A stretch of DNA of 64,000 bases from Actinostola sp. cb2023. Taxonomy: Eukaryota; Cnidaria; Anthozoa; Actiniaria; Actinostolidae. The stretch covers positions 310,001 to 374,000 of the forward strand of contig JAUJYZ010000412.1 in NCBI GenBank assembly GCA_033675265.1. Reading direction: 5' to 3'. The translations under genes and the position numbers were made by a program. Below, piece by piece: positions 1 to 64,000 of the stretch (the stretch's first letter is position 1; the number at the start of each line of letters is the position of its first letter). The notes beneath the pieces are model-generated. The model did no database searches, had not been told where the DNA came from, and saw nothing but the letters and a program-made list of their open reading frames with translations.

Positions 1-2962
1 AGGCACGTCTCGGAGGTTTTTTACCTACAGCAGAATCATGGCATACAAAAATGGCTTTCATCACTGTAAGTATTTCGATCATTACAATTTTTGGTGTTGT
101 ATTATTTTATTACTACTTTGTTCCATTTATTACACAGTTCAGTAGCCAAAGGTTTGACCATTTCTTTTATAACATAGTCACTGCAATTTCAAATAAAACA
201 ATTTGATTTTCCGATTGATTTCAGAGAGCGCGCGCTATGACGATGACGTGAGTGTGTGTCTGTGGCCATAGCGTGTGTCCGTGGGCTTACGGACACATGC
301 TAACCAACCAATCAGAGCACATGTTATATCATACCTATGTTATAAGGATTGATAATACACTGCACCATGTTATTACAATTAAGTGGGCATTCAGCCCTGT
401 AAGCTGTCAGAATATTATTGGGTGCTTACTTGGGGATTATAGGGCAATGCATGTATGTCTGTATGACTAGATCATAATTTATTTTAAAATTATTTTTGAA
501 GGTAATGTTTAACAATTTATGGAGTGGTAAAGGAAAGAAAGACACCGGTACACTCTCACAGTTAGCATCATCCACATGTAGATCAAATGTGACAGGTGAT
601 GTAAAGCATCAAATGAATCAGGTAGGGATGTAAATATACTGATCAATACACTGATACTAGCAGTCACTTACAAAAGAGGCAGATAAATTTGAGTTGAACG
701 GGATGAAATGTATATAAAGCTTCCTGATGGGTCGTCTCTCAATGGATTTATTAAGCAATTCTCTTTTTTGCAGACATGTGATTTTGTTGATGATGCAACC
801 AATGCTCATTGTGTTGTTGCTGGGATGAAGTATTTTGGTCTCCAAAAAACAGATGGCACTCCACAATTTCATAAACCACCCAATGAAGACAGATCCAATG
901 ATGCACAAGAAGTCTGGCTTTACAGATGTGCTGGAGAGATAATTGATAAATATGTTATGGCTGGTGTAGAAGAAAAACAAATGAGTGCTGACACTATTTT
1001 AGGTATATTTAAAATTGAAAACAGTGATGTTAGTAGAGGTAATCATACGGTTTCGAGTTCAATTTGGAAATAATTTGTCAATTTGAGCTCTTTGAAAAAC
1101 ACACGAGTACAAATTATTCCAAATTGAACGAGAAATCGTATGATTACCAATTAATAATATTCATGAAAAAAAAAGTAATTTGCACTACAATGCAATTAAA
1201 GGTAATTTGCACTGCAGTGCAAATTACTTTTCAACTGCACTGCTCTATATAAGCCAATCAGAATCGAGTATTTTTTTCATGTATATTATTAGGGAATATA
1301 TACAGCTATTTCAAAAAACGTTGAAAACTGAATACTGCATACTGAATAGTGCATTCCAAGACCAAAGGGCATTGTGGGCCTCGTTATTTTGAAATAAAAA
1401 GTAAATATACAGCGATTTGTTCGCCATATGGAGCTAGTATATTGTTTCTGATGGAATACACAAAAAATAAAACAAATTATTATTATTTATATTACTTTAG
1501 ACAATATTACATGAGTCCCAAAATGCATCTCGGTCTTGGAGTACACTATTTAGAATTATCAACGTTTTTTGAAATAGCTGTATATATACTTGAGTATTAT
1601 TTCATTAAATGAAAATCTTTACTCAAGTTTTGAATTTATTAAATATGTTTTGCTATGTTATTATATAGAGCAAGAAAAAACTAAAAAAAAGAGAAAGAAC
1701 AATAGCAGCAGTCCTTATGTCATGTCTGGCCAAGCCACAGGTAATTCAATTCTTTTAAAATTGATATATTATTAATGTTTCTATATTAATTTATAGTTTA
1801 AATTGCTATAAGGGCAGTGAGATTTGTTGGAATACACGATAAATAAACTATTAAGATGGAAACAAATTATATCCCTCCTAAATAGTAACTAAAGGTAAAA
1901 TAATTACTAGTTCTTTTAAAATTATTATTTTAAAATTATGCACTTGCATGTTCTTTACAGGTTTATCTAATTGTCAATATATGCCATGGATGGATAAAAC
2001 ACAAATGCAACAAAAGGAACAGAACACCAATGACTGCACTGCTGAAGTACTACAAGAACAGGATGGTGTATATCACTATGCATGCTCTGTCATGTTTTTT
2101 GGCATGATACTGAAAGAGCTCAATGACTGCATAAGAGAAGGTGGCGCTGAAAGGGAAGAGATATGTTGGAAGATTATGCTGCTGCTTTTCAAAGTGAAAT
2201 TTAATGGAAAGTGCAACAGAGTGAAATATGCATACACTGCCTTCAAGTACCTTGCACTGGTAAAGGTATGTATTCAAACATCAATATAAATCCAATTTCA
2301 ATAATAATGTCCTGTAAATGTTAATATAATAATTATATTAACATTTACAGGACATTATTATTGAAATTGGATTTATTATACTTAAGTTTATTTGTTAAAA
2401 TTACTTTTAAACATTTCAATTTTTATATTATTTTACTTAATAATTAATAACTGTAAATTACCTAGATGTGATTCTAGTTTACTCAATAAAGTGTAATATT
2501 ATTATAATTATTATTATTAAGGCCCTCCTGTCTCCAAGAATGGCTCAGAAGCTCAAGTGGGGGAGATATGTAAATTCGTCAGGGGGGAAAGGAAGAAATA
2601 TTCCATGTGATCTGAGGATCGAACACGAGGTGCGATTATTGAAAGGCCGATTTGACAATATTGGAAAGAACTTAACACCAGATAATGCACAAAAGATTGC
2701 CAAATCTCAGAAACATCTATCTGAGATTGTGTCACATTTTGACACACAAGCCAAGACACCTGCCCAAACGACTGGACACACAACGCTTAGCTCTGAGGCT
2801 GACATTGACATCATGATCAATGATCTTCTAATTGCTGATGTGTTCAGTTTCAAGAACAAAAGGTCTCACTCAGCTTTCAAGAGTCTGCCTGAGTCTCCCA
2901 TATCACAACTAGATATGGATGTGGATGAGAACATTAGTGAAGAAGTTTTCTTCAAGCACTGA
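1..2962 (+). CDS. DUF6589-type gene, 3' part of a spliced gene
   Basis: Six exons can be joined with GT/AG borders and matching phases: <1-65, 502-621, 774-1038, 1669-1740, 1961-2265 and 2522-2962 (stop TGA). The junctions are phase 0, 0, 1, 1 and 0, and no in-frame stop appears. The first exon has a WH motif (ESWHTKM), exon 2 the typical LWSGKGKKDTGTLSQL block, exon 5 an IREGGAEREEICWK block and exon 6 the NIPCDLRIEHEVRLLKG block. I know this order from DUF6589 proteins of cnidarians and molluscs. The biochemical role of that family is unknown to me; many copies lie among transposons. The N-terminal part lies before the window. The C-terminus is acidic. Introns 3 and 5 hold hairpin MITEs. 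An intact frame across six exons suggests a functional or recently functional gene. Confidence 0.72.
1038..1148. repeat. hairpin MITE in intron 3 of the DUF6589-type gene
   Basis: Arms of about 40 bp face each other: GGTAATCATACGG... at 1038 and ...CGTATGATTACC ending at 1148. The splice donor GT at 1039-1040 is part of the left arm, so the repeat supplies or overlaps the 5' splice site. No coding potential is seen. Confidence 0.7.
1172..1232. repeat. small nested palindrome
   Basis: The words GTAATTTGCACT and AGTGCAAATTAC occur as a near-perfect palindrome centred on CTGCAG near 1215, with another direct copy of the arm at 1174. It lies inside intron 3. Confidence 0.5.
1297..1586. mobile_element. 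MITE of about 290 bp in intron 3
   Basis: The ends are inverted repeats: TATATACAGCTATTTC at 1297 and GAAATAGCTGTATATA ending at 1586. Internal similarity continues (CCAAGACC at about 1357 versus GGTCTTGG at about 1532). There is no coding region. A clear target duplication is not visible. Confidence 0.65.
2286..2376. repeat. 91-bp palindrome in intron 5
   Basis: ATAAATCCAATTTCAATAAT at 2286 is mirrored by its reverse complement ending at 2376, with almost no loop. It sits within the 256-bp intron 2266-2521 and is probably a miniature inverted-repeat element. Confidence 0.7.
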
Positions 2963-3034
2963 TCTATTCAACAGTACTTTTTCTTCTGTTGATTCGGATG
3001 ATAGCAGTGATAGTGAGGCTGAAGAACTGTCATA

Positions 3035-3040
3035 AATAAA
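3035..3040 (+). promoter_or_regulatory. polyadenylation signal AATAAA
   Basis: AATAAA lies 73 bp after the stop codon of the DUF6589-type gene, followed by a T-rich stretch. It is consistent with the 3' end of that transcript. Confidence 0.45.
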
Positions 3041-3089
3041 GTATTATTATTATTTTCAAGCTAATAACTTAGGCAATACATGTACATGT

Positions 3090-3185
3090 AGCACCTGCGT
3101 AGCAAGCGGTTTTTAGGCCACACGGAAGAGTTTTCGTTTTTTGGCCGTGCAAACGTTGGGGCGAGAGCAAAAAGGGGAAGGTGCT
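3090..3185. repeat. short element with AGCACCT/AGGTGCT ends
   Basis: A 96-bp segment starts AGCACCTGCGTAGCAAGCGG and ends AGGTGCT, a short inverted repeat. The motif CTGCGTAGCAAGCG resembles a word I have seen often in marine invertebrate repeats, but I cannot name it. The rest of 2963-3480 shows no gene. Confidence 0.35.
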
Positions 3186-4416
3186 GTAGTTTATTTATAG
3201 TGTTATCTCTAAATTCCAAACACTTCCTTTGATGATATTTTTATGCGAGGGAGACTATTTGTGACAGATCCAAAATGAAATTTCACTTCCGCCGTATAAT
3301 AGATTCATTGGGATTGGCTATTTCACTGATAAGCTGTCACGATATGAATTCATTCAACCATCAAATATCAAGGGGCGTTTTCCAAAATCACAGGGTTTGC
3401 CTGCAAGCGTTTCCTTCACAGGTAGAAATACCATAACTTATATACTGACAATTTATTGAAGTTTATTATAGCATTTTGATTACTACTGATCATTTGTTTC
3501 TGAATATTTATCAACGATTTCCATGACTTTATGTGCTTGTTCTGTAGTCCAAATATATGTTAACATAATTACATCATCTACATTATGAAAATACTTAGAT
3601 TGTTCACAAATTTGAACTACCAAATATTCAGTAAATCCAGTTGAATAGCTTGTTCCAAAAACTAGGACTCCATCACTCAATGACTGTCTATATTGCATAA
3701 GTTCCTTACGAATTTGATCGTTAGCATAAGGACTTATAAATCGAGTTGGTTTATCACAATTATTGTCAGCATTATCAGGTACATCTAATTGAATTTCAGG
3801 TTTGCTACTTTCACAGTCACTACAGCTACACTTATTAGAACATATATCACAACAATTATGTTTTAACTGAGGTTCAGTTTGTACAGGTACATGTAATTCC
3901 TCAAAGTACTCTAGAATTAATTGTCTACGACATGTTTTTGTATTCTCACAGTAATGTAACATTTTGTCTAGTTCTAAGATTTCTACTTGGTATTTAGATT
4001 TATTCTTATTAAATTTTGCCCTACGGCTCCCAAATTCTCTTGCTGAGAAGTAAAGTCTAGCTTTGCTACAATTACCATCTCTACCAGCTCTACCACTCTC
4101 TTGTACATACTCAAGCATGGATGCTGCTGAGCGGAAATGAATAACCTGATGTACGTTCGGACAATCGACACCTAGACCAAAAGCTACTGTTGCTATTACT
4201 ACTCTGAGCACCCCAACTGGCTCAGAGAAACTTCTTAAAATTGTAGCTTTTGTGAGGTCATCAGTTATATTAGTGTATATGTTTACGACAGGATGACCTC
4301 CTACATATAATTTAATCACACAAAGATCTTTCAAAGTAATCTAATATATCAGAACTCTCTGATTTTGAATAACAAAATATAATGGTCTTATCAGTATTGA
4401 TACCTTGGCTAATTAA

Positions 4417-5718
4417 CTGGCCGTCTCTTTAAAAACCTCTCAGTCGTTTTCGCTTCTAAAATAAATCTCTCCCAAACTCTAGCTAATGAAAAACTATATC
4501 AAGGTTATTACTAAAACGGATTTCGTTTGCTTCAAAATATGTTTATTTTATTTTATTTTTTGAAATGATTGCGTCTGAGAGCTGGTCAAGAGGTCAAATT
4601 TGCATGAAATTATGCACTTCTTTACGGCGCTGTACAAACTTCGTCTCGCATTATCCAGCGAAACTTTTTATATCATGTTGTAGATAAAGGTATCTAGTTT
4701 GTCTAGAGGTAAAGCGTTATTAATCGGTTCAGCCGTTTATGAGAAAATTAGTTGATAATTAACCCCACTAAGATCTAACTGAACGGCGGCTCAAAATTAC
4801 CCAACTTTACTCGATTATTTTGCAAAAGTGGCACCTCGCTGGACTCTCTCATTGACACAATCGGATTGAACATCATTTCATTTACACAAATCTGTAAAAA
4901 CCTGTGTACGTTTTGGATATTTCAAAAGTTACGACAATTTCAGTTGGTGCATGTTAGACGATTTACGAATATTAATTAGGTGCAATATCTCGGATATCTT
5001 ATCCATATGAAGTTGAAAACAGCTTACCTCCTTCCTAAATCGCTCATGTTTCCCATTTTACCCATGCTAGACTTCATTCCAGGTCAACATTTCCAAATAC
5101 AGCGATTTAGGAAGGAGGTAAGCTATTTTCAACTTCATATGGATAAGATATTGCACCTAATTAATATTCGTAAATCGTCTAACATGCACCAACTGAAATT
5201 GTCGTAACTTTTGAAATATCCAAAACGTACACAGGTTTTTACAGATTTGTGTAAATGAAATGATGTTCAATCCGATTGTGTCAATGAGAGAGTCCAGCGC
5301 CACTTTTGCAAAATAATCGAGTAAAGTTGGGTAATTTTGAGCCGCCGTTCAGTTAGATCTTAGTGGGGTTAATTATCAACTAATTTTCTCATAAACGGCT
5401 GAACCGATTAATAACGCTTTACCTCTAGACAAACTAGATACCTTTATCTACAACATGATATAAAAAGTTTCGCTGGATAATGCGAGACGAAGTTTGTACA
5501 GCGCCGTAAAAAAGTGCATAATTTCATGCAAATTTGACCTCTGACCAGCTCTCAGACGGAATCATTTCAAAAAATAAAATAAAATAAAATAAACATATTT
5601 TGAAGCAAACCAAACCCGTTTTAGTTTTAACCTTGATATAGTCTTTCATTAGCTAGAGTTTGGGAGATATTTATTTTAGAAGCGAAAACGACTGAGAGGT
5701 TTTTAAAGAGACAGCCAG
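4417..5718. mobile_element. element A1: long palindromic TTAA-flanked element
   Basis: A 1.3-kb fold-back element. The ends are CTGGCCGTCTC and GAGACAGCCAG (one mismatch), flanked by TTAA at 4413-4416 and 5719-5722. Arms of about 630 bp are near-perfect reverse complements around a loop near 5045-5100. No transposase is present. It lies in the helicase coding region; removing it with one TTAA gives an uninterrupted reading frame there. A2 at 10085 is a second copy. Confidence 0.9.
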
Positions 5719-6516
5719 TTAAATTTTGAACTAAATCACCAAAAGTGTTTGAAAAAATCAATTCTTGTTTCAACACATCCTGAGGAGTGCATGGCAGAAG
5801 TTTATGTACACTATAATAAATGTTTTTCTTGTTATTTGTCCCTTTCACTATCACGTAATTATTGTCCATGTCCAGTTTATTGACAATAAAGTTCATTGTT
5901 CTTGTGTTGTGTTTGATGTTGCTGTTAGGGCCATTACTGGAACGCCTGGCATTAGTAAAGCTCGAACATCTTTGATATGTGTATAGCTTTCTCTAAACAC
6001 CTTTCCCCTAGATCATGAATGGATGCCATAAATAATGAAAAGGCATGAATAAGTATGATGAATAAATGGGACACAGACATTATTATTCAACACGTACTGT
6101 CATGCAGTACGTTTGCAACAATGGGCAGACTGCAGGAATTAAATTAATTAAACAATCAGAAATATAAACAATTTTAAACGCTTTATAGCCGAGTTAGACA
6201 ATAAATCACAACATCTTTTCATTTGAGACGATAGAGTGCAAACACTAAGGGGACATTCATTATTTACAGGGAGTACTGGGTTGGATAAAAAACAAATTCC
6301 AACCCCTAAAAGGTACGACCATATATGGTTATTATTATGTATTAAAATTTGATAAATAGACACTTGGGTGCATCAATGGACAACATCTGTCTTCTGTGGT
6401 TCTTTCAAGTTTGTCAATAAATAAATTAAATAAAAATTGACCCTAAAATGTACTATAATGTACTAATACTATTAAATGAAGCAAAATTTACAAACAACAA
6501 ACGTAAGACTAAAATA

Positions 6517-6616
6517 TTAGCTGTCAGTGTTTATTAGATGCGAAGGAACAAAAGAAAACAAAAGAGTGAGTGTCTAAGTATAAATAGTGTTGGTGTAGTC
6601 GAGGTGTCAGTAATGC
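6517..6616. repeat. fragment related to the MITE at 19129
   Basis: The stretch TTAGCTGTCAGTGTTTATTA followed by GAACAAAAGAAAACAAAAGA and GAGTGAGTGTCTAA is nearly the same as the interior of the small TIR element at 19129-19269, here without its terminal repeats. It lies in the gap between helicase motifs II and III. Confidence 0.6.
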
Positions 6617-7170
6617 CAAACAAATGCAATCAAAATATTTTAAACGTATCATTGTTCAACAAGATGAGCTTCTTCTACAGCGACTCCAACTATGTCGTTT
6701 CTCTTTGACCTTATGATTTGTTTAATTGGGCTTGACTGTAAAGCTTCTGGAGACAACTGAATAACTTGTACATTGGTTAAATCCGTCGAGAGAAGATCCA
6801 TCGGGGTATCGGCCGTCAGCTTGATACTTTTCATCCCGTACGACTCAAATTTATCCGCCTGGTCTGCCATTAAGGATATCAATGGCGAAACTGAAAGAAT
6901 ACAGCTTTTATCTTGTGTTTTCTTTAAAAAATCACACATATACGGAAGGAGAGTGTAACACAGCGACTTTCCATAAGCTGTTTGTAAATTAACAAACAAG
7001 TCTCGTCCACACAGAAAATAATGTAACGCCGACATCTGCTCTTTCTTCAGAACTAAGTTCAACTTGCACTTAGCAAGTGCATCACATGCTGCTTCTATCA
7101 AAGAATGGGAATATTCTTTCCGATAGAGAGCAAACATTTCACTTCGCCAAGTGCAAGAAGAACCCGCCAT

Positions 7171-7530
7171 ATTTGTTATTACTGATTTTAAAATGGTCTT
7201 TGAGGGTGATATCAATTATTGCTCAATGTTCACATCCCGAAAACGGGATGTGGTGTCGCATGCGCAGACAAACTTCCCTGGACCCACTTTTATCGTCTCT
7301 CTCTAGCCCAGTTCTCTCTTCTGCTCTTTACCGCGCGCCTAGATAAAATTGGGTCCAGTTCTGGACTAAGCAAGGACATGTCTACCAACCAAGAGGCTAG
7401 GGAGGTTCACACGAATATAATTTACCTGATGATCCTGATATATATAAGCAGGTGACAGAAACAGGATACACTTATTTGAACACTCTTACTGCATGAATGT
7501 CAATTAAACTGGCTTTGTTTTGCTGAGGTC
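7171..7530. promoter_or_regulatory. divergent intergenic region with perfect hairpin
   Basis: About 360 bp separate the starts of the minus-strand helicase and the plus-strand PHD gene. It contains a perfect 9-bp-stem hairpin, CACATCCCG-aaaa-CGGGATGTG at 7231-7252, and a relatively GC-rich stretch. It probably holds a bidirectional promoter; that role is inferred from arrangement only. Confidence 0.4.
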
Positions 7531-9576
7531 TTGAAACAGAAGCTATCAAGGCATCAAGGAGAACATTTACTTTTAGACTTCAGTGGGCAAATACCATTTC
7601 TTAATATTTCACTTCATGATGAAAAGTTAATTGAACAAAGTCGTCAAGCTTTCCTTGCAGAACAGAGATTGCACAGTTTAGAAGAGAATTATGAAGATGA
7701 AATTTGCAGAGAATCAGATGAAGAACAAGGGCCAGAATCATTGACAGAAGTAACTGATATTTTGCAACCAGCAGCAAGAGAGGTCCTGCAGAAAAGAGTC
7801 AAATCAGTGCGTCTTAAAGCGAAAAGGGAGGCTGCTAAAACAATTGCTGAGAAGGGTTTTTTGAAAAGAAAACGAAGCAAACGTGTTGGAAGGATTTTGA
7901 AGAATTTTCCAGACATAGGCCGAACGGTTGAAGAATATGTTCAAAGTAATGGTGTTGGTGCTGATGCTTGGCGTAGGACGGGTGTGTTCACTTCTGATGG
8001 CAACAGAAGACTCAATAAAAAAGTAACTTACAAAGGAATAAAGGAACACCTGGAAAGAACTTACAAGTCGTCTTTCAGCTATGGGACAGTCGTACAACTT
8101 GGGGTTGCATCCATGGAAATGTGCCACTTGCCACAAAGACAGACTTTGTTACAAAGTATCCTTCAGTACTTCAAACCAGCAGTTATAACTTCACAAAAAC
8201 AAAGACGACAACTGAAATATGTGGTGGGATTGTTAAAGCATTACCAGTTTATTCGAAGAACCCTGCACAACATGCATCAGACATATAATTTCTTGAAGAA
8301 ACTGATGAATTGAAGCCAGCATTTATCAATCCAACAACAAATGAAAGGAAAAAGATTGAATGTATACGCGTAGATGGTGGAAACGATGAAGGCCCAGGTC
8401 ATCTGGAGGTTCAGTTTTTCTGGACTAAACTCCATTTAGACAAAGGAACCATAGTCCAGCTTGTAACTACACGTGATTCAGGCTCTAGTAATAAAAACAG
8501 AGTTGAATTGCAAAACGGATGTCTAGCTCAAGGTCACACACATTTGTTTATACCATCCTTTCTCAATGGATCATGCATGGATAATGGTAAAGTCGATTAT
8601 GAGAAGCTTTCAGAGAACCTAAATGATGCCATAGACGTGTACATAAGTAGAGTAAATGGCTGCCCATGTGGGGATGCAAATATACACTTGTTTAAAGGTC
8701 CAGAAAGTAGAGAGAATCAGAAGCTTCGAGACTTATTCAAGAATTACATAAAAGGAAATGATCGTGAGAAGATGGAATTAAATAGCAATCATCCTGTTGA
8801 ATTTAATCTTATCCAAGATGTCTGGAATTTGAGAGAATGCCATTTAGTGAAGGGACCACCTGCTAAGTATGTGTTTCATTTAGTTTGCTGTTATGACAAG
8901 GGCTGCATTCATCCGGAATGTAAAGGTGGCCCTCCAGATACACCGCCTGTTTGGTATCCAAGTGGTTTCAATGATTTGTAGAGAAAGGTCCACTTGACTT
9001 GGTTGCATCTGAACTCCTAAAATATTATGTTATGTATCTTCTATACCGTAGGTCATATGGCAATGCATTGTGCAGTGAATGTGCTGGATCTTGTACTGGC
9101 CACTACCGTAAACCAACTGAACTGATAGACAAAGCTCTAAAAGGAGAACAACTTCAGACTCATTCTCCACCAAGTGAAGTGCTGAAACAAATCTTCAGTG
9201 ACCCTGTGGACAACAGCACAGCTGATCAGGCTGCCTTGAAGACTTTTCTTCCTCCTGATAAGGTGTGCACTTTATAATAGGCTACAACATTATACATTTT
9301 CTGTCCATTTCACTGACTGTAGGGACCAGTTAAGAAGTCAATGACAATATTCTGGTTTTAATCAAATTAATTATTTATGCTGTTCTAATGGTTGTGCTAT
9401 ATATAATGATATTTGAATGATCAGGGGCAAGCATCTGTGTTTTTTGTTTTTCTTGCATATAGAAATAGGAAATCAAATGTCTGACCAGTCTTTCGACATT
9501 GTGGTTGGTCAAAATTCAAATTTGGTCAGTCATATAAAAAAACGATAGGACATTCTTACCTGCAACCTTCAGTTAA

Positions 9577-11572
9577 GGTGACTCCGTTATAATTCTCGGC
9601 GCACTCGTCTATGACAAACTTTGGGTAATAACTTCCTCTGCTTTTATGCAATTGCTTTTAAACATTGGCAACAATTAGAGCTATCATTCACCTATAATAC
9701 AATATAATTTGATTGCACTGCAGAACATCTTTAAAAATAATATTAGAACTTAAGTAAAGTCAATGTTTTGGATAAAATTGGATCTTGCGAAAAATCTGTC
9801 CGTTTTTTTTGGATGAAAGTTTTGGAATCACTTTAGATTGACATAATTCATAACCTGACCAAGTTTTACCAAAATCGTTGGAGCTAAAGCACGGCCGCCT
9901 GATAATTTCAGTGCTTAACACATGGTGGCCTTCATGCGGCCGTGCTTTAGCTCCAACGATTTTGCTAAAACTTGGTCAGGTTATGAATTATGTCAATCTA
10001 AAGTGATTCTAAAACTTTCATCCAAAAAAAAAGGACAGATTTTTCGCAAGATCCAATTTTATCCAAAACATTGACTTTACTTAACTGGCCGTCTCTCTAA
10101 AAACCTCTCAGTCGTTTTCGCTTCTAAAATAAATATCTCCCAAACTCTAGCTAATGAAAGACTATATCAAGGTTAAAACTAAAACGGGTTTGGTTTGCTT
10201 CAAAATGTGTTTATTTAATTTTATTTTTTGAAATGATTCCGTCTGAGAGCTGGTCAAGAGGTCAAATTTGCATGAAATTATGCACTTCTTTACGGCGCTG
10301 TACAAACTTCGTCTCGCATTATCCAGCGAAACTTTTTATATCATGTTGTAGATAAATGTATCTAGTTAGTCTAGAGATAAAGCGTTATTAATCGGTTCAG
10401 CCGTTTATGAGAAAATTAGTTGATAATTAACCCCACTAAGATCTAACTGAACGGCGGCTCAAAATTACCCAACTTTACTCGATTATTTTGCAAAAGTGGC
10501 ACCTCGCTGGACTCTCTCATTGACACAATCGGATTGAACATCATTTCATTTACACAAATCTGTAAAAACTTGTGTACGTTTTGGATATTTCAAAAGTTAC
10601 GACAATTTCAGTTGGTGCATGTTAGACGATTTACGAATATTAATTGGGTGCAATATCTCAGATATCTTATCCATATGAAGTTGAAAACAGCTTACCTCCT
10701 TCCTAAATCGCTCATGTTTCCCATTTTACCCATGCTAGACTTCATTCCAGGTCAACATTTCCAAATACAGCGACTTAGGAAGGAGGTTAGCTATTTTCAA
10801 CTTCATGTGGATAAGATATTGCACCTAATTAATATTCGTAAATCGTCTAACATGCACCAACTGAAATTGTCGTAACTTTTGAAATATCCAAAACGTACAC
10901 AGGTTTTTACAGATTTGTGTAAATGAAATGATGTTCAATCCGATTGTGTCAATGAGAGAGTCCAGCGAGGTGCCACTTTTGCAAAATAATCGAGTAAAGT
11001 TGGGTAATTTTGAGCCGCCGTTCAGTTAGATCTTAGTGGGGTTAATTATCAACTAATTTTCTCATAAACGGCTGAACCGATTGAATAACGCTTTACCTCT
11101 AGACAAACTAGATACATTTTACTACAACATGATATAAAATGTTTCGCTGGATAATGCGAGACGAAGTTTGTACAGCGCCGTAAAAAAGTGCATAATTTCA
11201 TGCAAATTTGACCTCTTGACCAGCTCTCAGACGGAATCATTTCAAAAAATAAAATAAAATAAAATAAACATATTTTGAAGCAAACCAAACCCGTTTTAGT
11301 TTTAACCTTGATATAGTCTTTCATTAGCTAGAGTTTGGGAGATATTTATTTTAGAAGCGAAAACGCGACTGAGAGGTTTTTAGAGAGACGGCCAGTTAAG
11401 TTCTAATATTATTTAAAAACATATTCTGCAGTGCAATCGAATTATATTGTATTATAGGTGAATGATACTTCTAATTGTTGCCAATGTTTAAAAGCAATTG
11501 CATAAAAACAGAGGAAGTTATGACCCAAAGTTTGTCATAGACGAGTGCGCCGAGAATTATAACGGAGTCACC
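9577..11572. mobile_element. element B: palindromic TTAA-flanked element
   Basis: The ends are GGTGACTCCGTTATAATTCT and its reverse complement, flanked by TTAA at 9573-9576 and 11573-11576. The arms meet near 9905-9938. Without the nested A2 copy it is about 680 bp. It lies in an intron of the PHD gene and has no coding region. Confidence 0.88.
10085..11395. mobile_element. element A2: second copy of element A, nested in B
   Basis: About 1.3 kb, close to A1 throughout (same ends CTGGCCGTCTC/GAGACGGCCAG, same palindromic arms). TTAA flanks it at 10081-10084 and 11396-11399. The opposite arm of B carries the uninterrupted site (agaacTTAAgtaaag near 9757), which proves insertion at a single TTAA with its duplication. 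Confidence 0.92.
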
Positions 11573-12120
11573 TTAATCCTATTTAATACTTATTTTGTAT
11601 AGGTCACAATGTGGTTTCAACACCTTAAAGACGTACAGGAGAATAGAAAGAGGGGTGCACAAAAGGCTGCATAAACTCGACGTAAAAAAAATCAGATGTC
11701 TAAATCTGGCAGCTCGAAGGGGAAGGAAAAGAGAAAGGAAAAGGTACGAAATGCTTGAATAGATATATGTATATATTTTGTGAGTACTGTTTAGGATTTA
11801 ATATGGTAGCTGAAACAGATTGATATTTTCTTAATAATATTATTTTCATTAATCCTATGCTTAGGGAAAAGTAAGTACTGTGGCAAGCCATAAATCAGAA
11901 GTGTGCAGCACATGCTTGAAAGTGCAGCCACCAGATTCTACAAACTCCTCAGACTTCTGTGTTGACTGGATAGAGTGTGACAACCCGAAATGCAAAACTT
12001 GGCACCATCAGTATTGTGTGGGCATCACCACATTGACAGATGACTTTCACTGCATGGAAATGTCCCCTTTGTATTTCAGAGGATCTCATCTCAAACATAC
12101 CATAGCAATGTTTAAAGTTA

Positions 12121-12630
12121 TCTGATTCTAATTAGGATCTCATCTGAAACATATCATAGCAATGTTTAACGTTTGATAAGATATACATATCTGATTCTAA
12201 TTAGGATCTCATCTGAAACATATCATAGTAATGTTTAAAGTTTATTATTTGATAATATATACATGATATCTGATTGTAATTAGGATCTCATCTGAAACGT
12301 ATCATAGCAATGTTCAAGTTTATTATTTGATAAGATATACATGATATATGATTCTAATTAGGATCTCATCTGAAACGTATCATAGCAATTGTTTAAAGTT
12401 TATTATTTGATAAGATATACATGATATCTGATTCTAATTAGGATCTCATCTGAAACGTATCATAGCAATGTTCAAGTTTATTATTTGATAAGATATACAT
12501 GATATATGATTCTAATTAGGATCTCATCTGAAACGTATCATAGCAATTGTTTAAAGTTTATTATTTGATAAGATATACATGATATATGATTCTAATTAGG
12601 ATCTCATCTGAAACGTATCATAAAAATGCT
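12121..12630 (+). repeat. tandem repeat, unit about 78 bp
   Basis: Six to seven copies of a unit containing CTAATTAGGATCTCATCTGA and ATAGCAATGTTTAAAG, ending ATAAGATATACATGATATC. The unit includes the last coding bases of the PHD gene, so the array grew out of its 3' end. Confidence 0.85.
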
Positions 12631-12639
12631 GAAATGAAT

Positions 12640-13360
12640 TAAAGTTTATGGATTCAAAAGCAGCTTTTGGGGTTATAAACATTTCATCATTTAATGTAAC
12701 CCCTAGGGTAGGGGTATTTGACACCAGCACTTGTCCCCTGGGCAGGGAATTTGACATGAAATGGGGTAAAATGGGTATGCTCGCCCCCCCCCCTAAAATG
12801 GGTATGTATGCCCCCCCCCCCCCCCCCTCACCCTGGTGCTAAACATTGACATGTGCATTAGCAGAGAGAATGAAAACGACCGTTCTATCCTCCATAGCAC
12901 CAAGTACCGTTTCTGCATAGCTCAGATCTTTGAGAAGATGGAAGCAGTTTACAGACAGGCACAGTACTCTGAAATATTTCCCTGCTGAACCTTCACACGT
13001 AGCATTATATTTACAAGATGGAACTTTCTAGCCTGACGGCTAGAAAGACATCAACTCTGACGGCTCATGCACTAACTGCAAGTTATGCCACAATTAAACT
13101 TAATGATAATCAATAATTAAAACATATGTACTTATTTCATCACCATTTCAGCTTTATATCTATACACATGTTACAATTTCTATAATTTTATTTAATTCAT
13201 ATTTATATTATATATATACATATACATCTATATATTTCCTTTTCATATATTTATTTGTAAATGTAATTATGTTTAAATTAAGTGTCCCCGATGAGTGTAC
13301 CACTTGTGGTAAGCTAGAAGTTTTGACACATTAATAAAGTTTATGTATGTAACATCTAAT
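12640..13360. other. no gene; poly-C tracts and short hairpin
   Basis: Holds a degenerate repeat (GGTAGGGGTATTTGACACC) with C runs at 12783-12792 and 12811-12828, and a short hairpin at about 13028-13046 (TTTCTAGCC...GGCTAGAAA). An AT-rich stretch follows. No coding region is recognisable. Confidence 0.4.
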
Positions 13361-14012
13361 GGAATCTACCAAGTCTCATCAATCGTTTGACGCCGTTTTC
13401 TATGCAATTAAATGGGCCCATAACCTATCAGGTCTACCCTCCCCCACTGATAACATTCTTGTTAATCTCGTCAGAGAAGGTACTAAAAGGTCCATCGGAA
13501 CCCGATAAATCAATAGGAAAGAACCGATTAAACTAGAACATTTGAACAAAATCATTGCTAAAGCCAATTTAGACAATGTTCTTGATCTCAGGAATGTATG
13601 CATGTACTGCCTAGCCTTTGCCGCCCTGTTACGTTTTGACGATCTTATTCGTTTCAGCAGAAGTGATCTCATTTTCAATCCAGGTCAATTGTGATAACCA
13701 AGAGTAAGAATGATCAGCTCAGGGAGGGCAACGAAGTCCTTATCAGCGAATCTCCCCTCGCGATTACTCATTCCCGAAGATTGTACAAAATGTATTTTCA
13801 GACCCTTGCTGAAAACAAAGTCAAGTCATCACTTGGTCAACGAAGACCGTCACATCAGCTACACTACATTTAGAGCGAAACTAAAAGTTGACCTGAACGG
13901 AATAGTGGAAGATCCTTCCAGCTACAGTACACACTCACTCAGATCTGGCGGTGCCACCCTAGCGGCTAATTATAGTATTAACGATCGCATCATCCAGAGA
14001 CACGGAAGATAG
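13359..14012 (+). pseudogene. tyrosine recombinase (phage-integrase-like) pseudogene
   Basis: Translations in shifting frames give RKEPIKLEHLNKII, LAFAALLRFDDLIRFS (the R-containing box I region), VITKSKNDQLREGNEVLI, and finally HSLRSGGATLAANYSI (the HxxR box). An in-frame TAA follows IGTR near 13508, and frameshifts lie near 13690 and 13780. No terminal catalytic Tyr region is found after 14012. This family is typical of invertebrate Crypton or DIRS-like elements; which one cannot be told. Non-functional. Confidence 0.8.
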
Positions 14013-14054
14013 AACAATGCGGGTAGTTCATCGCGTCTGTCAAGCCCGAACTTT

Positions 14055-14590
14055 GGCTTCTAGGTCTTTGCAGTGATTCCACTGCATCTTTGCAGTGATT
14101 CCACTGCGGGGCGCTGGCTGCATATCCACAATAAACAGGTTGTTCCTGAACAACTGTGTGTGCGAAGTGCATGATGGTATAGGTGTATATTAGAGCGAGT
14201 GTAGCACACGAGCAGCATTCTAGGCCAGCACCCATCCCTAGCTGTTTTTTTTAGTTTTTTGTTGTTTGTGCAAAACTATTGTATGTTTTTCTATTTTAAT
14301 AGAAAAGACACTGCTTGTCATTTGTCGGAGGTAGACGACTAAGTCTCCACTGTCCGAGTGTTTTGAATAGAGCTTTTAACCTCCAGAAGCATTGTTGCAG
14401 CATGGGTTGGAGACCACGTTTCAATATTTTTTCCCACAGGGTTTGGTTTTTCGTGTCCCGCTCACCAATTGATATTGTATGTAATTATATATATAATTTC
14501 TACGTAGTGTAGGTCTTTGCAGTAATTCCACTGCGGTGCGCTGGCTGCATATCCACAATAAACAGGTTGTTCCTGAACAATTGTGTCGTT
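14055..14590 (+). repeat. direct repeat pair flanking about 350 bp
   Basis: The block TCTTTGCAGTGATTCCACTG ... CGCTGGCTGCATATCCACAA ... GTTGTTCCTGAACAA occurs at 14062-14155 (its first part doubled there) and again at 14512-14585 with few differences. The two copies are in the same orientation. It could be a short terminal direct repeat or a tandem duplication. The sequence between them has no recognised gene. Confidence 0.6.
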
Positions 14591-14625
14591 AATGAGTAGA
14601 GAATACAAAATTATATTTAGGCCTC

Positions 14626-15640
14626 ATGACACACGATGAAACAAGAAAGCGTACGCTCGTTGATAAGCTCTACAATCTCGGATTATCAATATCATATGAC
14701 AGAGTCCTTGAATTATCTACTGACATGGGTAACAGTGTGTGCGCAAGTTTTGAGTGTGAAGGGGTTGTATGCCCTCCAATGCTGGTAAAAGGAGTGTTCA
14801 CAACTGCAACTGTTGATAATATTGACCACAATCCAAGCTCAGTGACTGCTCAAGGTTCTTTCCATGGAACTGGAATATCCCTATTCCAGCATCCAACTGT
14901 TGATAACCCTAGAGAACAATGCGAGGTGGTAACTATAGAAAGCCAGCCTTCAAGTTCAAAGCGTCTTGCTCAACTCACAGATTCCTACACTACCGTGCAG
15001 CCTGTAATCCTTTCCATAAATACACCAGTAGTCCCTCCTCTACAAAGCCCCTTTGCAGTAGCTGCCTTGGAATATAACAGGTTTTCAACAAAGAGTACAA
15101 ATGGCTTGACCGTGTAAGCGACGAGTTGAACAAAGAATCAACAGAAGATATTCAAGATATCTCTTGGGCAGCATTTCATGCCAGCCAGCAGGTAACAGAT
15201 CAAGAGAAGCCGTGGATGATACAATGCTTGTCATCGAACGTTATGTAGCTATTATGTACGACCGCACTACTACTTGTACCCATGTGAATCAAGCAAGAAC
15301 AGACCTCTTTACACGGCAGGGTAGAGATATAGAAGCTACCCCCCCAACAGCAGATGCACTTCTCCAGCACACCAAAAGATCCACGTATCAAGCTGGCCAC
15401 TGCTGGGGAAACTCCATGGTCTCGTATGTCCAACTTCCGTGCCCAAGTGAATGGGGCTGGGTTAGAGGTGCCAATGATACATGGGAACCATTATGGGTTA
15501 CATTACAACAGGCGTCTCAGAGCTGCCGGGAATTACTAAAGTTTGGCTGTAAGAAGGGATGTACCAGAAGATGCAAATGTTCGTGCAGAACTGCCATGCA
15601 CGGCTCTTTGTAATTGCGGTGGTTGTGAAATTATGCTGAA
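14626..15640 (+). pseudogene. Cys-rich (CXC/tesmin-like end) protein pseudogene
   Basis: 14626-15117 reads a block with ISYDRVLELSTDMGNSVC, TTATVDNIDHNPSSVTAQ and SFHGTGISLFQHPT, words I know from a large repeated protein family in corals and fishes without a settled name. It continues out of frame (ELNKESTEDIQDISWAAFHA, near 15125). It ends with CKKGCTRRCKC and, in another frame, ELPCTALCNCGGC, which resembles a CXC (tesmin-like) motif. At least three frameshifts or stops are present, so it is dead. The function is unknown; a mobile-element origin is likely. Confidence 0.6.
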
Positions 15641-17638
15641 TATCAAATGTAAAGAAATAGAAATAGCGCATAGTAATGATCTTCATGTTATATTCAATTC
15701 TTCATTGTATGTTCTAATGAAAAAATGTGATTTCATACTATACACATTTACTGTTAACAATTATAGTTTAGTGTTTGAGATTGCCCACTTGACCTCAAGT
15801 TCAATTCCAAAGTTTTTATTGCAAATGGTCATAAACACACTTTTGTGGCACCACGTTGTTAAAGGGACTGACTTCCTGCATTTGAAATATTTTTATATGG
15901 TCACAATAAAAATATATTATCCAGCCTCGTTTCTGTGTGGAAGACCCATTCAGCAGCTTAAACTTGCTATACTGACAACTGATGAAATAAATTTAAAGAG
16001 GTTATGTAGCTAATATTGTTGTCTATTCTAAGTTCGTGTGTTAGTTTTTGTATTTTCAATGATTTATCTCGTTTCCATGGTGACAATGTATAGAGCCACC
16101 TTAAGGTATCATCCTACCCCATAAACCTCTCAAACCACCGGTTTTGAGATTTTTTGACAATCAAATCAAATAGAATATTATCTATCATCTCCAAAAAACA
16201 GAATTTAAAAATATTTTTTTCCTACAAAGTTAGAATCAAAAAACGAATTTTGGATTTCATATGAAGAGAAAAGTTGTTGACAAGCAAGCTGTCAACAGCA
16301 CTCACGTCTATGATAATTGAACGGACATACCAACCTTAACTACGTACTGACCAGCGTCAAAACGAACACATGAACAAAGAACAAATGTGTACTGGCATTG
16401 TACGTAATTTCCCGCAAGCGTGAAATGATTAGGCAACAAGCACGAGGACATTGTGTGACTGGAAAACTGATACTCTGGCACTATCTGGCCACTATCTGGT
16501 CACCATCTGTCAGTGAGTAATTAGATCCCATTGTCATGGAATGGACTAATCTACTTATGTAAACAGAGGCAGATTGACCTTCTTTCGGCTTTTTCTCAAA
16601 AGACGAAATGCCAATAAATAGGCTCACATTTGGAGTTCCTGGACAAAGGAATTTTATCGGATTTATTTGAAACTTCGCAAAGTCCATGACTGATAATTGA
16701 TCTTCAAAACTGTGTCTCCGATTTTTGGTATTTTATATCTTTCAAAAGTTGTGCTTTGATATAAACAGAAGTTACTAGTTATGACAGTACTCAAACTTTG
16801 AAACCGGATAATTAAAGAATGGAGCAATATATCAAAAATCGGAGACACAGTTTTGACAAGTGATATCTACTAAGCTCATTGAGGTGTTTATCTTCGACGG
16901 CCGACGAATTTTGGCTGTCAAGGAACTTATTTTCTCTGCATAGGTGAAATTTCGGTTTTGAAGGAATATTTCACTAACAGTTATTTCTTTCTTAAAAAAT
17001 CATCTTTCTTAAGATTCTATGTTTATTAAGCTATAAGAAAATGTATACTTTGTTGGAGTTAAAATTCTCTGTAGCAAATTTGGTGTTTGTTTCCACAAAT
17101 CTCACAATTACCATGGTTACGATGTATAGAGCCACCTTAAAACTGCTGTAATTGCAATTGTGGGATATATTCTGAGAGGGTCCATATCTAATATTGTTCT
17201 ATAGGTGATTCTCAAACTCTGCACCAAATGTGGTGCTTTTGCCATAAATCAAGGTAATTGGGATGGAGGTCTATAAGCCATTTAGAGCATTCGCGTCCGT
17301 GTTGTATCGCCTACAGCTCGGATACATATCTACCGATACAACACGGCCACTCATGCAGTAACTATCACGTATGATTGTTTATTATAATGGCTGCTTGGAT
17401 CACTGTCTGTGTTTTGTAATAGATCTGTAGGCAACAGTCAGTAACTGTGACATCAGGCTGAGAAGCACATAATAAATTATGGCAAATGCACACTTTGTCA
17501 CCAAATTAGTTGTAATCAAATTGTATCATGATTTTTGTAAGGACCAAATTATATAACAGCTGAACTACCAAAGATGTCTGTCAATATTAATTAAAGTGCT
17601 TACTGCTTTATAAAAATAATGTTGTGTTTGTTTTTCAG
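15641..17638. other. no gene; diverged repeats and inverted repeats
   Basis: An imperfect 30-bp direct repeat (CCATGGTGACAATGTATAGA at about 16076, CCATGGTTACGATGTATAGA at about 17112) brackets about 1 kb. Within it, CTGTGTCTCCGATTTTTG at about 16710 is the inverse of a word near 16836-16852. Parts of 16280-16690 resemble 45740-46170. A weak hairpin, GTTGTATCG...CGATACAAC, lies at about 17302-17341. No coding region is recognised. Confidence 0.4.
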
Positions 17639-18275
17639 GTTTAAAGGCATTCGATATGATTTAATATGCATTCTGGATGGAGAAATGAGCTCTCTCTGCC
17701 TTTGTGCTTTACATTGTGAAATGCGGAACACCGAGCAGTTATTGAAGAATGTTGGACTATGGGCACACAAATGTTGGTTCGCTGAAAGAATGCAATGAAA
17801 AGCTAGCAGAGTATGGCCCAGAAAACATCACCTACTCACGTATTTCTGTAAAAACAAAACCTGGACAGCACACAGCAGTGGAGCGGTATAACATCTCTGT
17901 TTGATCATTTTCAGGTTAGTTACTATATATAAAAAAATGATGATGTGAACTACTTCCATCCAATACTTTTCTTCTACAAAACAAGATCATGCTGATAATT
18001 TCAGTATCATTGAATTCCACTGTAAATACAAACATAAAGGTTATTGTATTGTAGTTTTATTGCATTATATTACAATAATGCCAAATGTTCATTGATCATT
18101 AATTTTAATCCTTGCCCTTCTAGGAAGTACTGAACGTCAAATACTGAATGACATCGAGGCAATTGTTGACAAGTCCTTGCCTCTGAAGAAAATGGAATCT
18201 CATTTTAATTCCGATGGTGGAGCAACAAAATAATATATTCTAAAGAAAATTATCTTCTGCAATGATCGTCAGAAG
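17639..18275 (+). pseudogene. two-exon fragment of an unidentified repeated gene
   Basis: Exon 17639-17914 encodes a block with ILDGEMSSLCLCALHCEMRN and GSLKECNEKLAEYGPENI; exon 18124-18275 continues with STERQILNDIEAIVDKSLPL. The junction is phase 1 with GT/AG borders and joins a plausible frame (SFS-G-STERQ). A frameshift near 17783, a TGA near 17903 and a TAA near 18231 break it. The donor at 18276 implies further exons that I cannot find. I do not recognise a named domain. The style suggests a gene carried by a mobile element. Confidence 0.5.
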
Positions 18276-19128
18276 GTATGCCATTTAAAATCTATGGTAC
18301 ATACACATGCACATGTGGACATTATTGAATGTTACTTATAATTATTACAATTTTCATACATTGTACAAATTTTCATCTTCTGGTTGGTTGATTTGTACCA
18401 CGTGACGTGTGGTTATGACGTGACAACCGTGGCGACGTCATTAGGGACTTTAAGATTCGACGACTACGGACTACGACTACGGTTGGACGAGGTACTAGGG
18501 TACGTGTTATGCATGTATGGAAACAACACCTCAACATATTTCCAGCTACAGCCACCAACACTTGATAACTATTTTGTGTAATCTCCCTTCCAACCCCCTC
18601 CCCCTCCCCCACCCTCAGTGGGGTAAATTATAAGCCATTGTGGGGGTCAAAGCAATAATTTTCTTGAGAATTGAAAACTTTTCTCTCATTTTTTTAACTG
18701 ACTTGAATCTGGGCACAACCTAGCCTACAACATAAATAAATGTAGTTACATTAAAGTACAAACACTAAAATCCTTAAACATAAAGACATGTAAGTATTAT
18801 TTAGTACTAAATATTGCTATTTCTATTGTTTAGATGCTATTTAGTATTCACAAAAAGCAAGTACTATATATGTTAAATAGTGCTACTGAATTGGCACTAA
18901 TTAGTACTTAATTATAGTCTGAGTGATTCCAATAAACCTGGGTACTACTAATATTAGTTGAATATTAGATGCATTGAAGTAAACAAATACATACATATAT
19001 ATGTTGACTAGTATTTCATGATGTAGCAAACCATTTCAAATTGATTGAATACCAGAAGAACATAATAATTGGAATGCGTGTAGTGCCGGGGAAGCAATAC
19101 ATTATTAGTGCCTTGATACCTGCCTATA

Positions 19129-19269
19129 GAGTGATTCCAATAAACCTGGGAACTACTAATTAGCTGTCAGTGTTTATTAGAAGCAAAGAAACAAAAGAAA
19201 ACAAAAGAGTGAGTGTCTAATAGTGTGTATTGGTGTAGTTAGTAATGCCCAGGTTTATTGGAATCACTC
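19129..19269. mobile_element. 141-bp mariner-like MITE
   Basis: The ends GAGTGATTCCAATAAACC and GGTTTATTGGAATCACTC are perfect inverted repeats, flanked by TA on both sides. A partial copy of one end is at about 18940-18960, and an end-less relative is at 6517. No coding region. Confidence 0.75.
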
Positions 19270-19558
19270 TATGGAAACAGTACTTCAGACTTCTTTCATC
19301 TTTTTCCCTAAACACTACAAACTTACAATTCAGTTTCAGGAACGAACATATTTTAATGTTTATAAATCCAAATGGGGCCTTAACACTAACACTTTAATGT
19401 GTTTAAACACAACATATCTCATTCATAATAATTAATTTATAAAGAATACATGAAAGAAAAGTAGAAGAATCTGTATAATTAACATGTATATATGAACAAA
19501 AACTATGATACACTGTTTACTTGAAACAGTTATTTTGACATTTTTGCCAACAAAGTAA

Positions 19559-19637
19559 GAGATAAATACCGAGAACGGAGGCAATAAGCCATATAAATCT
19601 TTTATAGGCTTATTGCCGACGTTCGAGGTATTTATCT
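19559..19637. repeat. imperfect hairpin
   Basis: AGATAAATACCGAGAACGGA and GGCAATAAGCC face GGCTTATTGCCGACGTTCGA and GGTATTTATCT. It lies in the Harbinger-like element 3' of the SANT gene. A wider inverted pair encloses the next hairpin (TTAGTTTAAATTTGACA at 19640, reverse complement ending 19924). Confidence 0.65.
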
Positions 19638-19755
19638 GACTTAGTTTAAATTTGACAAGGTTTTCGCACGAAGCAATCTGAGGCATTTTCTGGTATTTTT
19701 TGGAGTGTTATTTAGCACGAATACTATATGAATAGCATGAAGAATAGCATTTAAG

Positions 19756-19838
19756 TGCTCATTATGAATTCACCGGGATGTATTCATATACAACCCAGGG
19801 CTGTATATGGATACATCCCGGTGAATTCATAATGAGCA
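19756..19838. repeat. long perfect-stem hairpin
   Basis: TGCTCATTATGAATTCACCG and GGATGTATTC are followed by a short loop and a nearly exact reverse complement ending AATGAGCA. It lies just beyond the 3' end of the SANT/Myb gene and may be a nested small MITE or act in transcript ending. Confidence 0.7.
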
Positions 19839-19921
19839 ATTCAATTCAATTCTATTGTTCAACCGGTCAATACCGGAGATAAAGCCCTATGAATAACAAA
19901 GAAAACCGTGTCAAATTTAAA

Positions 19922-20421
19922 CTAAGCAATGATTTGGCTCTGCATCTCCATCTGTTGTTGTATCTGTTGCTGTTGTTGTTGTTGTTGTGCACCCACTTGC
20001 CTTTGTTGTTGCATAATGAGATCCTGTACTTGCTCTTGTCTTTTCACTTCCAGTTCTAGTCTTTTCTGCTCCATGTTGTACTGTTCTTTCTTGTTTTCCA
20101 TCTCTTGTTTTCGTAATTCATATTCACCAGCATATCTCTTCTGAATATAATCCAGTGCTTCTTCTTCCTTCCTTTTCTTTCCTCAGAGACACTAGAGCAC
20201 GATGACTCTTCAGAATCGCTTTTATCCTCTGATATATCCTCCGCTTCACCTCTGTTTTTCGACTGACGCCAAGTTTTCATAGCCTTTTCTCTGACAGACA
20301 TTGCCTTTGCTCTTTCATTGTTTTCCTTTGCTGATGAAGACTTGAGACTTGGTATGTTTACCACCATTGGATGGTATCATTTCTCTTATTTCTTCGAGAA
20401 GTATTTCTGTCTCGTTGAGGT

Positions 20422-20459
<38 letters not shown>

Positions 20460-20652
20460 GTATCTTTGCCGTAAAGTCATTCAAAAGTTTATTAAATCTA
20501 TCTCGGACTGAGCGTTGATCTCTTAGTGAATCTGTGAAACCCATATATGTTTTGAGAGTATTGGCAATTTCAGACCATTTAATACCAGCTTCTTTTGAGC
20601 CCACCCTTTCTAGATAAGGCTCCTGCATGCGTACTTCTCTGAGAAGTTGCAT
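19922..20652 (-). pseudogene. SANT/Myb-like Harbinger accessory protein, disrupted
   Basis: Read on the minus strand: a trihelix/Myb-like DNA-binding segment (IKWSEIANTLKTYMGF, RSVRDRFNKLLNDF), then a G/C homopolymer coding for prolines (20421-20456), an acidic EILLEEIREMIPSN patch, AKAMSVREKAMKTWRQSK, an acidic Ser-rich linker, and a C-terminal coiled coil (RLELEVKRQEQVQDLIMQ) with a poly-Gln run and stop at 19922. In Harbinger elements this protein helps the transposase bind DNA and enter the nucleus. At least two frame changes, one at the homopolymer, break it. Confidence 0.75.
20421..20456. repeat. poly-G microsatellite
   Basis: A run of about 36 G on the plus strand inside the SANT/Myb gene, read there as proline codons. 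Its length makes the local assembly unreliable. Confidence 0.8.
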
Positions 20653-21603
20653 ATCTTTAGTATCATCCCATCTGAATGTACCACTATAAATATAATTTCA
20701 GTCTCAATATTTTTTATAGAGTCCAGTAAAATCACAAACAATTTCAATGCACATTTATACTTTTGATATCCTCAACGTCTTCACATACAAATACATGCAC
20801 AAATAAAGAATGGATAGCTTCAGAATTAATAGAATAATATTGATATTTTAATTTAACAAAACCTTAAGCTTACTTATTTCTCTGTATACTTGATGATGTA
20901 CATGTGCTTGAGGATGATGGTATCTTTGCACTTTAAACGTGTTTAAAAGGAGAACAAAGATTACTTTCAGAAGTCAAACTAACATATCAAGAGTTTTGTT
21001 TATTTACTCACCCATTAATTGTAAAAGCAGTCATTGCGGTTTAATAAGCTGAATCAGGAAATATAAAGGTGTAATTAGCTGGCATGTGATTTCAATGGAG
21101 GGCTGTGTTTACAAGCAAAGTGATAAATCTTTCATTGTATAGTAAACACATGCTAAAATACGTTCAAATTAATACAAATTTGAACTTTTACAATACAAAT
21201 ACAATTGTCCTTCATAAAACATAAAAACGAGCAGGAATACCTGCTTAAAAACAGCACGTTTTAGCGCCTACGTAAAACATGGCGATTACTTACCGTCGTG
21301 AGGATGACTACGGTGGTCAAGACGTGAACATGTGTCTCGTCCCAGTCCATTTCCGGTACTCGTCCGTAGTCGTAGTCCGTAGTCCGTAGTCGTCGAATCT
21401 TAAAGTCCCTATTATCGTGGTGTAAAAGCAGTGGTGTAAATTCTTTAGTATACACGCTATGCAATAAGAGCGGGAATGGAAACTAAGTTGCATGAAAGCG
21501 AGGCCGCAAAGGCCTCAACTCGTAATCGTAAGTTGAATTGTATCGTAAACATTGTTGATGTGTCAGAATTTCGTAGAAAAATATCGTTTTGCTTTACTTC
21601 TCA

Positions 21604-23652
21604 ATGCAAACGCAATGCTGTTTCCCTCTCTGTACCTTCAAGGGTTACATAAATGAAGCTGGGAAGAAATAATCGTATTTTATTTTCCCAAAGAACGAAA
21701 GTTTGAGGAAGCAATGGATCCACGCTATCAGTTGAGACGAAGGCAAAGATTTCAAGATCATCTCTACAAGTACCAAAGTGTGTTCTCGTCATTTTCAGCC
21801 TTCTGATTTAAAGCAATATTTGACCGGTATCATTACCTTAAAGCCAGGAGCAGTACCTTCGAAGTTTCTCTTGTCTACATTCTCAGGATCTAAAAGAAAA
21901 CCACCAACGCCAAGGGAGTCCCAGTCGGCCAAACATGTGAAAACTGGAGCAAATGGCGGCTGTGAGAATGTCGGCTGTGACAAAATCCCAGAGTCTGAAA
22001 CTGCTGACAGTTCTAATTCGGAAGAAGACACCGAATCCTTAAAAGCAAGAATCCTTCATCTGGAAAGAGAGCTCAAAGCTACTTTGGAAAAGCTACAAGA
22101 TCTTGTAGCAGAAAATAACAACTTAAGAGCCACAGTTTCGATTCTCGAACAACAAAAGAAGATCTGTGACTCACGATTATTTACTGTTGAACACTTTAAG
22201 TCGGATGAGAACATTTGCTACTACACCGGTTTTCCAAACTTTCAGACATTTCAAGCTGTTTTTAAATTTCTGAATCCTGGAGAAAACGGTGAGAACATCA
22301 GGTATTGCTCAAAATCAACTAAAGAGACACGGGCAACAGGTCACGTAGAGTCAGTATTTTGGGTAATATTTGTATTTTCCGTATCGGTTATAAGCTCTCC
22401 GAAGTTCTGTTATTGTCTGTATTTGTTTCTGATGACCTTTAGTAATCCGAACCCCGACATCTGGATTTATTTATGACGTCAGCGAAAGCTCCCGACTACT
22501 TAAGAAGGGAGAAGGGTATGCAACAGACCCTTATGTAAACAAAAGTCTTCGTCCTGAGTTTGTGCAAGAAAAGTCACGTGGGGTGGACAAGTGATGACAG
22601 ATACACTGGGAGAATCGCAGTGTTAACAGATTTGAATCACAACAAACTCTTGAAATATAAACGGTCAGTAGCAGTGAAATCAGAATTGTATTTAATCTAA
22701 AAGAAATGCTAGAGCTTTATATTTTAGAAGTAAGGGAATACCCAATAACATTGTAATCGAGACATGAGGTAAGTAAAACACGGCGGATTCAAATAGAAAG
22801 CTACTGATAACGGATGGCATTTATTCCGAATCCTCATCAACTGAATTTTGAAAGATTTCCAGGTAGGCATACGTTATTTATTCATGATTTATCTCGATTG
22901 TAGATTATTAGGACATATTTTTCTCTCTAAGGATAGGAACAAACTCCTGAACGGAGATTACAAAATCCTGATTAAACAAAAGGTTAATAAGAAAAGAAAA
23001 CAAACTTCGGTAAGTTCCAAAAACGTATCTATCATCACTTGTCCACCCCACGTGATTTTTCTTGCACAAAGTCAAGACGAAGGAAGAGAGAGGGCTAAGC
23101 CAATCAGAAGGTAGGATTCAGGTCTGTTGCATACCCTTCTCCCTTAGCTAGTCGGGAGCTTTCGCTGACGTCATAAATAAAACCAGATGTCGGGGTTCGG
23201 ATTACTAAAGGTCATCAAAAACAAATACAGACAATAACAGAACTTCGGAGAGCTTATAACCGATACGGAAAATACAAATATTACCCAAAATACTGACTCT
23301 ACGTGACCTGTTGTCCGTGAAAGAGAGAAGTGTCCCTGATGACTTTTATTATGATACCAATAGTGAGGACTCTGAAAGTGACACTGACAGTGAACATGAA
23401 GTGGGCAAAGCGAGAAGAATAGGGAGACCCAGAGCACTAAAAACACTGGAGGAGTTTTTTATTGTACTGTGTAGATTGAGGAGAGGTTTTTGTGAGAAAA
23501 ACCTGTCACATCTGTATGGGATTTCTCAGTCAACAGTAAGCAGACTGTTCATTCCATTGATTAATTATATATATTTAAAAGTTGGACAGATAAATATCTG
23601 GCCTTCTAGAAACAAAGTAGATGAATGTATGAAGTTTGTTGTTAAACACTGA
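21604..23652 (+). pseudogene. THAP-domain Harbinger-like transposase pseudogene, split by a MITE
   Basis: From ATG 21604 it reads a THAP zinc finger: CCFPLC, FPKNESLRKQWIHA, CSRHFQPSDL, with stops at GKK* (about 21669) and AIS* (about 21735, CGA to TGA type). A Ser/acidic linker and a coiled coil (LKARILHLERELKATLEKLQ) follow, then FYTGFPN-type words typical of DDE_Tnp_4 proteins (ENICYYTGFPNFQTFQAVFK). After the MITE (22335-23312) it resumes with an acidic stretch and the helix-turn-helix RRGFCEKNLSHLYGISQSTV. The catalytic DDE part is missing after 23652. Dead. Confidence 0.8.
22335..23312. mobile_element. MITE of about 980 bp with long TIRs
   Basis: AACAGGTCACGTAGAGTCAG at the left is mirrored by CTGACTCTACGTGACCTGTT at the right; similarity of the arms continues for roughly 160-270 bp. 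It interrupts the THAP transposase gene. No clear target duplication beyond a possible 2 bp. No coding region of its own is convincing. Confidence 0.85.
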
Positions 23653-23953
23653 ACTGTTTAGTTCATACAACTAGTAGTTTCTGGTAAAAAGTGTAGTGCT
23701 GTGAGTTGTGCACTGCCGTACATGTAGCTTTCAATGTGTAGCATACATGTGGCTGTCCCTTGTCAGCAAGGCACATTTGTGGTAAAATAAAATAATAAAA
23801 TGCAGTATAATAATAATTCTATACCCACTAAAATCCTCTCCCCCTCCCATATCTATAATAATCTGGTCATAGACAGACAGCTATATACATTACAAGCACT
23901 ATTAAAAAGCATGCAATACTTTGCAGTATTTATCATATGTTGCACGTACGCTT
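23653..23953. other. no gene seen
   Basis: AT-rich spacer between the truncated transposase and element I; nothing recognisable. Confidence 0.4.
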
Positions 23954-24270
23954 TTAAAGTGTATATCACCTGAAATTTTTTGTTATTTCTATGAAAAGTC
24001 TTAGATAAGTAGAAAATAATTTTAAAAGTTTGGAACGAAAATCACAACATTATCATCGTATTTTTGGCTCGCAAAGTCCGTAAAAGAGCTAGATTTGGGC
24101 TTCCTGTGCAAATAATTTCGAGAAAGGAAGTAAGAATGGGTCGAGCATTCTGTGACGTCATCTCAGGGATGAGCTGATTCAAGCAGTGATTGTTTTGGTT
24201 TCTTTCAGTGTGAAAAGTTGCTGGTCGAGTAAATTTTAAAAACTAGTAGTCTTGTTCTTGTTTTACGAAA

Positions 24271-24871
24271 ATGCCTGATCGTTGTGTAGTTTATAACTGC
24301 GACAATGAAGCCAGTCTACAGAAGAACATATCATTACACAGAATTCCGTATTTCGAAGATCAGCGGCCCGAAGCTAAAGCGAGGAGAAAGACATGGATTG
24401 ATTTTGTTCTGCGGTATCGCGATAAATGGCAAGTCACAAAAAACTCGGTGATCTGCTCCGAGCACTTTCGGCCTGAGGATTACTGCAATATGTTTTCTAA
24501 ATTGGAAGGGCAAACAGCAGCTATTCGTCCTCGGCTCAAGCGTGATAGCGTGGGTATTAGTGTAGTACCATCAATCCACAAGCCAAAAGAGGTCACGACA
24601 ATGTCTGCACGATCACGTCGTATGGTAAGCAAAGTTGTGATCGAGTTAATCTGTAGTTTCATCATGGATAGTTATTGCTCTTTTTTACCCCTAGGTGCTG
24701 AAAGAGACCATTTCTGCCATAAAAACTGACGAACTTGGCCCGAGTAATTCTAAAGCGGGAGATCAAGCTGTTGGGCCGAGTGATGATCAAACCATCGAGA
24801 TTGATGTGGGGGATCGAAGTCTTAGGAGTTTTGAAATATATATTTATATATATTTTATTTTTGAAATATAA
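24271..24871 (+). CDS. THAP-domain protein
   Basis: Two exons, 24271-24624 and 24695-24871, joined in phase 0 with GT/AG borders, with no lesion. Residues 1-90 form a THAP zinc finger, a C2CH DNA-binding module: MPDRCVVYNC, the conserved Trp in KTWIDFV, the CSEHFRPEDY box and the AAIRP motif. The remaining about 85 residues are basic, then acidic, and end in a low-complexity tail (YIYIYFIFEI), so the true 3' end may differ. It lacks a transposase part. In the TTAA-flanked element it could bind the TIRs; that is inference. Confidence 0.75.
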
Positions 24872-24939
24872 ATTTTACAATTCAATGTGGCAAAACAAGA
24901 AAATAAAATGACAATTTTTAAATAATTATATGGTTAGAC

Positions 24940-25693
24940 TTAATACACGTCTTCAGATCCACTTTGACTGTACTTCTTTCCGTCCAATCGTCTAAATTTA
25001 TCAGCTGCAAGCCTCAAAGTCCATTCATTGAGACATACAGCATCGAAACCTGGGTGTTGTGTAATGCATGGCGGTATAGTCTCGACCATCTTGTGGACAC
25101 GTTCGTTGTTAAGAGCCTCGACACACTGCTCGATTTCTTGACAACAACAACACTCTTTGGCGCTCTGAAGATATGTGATCTCGCACTTTCCACATTGGCA
25201 CCTGAAATAAAATAGAGGAGATATAAAGGACTACATAGAGGTTAGCACACGTACTTGTTGAGCAGATTTCATATGCTTGTGGTACTTTCGTGACTACAAA
25301 TGTAGGCCTGTGTATCACTGAAGTAAAAAGTCACGGCATGGCACGTCCGTGCCGTGACTTCTTTATACAGCGAATGTAAAACGATTCAACAGTTAATAGG
25401 CTCCTTACCACGAACTAACAGCTTCATCTCCATCGAGACGTCTTTGAAGTTCATGAACTCGTTCTTCTTCCTGTTCTTTTTCGTCATAAAATTCGGAAAG
25501 CCAGTCTTCGTCAGCGAGAGGTTCATCTGAATATGGCTGGTATGAATGGTAGGCACCTACCATGTAGGTGTTCGAGATCTTCAGCCACAAGGGAATTTAT
25601 ATCCTCGCTCTCCAGTGCGTAATTTTGTTGGAAATTGACTTCAGAGTCAACTTCGCTTTGTTCTGAGAGAGAAATATCGCTATCGCTCGACAT
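24940..25693 (-). pseudogene. P2X7-receptor C-terminal-domain-like protein (zinc-binding), one frameshift
   Basis: Minus-strand exons 25693-25409 and 25201-24940 with GT/AG borders. The N-terminus is acidic (SSDSDISLSEQSEVDSEVNF), then YQPYSDEPLADEDW and an EEERVHELQRRLDG coil. Exon 2 carries CQCGKC, CCCCQEIEQC and CITQHPGFDAVCLNEW, the Cys pattern of the P2X7 receptor intracellular zinc-binding domain, a family widespread as a stand-alone gene in invertebrate repeats. A 1-base frameshift near 25565 divides exon 1. No membrane segment is present, so it is not a channel. Confidence 0.75.
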
Positions 25694-25976
25694 ATTAAGG
25701 GAAAACTAAACCAACTGAAACCAACTACAAGTAGACTCTCGTGAACTCTCGTGTGTTTCTTTGTTGACCAAGAGAAGTGATCCCTGCGATGACGTCACGA
25801 GCCACTCGTACCAGTCCTCTTTGTAAGCTCGGAAATTTGGCTCTTTTACGAACTTTGCGAGCCAAAAATACGATGATAATGTTGTGATTTTCGTTCCAAA
25901 CATTTAAAAATAATATTCTACTTATCTAAGACTTTTCATAGAAATAACAAAAAATTTCAGGTGATATACACTTTAA

Positions 25977-26411
25977 TAGTTTGTACTCTACTGATATGCA
26001 GTAATTAATACAAATATTGATTCAATGAAATAGAGAATTGTGTTTGGTATATATTATATACAATGGTACTGGCCAGATATCAGGAAAGATGTCGATTGGT
26101 TTGACGAAGACCAACAAACTCGATCAGGTAGATAGGTCAGCGACAGCGTCTCTGTATCTGGGATACTGTGTCTTTCAAAAGCATCTGAAAGAAGGCTGTA
26201 GAAGTACTTCATTGTGGAACTGGACGCGACTGAGCACACAACAGCGCTGACAACTCATAAAAGAACATTGTCTTCCCCTTGAAATGTCACTAAATTGTTC
26301 ATGACCTTGACGAATGCTTCCAACAATGAATAAAGTTGCATTTGACATAATAGATTTGTAGAAAACGAACACTTTCCTGGCTTGAATCAGCGAAAAATAA
26401 ACGATACTCCA
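25977..26411. other. no identified gene; 5' flank of the LINE insertion
   Basis: This stretch, continued at 45525, is the site into which the LINE inserted. It reads short open stretches such as WYWPDIRKDVDWFDEDQQTR (plus, about 26060-26120) that I do not recognise. It may be an old gene fragment. Confidence 0.35.
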
Positions 26412-26574
26412 ACGAGTATTGAACGGAAGATTCAGACGCGAACGCGAGAAGAGAAGCATGGCCGGTGCACTCTAAGCTCTCCCGCTGTACTCCATGGTTT
26501 AGCCCTAGATAACATTAAGAAACCTCCTGAAAATTATACCTAGATAATAGTTAAACGTCTAAGTAATCATATAA

Positions 26575-27303
26575 ATGAGTAAAAGAAGGCAAAGAGAAAT
26601 TATATCGTCGAACTCAAGTGAAGAGTCATCACCACAACATAAAAGTATCAAGATGGCGGAAGGTGACTCCGACCTAGAAACCATAGAATACGAAGAAATA
26701 CCAACCCTAAGCATGATTTATAAAATTCTACTAGGAGTGCGAGGTAATACCAAGAAGATTATTGAAGATAATAAAGAAATGAGACAAGAAATCGACGATG
26801 TAAAGAAGGCTTTGGATTTTCAGTTTAAAACCGTTGATGAACTCACTCAAGCAAACACTAAAGTGAATTCAGTAGTGAAAGAGCAAGAGTCACTCATAAA
26901 AGAAAATAAAAACGAAATAGCAGAATTGAGATGCAAGCTAGAAGAGTTGGATAATCATCAAGACGATATGGAACAGTATCAACGAAAGCATATCCTTGAA
27001 ATTCATGGTATTCCTGAGAAACGAGACGAAAACTTGGAAATTATTGTAAAGAACTTAGGTCAGGCCCTCGACGTCGAAATAAACTACAGCGATATAGACA
27101 TCGTTCACAGACTCCCATCAAAGTCAGCAATTCGACCGATAATAGTTTCTCATCGTACAACGAAAAGCACGAACTGTACGCAGCAAGAAGGAAACTAAGA
27201 TCCTTAATAGATACAGAAGATCGATTTAACGGTGCAAAAACAATTTACATCAATGAAAACCTAACAAGACAAAGAAAGAAACTGTTCGCAGAGGTCAGGA
27301 AAA
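26575..27303 (+). pseudogene. LINE ORF1 protein (RNA-binding)
   Basis: From ATG 26575: a Ser/acidic N-terminus, a long coiled coil (about residues 55-145), then an RRM-like segment (KHILEIHGIPEKRDENLEII ... DIVHRLPS) and, after a frameshift near 27160, a C-terminal piece with YINENLTRQRKKLFAEVRKR. In L1-type elements ORF1p coats the element RNA as a trimer. It runs directly into endonuclease sequence, so its end is lost in a deletion. Confidence 0.8.
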
Positions 27304-30300
27304 GAGTTGCTATTTTTTTCAACCCTAAATCCGATATTGTTGTAAAAAAATCGTTAATGATAAAAACGGAAGATATATGATTTTCCACGTAACGATTGAT
27401 GAAGTTCATTTCACGCTGTGCAATGTTTATCTACCTAACGAAGCAAAAAATCAATGTATTTTTCTTGAAGAGTTAATGAAGAAAATGAATGAATTCCCAG
27501 AAGAACACATTCTTATCGGAGGTGATTTCAATTGCCCTTTGACTAATAAGGACAAAAAAGGTGGTTCTGACAATCAAACAAAACAAGCTGTTGTTGAATC
27601 TATAAACAAACTAATGACCAAATTCGATCTTAAGGATATCTGGAGAATAAAACATCCTGATCTTTAACGTTTTTCATGGAGAGACAAAGCTGTTAAGTTC
27701 CAGTCCCGTCTAGATTACTTTCTATTATCTAAACACCTTATCAAAGATACAGAAAATTGTCAAATACTCTACTTTCCCCACTCCGATCATTCCGCAGTCT
27801 CCATTTCTCTCAAAACAAAAGAACTAAAACAAGACAGAGGACCAGGTTTTTGGAAGTTCAACAGTTCTCTGCTAAAAGACAACATTTTCACAAAAGCGAT
27901 TCGTAAACATATCCAATTTATTACACAAAAGTATAACTCACTAACTAATAATTGTTTGAAATGGGATATGATTAAAATGGCGATTGGGATCATTACAAGA
28001 TCGTACTGCAAAAAGAAATTCCGCCAAAAACGAGACGAAGAAACAGAGCTCCTAGCGACATTAACCAAATTGGAACAAGAAATTGACAAAACAGAAATGA
28101 GACAATTAGAACGAGACTAATAAAACAGTCCGAATCCATCAAAGGTAATCTTGACCAAATACTCAACGAAAAGGTCAAAGGAACAATACTGCGAAGTAAA
28201 GTGAGATGGTACGAGGATGGTGAGAGAAATTCCAAATACTTCTATAATCTTGAAAAAAGAAATTTTAACAAAAAACATATAACAAAACTAGTAGTAGGAA
28301 ACAAAGTCATAGAGGAACCCAGTGAAATACTAAAGGAAGAAGAAAAGTTCTACCAAAATCTATATAAATCAGAGACCAAAATCAATGAACAACGAGAAGT
28401 TTTTCTGAAAAACATTAACTCGACCAATAAACTAACACCAGAACAAAAAAATGCATGTGAAGGTGTATTAACGGCAAAAGAGTGCCATTCAGCGCTGAAA
28501 CAGTTTACAAACAATAAGTCGCCAGGAACTGATGGTTTGACTACAGAATTTTATATATTTTTCTGGGACGAGCTAAAGGATACCCTGGTTCACTGCTTCA
28601 ACACAGCTTATCAATCAGGAAAACTGAGAAAAATTGGCGCCCAATTACATTATTAAATGTCGATTACAAAATAGCGACAAAAGCTATCGCAAAACGAATG
28701 GAAAACGTTCTCCAAAATATAATAAACCCAAATCAAACAGGATATGTTAAAGGAAGATACATAGGAGAAAACATTCGTCTCATTACAGATATAATGGAAT
28801 ATACAACAAAAAATGAACAAGCCGGAATTGCTATGTTCCTAGATTTTAGGAAAGCCTTTGATACTATAGAATGGTCCTTTATTGAAAAAGCATTGGTACT
28901 GTTCGATTTCGGGCCAGATCTGATCCGGTGGGTCAAAACCTTTTACACAGATATTTCTAGCTGCACTATAAACAACGATTTTGCTTCAAATGTTTTTACT
29001 CTAGAACGTGGCGTTAGGCAAGGTTGCCCTTTATCAGGATTACGTTTTGTTATAGGAATAGAAGCTCTGTCAATAGCAGTAAACAACGATCAAAGAATTA
29101 AAGGTATAAAGTTATATGATAACGAAGTGAAGTTGTCACAGTATGCTGATGACACAACCTGTTTCCTATATGATGAGACTTCTGCAAAACATTTACTTGA
29201 AGTAATAGATTCTTTTGGAAAGGCATCAGGCCTTAAACTAAACAAAAACAAAACCGAAGCACTATGGTTAGGTACCAAGCGATTCAGTAAAGATAAACCG
29301 CTTGAGTGTAAATGGCCAACAGAACCGGTGCTTGCTTTAGGGGTATTCTTTACTTATAACATGAAATTAGCAATGAAATTATTATTTTTTGACAAATTAG
29401 ACAATTTTAAAAGCTGTCTTTCTACATGGGAAAAGCGTAAATTAACACTGTACGGCCGAATAAAAATAGTAAAAACCCTAGGTCTTTCTAAGTTAGTATA
29501 CACTACGTCAGTAGTACCAATCCCAAATGGCTTTGCAGAACAAGTTGACAAGTATACCTTGAACTTTATTTGGCAAAATAAACCAGCAAAAAATTAAAAA
29601 AAGCACTTAAGATATACAAAAGCACTTAAGTGGGTGTCTCCGTAAAACACGCCCATCATTTTTTCGATCAAAATGAATTTCTCTTATACTCCTGTATTTT
29701 GAAGGCCTGACATAAGGAATCACTAATATCGATTTGGTTTCTTTGAAAATAATTGAAATATTTTTTTAGAATTTTTTTAAGTAGTTGCGCTGCTCATGGC
29801 AATTTCGAAGTCCAGCAGACTGTAAAATGTCAAGATTTTGCAACTGCCGCATAAAGTTAATTCGAGATTAAATGCAATACTTTTTGCATGGGTGTGTAGC
29901 TATATCCTTCTAGTTTCTTCGGCAATTTGGTTTTAAGAATTTGTATCTCACATTGTAATGGAATCAGGAAGAATATGGACCCTCATGCACGCGTTGTATT
30001 CATAATCCCAAACCACCCCAACTTTGAGGGCTTTTTTCAAAATCGTGGCACCTGATTCAAACTCGTTCACTATATGTGGATAAAGTACTAATGTTTATCA
30101 ATACAAAACGCCAATAAAATCTTTCTGCATAGCATTTTTGAAAAAATCGTAAGCGTTCAAACTTGGGGAAAATGCCCAAATCGAACTTCTGTCAGATTTC
30201 GATCGGTTCGAACTAACAACAAAACAAAATACCTGAATAGGCTTAGCCAGAGCTTGGTAGTCATAGTAAGTCCTTCTGAATCGTCTATAACGTGTAGAAT

Positions 30301-31476
30301 AATTGCTTGACCTCCAAGGTTAGGGAATCAAGTGGCCATTGTACGTATAAATGCCGTATATTCAACGATCAGTCCAGATCGTAACAGTGTTTTCATGGCT
30401 TCTGATGTTCTTGTAAATTCCATTGTGTGAGAATCTTCAGTGAAAATAGACGTCTACAGAGATCCAGTTATACATTTATCAAAGATCAATCGAGAATGGA
30501 GCTAAAGAATTGAAAATAATCGAGTAAACAACTTAGTTTCAATTCTTAGCCGGGTTCCGTGTTTACATTGAGATCATTCGTTCCCAGTCCCCCACTCCTT
30601 TTGTACCAGTGGGAGTGGTAGAGGGTATAACAAGTCTGGGTATCGTTTTCGTTTTAAATTTAAACTCTAATGAAGTATATGTTGTCGTGTGTATGAATAT
30701 ATATCTAATTGTTCTATATTTGTGCACTCGTTAGATAGTTTGGTGGGCTATCTGTGGTTGAAATACACAGGGAGCCCATGCAATCAGTCATTGGTATGCC
30801 GTCAGTATTGAAAAATGGAGTATAAATGTTCTTTTACTGAGTGCAAACCTAATTCTGGCTGTGGAGAATTCCGTGATACGCTAAACCGTTCTCTGATGTT
30901 GTTAGACTGTAAGGATGATATCACATGCCACTTACAAAGTTGTCATCTATCTAAACTTGTTGGTAAAATTGAAGAACATGAACTGATTTTGGCACGAGCC
31001 GGGCTGTTTTATATCCCCACTGAAGAGCAAGGAAAAATGTGGATCTGCCCAAAACACAGATATCATTTGGGCCGAAATTGGCGTCCTTTAAAAACATGCC
31101 AATTTCCAAAGCATTCCGGAGCAAAGAAGCAACTCAAGAACAAAGACATAGTGAATTTGGAAATGGCCAAAAAGATCCAAACGCAATTCGGAATAACTGT
31201 TCCAGTTGGATCAGGTAAAAAACTTAACCTAGTATAACTTAACACATAAAGTTTTATTGTTGTAATACGTAGAATGGAATATGTTTTAGTACCGGTGAAT
31301 ATTCACATGACTAATAAAGTCACAGTCACTAATAAAGCAGCGGTTTACTTTGATGTAATTGAACTGGAGTAATTGTCCATGAATTTGCGCTAATATTTAC
31401 ACTTGATGTAAATTTATGTATTTGCCTAGCAATTTGCACTTCGTGTTGTAAGAAGCATAAAAAAATGGATGAGCAA

Positions 31477-31514
<38 letters not shown>

Positions 31515-31689
31515 GATAACCCACATTAGAGACGTCGAGGAATCAAGGTTTGCAGAAGTGGCTGAACATTTTCCATGCCGATCCTAAAATATCTGACTTT
31601 CTGTTGTGCCCGCCTTTTGAATGGGTTGTCCATTTCGTCCAAGAAGTGATCCCTCCCCTGGGTCTCCGATCCTCGTGATAGCGAACTGT

Positions 31690-32490
31690 CCGTAATGCCG
31701 GGTGTCCTACTCTACCCTAGCCTACCCTAGCCTAGCCTACCCCACCCTACCCTAGTACCCTACCCTACCCTACCCTACCCTACCCTACCCTACCCTACCC
31801 TACCCTACCACGCCCTACCCTACCCTACCCTACCCTACCCTACCCTAGATCTGCCCCTAAAGTCGATTTTTAAAACTGAAAGTTTCATTTGTTTTCCCTT
31901 TGCATTTGTTTCCCCTCGTAATAGCGAACTGTCCGTAATGCCGGGGTGTCCTACTCTACCCTAGCCTACCCTACCCTACCCTAGCTAGCCTACCCTACCC
32001 CACCCTACCCTAGTACCCTACCCTACCCTACCCTACCCTACCCTACCCTACCCTACCCTACCTACCCTACCCTTGCTTACCTTACCCTACCCTACCCTTG
32101 CTTACCCTACCCTACCCTACCCTATCCTACCCTTGCTTACCCTACCCTACCACGCCCTACCCTACCCTAGCCTACCCTACCCTAGTACCCTACCCTAGTA
32201 CCCTACCCTACCCTTGCTTACCCTACCGTACCCTACCCTACCCTATCCTACCCTACCCTTGCTTACCCTACCCTACCCTACCACGCCCTACCCTACCCTA
32301 GCCTACCCCACCCCACCCTAGTACCCTACCTATACCCTAGTACCCTACCCTACCCTTGCTTACCCTACCGTACCCTATACCCTACCCTACCCTACCCTAT
32401 CCTACCCTACCCTACCCTACCCTACCCTTGCTTACCCTACCCTACCCTACCCTACCCTACCACGCCCTACCCTACCCTAGATCTCCCCCT
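31690..32490 (+). repeat. CCCTA pentamer array in a two-copy tandem duplication
   Basis: Arrays of CCCTA with variants (CCTAG, CTTGCTTAC) fill 31702-31845 and 31960-32478. Both are preceded by TAGCGAACTGTCCGTAATGC (31680, 31922) and followed by CTAGATCT..CCCTAAAGTCGATTT and TTTCCCTTTGCATTTGTTTC. So a unit of flank, array and flank is duplicated in tandem, with the second array longer. It lies in an intron of the G transposase gene. The repeat is a pentamer, not the TTAGGG telomere hexamer. Confidence 0.85.
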
Positions 32491-35400
32491 AAAGTCGATT
32501 TAAAAAAATCAAAGTTTCATTTGTTTTCCCTTTGCATTTGTTTCCCCTTTGTTAGACTGAGTAAAAGACTCGCTGAATTAAGCATAGCAACAACGTTAAC
32601 TACACCTTGTACTCCAGCCACTTTGAAACACCTACCATCGACTAAAAATGATCCTGAGTGGTCACCCGGACAGTGGCGTGGAAAAGATAATAGCAGCTCT
32701 CAAGAAGAGGATGAAGAGTATCAAGAGAAGGCAGAGTCTTTGTTACCCATGTACAATGAAGCAATGGCTACTTTATCAGTGAACACCAACATTGGTAAAG
32801 TTAGTCCATTGACGTTTCAGCTAAATACGACATGGGACGAAGCAACGGAGAAGGAAAAATAAATATGCATCGACAAAGCATTAGAAGGATGTAGCGTTGT
32901 GTGTAACGTAATCGCACCAAACGCTGGAGAGGAACTTTTACGGTCTTGTACCCAACTATCAGAGTCCGGGAGTGCTACTTGCGACCTTCTCGCCCTTATA
33001 CAGGCCTACAAAAATGCTCCAAAAAAAACTTGAAAACACAAATTCTCAGTCTTTATGCATACCGATATCCAATCAAGCAGTTACAGAAACTACATGAACC
33101 TCATGAGAGCATAACCGAATGGCAAATAAAAAAAGCAAGAAGGCATTATCGAGAATGTGGACCTGGTTTCACTGTTCACAATTCACCATCTCACCGTGTG
33201 CGTCTGCCGAAAGTCTTGCTAGATCATTTCATAGACTTTGTTAATCGACCATACTTTTATCAGGATGTGGCATTTGGAACCCGAAAATTGAAACTTGACA
33301 ACGGTGAAAAAATTACCATGCCTAACGTTATTCGTACCGTTACTCGTTCTACGATGATAAGTCAGTATCTTCAGTTTTGCGAAGAGGAGCTAGTCAAACC
33401 CCTTAGCCGTGCAACATTGTTCCGTATTCTAAGAGTTAGAGAAGCTTCCCAACAGAAATCGCTATGCGGCGTAGACGACACTGCAGCTGATGGATCATCT
33501 GCATTTGAGAAAATGTCTAAAATAGTGGATGACCTCCAGCAGCTTGGTAAAGATAATACTTGGTCAGCTAATATGAAAAGGTCTCTTCAAGATGGAAAAA
33601 GGTATTTGAAAACTGAATACCGTAATCACTGTCAACAAGATGAAAGTGAATGTTGTGATCATTGCCGTAAGTTTGCGTTAAGTGATTGTACTGATCCGCA
33701 TCTCCAGGAACATTGCACACACGAACACCAAGCGTCATGTGGTCAATGTGATGAAATCAAGGTCTGTCTTCATGAAATAGAACAAGTAATTAGAAGCGAA
33801 AGTGTCATTTTTTATAGTAAGGAACAAAAGGAAGATTTACTGTATGATTTTGACAGAGCTACAAAATCGATTCATGAGTGGAAAAGTCATATCATGAGAT
33901 CAGCAAATCAGGAGCGTGCCAAAAAAAACATCCTAGAAGGATTAGACTGTTCCTCAATTTTCATCCTAATGGACTGGGCTATGAAGTTTCTTCAGTTGCG
34001 ATACCGCGAGAAGCAGAGCGAATGGTACGGGAAAAGAGGCTTGAGTTGGCACATCAGCAGTGTGGTATCACGTGGTCAAGTAACTGGACAACTGAAAGTT
34101 ACTTCCTATGCCCATCTATTTGACAGATGTACCCAAGATTGGTACGCAGTAGCATCAATAATTGAGAATCTACTCCAACACTTGAAAAATAGAAACCCCA
34201 ATCTCTGTAAGGTCTACCTACGTTCTGACGAGGCGGGATGTTATCATAGCAACAACTTGATTGCCGCCGTGAGGGATATTGGAGAAAGAGTTGGCATTAC
34301 TGTTCAAAATTACGATTACTCAGAGCCCCAAAGTGGAAAAGATATGTGTGATAGAATCATTTGCCCAATGCAAACTTCAATTCGCACATATTGTTGCGAA
34401 GGCCATGACATTCTTACAGCGTGCGATATGAGAAATGCCCTACAACATCATCTAGTGAGAGGAACATCTGCTTCAGTTAACACCGTGAATGAAAGTCAGC
34501 AATACTTATTGATGAAGAAACTTGACCATTTCAGCAGCTTTCACAACTTTCACTTTGAAAATTCTGGTATAAGAGCATGGAAGGCGAATGGCATTGGTCA
34601 GGGAAAACATTTCCCATACAGTACAATATATGTTAAACACCAGGGACCAACCCTACTTCAAACAAAAGAAGGTTTCGTTGAACCCATCAAAGAGAGAGAA
34701 ATGAAGACAAAACAGCCTTTGCCCACGACGGAGACGGACGAAACGCCTCTCTTTGAGTGTCAATTTTCGGGATGCACGCAAGTCTTTAAGTGTCATTGTC
34801 AGAGAAAACAGGGCGGGGCCAAAATATGGGGATCAGCCGATTCTCTCTATCTTTTGTCCACTAAAAGAATATCCCATATGATGATGAACTGTGGTATTTA
34901 AAGTTTGGTCGACCTTTATTTTTTTGAGATTGACCACCCCCCTCCGTTTTTGACTTCTTGCACGGTCTATGATGCCTAAATCTTAGCCTAAACTTGACGA
35001 TCCAAAAAGTGAACATTACCTAGCCGCTGCCGAATTTTATGTTTCGACAGGTAAACTTAGCCTATAAAGAAGCTGTTTTAAAGAGTACAATCCAATCCGA
35101 CGAGTTGTACAAAATTGACACAGTTTTGAAATTTGCATATCAAACTCATTCGATTGAAGATCGTAAAATGGGTCATCTTTGAAAAAATCATTTTCTTGAA
35201 AGTGCGGCAGTTATTTTCAAAATAAATTACAGTCTGCAAAAGTACTATGCCTGAATATTAAGAAAAAGTAAAGTTACAATTGGGATCTCAAATTCCTTGG
35301 ATGTGAGTCGCCTCCAAAGTTGACACAAATCACGCCCGAAATGTGTTTGTTCGAGCGAAATATTTACTTCCGGTCGACACGGCATGGCGTGACTCTCTCT

Positions 35401-35948
35401 ATTTTCGACAAAAAGTCGCTGTTAATGTCATTACTGCACCTTTTGAGCGATAATTAAACTCAAATTGATGGAATTTAGATAGATTTGACGAAGTTTACAC
35501 TATAATGAAGTCCATATAAATATTTTATTGCATTCCTGACAACCTTTCATTTGTTTTGGTTGTGCTACATCGCTACATGCAGATGTTTACGAGAAAAATA
35601 TTACTTTACTGATCGGTCTTAAAGACAGTAATAGGCAAGAACATATAGCAGAATAAAAGGTATGTTGACTAAATTTGCCATAAAATAGTGTGTGTACCTT
35701 TCTACGTGTACAAATGTTGTCTTGTCACGGACAGTGTCACACAACAAGGTCAAACTGAAAAAGGATCATTGTTTTTATTTTTGTTTTCAATTGAATATCG
35801 CTGTTACCTTTAACGTAAGGCTATTATTATTTCTAACCTTGGTAATAAGCGTAAATTTTGCTATTTAATAAACAATTGAATGAGTTGTGATTATGCAAGA
35901 CTGAATGAGCTGTCAATTTGACTCATGTCAGTAATCAGCAGAGTTTGA

Positions 35949-36394
35949 TTGTGCAATCCGCATTTATATTCGACAATGGCTGTAGAAGTAAGTTGCTCGT
36001 TTGTATCGGATAATTCTCCATGTGGTCTCATTGGTTTAGCTACTACGCTAGTCCCGTTATCTGCATGTACTCAGGACATGACGCCTCATCTTGTAAGTCT
36101 ACAAGTGACTGGAAAACGAGGACTGGGAAAGACAGTACTCTCCGAAAAGGATCTAATCTTGAATCGTGCAGGATTGTTTGATTTGACAATTGAACAAGCA
36201 GAAGCAATGACAATCTGCCCAAAACATCGGAAAAACCTCACTACTGATTGGCAAGGTCGTAAAAGTCGTGTTTGTACTGATCCTATTCACGAAGGTCCGA
36301 GAAAACAGATACAACTTCCTTGTCGAGTCAATGCATCGATGTCCTTAGAAATCCATCAGATGTTGAACGCTGTACGTTGTGCCGATTGGTTCCG
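35949..36394 (+). CDS. N-terminal exon of a G-type transposase relative (in C1)
   Basis: Open from 35949 (or ATG 35976) to a GT donor at 36395. It encodes VSCSFVSDNSPCGLIGLA, then EKDLILNRAGLFDLT, ICPKHRKNLTTDWQG and RKQIQLPCRVNASMSLEIHQ. It is similar in order and spacing to exon 1 of the G transposase (ELILARAGLFYIP, ICPKHRYHLGRNWRP), including a Cys/His zinc-binding-like cluster. The catalytic core expected downstream is absent; element D1 and spacer occupy the region. The exon is intact and identical in C2 (57346-57791). Confidence 0.6.
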
Positions 36395-37051
36395 GTAAGA
36401 TTCTTTATAATAAATTCATAAATATCTATGAAAGGCAAATGTAAGAAGAGCAAGGAACCCAAAGAACAGGGTGGCAAATGTTTTTTTGCGTGACGCGTGA
36501 TAAAAATTAGACGCGTGATTCGTGATGATGCCCAAAATAGCCGCGCGTGATATTTACGCATTCTTGTCATTTTCTTTACGAATGGGCAGTTTGAATTGTT
36601 GGGTACCGTCAGTAGTCATATAAATTTATGTTGAAAAACATTCCATTGCACTTCCATCGCACTTAATTTTGGGGGGTTATAAGGGAGAGATTTACAGTGG
36701 TCTGAGCACTTTTGGACACACTCAAGTTTGATCACAGGCAGCATAACCATTGTTTCTGAGGCTACTTATAATAAAAGCAGGAGCCCATTACTCCTGAAAA
36801 AAGGATATTTGTATGCGCGCGTCTTTTTGATGGGTTTCCTGTGGTACTGATATGTTGGGCTCCCTGCCCTGTGCGTAGTAATGTATTATGTTGGGCTCTC
36901 TGTGCTTAGTACCGTATTATTTTGGGCTCCCTGTGCTTAGTAACGTATTCTGTTGGGCTCCCTGTGTGCGTCAAGAAGGACGCGCCCGCAGAAACTAAGC
37001 ACAGGGAGCCCAACATAATACGTATTGCGCGCGCGTTCTAACACAGGAAAC
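36395..37051. repeat. tandem TGGGCTCCCTGTG repeats in C1
   Basis: Between 36850 and 36970 four imperfect repeats of about 45 bp read GTTGGGCTCCCTGTGCTTAG (with CTCTCTG and other variants) then a T/A-rich spacer, followed by one inverted copy (CACAGGGAGCCCAACAT, about 36995-37015). Also present is CACAGGCAGCATAACCATTG at about 36735, a relative of the D-element end. No gene. Confidence 0.65.
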
Positions 37052-38732
37052 CACAGGCAGCCCAACCATTGTTTCTGAGGCTACTAATAATATATTTGTA
37101 TGCGCGCGTCTTTTTTTTATGGGTTTCCTGTGGTAGAGAGCGCGCGCGATACGTATTATATTTTCTTTAACAATGTTAGGAATAACTAAGTCCATGCAAA
37201 CTTTGGATGACTTGAAATAATTACTGAGTTCTTTGTCAGTAGCTTCAGTTACAAGTGCTGACCAAAGGCCATCCTTGACTGGCTGTTTTAATTTAGAATT
37301 GCTAGTACTGCAATGAATATGGGCCATTTGCTGCATTGTCTTAGCCTTTCTCCTAGTTTGCTGTGCTGTCCCCAGCTGCAGGCGATGGCTATTTTCTGAC
37401 TGAACAGCACTATCAATATTTGGTCTTCTATTGGAACGGGCATCTGTCCATGGGCCTGTATTTTCAATATTACTTTCCAGAGTTTCTACCTACAGAATAT
37501 TTTGAAAATCTAAATTAGTATCTTTAAATATAATCAGAATGAAGTTTTAATATTATTACATTTTTTTATATTCTAAATACACCAGAGGCATAAATATATG
37601 TAATATTAAATAAAAGTAGCATAAACGAATCTTTTAAAACAATGAAAATACCCTATTTAGTTTTATATATCTAAAAGTTTGAGATCAAACGCTATGTTCA
37701 CCTAAGTAGATCACAGCCATTTACAACATTTATCTTAGGAGAATTCACCTTTTGATCACTTAGCGTTCAGTTTGAGCTTTTGCTCGATTGCTACTTCAAA
37801 TTAGTATAAACATATATCTTACACGACTATCAGAGCATAAACTTACTTTCTTATTTCTGTACTTTAGTTTCTCCGTCAGTTTGGCCACAGTTTTGTCCGC
37901 TTTTACTTGCTCGGTAGCAATTTCCACTCTGGCGATTTTCTTCTGACGAGCGTACTCTCCGATCGGGAATCGTCTCTTTCTGACAGGCCGTGGCGATATA
38001 GCATTTGAAACCCTTGGTTAAAAATCATAATCGAATGAGATAGCTAAACACAAGTACGATCATCTTGACCAGATATAAATATCCTAAAATCGTATCGTCT
38101 TGGATTTTTTCTTTTCTCTTTAGAAACAGAAACATATTTCTTCAAACATACTACAAAATATCACCATATTAGCTATAATTCACAACAAAAGTTCTGTCTG
38201 GATGTTAATAGGTTTTCTCGCTAAATATTTGACCGATTTTCTTCAGAAAAAGGGCAAACGAAAGCTTTACTTACCTAGCATCTGAATCTGGCGCCATTTC
38301 GCGCAAGAGATGAAAAGATCCCTTGCTACACCCTACAGAGTAAGCACAATTCCTTCTCTCACATCCCCGCACGATTCAGTCTGATTAGTTCCCAGACTCC
38401 GTACATTGGCCGCGCGAGAAAAATCAACACAGAAATACAGTATCAAGTGAGGGGAGGCATTTGACCCGGCGGGCCCTGTGCATACAAATGTATGATGTTG
38501 AGATCCCTGTGCGCATCCCGCGCGTCCCGCAGTACATGTGTATATTTAACTATGTACATTGCTGCGGGCGCGTCCCGCAGGACGCACACAGGGATCCCAA
38601 CATTATACATTTCTATGCACAGGAAACCCAATATAATACGTATCGCGCGCGCGCGCTCTACCACAGGAAACCCATAAAAAAGACGCAAATATATTTTTAG
38701 TAGCCTCAAAAGCAATGGTTGGGCTGCCTGTG
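37052..38732. mobile_element. element D1: TIR element nested in C1
   Basis: CACAGGCAGCCCAACCATTG at the left is matched by CAATGGTTGGGCTGCCTGTG at the right; the arms continue for about 90 bp including a CGCGCGCG run. AGGAAAC precedes and AGGAAAT follows, a possible 6-bp duplication (AGGAAA). It lies immediately before the C-terminal exon of the C transposase relic and carries one spliced minus-strand gene. Confidence 0.65.
37150..38297 (-). CDS. three-exon unknown gene of element D1
   Basis: Minus-strand exons 38297-38275, 38012-37847 and 37489 to about 37150 join with GT/AG borders in phases 2 and 0 and no stop. The protein starts MAPDSDAR. Exon 2 is basic with a coiled-coil-like helix (KTVAKLTEKLKYRNKK). 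Exon 3 holds RRKAKTMQQMAHIHC, KDGLWSALVTEATDKELSNY and SSKVCMDLVIPNI, then runs into the TIR, where the frame continues to 36995, so the true C-terminus is uncertain. I do not recognise the family. An intact spliced frame kept in both copies suggests a recent gene, perhaps cut short or captured. Confidence 0.55.
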
Positions 38733-39760
38733 AGGAAATTAGGGCGTGGCGAAGCTATAACATCGGGACCGGACGTCTTTTCAAGTACGAAGAGCTTCAA
38801 GTCAGGCACAACAGGAAACTGGCTTAGAAGTGTTACAGCAGTTTGGACCCCGTACTCGAGAGCTGGGTACAATTGCAGGAAACGCCCAAGACCCGTCATC
38901 AAAGAACGACATCTATTCATGTAGCGAGACTGATTGCGTTCTCACTTTCAAGACAAGTTCTGAAGCAGAGGCTCATATGGACATTGGTAAACATGTGAGA
39001 AAAAACGAGAGAGAATCTATTTACGATTCAATAAGGAAAACCTGGGCTGAGAAAGTTACTGGTGTACAACATACTACCATAGCCAGACCATCAGAACACA
39101 TAGAAGAATCAAGCCGAACAACAGCATCAGTCACCGGATTCGTGCGGGGCCTCTGAAAGCCAAGTAGCTATCGGGTGGGCCCTAAAGACCAGCAGAACTT
39201 GGACAAGAATGGGAGAAAAGGCCAAATTATTTCTTACAGAGCAATTTGACGATGGGGCTGCAAGTGAGCTAAATTAAGGTAGATCCAGCACAGGTATCGA
39301 GAGAAATGAAAAGAGCGAAAGATGAGCATGGAACATCACTGTTCAAGCCAGAAGAGTGGAGGACAGCTGAACAAATTAAAAGCTTTTTCTCGCGAATGTC
39401 AGCCAAACAAAAACAACAGCAAATAAACGTGGATGAAAGATAAGAAGACTTATCAGAGGAAGATGTCGTAGCAATACAAGCCCGAGAATCTTTTGAAGCC
39501 TTGAGAAATGCCGTGATACAAGACATGGATGTCCCTAGTCACCCTGTTATAGTCGGAGAAAGGAACATCTGTCAACTATCTTGTGATGGGAAACTCAGCC
39601 GCCTACAAATAGCAGAACTTAGAACTATCTGTGAATGTCTGGAGATTGAAGTTCAAGGAACTGTCAAAAGAAAAATAACATACATAAAACCACTCGAAGA
39701 GTTTCTACTTGCATCAGTGCTCTTGCAAGCAATCATAAATAGAGCACTCTGCCACAGCAA
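38733..39760 (+). pseudogene. C-terminal part of a G-type transposase relic (in C1)
   Basis: Starts at the D1 border with EEIRAWRSYNIGNGRLF, then a C2H2-like finger (CSETDCVLTF...AHMDIGKH), an SIRKTWAEKV block, KVDPAQVSREMKRAKDEHG, EQIKSFFSRMSAKQ and CQLSCDGKLSRLQIAELRTI. It parallels the G protein C-terminus block by block. A 1-base loss near 38812 (absent in C2), a stop after FVRGL (39156) and a TAA near 39440 break it. It ends in poly-G runs (39802-39857). Confidence 0.7.
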
Positions 39761-39801
39761 CGAACGTTTTATATTGGGACAGCAGGGCCGTAGGCTGGAA
39801 C

Positions 39802-39857
39802 GGGGGGGGGGGGGGAGTAAACGGGAGGGGGGGGGGGGGGGGTAACGGGGGGGGGGG
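39802..39857. repeat. poly-G microsatellites
   Basis: Runs of G broken by AGTAAACG and TAACG. The same site in C2 (61200-61253) has different run lengths. These account for several spurious Pro/Gly-rich open frames. Confidence 0.85.
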
Positions 39858-42800
39858 AGGATTGGGTGCTTTTATGTATCTTATTGTTACTAATTTGAGT
39901 GGGGCATACTCTTTGCGACGATGGTGGAGTTGAATTTTGCGGGACTCTCTGGACACTCTCAGACGCGAATATTTCTGTCAAAAAGGGTAGGTAACTTGAT
40001 CTTGATTTTAGGCTTGTTTTCCATAAATACCTCTTAGCAACCGATAGCAAGGTCCGTGCCGTACCTTTTTCAGCGACTGATGGCCCAAGCGCAAAGCGCG
40101 CAGAAAAACGAGGATCAATATTATGAAACTGACGAGCAAACGAGGTTAATACATTTTTATTATGTACCGATTACGGACGGAAAACATGGACCAACTAGCT
40201 TGAAAAGTTACCTGTCCATATAATAATGACACTTATCTTTCAGTATCACAAGTAAAATGACTGAGTTTGGGATTTTCAATCAAAATCGCGATAATCCCGA
40301 CAAACTCGTGATAGTTGCACACTCTGTAATCAAATAAACTCGGGTCAAGAATTCATTTTATTGTAAGACTTCCTCTCATATATTGTGTGCCCCCACTCCC
40401 CCTAGCCTACGGGCCTGTGAACATCGTAAAATAGTATCGTCACGCTTTTTATAATGCATTACCAAATGCTAATTACAAACTAGACCCTACTTTTACAGAT
40501 CACAGTTAGACAAGACAAAATTTGTACACGTAGAAAGGTATACTATTTTATGGCAAATTTAGTCAACATACCTTTTATTCTGCTATATGTTCTTGCCTAT
40601 TACTGTCTTTAAGACCGATCAGTAAAGTAATATTTTTCTCGTAAACATCTGCATGTAGCGATGTAGCACAACCAAAACAAATGAAAGGTTGTCAGGAATG
40701 CAATAAAATATTTATATGGACTTCATTATAGTGTAAACTTCGTCAAATCTATCTAAATTCCATCAATTTGAGTTTAATTATCGCTCAAAAGGTGCAGTAA
40801 TGACATTAACAGCGACTTTTTGTCGAAAATAGAGAGAGTCACGCCATGCCGTGTCGACCGGAAGTAAATATTTCGCTCGAACAAACACATTTCGGGCGTG
40901 ATTTGTGTCAACTTTGGAGGCGACTCACATCCAAGGAATTTGAGATCCCAATTGTAACTTTGCTTTTTCTTAATATTCAGGCATAGTACTTTTGCAGACT
41001 GTAATTTATTTTGAAAATAACTGCCGCACTTTCGAGAAAATGATTTTCAAAGATGACCCATTTTACGATCTTCAATCGAATGAGTTTGATATGCAAATTT
41101 CAAAACCGTGTCAATTTTGTACAACTCGTCGGATTGGACTGTACTCTTTAAAACAGCTTCTTTATAGGCTAAGTTTACCTGTCGAAACATAAAATTCGGC
41201 AGCGGCTAGGTAATGTTCACTTTTTGGATCGTCAAGTTTAGGCTAAGATTTAGGCATCATAGACCGTACAAGAAGTCAAAAACGGAGGGGGGTGGTCAAT
41301 CTCAAAAAAATAAAGGCCGACCAAACTTTAAATACCACAGTTCATCATCATATGGGATAGTCTTTTAGTGGACAAAAGATAGAGAGAATCAGCTGACCCC
41401 CATCTTTTGGCCCCGCCCTGTTTTCTCTGACAATGACACTTAAGACATTTGCAGAAATGGAGTTACATCTTGATGTGGGCGAACACAGGCCAGTGGAACA
41501 AAAAAGCACATACGACAGTATCAGGAAAGATTGGGCAGCTAAGTTTGCATCAATTGATGTTACGCGTAACGTCAATAGTAAGACAAAACCTTCATCGTTC
41601 ACGGGCACTATCAGAATAACACCCCTTCAAATGGGATGGGCACAAAGTAAGACACGCTGGCACTGTGCGTTTCTCGCCCAAAGTAAAAGAGTATCTAACA
41701 ACTAAATTTATGATAGGTGAAAGAACCGAACGTAAAGCAGATCCAGCCCAAGTTCAAAAGGATATGAGAAATGCCAGAAATATGACATCGAATGACCGTC
41801 AATTCAACTGTAAAGAATGGTTAACAACTACACAGATCAAGAGCTTTTTCTCTCGTCTTGCCGCATCACGTAGAAAGAACATCGTTGGACTATCGTTAGA
41901 ACTAGAAGAAGAAGAAGTAGCATGCCTAGTCGAAGACTCAGAGAGACAAGAGATGATTGAAACAATCAATGACGAGATTGGATTAAAACACCCTATAACC
42001 TATGATATATATGATCTCTGTGATTATTGCCGCCAGGACAAGCTTGCAGCGTTTAACGTTGCTATGCTTAAAAGTATTTGCTCCCACCTTGAAGTTCCAT
42101 TCAAGTCCAAAGACAAGAAAAGCGACCTCGTTGCCAAGCTTACAGACGTTATTTCGGAATGTGAATGTACTAGCTCCCAAATGTAAATGTAGCGGTTTGA
42201 CACCACTTCTCGACAAAGGTAAAACAAATGACTGTATACGAGTTTACATTTATATATAATGCCTGTTTTCCAATGACTGTTATTATCTATTTTGGTTCAT
42301 TATGACCATAAGATTAGACTATGAAAAAAAAAAACACCATAGGAAACGGTTATGTTTTGATACACAACACGGAACTGACACTGCCGCGGCACGTCAATTT
42401 TTCATAATCATAGAATTTGTGCTTTATTACTCCGAGCAGTGACAAGTTTGGGCTCCCTGTGTATTTTTACCACAGGTAGCCCACCAAACCTATTTAACGA
42501 GTGCACAAATATAGAAAAATTATATACATGTATATATATATTCATACACACGACAACATATACTAATTTAAAACGAAAACGATACCCAGACTTGTTATAC
42601 CCTCTACCACCCCCACTGGTACAAAAGGAGTGGGGGACTGGGAACGAATGATCTCAATGTAAACACGGAACCCGGCTAAGAATTGAAACTAAGTTGTTTA
42701 CTCGATTATTTTCAATTCTTTAGCTCCATTCTCGATTGATCTTTGATAAATGTATAACTGGATCTCTGTAGACGTCTATTTTCACTGAAGATTCTCACAC

Positions 42801-44074
42801 AATGGAATTTACAAGAACATCAGAAGCCATGAAAACACTGTTACGATCTGGACTGATCGTTGAATATACGGCATTTATACGTACAATGGCCACTTGATTC
42901 TCTAACCTTGGAGGTCAAGCAATTATTCTACACGTTATAGACGATTCAGAAGGACTTACTATGACTATCAAGCTCTGGCTAAGCCTATTCAGGTATTTTG
43001 TTTTGTTGTTAGTTCGAACCGATCGAAATCTGACAGAAGTTCGATTTGGGCATTTTCCCCAAGTTTGAACGCTTACGATTTTTTCAAAAATGCTATGCAG
43101 AAAGATTTTATTGGCGTTTTGTATTGATAAACATTAGTACTTTATCCACATATAGTGAACGAGTTTGAATCAGGTGCCACGATTTTGAAAAAAGCCCTCA
43201 AAGTTGGGGTGGTTTGGGATTATGAATACAACGCGTGCACGAGGGTCCATATTCTTCCTGATTCCGTTACAATGTGAGATGCAAATTCTTAAAACCAAAT
43301 TGCCGAAGAAACTAGAAAGATATAGCTACACACCCATGCAAAAAGTATTGCATTTAATCTCGAATTAACTTTATGCGGCAGTTGCAAAATCTTGACATTT
43401 TACAGTCTGCTGGACTTCGAAATTGCCATGAGCAGCGCAATTATTTTAAAAAATTATAAAAAAATATTTCAATTATTTTCAAAGAAACCAAATCGATATT
43501 AGTGATTCCTTATGTCAGGCCTTCAAAATACAGGAGTATAAGAGAAATTCATTTTGATCGAAAAAATGATGGGCGTGTTTTACGGAGACACCCACTTAAG
43601 ATATACTGGATCAAAAGGCTAAGTGACCCTCAAATTGCAGCGTGGAAAATAATCCCCCTCAAAATGCTCACCAAATATGGAAGAAATGTTATATTTCAAT
43701 GCAATTATGACATAAAGGATCTAAATCTAAGCAACCTATCACCATTTTATACCCAAGTGTTATCGTACTGGCAAGAGTTAAAATCGAACATAGACACAGA
43801 ACTTAAAATCTAAAACTGTTATGACGAAATATTATGGTACAATAAAAACTTAAAAATAGGACAGAAAAATAAGCGACCTACTAGAAGAGAAAAAAGAAGA
43901 ATTTCTCTCTGTTTCCTCTTTTGAAGAAAAATACAACATCAAAACGAATTTCATCCAATTTGCTGGCCTAATAAGTGCAATTAAAAGTTACAAGCAAAAG
44001 ATCATCTTGCAACAATCAGAGACATCGAAAAACGTTTCCACTCCAAAATGGCTAGCCAATCATGCAAAACTTAA

Positions 44075-44632
44075 AGGGGGACTAGTACGTAAATCGTTCA
44101 AAGTTTGATTTAGCTGAAACTTCACTGAAATATTCTCAAAGACCCATACAATCACTGGTAAATTTTTTTCTCAAAAATTCCAATGGAAAGTAATACATTT
44201 TTATGAATCTTTAGAGGTGCCAGTGACGTCACTGACTCAACCCAAACAATCATCACGGCTTCGCTCCATACATTTCTTTATGTTTAATGTCTTGAACTAT
44301 TTTATTTCTATGAAGCTAAACGTTTGTGTGAAGGAGTTTTCTTACCTTGTATGTGCTTAGGATTGGTTGTTTGACTAGTTTTCTTCAGTGCAGAGCTGTT
44401 ATCTGAACAAACCGTTCAGATATTTTGATCACAAAATACAAATAAATGTATGGAGCTAAGTTTGGGTTGAGTCAGTGACGTCACTGGCACCTCTAAAGAT
44501 TCATAAAAATGTATTACTTTCCATTGGAATTTTTGAGAACAAAATTAACCAGTGATTGTATGGGTCTTTGAGATTATTTAAGTGAAGTTTCAGCTAAATC
44601 ACATTTTGAACGATTTACGTACTAGTCCCCCT
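44075..44632. mobile_element. element F: 558-bp TTAA-flanked MITE
   Basis: The ends AGGGGGACTAGTACGTAAAT and its reverse complement lie between TTAA 44071-44074 and 44633-44636. TIRs of about 170 bp include GAGGTGCCAGTGACGTCACT. Non-coding. Inserted in the 3' part of LINE ORF2. Confidence 0.9.
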
Positions 44633-45524
44633 TTAAGGTAAAAGAAATACGAATGACCATTGTTAAAACGAAATTTGCCGCACCCACAGCTGAAAAAAGG
44701 ATGTTAGAGCTCGGTTTAAATGAAGAAGATCTAAAAAATATTTACACTAACCCTTTCAATGCGACCAGGGAAATAAAACTATCAATGTTTCAATTCAAAA
44801 TTAATCATACCATCTTAGCCACAAATGATACATTATATAAATATAAGCTCTCTGACACTGAAATGTGTCCGTTCTGCAAAGTTGAACGGCATACAATTCA
44901 ACATTTCTTTGTTAATTGCGATAAAGCAATGAGCTTCTGGAAGCACTTCCAGAAGTGGTGGTTTGAAAGAACAAAGGAAAACTCAAAATAACCCACATAT
45001 TATACGGCTTTTTTGAGACCACAAAATATAGGAAACTACTTAACCACGTCCTGATAATAGCTAAATATACACAATACATCGCATTCATCAACAACGGTGA
45101 ATACACGTTTGACAGTTTCCTTGTTCTTCTTCAAAAGAAAGCAATGATAGAAGAAGAAAATCTACGTATGAAAAGCCACACAAATAGTGTTAAAAAGAAG
45201 CAAACGCAACTAAAGATCTTACTAGAATCCTCTTAAATACCCATAGTCTGCGACAATAATTTATTAGTATGTAGTCCTTGTTGTATGTTAGTGTTCAGTT
45301 TTTGTTTCACTATCTTTCAATTACACACAAGCAAATAATTAATGTACTTATAGTCTAGTATATCATATAAATGTAATACCTTGTTGTGTAATCATAAAAT
45401 TAAGTCTATAATCTACAATTTAAAAAAACATACTGTAATTAAGAAAGTGCAAATTGCAATAAACGTATTTAAAATAAAAATAAATAATAATAATAAATAA
45501 ATTTAAAAAAACGAGTATTGAACG

Positions 45525-46440
45525 TGTTGTGAGTGTGCGCTGATCAACAGTACCGTGGGCTCACAAAAATCATCTCCACATACCCACAAACTCCGTGAAA
45601 TGCAGTCGAGATTCTCGTTGCATCCACATAGGTGCCCAGATCCCACACGACCACACATGACACAGGAACTCCGTCAAGATTAGTTTCGCTGCTCGCTACG
45701 CTCGCAGCAAAAATCATGTGACCACTAAAGCACTTGTGGGAATTGCAGCAAGCTGTCAACAGCACTCACGCAACATACTTTCCACAAAGATTCAGATGCG
45801 AAGAAAGTATCCACAAATCGTAACTGCTCACTCAAAACATCCTTGAATAACGATGCTAACTAAACCACACACGGTCAAAGTGCTCGTATTTTCCGCCAAC
45901 AGTATCTTTGTTTTCCTGCGTTGTTGTGTTACGAACGCTACGAACTGTAAGGCGATCTTCTTTTGAATGCCATTTATATGTCATCAGGTATTGGATCACA
46001 TATTTGTGGTGGATTATCCACGCTTGTGTAAACAAAGGCGCCACTTGATTTGAAAACTCTTTTGCCTTTTATTTCGGAAACAAAATAGCTATGAATCAAG
46101 CGCACATTTTGAGTTCCCGGTCAAAGGGATTTTATCCAAGTTAGCTGAAATTTGGTAGACACTTTGGGCCGGGTCGCATTATACGAAATTTTGGTCAATT
46201 TTAGTTTACATAAGGATTAAAATCTGTCATCACGACGTGTTTCCTAGTGCGACCGCACTTTTTCCTGTTCACAGATAATTTGAAAATCGGCCAAAACATC
46301 AAAGACGCCGTAATGCAGAAGTGCGGCTGCCTGATTTTTCCAAATTTTGCCTAAACAAAAGAAATCACAGCGGGGACTGTCAACGCTTGTCAGTTAAATG
46401 GACCACAGAGTCCCTCGATGTAGAAAGCGCGATGTAACTA
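45525..46440. other. no gene; diverged repeat shared with 16.3-16.7 kb
   Basis: Follows the LINE. GCAAGCTGTCAACAGCACTC (about 45749) and GTCAAAGGGATTTTATCC (about 46121) recur in diverged form at about 16284 and 16643, so an old repeat lies here. No coding region is recognised. Confidence 0.5.
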
Positions 46441-47236
46441 GAGAACAACGATCTTCCAGTGCTCAACAATGGATGGACGTGGTTATTACAATCCCTACAA
46501 TTACCCTTACATGCCAAGTGCAGCTTCTTTACAGTCAGGAAATATTCCCTTTATACCATCTCAAGGGTATCTACCTGCCGTAAACCCTCCAGCAGCCTCG
46601 TAAAACATTACGTACAACTGTCCGTCTACATCAAGTTGTAGAGCAAGAGACTCCACGAACGAAAAAGACCTATGATAAGTGGACTCAAAATCAGCAGCAA
46701 TTATTGGTCAGTCTCTGGGCAGAAAAGCACGAAGACATCGAAAGCAAAGACTCAAGGAAAGCGTGAAGATTCAGAGAACAACAGATAAATATCAAAAGAA
46801 GATGAAGTATCTCATCGATCGGTGCAAGATCGCAAAAGACTGAAATAGCAAGCAGTCAGGAGGGCACAAGAGAGAATCTCCATTTTACCACGAGATCAAT
46901 GAAGTCCTTGGATGTCGAGATATTGTTACTCTTCACCACGTGGCCGATGTAGGAACAAGCGCACACTCAGACAGCGAGGAAAGCGAAGAAGCCCAACCAG
47001 AAAACGCAAGAACAGAAAGAAAGAAAAGCAAAAAGAGGAGAAAGGCTGAACAGAACGATGACGAGGAGAGGGAAATGCTAAGAACATCATTTGATGGCCT
47101 CAAATAACAGAGGGAAAACATGAACAAATTAATGAAGAATTTTACACGAACGCAAGGTGAACAGTCGCAAACAATGGATGCTTTAGTAGGAGCCTTGACA
47201 AGTTTTCTACAGAACACTAGTAACAACAACAATTAA
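46441..47236 (+). pseudogene. SANT/Myb-like DNA-binding protein pseudogene
   Basis: The frame opens with MDGRGYYNPYNYPYMPSAAS near 46470, meets a TAA near 46600, and reads in pieces a Myb/SANT-like trihelix: a W-containing KWTQNQQQLLVSLWAEKHED segment, DKYQKKMKYLIDRCKIAKD, SPFYHEINEVLGCRDIVTL. An acidic-then-basic linker and a C-terminal helix (GEQSQTMDALVGALTSFL) ending in Asn-rich NNNN and TAA follow. TGA in place of a Trp codon at 46842 and a frameshift near 46690 inactivate it. Such proteins accompany Harbinger-type and other invertebrate transposons. Confidence 0.7.
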
Positions 47237-47248
47237 AAAAATATATAT

Positions 47249-47317
47249 ATATGAGGACTGTTTTCTTAAAAGGAGTCTTCTTGACGAAGACCCGTTTTGT
47301 AATAACAGTCCTCATAT
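47249..47317. repeat. 69-bp terminal-inverted-repeat mini-element
   Basis: ATATGAGGACTGTT at the left and AACAGTCCTCATAT at the right enclose 41 bp. It directly follows the SANT/Myb stop codon and may act as an RNA hairpin or be a tiny MITE. Confidence 0.55.
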
Positions 47318-49205
47318 TGCAAAGACGACAAGATAAGTAGTGTTACCGTTCATCACTACATGCAACATGGAAAGACAATTCCAGAAGACTACACCATAGC
47401 ACGACCTAACACCACATCATCGGGCAGTGAGAGTGAAAGTGAAAGGCCTAGAGGGTGAAGGTGTCCTTTATAATGAGCCACTGTTAGGTACGGGAAGGGG
47501 GGTCTCATCACTACAATGTGGATTATGAGAGGGGGGCTGCTCGCCATTTTCGTGCTTTAAAGGGCATCTTGGCAAACTTTATCCCCCCCTACATTATATA
47601 TTCCTACACACTGAAATAATTCACTTTGACCAATGAATGACATGTATGCAAAGCTAAGTTATGGTGTTCCATCCCCGCCAAAATTCGATTGTTCTATTTG
47701 ACATTGTACTTTTTGTATTTTGGGCTACATTTCCCATTCGACATTTGACATGGCGTATTTTGTACACACACTTCAGCATTGCATATTATACTTTTCAATT
47801 GCGATTTACATTTAACATTCACACAACTGCATTCACACGACTGCGTAGCACCCAATCTAGGTTTCCGTGGTTTCTGTTGTTTATTGTTACCTTGTGATAA
47901 CTTGGGCACCACTTTTAATAAACAATACAAGTAAACGTTCAACATTCAACATTACACTTGTGTCGACTTTTACTATTTTGCTTCGCGCAATTTTGACTTG
48001 AACAGTTAAGAGGCTGTCCGTGTAAGAACGGATAAGGTAAATTCCGGCCCCTGCCCGATTTCCCTATTTTTTTCGGTGAAAGACAACCATTATATGTAAT
48101 GAACAAAAATCATATTTATTTGGATCAATTGTTTTTTTTAAATATTTTCTGAGATGGTTTTCGAAGTTACCTCAAAACCGGAAATGGTATCATCCGAATC
48201 CGAGACATTTAACTATAAATGTCGAGCACTCCCAAAACCTAACGCCATATCCAAACAATTTGAGTATATTACCTGTCAAAGTTCAATCCTTTTACTTTCA
48301 TTTAAGGCTATAACAACTGAATTCTATAACATTTTGACTGAGTTATACATTTTCTTGTATGCCTTGTGAAAGACGCCGATGAACGTAGAAAGTGACATAC
48401 CCGTAATAAAAAACCGTTTTCTTAAAAGTGGGGCCTGATCTGGAATCAAGTCTATTGTAAACCAAAAGTCCTATAAGACCAGTTTACTAAAATATCGAAT
48501 AAAATCTGTGGGCACTCTCACTTCCGCGCCACAGACAGCTCCCAAACATTCGTGATTTTGATCGAAATCGAAGATAACGCGCTCCGACCGATAGACTAAT
48601 TCTCTAATCAGAAAATGCTGCAAAATATTCTAAAAGCTACTAAATGTTCGGTTTTGAAGTACAAAGAACAAAGAAATACTGTCGTGTTTTGAACCTTTGG
48701 TTAGACAAAAATCTACCCATTTCTTGGTGATTTATTAGCATCATTGATTATTCATTTTGATGTCAAATATGCAAATTAGCTGGACAAGCATTATTTGGTA
48801 GTAAACGTCCTCTAGCTCAAAATGTTTTCTCCTTCAAAAAGTAAAACCTAAAAGAGAAAATAATATTTCAAAATAGTCATAAATCAATTTTTATTTCAGA
48901 CTTTCTTAAAACTCTTATTTTGTGAGTCATTCTGATCAGTTCCACGATGTGCTAATTAATGCACGTGTTGATTTTGCAAACCCCAGTTGTTCATTTCAAG
49001 TTTTGTCAAAATTACATGAACTGCTAAGTTCGAGAACACTACTCAGTAGTACTGATTGTGGAAGTCTGCCGAATGTCCGCTATTCTATCCTCGTGTTCTT
49101 TGCATGAATTACGTAAGGACTGAATGTGGTCGACCTAGTCGGGGTCTTGAGGGCCTCGTGTTGCTTACAGAATGCGACTCGAATATCTCCTCTACGATGG
49201 CCGAG
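47318..49205. other. no gene identified
   Basis: A short open piece near 47345-47456 (YYMQHGKTIPEDYTIARPN, then Ser/Glu-rich to TGA) may be the tail of another dead gene. The rest is AT-rich and without recognised features. Confidence 0.35.
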
Positions 49206-49218
49206 AAGGGCCACTTCC

Positions 49219-49397
49219 GAATTCCGACTTCTGAGTTCCGACTTCTGAGTTCCGACTTCTGAGTTCCGACTTCTGAGTTTCGACTTCTGAGTTCCGACTT
49301 CTAAGTTCCGACTTCTGAGTTCCGACTTCTGAGTTCCGACTTCTGAGTTCCGACTTCTGAGTTCCGACTTCTGAGTTCCGACTTCTGAGTTCCGAAA
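49219..49397 (+). repeat. 14-bp minisatellite
   Basis: About 13 tandem copies of TTCCGACTTCTGAG with rare variants (TTTCGAC, TCTAAG). The period is not a multiple of 3, so the long open frames across it are artefacts. Confidence 0.93.
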
Positions 49398-49534
49398 TAT
49401 TGTTCAAATCCTGAGGACTGAGTTTGATTGACAGCCACCCAAACTAAAATAATTAAATAAACCAACCTATTTTGTTTTCCAGACAGCTTTCTGAGATCTG
49501 CATAATTATATATACTTTTTTATTTGTTCTCAAC

Positions 49535-51720
49535 AGGTGCACGTTAGTACGTGCTCGGAGGTAGCGAGTCACTGTAGTGTATTTGCGCTTAGCGACAGTA
49601 CAAATCCCGACCTACGGCAACAGTGCGACCACCAACACGATGAGCTCTGCGAGCAGTGTGAAAACCTAAGCTCAGCCATCGAAAGCATTTCAACAGCAGT
49701 GGAACAGGTCACGTTCACAACAAATGATGACAGAGATGAAGCCGTGTATCTTGCCAAGTCAGCTACGCTGGCCGTTAGCTCGTGGAAGTGCCACTTACTG
49801 AGATCAGCGCACCAAGACCAAGCTCGTTTGGATGTCATCGCTGCCCTTAACAACGAGACCGTGTTCATTGGCAACGACTGGGCAATGAAGTTTTTGCCCC
49901 AGCGATACAGAGAGTCCCAAACTGACTGGTTTGGAAAACGCGGCATATCGTGGCATATATCCGTTGCATACCGGCGAGTGGACGGCGAGCTGAAGTGGGA
50001 AGGTTTTATTCACGTGATCCAGTCCTGCAGCCAGTCAAGTGCAGCTGTCATTTACCATAATGCGCCATGTGCTTGACACGCTGAAGAAGGAGCACCCAGA
50101 CATTACCAAGGCGTACTTCCGACAGGACAACGCGGGTTGTTACCACTCGTCCAGCACGATAATGGCGTGTCGTGACCTAGCAACCCACACCGGTATCCAT
50201 GTGGCGCGTATCGATTTCAGCGACCCGCAAGGCGGAAAGGGAGCAGCCGATCGGCTAGTGGCGACTTGTAAATCCCACATCAGAACATATATCAATGAGG
50301 GTCACGACGTGTGCACCGCAGCTGACATGAAGGATGCGCTGCTGTCCAACGGAGGCCTGAAAGGAGTGCGAGTGGCTGCCATAGACACGATCTTAGAGAT
50401 CCCAGAAACTTCGTGCACGATCAAGGGCATCACGAAACTCAACAACTTCGAGTTCAGTGCCACAGATGCCATCACATGTTGGCGTGCCTATGGTGTTGGC
50501 CAAGACACAACCATCCAAACAGACAAGCTAACATCCGGTGAGTACAACTAATAGCATAAAGCGATAAATGAAAATAAGGCAAGACACAATCTAAACTGAT
50601 CAGTGATTTTTTTAAATCCATCGCCGCTAAATCGCCGGGCGATTTTTGGTTGCAATAAAATCGCCGACAAAATCGCCCGTGTAAACGGCTCTTGCCAGGG
50701 ACAAGCAATCGACCAATCAATCAATGTTTGATGCATGTTTGATCACTGCACTTAACTAAGAACAGGACAAAAGTGGTTCGCATGCATACATTTACTCGTA
50801 TCTTGTTTTCAAATATTCCAGAGCCCGATATTGGTTGTCTTGAAACATCGTTCTCTCCTGGAGATTTCCGTTCCTTTTCTGTATCGTTCAAAGCAAAGAA
50901 GAGTAGCGCTGTGACAGTCCCGGAAGCAGAAGGGAGTGAGTTGTCCAAGGCGAATGTCGATGATCTGGAGGGTAGTGCGGGTGTGTATAACTGTCCCCAG
51001 GACGGATGTACGCGTTGTGGGCACTGGACAAGCACCTCTCCTTGGAACAATGCAGCAAGTCCTCATGGATTTGGCCAAAGTTGGCTACAAGTCGCGATTA
51101 GAGGAAGGTGTGAGCGCATTACCAACCATCAAGGCCTCTATGCATTCTCTATCCAGTGATCAGAGTCTAAACGGCGTTCCCGCGAAAGAAGGCTGGGCAC
51201 TCCGAACAACAAAAAAGGCTTACCGCTTCAGCGAAAAGCAAAAAAGCTACCTTCTCGCCAAATTTCGAATCGACCAGACGACCGGCCGAAAGCTAGATGG
51301 CGAAGTGGTCGCCCGAGAGATGAGACGCAGCCGTGGGCCAGATGGTGCAAGATTATTCATGGCATCAGAATTCCTCTCGGCAACTCAGATTGCCTCCTAC
51401 TTTTCGCGCCTCAATGCCGCAGCACGCCAGCGTGACCCGACGAGATGGACATCCAGACAGGTAATGAAGAGGCGAATTTCGCATGTGCCAGAAGTATGGT
51501 GGAAAGTAGCGAGCCCCAGCACCCTATTGTCTACGATCAATATGATCTGTGCGCGATGGGTGATGCAGAGCTGAAGAGTTTCAAGTTGCCGACGCTACAG
51601 CGCATGTGCGAGGATCTAGGGCTGGATATTCCGTCACGCCCCGTGCGCAAGAGAGCTCCGTACCTCGGCTTGCTCAAAGACCTTGTCAGCAGCTGTACAT
51701 GCCGCCATGAGGGACACTAA
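49535..51720 (+). pseudogene. second G-type transposase relative, GC-rich (locus H)
   Basis: It follows an AG acceptor at 49533-49534. It encodes a Cys/His block (CSEVASHCSVFALSD, CDHQHDELCEQC), NDWAMKFLPQRYRESQTDWF, GKRGISWHISV, a frameshift near 50042, FRQDNAGCYHSSSTI, FSDPQGGKGAADRL and YINEGHDVCTAADMKDAL. An intron (about 50537-50820) precedes a finger-like YNCPQDGCTR. Then come YRFSEKQKSYLLAKFRI, EFLSATQIASYFSRLNAA, and, after a frameshift near 51445, PIVYDQYDLC..LKSFKLPTLQRMC to the stop at 51720. It matches the G protein block by block and is visibly more GC-rich than its surroundings. No TIRs were found around it. Confidence 0.75.
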
Positions 51721-52724
51721 AAAGTAGTAGTAGTAGCGCGTTTCCTTCTATGGTCATTCAACGCGTTGTTTATTTCTATGCGTAGAATGCGTAGTTCCAG
51801 TTAATCTCCTCAGTTCTGACATAATTAACATAAATACTATGGTCCTGATGGGTTTTTTTTTTTTCTACATCGGAAATTTAACGAATCATATGCTGAGACA
51901 CTGTGAGGGAATGGGAACTACGCAATCCTCGAATACATCCTAAACGAAATCGCAACGAAGTTTGAAAAATTATGGATATATTTGACGTGAACAAAAAAAA
52001 TGTATCTTAGGCCTAGGCCTAGGCCTATTTCCTTTTTCAAACAGTTGAAAATATTTTCGCTGGCGGGCTCAGTACGATTTTTGTACGGTATTGAGCATTG
52101 CGTGACAAGAGACTCTCGCGTTACTTTTGCAGCGGGGTCAGTAAAATATCAGTGAAATCTGTTGACATTTATTACAAGATCTTTGACATAAACTGGAACT
52201 GACTCGGTTGGAGCTGCTCGAAGAGGAATTAATTTGCGGCTATTGGTATGCTATACGTCGGAGTTTTCACTGATATAAACACAACACAAACTATAAATGT
52301 AATAAACCAGCTCGCAAGCAAACTGTAGCCGATCAAACCTCTTGGCAAACGGCCCAGATTTCAGAAACTCTTCTACATTTGATGTTCTTTTGCAGTTAGT
52401 AGTATCAGAGTTTCTATATTAGCAAAAGCTTAGCCAATATTTTGTAAGACAGTGTCGTGATGCTTTGTCGGCGATACTTGTTTGTTGACATTTAGTTGAT
52501 AATTATGACGAATGAATTCATCTGATTCATCAAGCCTAATACAATCAATCCTAGAGACTTCTGACTTCAATATCACATTCTGTGGGATTTAAAACAGGTT
52601 AGAAATAGAGAATATTTAGGAAGCTTCAAGAGCGCTAACCGGTTCGCATTGAATGCAAATTACCAAATGACGTCATTTTCGTCTCGAAAGTTTAAGTCAA
52701 TTTGATCATTACCACCACTCAGAC
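51721..52724. other. no gene identified
   Basis: Contains an AGTAGTAGTAG run, a T run at about 51856, and a short palindromic CCTAGGCCTAGGCCTA word at about 52012. Otherwise featureless flank of element E. Confidence 0.4.
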
Positions 52725-52904
52725 TTGGTCTATGGAAAGCCGTTACTGCCAAAAGGCATTCAGTTTCCACTTGCCTGTTCAAATGGTTTTTGTTAGTACT
52801 GAATTACACATACTGGTTGTTGAGGTCCCTATGTGTACTGTCGAGTTCCATCAAATGATGTCGAGACGGATTTTTATGTCCGAGTTTTATTTTTCGCTAG
52901 AGAG

Positions 52905-52976
52905 TTTTCTTGATTTCTCGACGAGTTTCTAGTGATTTCTCGACGAGTTTCTAGTGTTCTCAACGAGTTTCTTGAC
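52905..52976 (+). repeat. 22-bp minisatellite in left TIR of E
   Basis: About three copies of TTTCTCGACGAGTTTCTAGTG. The inverted counterpart in the right TIR (63612-63775) has seven or more copies. Confidence 0.85.
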
Positions 52977-53116
52977 TCTAATTACACAGGAAGCCCAATG
53001 TGTTCGCGAGAATGTATTTCGCGGGCTTCCTTTGTATAATCCATGGGTCTTTGCGAGCGATTTACCACGTGAGCGTGAGCTTTGACGAGCTTTGACGCCA
53101 TTGTTGCTCAGGCAAG

Positions 53117-56112
53117 ATGAATCATATTATTCGAAAACTTATGGACAATATTAGTAGTTTAGGAAAAGAGCTTGAACAGAAAACCGAAAAAAGACATGCA
53201 GTTAATCAAGAGGTTTCAAGAGCTTTTAATAGGGGAAGTAGGACTGGGAGTTCACAGCCAGCCTGGAACAAGTTCATCAACAACTACAAGTCCATCATCA
53301 TCAAGCAGTTCATCGATCGGCGTGCAGTCAACGTCAAGTGAAGTTAATCAAATAAGCAGCAACAGAAATAGTGCTCCGAAATTCCGACTGGCATACAACT
53401 TTATGAGAGGCAGTAAAAGACAGCAAAAGACACCCAAGCAAAGCACTAAACAACCAAGTGGTACTTTTGTAAAAGACGTAATATTGCTCGGTGGTCCTGA
53501 GGAAGACAAGGTGCCCCGTCAAAGCGCTCGCGTTTGGCTTTTTGAAAATAACCACATTGTCTCTGGGCTAATATTCGTAAGGAGTGGGACTTTTTAACTC
53601 TGTGCGACTACCTCAAGACCTTATATCCAACGAAACTTGGAGAATTCGACGACATTCAAATTTTAATGCCAGTTCATTCCAAGTTACTGCCTCCCAATCT
53701 TGCTCCTGGACAGCAGTTATCAGGATTCATGTTGCAGAAGATATTTAAAGACAGGCCAATATACATTAGACCCAGTAAGCACATTCTTGACCTTCTTCCA
53801 CCCACCAAGAAAAGAAAGTGTGAATATGAGGTAAATGACAAGCCATGCTGTTGCCTGCATATACAGTTATGAATATGCAATGGTTAATTATTTTATATTG
53901 GGTAATTTTTTTTTCAGGCTCAAGGGGGGGGGGGGGGGGGTTGGGGATAATTTTTTTTCAAATAACTAATTAATATTATTGATAGTAACATGCAAATATA
54001 TGCAAAGCAAAGTGTAATTTAAAATATATATATTGTGTTTAAGACATATGACATAACATATGACATAACAGATGAAGAAGATGAAGATGAAGGAACAATG
54101 GATGAAGAGGAGATACAGGACATGGCCAAGGAAGAAATGGAATTGGAAAAGTCTCCTTTTGAAATTGAGAATATTAATTCTGAGATAAACAAGACCAATA
54201 CTGGTATGTAATGATTGGTTAATTAAACTCATTTACCAGTAGATGAGCATGGGATTAGGTGCCATAATGGTTGTTATGCTGGTGTTGCATGTCCAGGCAC
54301 AAGGAGGTAACCGTGGCAACCCTGCCACAGTACAGTGGAATATTTATCTAACCAATTTATCTAATACTGCAATCAAGCACTCATTGATACATTATGATCA
54401 GCTAAGAATGTGATTGTGCAATAAGCACATGGGGCCCCTGCCAACCAATAGGGGACCCCACATTACATATAACCTCGCACATTGCTAGAAAGAACTGTCT
54501 TGACTTTACTTTGCTTAAATTACATTTAGCCACATTAGAGGGAACTTCTAGCACCAGTGTATTACCAGCTTCAAGCAACAATATTCCATCAGCTGCACAT
54601 GGTACTGGTCAACAACCAACATGCACAGAGACAGACAATTCCTCAGCTGTGCCCATCGTTGCCATTGATGACGAAGAATCGTACATCACTCCAATCTGTG
54701 ACACCCATGATGCTAGTGATGCCAACAGTGTTTATGATGCCTTAGTAAATGAAATGAATGAAAAGGATCTCTCTGATCCTGTTGAAATCTTAAGGTTTCT
54801 TCAACAAAGTCTGATCAGAGGCAGAGCATTAGATGTTATTGATGGCACCAGTGCTTCAGAGGGTGATACCAATTACATTTGTGTAGATCGTCAAAACATT
54901 CTGGCGACAACATTTGCTGAATTGGAGTCCGTTGATGATTTTTGTAAGATATTTGAAGTTGATTTCATGGGAGAATTGGCAAAAGATCTTGGTGGGCCCA
55001 GACGAGAGTGGATTCGTTTAATGAACTTTGCAATGAGAGAGAAATACTTTGCCAAAGGTCTCAGAGAGTTTCTTGCAAATGATTATTATTATGTTGGAGT
55101 GATGATAGGTGTTGCTCTTTTACAGAATGGCCAATTACCAACTTTACTTCCATTGGATGTAATTGACAAACTGGTAATAACCCCCAATGAAGATAAATGT
55201 ATTGCCAATATACAGAAAGGGTTAAATAAATTTGGACTTACCAGAATCTTCCAAAGAAAGCAATATATTACTCCATCTGCTAAGACCCAACAATATCAGT
55301 CTGTCTGCCAAGATGCTACTTAACATTTTGAATCCAGTTTTTGCTCCAGAAGGGTCCACTGCTCACTCTAAGGAAAAGGAAATCTATGCACTTTTTGTAA
55401 AGTATGTACGACAAGTAGCAAGTGGAAGAAGAGCTCCTTTGAACTTGAGTTCAATACTGGTATTTGTAACCGGATCAGCAAAAGATCCAGTTCTTGGGTT
55501 TGCAATACAACCCACCATCACATTTGTGTGTGGACAGACAGTTACCCAGGTAATTTAATAAATATTTTAATATAATTTAATGTAAATGCTTGTTCAAACA
55601 ACATTACCATAAGTGCTTGAATAAGAACCCCCTTCCAATAAGTGCCCACCTAGAGGTATGTTGTATCCGTCCTTTGCTTTATTTGTGCCTATCATCAATA
55701 TGTATGTATGCTAATTACATAATGTAACTCAACACTACAAGGCCTAAGAATTAATAAGTGCCCCACTTGAAATAAAAGCTTCCTCTAAAGGTCCAAAAAT
55801 GTAAAATTGACATCCAGGGCACTTATTCGAGCATTTACAGTACTAGCTAGTACTCTAAAATGAAACTCTTATAAATGAACATGGGTTTCCCATGTGAAAG
55901 ATTCATTTGATTTTTGCTGATGAATTTGTTACTGATTTTAGGGAACAGAACCAGAAGAGTCAACGGATGTGTGCTATATACCAACAGCACACACATGCAC
56001 TAATAACATGAGTCTTCCAAGAGGTCCATTGTTGGCAAAATTACCACCTGAAGAAAAGTTGTTTGAGATGTTTGACCTTGCATTTTCAAACAACCATTTT
56101 GGTATCATGTAA
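53117..56112 (+). pseudogene. HECT-domain E3 ubiquitin ligase-like gene of element E
   Basis: Exons about 53117-53830, 54044-54203, 54530-55549 and 55942-56112 join in phases 0, 1 and 0 with GT/AG borders. The N-terminal part has a Ser/Thr-rich linker, FVKDVILLGGPEEDKVPRQS and IQILMPVHSKLLPPNLAPGQ, then an acidic exon. The HECT part has a DFMGELAKDLGGPRREWIRL block, EKYFAKGLREF, FVKYVRQVASGRR and the active-site Cys region PTAHTCTNNMSLPR. HECT ligases accept ubiquitin on that Cys and pass it to a substrate. Frameshifts near 53566 and 55262 break the frame, and the N-terminal start is uncertain because two frames overlap. It resembles the G2E3-like HECT genes repeated in invertebrates. Confidence 0.78.
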
Positions 56113-57345
56113 TTTGTTAAGGTTTTCTCAAACATTTTCATCAAAAGTTTGTGTGCATACAAATGTTTGAAAATTTGGCCAGGCTTAAGTGTCATTGTCA
56201 GAGAAAACAGGGCGGGGCCAAAATATGGGGATCAGCCGATTCTCTCTATCTTTTGTCCACTAAAAGAATATCCCATATGATGATGAACTGTGGTATTTAA
56301 AGTTTGGTCGACCTTTATTTTTTTGAGATTGACCACCCCCCTCCGTTTTTGACTTCTTGCACGGTCTATGATGCCTAAATCTTAGCCTAAACTTGACGAT
56401 CCAAAAAGTGAACATTACCTAGCCGCTGCCGAATTTTATGTTTCGACAGGTAAACTTAGCCTATAAAGAAGCTGTTTTAAAGAGTACAGTCCAATCCGAC
56501 GAGTTGTACAAAATTGACACAGTTTTGAAATTTGCATATCAAACTCATTCGATTGAAGATCGTAAAATGGGTCATCTTTGAAAATCATTTTCTTGAAAGT
56601 GCGGCAGTTATTTTCAAAATAAATTACAGTCTGCAAAAGTACTATGCCTGAATATTAAGAAAAAGTAAAGTTACAATTGGGATCTCAAATTCCTTGGATG
56701 TGAGTCGCCTCCAAAGTTGACACAAATCACGCCCGAAATGTGTTTGTTCGAGCGAAATATTTACTTCCGGTCGACACGGCATGGCGTGACTCTCTCTATT
56801 TTCGACAAAAAGTCGCTGTTAATGTCATTACTGCACCTTTTGAGCGATAATTAAACTCAAATTGATGGAATTTAGATAGATTTGACGAAGTTTACACTAT
56901 AATGAAGTCCATATAAATATTTTATTGCATTCCTGACAACCTTTCATTTGTTTTGGTTGTGCTACATCGCTACATGCAGATGTTTACGAGAAAAATATTA
57001 CTTTACTGATCGGTCTTAAAGACAGTAATAGGCAAGAACATATAGCAGAATAAAAGGTATGTTGACTAAATTTGCCATAAAATAGTGTGTGTACCTTTCT
57101 ACGTGTACAAATGTTGTCTTGTCACGGACAGTGTCACACAACAAGGTCAAACTGAAAAAGGATCATTGTTTTTATTTTTGTTTTCAATTGAATATCGCTG
57201 TTACCTTTAACGTAAGGCTATTATTATTTCTAACCTTGGTAATAAGCGTAAATTTTGCTATTTAATAAACAATTGAATGAGTTGTGATTATGCAAGACTG
57301 AATGAGCTGTCAATTTGACTCATGTCAGTAATCAGCAGAGTTTGA

Positions 57346-57791
57346 TTGTGCAATCCGCATTTATATTCGACAATGGCTGTAGAAGTAAGTTGCTCGTTTG
57401 TATCGGATAATTCTCCATGTGGTCTCATTGGTTTAGCTACTACGCTAGTCCCGTTATCTGCATGTACTCAGGACATGACGCCTCATCTTGTAAGTCTACA
57501 AGTGACTGGAAAACGAGGACTGGGAAAGACAGTACTCTCCGAAAAGGATCTAATCTTGAATCGTGCAGGATTGTTTGATTTGACAATTGAACAAGCAGAA
57601 GCAATGACAATCTGCCCAAAACATCGGAAAAACCTCACTACTGATTGGCAAGGTCGTAAAAGTCGTGTTTGTACTGATCCTATTCACGAAGGTCCGAGAA
57701 AACAGATACAACTTCCTTGTCGAGTCAATGCATCGATGTCCTTAGAAATCCATCAGATGTTGAACGCTGTACGTTGTGCCGATTGGTTCCG
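57346..57791 (+). CDS. N-terminal exon of a G-type transposase relative (in C2)
   Basis: Translates identically to the C1 exon at 35949-36394, with the same GT donor. See that entry for motifs. No core follows it here either. Confidence 0.6.
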
Positions 57792-58447
57792 GTAAGATTC
57801 TTTATAATAAATTCATAAATATCTATGAAAGGCAAATGTAAGAAGAGCAAGGAACCCAAAGAACAGGGTGGCAAATGTTTTTTGCGTGACGCGTGATAAA
57901 AATTAGACGCGTGATTCGTGATGATGCCCAAAATAGCCGCGCGTGATATTTACGCATTCTTGTCATTTTCTTTACGAATGGGCAGTTTGAATTGTTGGGT
58001 ACCGTCAGTAGTCATATAAATTTATGTTGAAAAACATTCCATTGCACTTCCATCGCACTTAATTTTGGGGGGTTATAAGGGAGAGATTTACAGTGGTCTG
58101 AGCACTTTTGGACACACTCAAGTTTGATCACAGGCAGCATAACCATTGTTTCTGAGGCTACTTATAATAAAAGCAGGAGCCCATTACTCCTGAAAAAAGG
58201 ATATTTGTATGCGCGCGTCTTTTTGATGGGTTTCCTGTGGTACTGATATGTTGGGCTCCCTGCCCTGTGCGTAGTAATGTATTATGTTGGGCTCTCTGTG
58301 CTTAGTACCGTATTATTTTGGGCTCCCTGTGCTTAGTAACGTATTCTGTTGGGCTCCCTGTGTGCGTCAAGAAGGACGCGCCCGCAGAAACTAAGCACAG
58401 GGAGCCCAACATAATACGTATTGCGCGCGCGTTCTAACACAGGAAAC

Positions 58448-60127
58448 CACAGGCAGCCCAACCATTGTTTCTGAGGCTACTAATAATATATTTGTATGCG
58501 CGCGTCTTTTTTTTATGGGTTTCCTGTGGTAGAGAGCGCGCGCGATACGTATTATATTTTCTTTAACAATGTTAGGAATAACTAAGTCCATGCAAACTTT
58601 GGATGACTTGAAATAATTACTGAGTTCTTTGTCAGTAGCTTCAGTTACAAGTGCTGACCAAAGGCCATCCTTGACTGGCTGTTTTAATTTAGAATTGCTA
58701 ATACTGCAATGAATATGGGCCATTTGCTGCATTGTCTTAGCCTTTCTCCTAGTTTGCTGTGCTGTCCCCAGCTGCAGGCGATGGCTATTTTCTGACTGAA
58801 CAGCACTATCAATATTTGGTCTTCTATTGGAACGGGCATCTGTCCATGGGCCTGTATTTTCAATATTACTTTCCAGAGTTTCTACCTACAGAATATTTTG
58901 AAAATCTAAATTAGTATCTTTAAATATAATCAGAATGAAGTTTTAATATTATTACATTTTTTTATATTCTAAATACACCAGAGGCATAAATATATGTAAT
59001 ATTAAATAAAAGTAGCATAAACGAATCTTTTAAAACAATGAAAATACCCTATTTAGTTTTATATATCTAAAAGTTTGAGATCAAACGCTATGTTCACCTA
59101 AGTAGATCACAGCCATTTACAACATTTATCTTAGGAGAATTCACCTTTTGATCACTTAGCGTTCAGTTTGAGCTTTTGCTCGATTGCTACTTCAAATTAG
59201 TATAAACATATATCTTACACGACTATCAGAGCATAAACTTACTTTCTTATTTCTGTACTTTAGTTTCTCCGTCAGTTTGGCCACAGTTTTGTCCGCTTTT
59301 ACTTGCTCGGTAGCAATTTCCACTCTGGCGATTTTCTTCTGACGAGCGTACTCTCCGATCGGGAATCGTCTCTTTCTGACAGGCCGTGGCGATATAGCAT
59401 TTGAAACCCTTGGTTAAAAATTATAATCGAATGAGATAGCTAAACACAAGTACGATCATCTTGACCAGATATAAATATCCTAAAATCGTATCGTCTTGGA
59501 TTTTTTCTTTTCTCTTTAGAAACAGAAACATATTTCTTCAAACATACTACAAAATATCACCATATTAGCTATAATTCACAACAAAAGTTCTGTCTGGATG
59601 TTAATAGGTTTTCTCGCTAAATATTTGACCGATTTTCTTCAGAAAAAGGGCAAACGAAAGCTTTACTTACCTAGCATCTGAATCTGGCGCCATTTCGCGC
59701 AAGAGATGAAAAGATCCCTTGCTACACCCTACAGAGTAAGCACAATTCCTTCTCTCACATCCCCGCACGATTCAGTCTGATTAGTTCCCAGACTCCGTAC
59801 ATTGGCCGCGCGAGAAAAATCAACACAGAAATACAGTATCAAGTGAGGGGAGGCATTTGACCCGGCGGGCCCTGTGCATACAAATGTATGATGTTGAGAT
59901 CCCTGTGCGCATCCCGCGCGTCCCGCAGTACATGTGTATATTTAACTATGTACATTGCTGCGGGCGCGTCCCGCAGGACGCACACAGGGATCCCAACATT
60001 ATACATTTCTATGCACAGGAAACCCAATATAATACGTATCGCGCGCGCGCGCTCTACCACAGGAAACCCATAAAAAGACGCAAATATATTTTTAGTAGCC
60101 TCAAAAGCAATGGTTGGGCTGCCTGTG
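58448..60127. mobile_element. element D2: copy of the D element in C2
   Basis: Same CACAGGCAGCCCAACCATTG ends and possible AGGAAA duplication as D1. It must have been in C before C spread, since both C copies carry it at the same place. Confidence 0.65.
58546..59693 (-). CDS. three-exon unknown gene of element D2
   Basis: Minus-strand exons 59693-59671, 59408-59243 and 58885 to about 58546, with the same phases and borders as the D1 gene. One residue differs (CSTSN in D1, CSISN here). No lesion is seen in either copy. Confidence 0.55.
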
Positions 60128-61190
60128 AGGAAATTAGGGCGTGGCGAAGCTATAACATCGGGAACGGACGTCTTTTCAAGTACGAAGAGCTTCAAGTCAG
60201 GCCACAACAGGAAACTGGCTTAGAAGTGTTACAGCAGTTTGGACCCCGTACTCGAGAGCTGGGTACAATTGCAGGAAACGCCCAAGACCCGTCATCAAAG
60301 AACGACATCTATTCATGTAGCGAGACTGATTGCGTTCTCACTTTCAAGACAAGTTCTGAAGCAGAGGCTCATATGGACATTGGTAAACATGTGAGAAAAA
60401 ACGAGAGAGAATCTATTTACGATTCAATAAGGAAAACCTGGGCTGAGAAAGTTACTGGTGTACAACATACTACCATAGCCAGACCATCAGAACACATAGA
60501 AGAATCAAGCCGAACAACAGCATCAGTCACCGGATTCGTGCGGGGCCTCTGAAAGCCAAGTAGCTATCGGGTGGGCCCTAAAGACCAGCAGAACTTGGAC
60601 AAGAATGGGAGAAAAGGCCAAATTATTTCTTACAGAGCAATTTGACGATGGGGCTGCAAGTGAGCTAAATTAAGGTAGATCCAGCACAGGTATCGAGAGA
60701 AATGAAAAGAGCGAAAGATGAGCATGGAACATCACTGTTCAAGCCAGAAGAGTGGAGGACAGCTGAACAAATTAAAAGCTTTTTCTCGCGAATGTCAGCC
60801 AAACAAAAACAACAGCAAATAAACGTGGATGAAAGATAAGAAGACTTATCAGAGGAAGATGTCGTAGCAATACAAGCCCGAGAATCTTTTGAAGCCTTGA
60901 GAAATGCCGTGATACAAGACATGGATGTCCCTAGTCACCCTGTTATAGTCGGAGAAAGGAACATCTGTCAACTATCTTGTGATGGGAAACTCAGCCGCCT
61001 ACAAATAGCAGAACTTAGAACTATCTGTGAATGTCTGGAGATTGAAGTTCAAGGAACTGTCAAAAGAAAAATAACATACATAAAACCACTCGAAGAGTTT
61101 CTACTTGCATCAGTGCTCTTGCAAGCAATCATAAATAGAGCACTCTGCCACAGCAACGAACGTTTTTTATATTGGGACAGCAGGGCCGTA
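60128..61190 (+). pseudogene. C-terminal part of a G-type transposase relic (in C2)
   Basis: As in C1 but without the 1-base loss, so the frame is continuous from the D2 border through YNIGNGRLFKYEELQVRPQ, the C2H2-like finger and SIRKTWAEKV to the stop at 60552. The later TAA (about 60838) is shared with C1. It ends in poly-G runs (61200-61253). Confidence 0.7.
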
Positions 61191-62839
61191 GGCTGGAACG
61201 GGGGGGGGGGGGGGGGGAGTAAACGGGAGGGGGGGGGGGGTAACGGGGGGGGGGAGGATTGGGTGCTTTTATGTATCTTATTGTTACTAATTTGAGTGGG
61301 GCATACTCTTTGCGACGATGGTGGAGTTGAATTTTGCGGGACTCTCTGGACACTCTCAGACGCGAATATTTCTGTCAAAAAGGGTAGGTAACTTGATCTT
61401 GATTTTAGGCTTGTTTTCCATAAATACCTCTTAGCAACCGATAGCAAGGTCCGTGCCGTACCTTTTTCAGCGACTGATGGCCCAAGCGCAAAGCGCGCAG
61501 AAAAACGAGGATCAATATTATGAAACTGACGAGCAAACGAGGTTAATACATTTTTATTATGTACCGATTACGGACGGAAAACATGGACCAACTAGCTTGA
61601 AAAGTTACCTGTCCATATAATAATGCCACTTATCTTTCAGTATCACAAGTAAAATGACTGAGTTTGGGATTTTCAATCAAAATCGCGATAATCCCGACAA
61701 ACTCGTGATAGTTGCACACTCTGTAATCAAATAAACTCGGGTCAAGAATTCATTTTATTGTAAGACTTCCTCTCATATATTGTGTGCCCCCACTCCCCCT
61801 AGCCTACGGGCCTGTGAACATCGTAAAATAGTATCGTCACGCTTTTTATAATGCATTACCAAATGCTAATTACAAACTAGACCCTACTTTTACAGATCAC
61901 AGTTAGACAAGACAAAATTTGTACACGTAGAAAGGTATACTATTTTATGGCAAATTTAGTCAACATACCTTTATTCTGCTATATGTTCTTGCCTATTACT
62001 GTCTTTAAGACCGATCAGTAAAGTAATATTTTTCTCGTAAACATCTGCATGTAGCGATGTAGCACAACCAAAACAAATGAAAGGTTGTCAGGAATGCAAT
62101 AAAATATTTATATGGACTTCATTATAGTGTAAACTTCGTCAAATCTATCTAAATTCCATCAATTTGAGTTTAATTATCGCTGAAAAGGTGCAGTAATGAC
62201 ATTAACAGCGACTTTTTGTCGAAAATAGAGAGAGTCACGCCATGCCGTGTCGACCGGAAGTAAATATTTCGCTCGAACAAACACATTTCGGGCGTGATTT
62301 GTGTCAACTTTGGAGGCGACTCACATCCAAGGAATTTGAGATCCCAATTGTAACTTTGCTTTTTCTTAATATTCAGGCATAGTACTTTTGCAGACTGTAA
62401 TTTATTTTGAAAATAACTGCCGCACTTTCGAGAAAATGATTTTCAAAGATGACCCATTTTACGATCTTCAATCGAATGAGTTTGATATGCAAATTTCAAA
62501 ACCGTGTCAATTTTGTACAACTCGTCGGATTGGACTGTACTCTTTAAAACAGCTTCTTTATAGGCTAAGTTTACCTGTCGAAACATAAAATTCGGCAGCG
62601 GCTAGGTAATGTTCACTTTTTGGATCGTCAAGTTTAGGCTAAGATTTAGGCATCATAGACCGTGCAAGAAGTCAAAAACGGAGGGGGGTGGTCAATCTCA
62701 AAAAAATAAAGGCCGACCAAACTTTAAATACCACAGTTCATCATCATATGGGATAGTCTTTTAGTGGACAAAAGATAGAGAGAATCAGCTGACCCCCATC
62801 TTTTGGCCCCGCCCTGTTTTCTCTGACAATGACACTTAA

Positions 62840-63530
62840 GTCTAACTACTGAATTGAAGAAAGAGTTTTTAAAGTTAACATTCAGTTGCTGTTCCAGTTT
62901 GAGTTATTACAGTTATTGTACAGTTATGCATCGAGGTTGAATTGTTGCACTGAAGTAGAGTGCAAACAATATATCCATGAAACAGTACTTTATTATTAGT
63001 ACTAATTACACTGATGACAAAGTACTATGTAAAAATTATTAGTACTGTTTCATGGATATATTGTTTGCACTCTAAGAAGTTATACAAATAATCAGCCATT
63101 TACAATTTACACAGTATTTTCTGTCTTACAATACATGTACAGTTTTTTTAAATTTAAGGAAAATATAAATTAATGTCACTTCTCACAGTATTTAACAACT
63201 CCCATATTCACACATCAAAAACAGTATAAATATTTGTGGAAGTGGCAAGTCTGGCGTGACAACTCCCTTAGTGCAAAGCATAACAACAACAACAGCACTC
63301 TGTATGCTGGATCGGAATGTCAAGGGTGTTGACAGGTTGTATATATTCCAGGATTGCATTAAACGAAATTCTCACGATTGAATTAAATGGTAGTTTTCAA
63401 CAAGATTGGATTAAATGAATGGAAGCACTTGTTGGCAGGATTGGATTAAAGGAATATTTAGTAGGATTAAATTTTGCTACAAACGGCTTGCCATAGTTCA
63501 CACCGTCATCCATATTGGATCGCTAGCGCT
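62840..63530. other. no gene; 3' interior of element E
   Basis: AT-rich sequence between C2 and the right TIR of E. It holds a small MITE (next entry) and otherwise nothing recognised. Confidence 0.4.
62958..63072. mobile_element. 115-bp mariner-like MITE
   Basis: GAGTGCAAACAATATATCCA and TGGATATATTGTTTGCACTC form the ends, with TA on both sides; arms of about 30 bp. No coding region. Confidence 0.75.
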
Positions 63531-63611
63531 CGCAAAGACCCATGGATTATACAAAAGAAGCCCGCGAAATACATTCTCGCGAACACATTGGGCTTCCTGT
63601 GTAATTAGAGT

Positions 63612-63775
63612 CAAGAAACTCGTCGAGAACACTAGAAACTCGTCGAGAAATCACTAGAAACTCGTCGAAAAATAATAGAAACTCGTCGAAAAATCAAGAA
63701 ACTCGTCGAAAAATCACTAGAAACTCGTCGAGAAATCACTAGAAACTCGTCGAGAAACTCGTCGAGATATCAAGA
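63612..63775 (-). repeat. 22-bp minisatellite in right TIR of E
   Basis: Seven or more copies of GAAACTCGTCGAGAAATCACTA with AAAAATC variants. It is the inverse of the array at 52905 but expanded. Confidence 0.88.
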
Positions 63776-64000
63776 AAACTCTCTAGCGAAAAATAAAACT
63801 CGGACATAAAAATCCGTCTCGACATCATTTGATGGAACTCGACAGTACACATAGGGACCTCAACAACCAGTATGTGTAATTCAGTACTAACAAAAACCAT
63901 TTGAACAGGCAAGTGGAAACTGAATGCCTTTTGGCAGTAACGGCTTTCCATATTGGTCTTCCTGAACGCGAAGCGCGCCGAGTTAGAGCATCAAACTTAG

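What the first reader, a model, noticed from the sequence alone, without database searches (positions are those of the whole stretch)
29630..43595. Candidate undescribed TTAA-targeting transposon family (G, C, and locus H)
Seen: element G has near-identical 1.1-kb TIRs, a TTAA flank on each side and one large spliced gene. The non-autonomous element C has similar architecture, the same TTAA target, the same initial GTG at its tips, and relics of the same protein. A third relative lies at 49535-51720. The protein is defined by DWAMKF, WH(I/V)S, D(N/E)AGCYH, (S/D)(E/D)PQ(S/G)GK, a C2H2-like finger and QI.S(F/Y)FSRL. Knowledge: the TTAA superfamilies I know are piggyBac and Kolobok; Kolobok has a different GDGRCDSPG-type motif, absent here. 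Inference: a separate TTAA superfamily, or a very divergent branch, with Asp residues of DWAM and D.AGCYH as catalytic candidates.
Basis: partly seen in the sequence, partly recalled or inferred. Interest (0 to 1): 0.85.

Follow-up and report, generated by a model that had tools for sequence, protein, structure and literature searches.

The report
TTAA-targeting cut-and-paste jumping gene family
A very abundant, largely unannotated family of animal DNA transposons sits almost always at the sequence TTAA and carries a transposase-like protein with the same catalytic fold as retroviral integrases; whether it is a new superfamily or an already named one (most likely Sola3) could not be settled here.

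The parts
29626..29629 (.). Left target-site copy TTAA of G
29630..43595 (+). Element G, 13,966 bp with C nested (7,312 bp without C and one TTAA)
   Evidence: sister copies in own genome
29630..30778 (+). Left terminal inverted repeat of G
42449..43595 (-). Right terminal inverted repeat of G
43596..43599 (.). Right target-site copy TTAA of G
30815..31237 (+). N-terminal exon of the transposase gene (Cys/His-rich ICPKHR domain)
   Evidence: 34-35% identity, E 1.6e-13 to gene model P0121 (partial) and 2.8e-11 to P0145; 38% to the exon in C
32569..34789 (+). Main coding exon of the G transposase, 5' part; frame broken at 32860-32862 and near 33.02 kb
   Evidence: tblastn with P0004/P0019, ORF list
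33816..34664 (+). RNase H-fold catalytic core
   Evidence: AlphaFold2 pLDDT 94.5, pTM 0.91; integrase/Mos1 matches
33972..33974 (+). Asp 1 (DWAMKF), strand b1
   Evidence: Asp in 325 of 326 relatives with a residue there; strand 47-54
34227..34229 (+). Asp 2 (DEAGCYH), end of strand b4
   Evidence: Asp in 322 of 325; end of strand 132-138
34350..34352 (+). Asp 3 (GKDMCDR), N-terminus of the helix after b5
   Evidence: Asp in 323 of 325; helix 177-194; in register with the DUF7869-type Asp
41444..42180 (+). Main coding exon of the G transposase, 3' part: rest of C2H2 finger, QI.SFFSRL block, SAP/HeH-like end
34786..34789 (.). Left target-site copy TTAA of C, inside the C2H2 finger codons of G
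   Evidence: empty site in L041
34790..41439 (+). Element C, 6,650 bp, non-autonomous (no core found)
34790..35726 (+). Left terminal inverted repeat of C
40509..41439 (-). Right terminal inverted repeat of C
41440..41443 (.). Right target-site copy TTAA of C
35979..36395 (+). N-terminal exon homologue inside C
38761..39713 (+). C-terminal transposase relic inside C
56185..62839 (+). C', second copy of C (56189-62835) with TTAA on both sides
49534..51720 (+). H, relic of a second-clade transposase (DNAGCYH type) with frame breaks

Best explanation
G and C belong to one large family of cut-and-paste DNA transposons. A transposase of about 1,000-1,200 residues (N-terminal Cys/His domain, helical region, Cys/His-rich segment, integrase-type RNase H core with a D-(about 80-86)-D-40/41-D triad, C2H2 finger, SAP-like tail) is inferred to bind the ~0.7-1.1-kb terminal inverted repeats, cut the element out and join it to TTAA, leaving TTAA on both sides. 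Shown: the ends, the TTAA duplication with an empty site, the predicted fold, the conserved triad, near-identical copies, copies without the gene. Inferred: which domains bind DNA, that the Asp triad catalyses transfer, that gene-less copies and C move with enzyme supplied in trans, and that excision is clean. C inserted into the gene of a G copy; G itself sits in what looks by eye like a LINE. The family is a distant relative of DUF7869/QNKN proteins and may be Repbase Sola3, or an unnamed sister of it.
Against: No movement, cutting or binding was observed. G's own gene is broken. 3 of 20 tips lack TTAA (L074 and L080, which also begin ATG, and L086); the left tip of L050 is damaged and L024 had no readable tip. 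5 of 321 relatives depart from D-D-D. hhalign probability for the DUF7869 link is only 38% and 30% despite P 3.3e-4 and 5.4e-4. Foldseek's best PDB row for the core is a herpesvirus terminase nuclease (E 7.7e-4), with Mos1 at E 1.3e-3, so the fold alone does not prove a transposase. The superfamily name rests partly on recall.
Confidence: 0.93

Rival explanations
1. The family is Repbase Sola3 (or a lineage inside Sola): a DDD transposase with TTAA targets, already named although no Pfam model for it was seen.
For: DDD triad and 4-bp TTAA duplication; remote in-register match to DUF7869/QNKN proteins, and weak Pfam DUF7869 hits in 3 of 38 members, best E 0.069; hosts include Nematostella and Branchiostoma floridae, long mined by Repbase (recall). 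That Sola3 targets TTAA and that QNKN proteins are Sola-type are my recall.
Against: Nothing direct: no Sola sequence or Repbase entry could be consulted and the naming paper is not held. One DUF7869 element (L095) has ~37-bp inverted ends and AT-rich but unmatched flanks, which settles nothing.
Confidence: 0.5
2. An unnamed superfamily of TTAA-targeting DDD transposons.
For: No transposase model among the Pfam rows shown for 50, 7 and 38 members (E up to 0.1, 0.5 and 10; only 25 of 31 and 25 of 55 families printed in 32 and 120). In the three lists of 120 proteins (overlapping, most rows without any name) none is called a DNA transposase. The listings of ten literature searches showed no description of it.
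Against: Pfam is not a transposon library; its abundance in well-studied genomes makes an existing Repbase name likely; the remote DUF7869 link suggests a sister of something known; the paper library is partial.
Confidence: 0.33
3. A divergent branch of Kolobok or piggyBac.
For: Same TTAA target; the GAG-tipped subfamily has 5'-RR ends as reported for Kolobok (PMC9587614 passages).
Against: G and C tips are 5'-GT, not RR. The C/DxxH motif reported for Kolobok and relatives between the 2nd Asp and last acid occurs in 3 of 323 relatives and not in G. No piggyBac model among the Pfam rows shown.
Confidence: 0.05
4. G and C were moved by an unrelated TTAA enzyme and merely carry the gene as cargo.
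For: Gene-less copies could be moved by any enzyme that recognises their ends; other TTAA elements with different ends lie in the same window.
Against: The same kind of gene lies inside elements with three different tip types, GTGGG, GTGTC and GAGTC, and it encodes an RNase H transposase-like core.
Confidence: 0.04

Closest known systems
Sola superfamily, Sola3 group (Repbase)
   Same: 4-bp target duplication; DDD-type transposase; TTAA target for Sola3 (DDD and Sola3 details recalled)
   Different: Unknown for Sola3: no sequence was available. The Sola2 elements described in PMC3627910 (passages) have AT-rich AWWT-type duplications and 12-21 bp TIRs; here TTAA and 0.7-1.1 kb TIRs
Pfam DUF7869 (QNKN-type proteins; 122 matches in this genome)
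   Same: 2nd and 3rd Asp align in register over 103 columns (score 42.7 against 16.4 reversed and at most 23.3 in 40 shuffles)
   Different: D.CGGQNKN and GH(T/S)...D motifs instead of D.AGCYH and (E/D)PQ.GK..CDR; below the Pfam cut-off
Kolobok
   Same: TTAA target; DDD/E transposase; zinc-binding additions
   Different: 5'-RR ends and C/DxxH before the last Glu in Kolobok (PMC9587614 passages); here 5'-GT ends in G and C, almost no C/DxxH between the acids, compact DD41D
piggyBac
   Same: TTAA target
   Different: No piggyBac Pfam model among the rows shown; long TIRs
Retroviral integrases and Mos1 mariner (fold level)
   Different: 8-14% identity; different accessory domains; integrases and Mos1 are not TTAA-specific (recall)

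Membership tests
DDE/D RNase H-fold cut-and-paste transposons | RNase H-like catalytic core | tested here: met
   predicted structure
DDE/D RNase H-fold cut-and-paste transposons | Three conserved acidic residues at b1, b4 and the helix after b5 | tested here: met
   316 of 321 relatives covering all three columns and model
DDE/D RNase H-fold cut-and-paste transposons | Terminal inverted repeats and constant-length target duplication with an empty site | tested here: met
DDE/D RNase H-fold cut-and-paste transposons | Transposase activity | not testable with these tools
   needs an assay
Sola (Sola3) | TTAA target, 4-bp duplication (recalled for Sola3) | tested here: met
   the feature itself is recalled
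Sola (Sola3) | DDD triad (recalled) | tested here: met
Sola (Sola3) | Significant sequence or profile similarity to Sola transposases | not testable with these tools
   no Sola sequences; naming paper not held; DUF7869 used as an uncertain stand-in
Kolobok | TTAA target | tested here: met
Kolobok | 5'-RR termini (PMC9587614) | tested here: not met
   G and C tips 5'-GT; the GAG subfamily would meet it
Kolobok | C/DxxH between 2nd Asp and last acid (PMC9587614) | tested here: not met
   absent in G's core; in 3 of 323 relatives
piggyBac | TTAA target | tested here: met
piggyBac | Match to the piggyBac transposase Pfam domain | tested here: not met
   absent from the Pfam tables (25 of 31 and 25 of 55 families printed in 32 and 120; the unprinted ones match few members)
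DUF7869 (PF25273) | Score above the curated Pfam cut-off | tested here: not met
   3 of 38 members weak (best E 0.069); first member 11.9 bits against a cut-off of 26; remote profile match only

The most novel reading that the evidence does not exclude
A third, previously unnamed TTAA-targeting superfamily of eukaryotic DNA transposons, defined by a compact DDD core with 40-41 residues between the last two Asp (DWAMKF / D.AGCYH / (E/D)PQ.GK..CDR) fused to Cys/His, C2H2 and SAP-like domains, spread through cnidarians, lancelets, echinoderms and molluscs and, with DUF7869 proteins, forming a wider clan of integrase-like enzymes.
Probability: 0.33. Interest if true: 0.75.

Novelty: new variant of a known kind. 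Interest (0 to 1): 0.55.

Why it matters
TTAA elements of the piggyBac type are prized tools because they insert at a fixed site and (recall) leave cleanly. A TTAA enzyme that is not recognisably piggyBac or Kolobok would show TTAA targeting in a different enzyme lineage and could offer a new tool. Members are deposited as 'uncharacterized' or 'C2H2-type domain-containing' proteins, so gene sets of corals, anemones and lancelets may count many transposases as host genes.

Tried and rejected
H element ends: a TTAA-bearing inverted pair spanning H (47557/55303, 21 nt, 81%) did not extend further and was dropped as chance.

Homology of G and C ends to each other: only short matches. They share TTAA and the first bases GTG.

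Prokaryote and virus origin: scans of genome contigs and viral contigs with A1 confirmed no relative (10 and 19 pattern matches, none confirmed). The viral fold library gave one row at E below 0.001, an Ostreid herpesvirus protein, which I read as general RNase H-fold similarity.

Other third acids: position 170 is D 179 / E 142 and three other letters; position 176 is D 172 / G 151 / A 2; both rejected in favour of Asp179. Glu65 (326 of 327) is as conserved but lies between b1 and b2 in the model.

Selection to tell: A2 (86 rows) was not a neutral sample. Of 95 representatives I left out 16, many with a broken motif, and added the window core and 6 proteins; its 86 of 86 triad is therefore inflated, on all 328 proteins, replaces it.

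RFX-type DNA-binding domain: weak Pfam match in 37 of 50 members, best E 0.00033; first member 17.5 bits, below the cut-off of 27; kept as a hint only.

DUF7869 element's duplication: flanks are AT-rich but the two sides of L095 do not match, so nothing is claimed. Ends of the L059-L061 elements were not resolved.

Sola literature: naming paper and the catalytic-domain survey not held; the passages seen in the other papers gave no Sola3 sequence or target statement. piggyBac, Hermes and other transposases do not appear in the 50 rows shown; by the tool's own note this excludes nothing.
Full report
WHAT IS THERE. The window is G000:C330:310001-374000 of a 424-Mb genome in 1,594 contigs. I infer an animal: the closest named relatives of the protein are from sea anemones and corals. 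G runs from 29630 to 43595 with TTAA at 29626-29629 and 43596-43599. Its arms are 99% complementary over 1,036 bases and extend with gaps to about 1.15 kb. By eye, G sits in a LINE: an open frame with a YADD motif ends at 29597, just before the left TTAA, and another open frame spans the right flank; this was not tested by a search. The left flank also holds a partial 19-base tandem duplication beside the TTAA, unexplained.

C AND C'. C (34790-41439, 6,650 bp) has TTAA on both sides and ~0.94-kb arms. It splits the C2H2 finger codons of G's gene; joining its flanks with one TTAA restores CQFSGCTQVFKTFAEMELHLDVGEH in frame. Three facts confirm it. First, a sister copy of G at C785 (L041, 8.8 kb, TTAA at both ends) has the same sequence uninterrupted, with exactly one TTAA. 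Second, a database protein 98% identical to G over 92% of the query (P0001) reads through that site without C, in a shifted frame. Third, a copy of C, C', lies at 56189-62835 with 26 differing columns of 6,653 and TTAA on both sides in unrelated DNA. The finding given to me does not mention C'.

GENOME-WIDE TEST OF THE TARGET. The first 300 bases of G gave 40 matches in the own genome (101 candidates, 40 scored). In the 30 loci returned I found 31 tips with at least 25 of 30 matching bases, in 29 loci (none in L024); 31 of 31 follow TTAA. Independent insertions are fewer than 31: two of the loci are the window's own G, two pairs of loci share a flank, and many tips are the two ends of one element. 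Of 13 whole elements fetched singly, 12 have TTAA at both ends and one (L050) has a damaged left tip; the two ends 19 kb apart at C690 also have TTAA. Of these 15 loci only L041 matched the protein (three query proteins, E up to 1e-5); the other 14 showed no gene. C's first 300 bases gave 43 match rows (212 candidates, 40 scored). Of 20 tips fetched, 17 follow TTAA: 10 of 13 C-type tips (L074 and L080 begin ATG and lack TTAA; L086 has TACA) and 7 of 7 of a third subfamily with GAGTC tips. An element of that third subfamily (L094) is 7,624 bp with TTAA at both ends, 701-bp arms at 97.9%, the N-terminal exon and an open frame of 1003 codons with all three motifs. The C family also has a copy (C1180, ends at 223677 and 231269) whose interior matches the transposase at 227100-228842 with two stops inside; so C looks like a derivative that lost the core.

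THE PROTEIN. The exon at 30815-31237 matches the N-termini of gene models from Actinostola (P0121, labelled partial) and Exaiptasia (P0145), and by eye the same domain stands at the start of a Nematostella model (P0254); this supports one spliced gene. In G the frame is interrupted at 32860-32862 and near 33.02 kb, besides C. Relatives: 659 proteins at E up to 0.001 with G, 558 with H, 647 with a lancelet relative; the best 120 of each are listed, the lists overlap, and most rows carry no name. Named hosts include Actinostola, Exaiptasia, Nematostella, Oculina, Montipora, Porites, Stylophora, Acropora, Pocillopora, Orbicella, Paramuricea, three Branchiostoma species, Antedon and Mytilus. No listed row is called a DNA transposase; one row (P0166) has precomputed Pfam domains, the others none. 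In the own genome the protein search had 1,113 candidates, 70 of which were scored, and all 70 matched; 11 of the 70 lie in open frames of 990-1,018 residues with no stop inside the match.

RELATION TO KNOWN GROUPS. Pfam scans of 50, 7 and 38 members showed no transposase model (25 of 31 and 25 of 55 families are printed in the first and last). A weak DUF7869 hit (3 of 38, best E 0.069) led me to collect DUF7869-type frames from this genome (ten of the 18 loci fetched were aligned). Profile comparison gave score 42.7, P 3.3e-4, probability 38%, 103 columns, with Asp138 on the Asp of D.CGGQNKN and Asp179 on the Asp of GHT...(N)D; a second alignment of relatives gave 41.2, P 5.4e-4, 30%. Reversed columns scored 16.4 and 40 column shuffles at most 23.3. 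I take this as a real but remote relation. From memory, QNKN proteins are Sola-type transposases and Sola3 targets TTAA; neither statement comes from a call. Kolobok's 5'-RR ends and C/DxxH (PMC9587614, passages) are not met by G; C/DxxH occurs in 3 of 323 relatives. Papers seen: outline with abstract and passages of PMC9587614; passages of PMC4455052, PMC5199201, PMC8634313, PMC10294476, PMC5753468, PMC3985635, PMC3706591, PMC3627910, PMC8230255 and PMC2836005; PMC8969392 searched with no hit.

MECHANISM. Most likely cut-and-paste by an integrase-type DDD enzyme that recognises long inverted repeats and joins to TTAA. Shown: TTAA duplication, ends, predicted fold, triad, near-identical copies, gene-less copies. 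Inferred: catalysis, DNA-binding roles of the zinc, helical and SAP-like parts, supply in trans, clean excision.

VERDICT. A real and well-bounded transposon family. It is a new variant of a known kind with an open name: about 0.5 that it is Sola3 or within Sola, 0.33 that it is unnamed.

Noticed in passing
window 4413-5722 and 10081-11399: Two copies (97% alike) of a ~1.3-kb palindromic element, TTAA CTGGCCGTCTC ... GAGAC(A/G)GCCAG TTAA: another TTAA-flanked family with different ends.
   Followed up: partly
window 44071-44636: Small element with 178-base 97% arms, TTAA AGGGGGACTAGTACG ... CGTACTAGTCCCCCT TTAA; ends look Kolobok/T2-like (recall).
   Followed up: no
window 31700-32500: CCTAC-type satellite inside the intron of G; a similar stretch is present in sister copy L041.
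   Followed up: no
window 29600-29629: Partial 19-base tandem duplication of the target flank beside the left TTAA of G, perhaps a trace of an earlier event.
   Followed up: no
window 36913-37162 and 38559-38732 (repeated in C'): Inverted short repeats (82 and 47 bases) around the spot in C where the catalytic core would be expected.
   Followed up: no
window 49213-49395: Tandem array of a 14-base unit just upstream of H.
   Followed up: no
L085 (G000:C732:411554-411614): The base run left of this C tip's TTAA reads like the end of another C element, so two C copies seem to stand back to back sharing one TTAA.
   Followed up: no
G000, 122 matches: DUF7869 (QNKN-type) proteins are abundant in this genome; one element (L095) has ~37-base inverted ends 4 kb apart.
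   Followed up: partly
P0041, P0124, P0253: Database names such as 'Gammaproteobacteria bacterium MAG', 'Pol poly from transposon 412' and 'SURP and G-patch domain-containing' on family members look like contamination or fused gene models.
   Followed up: no
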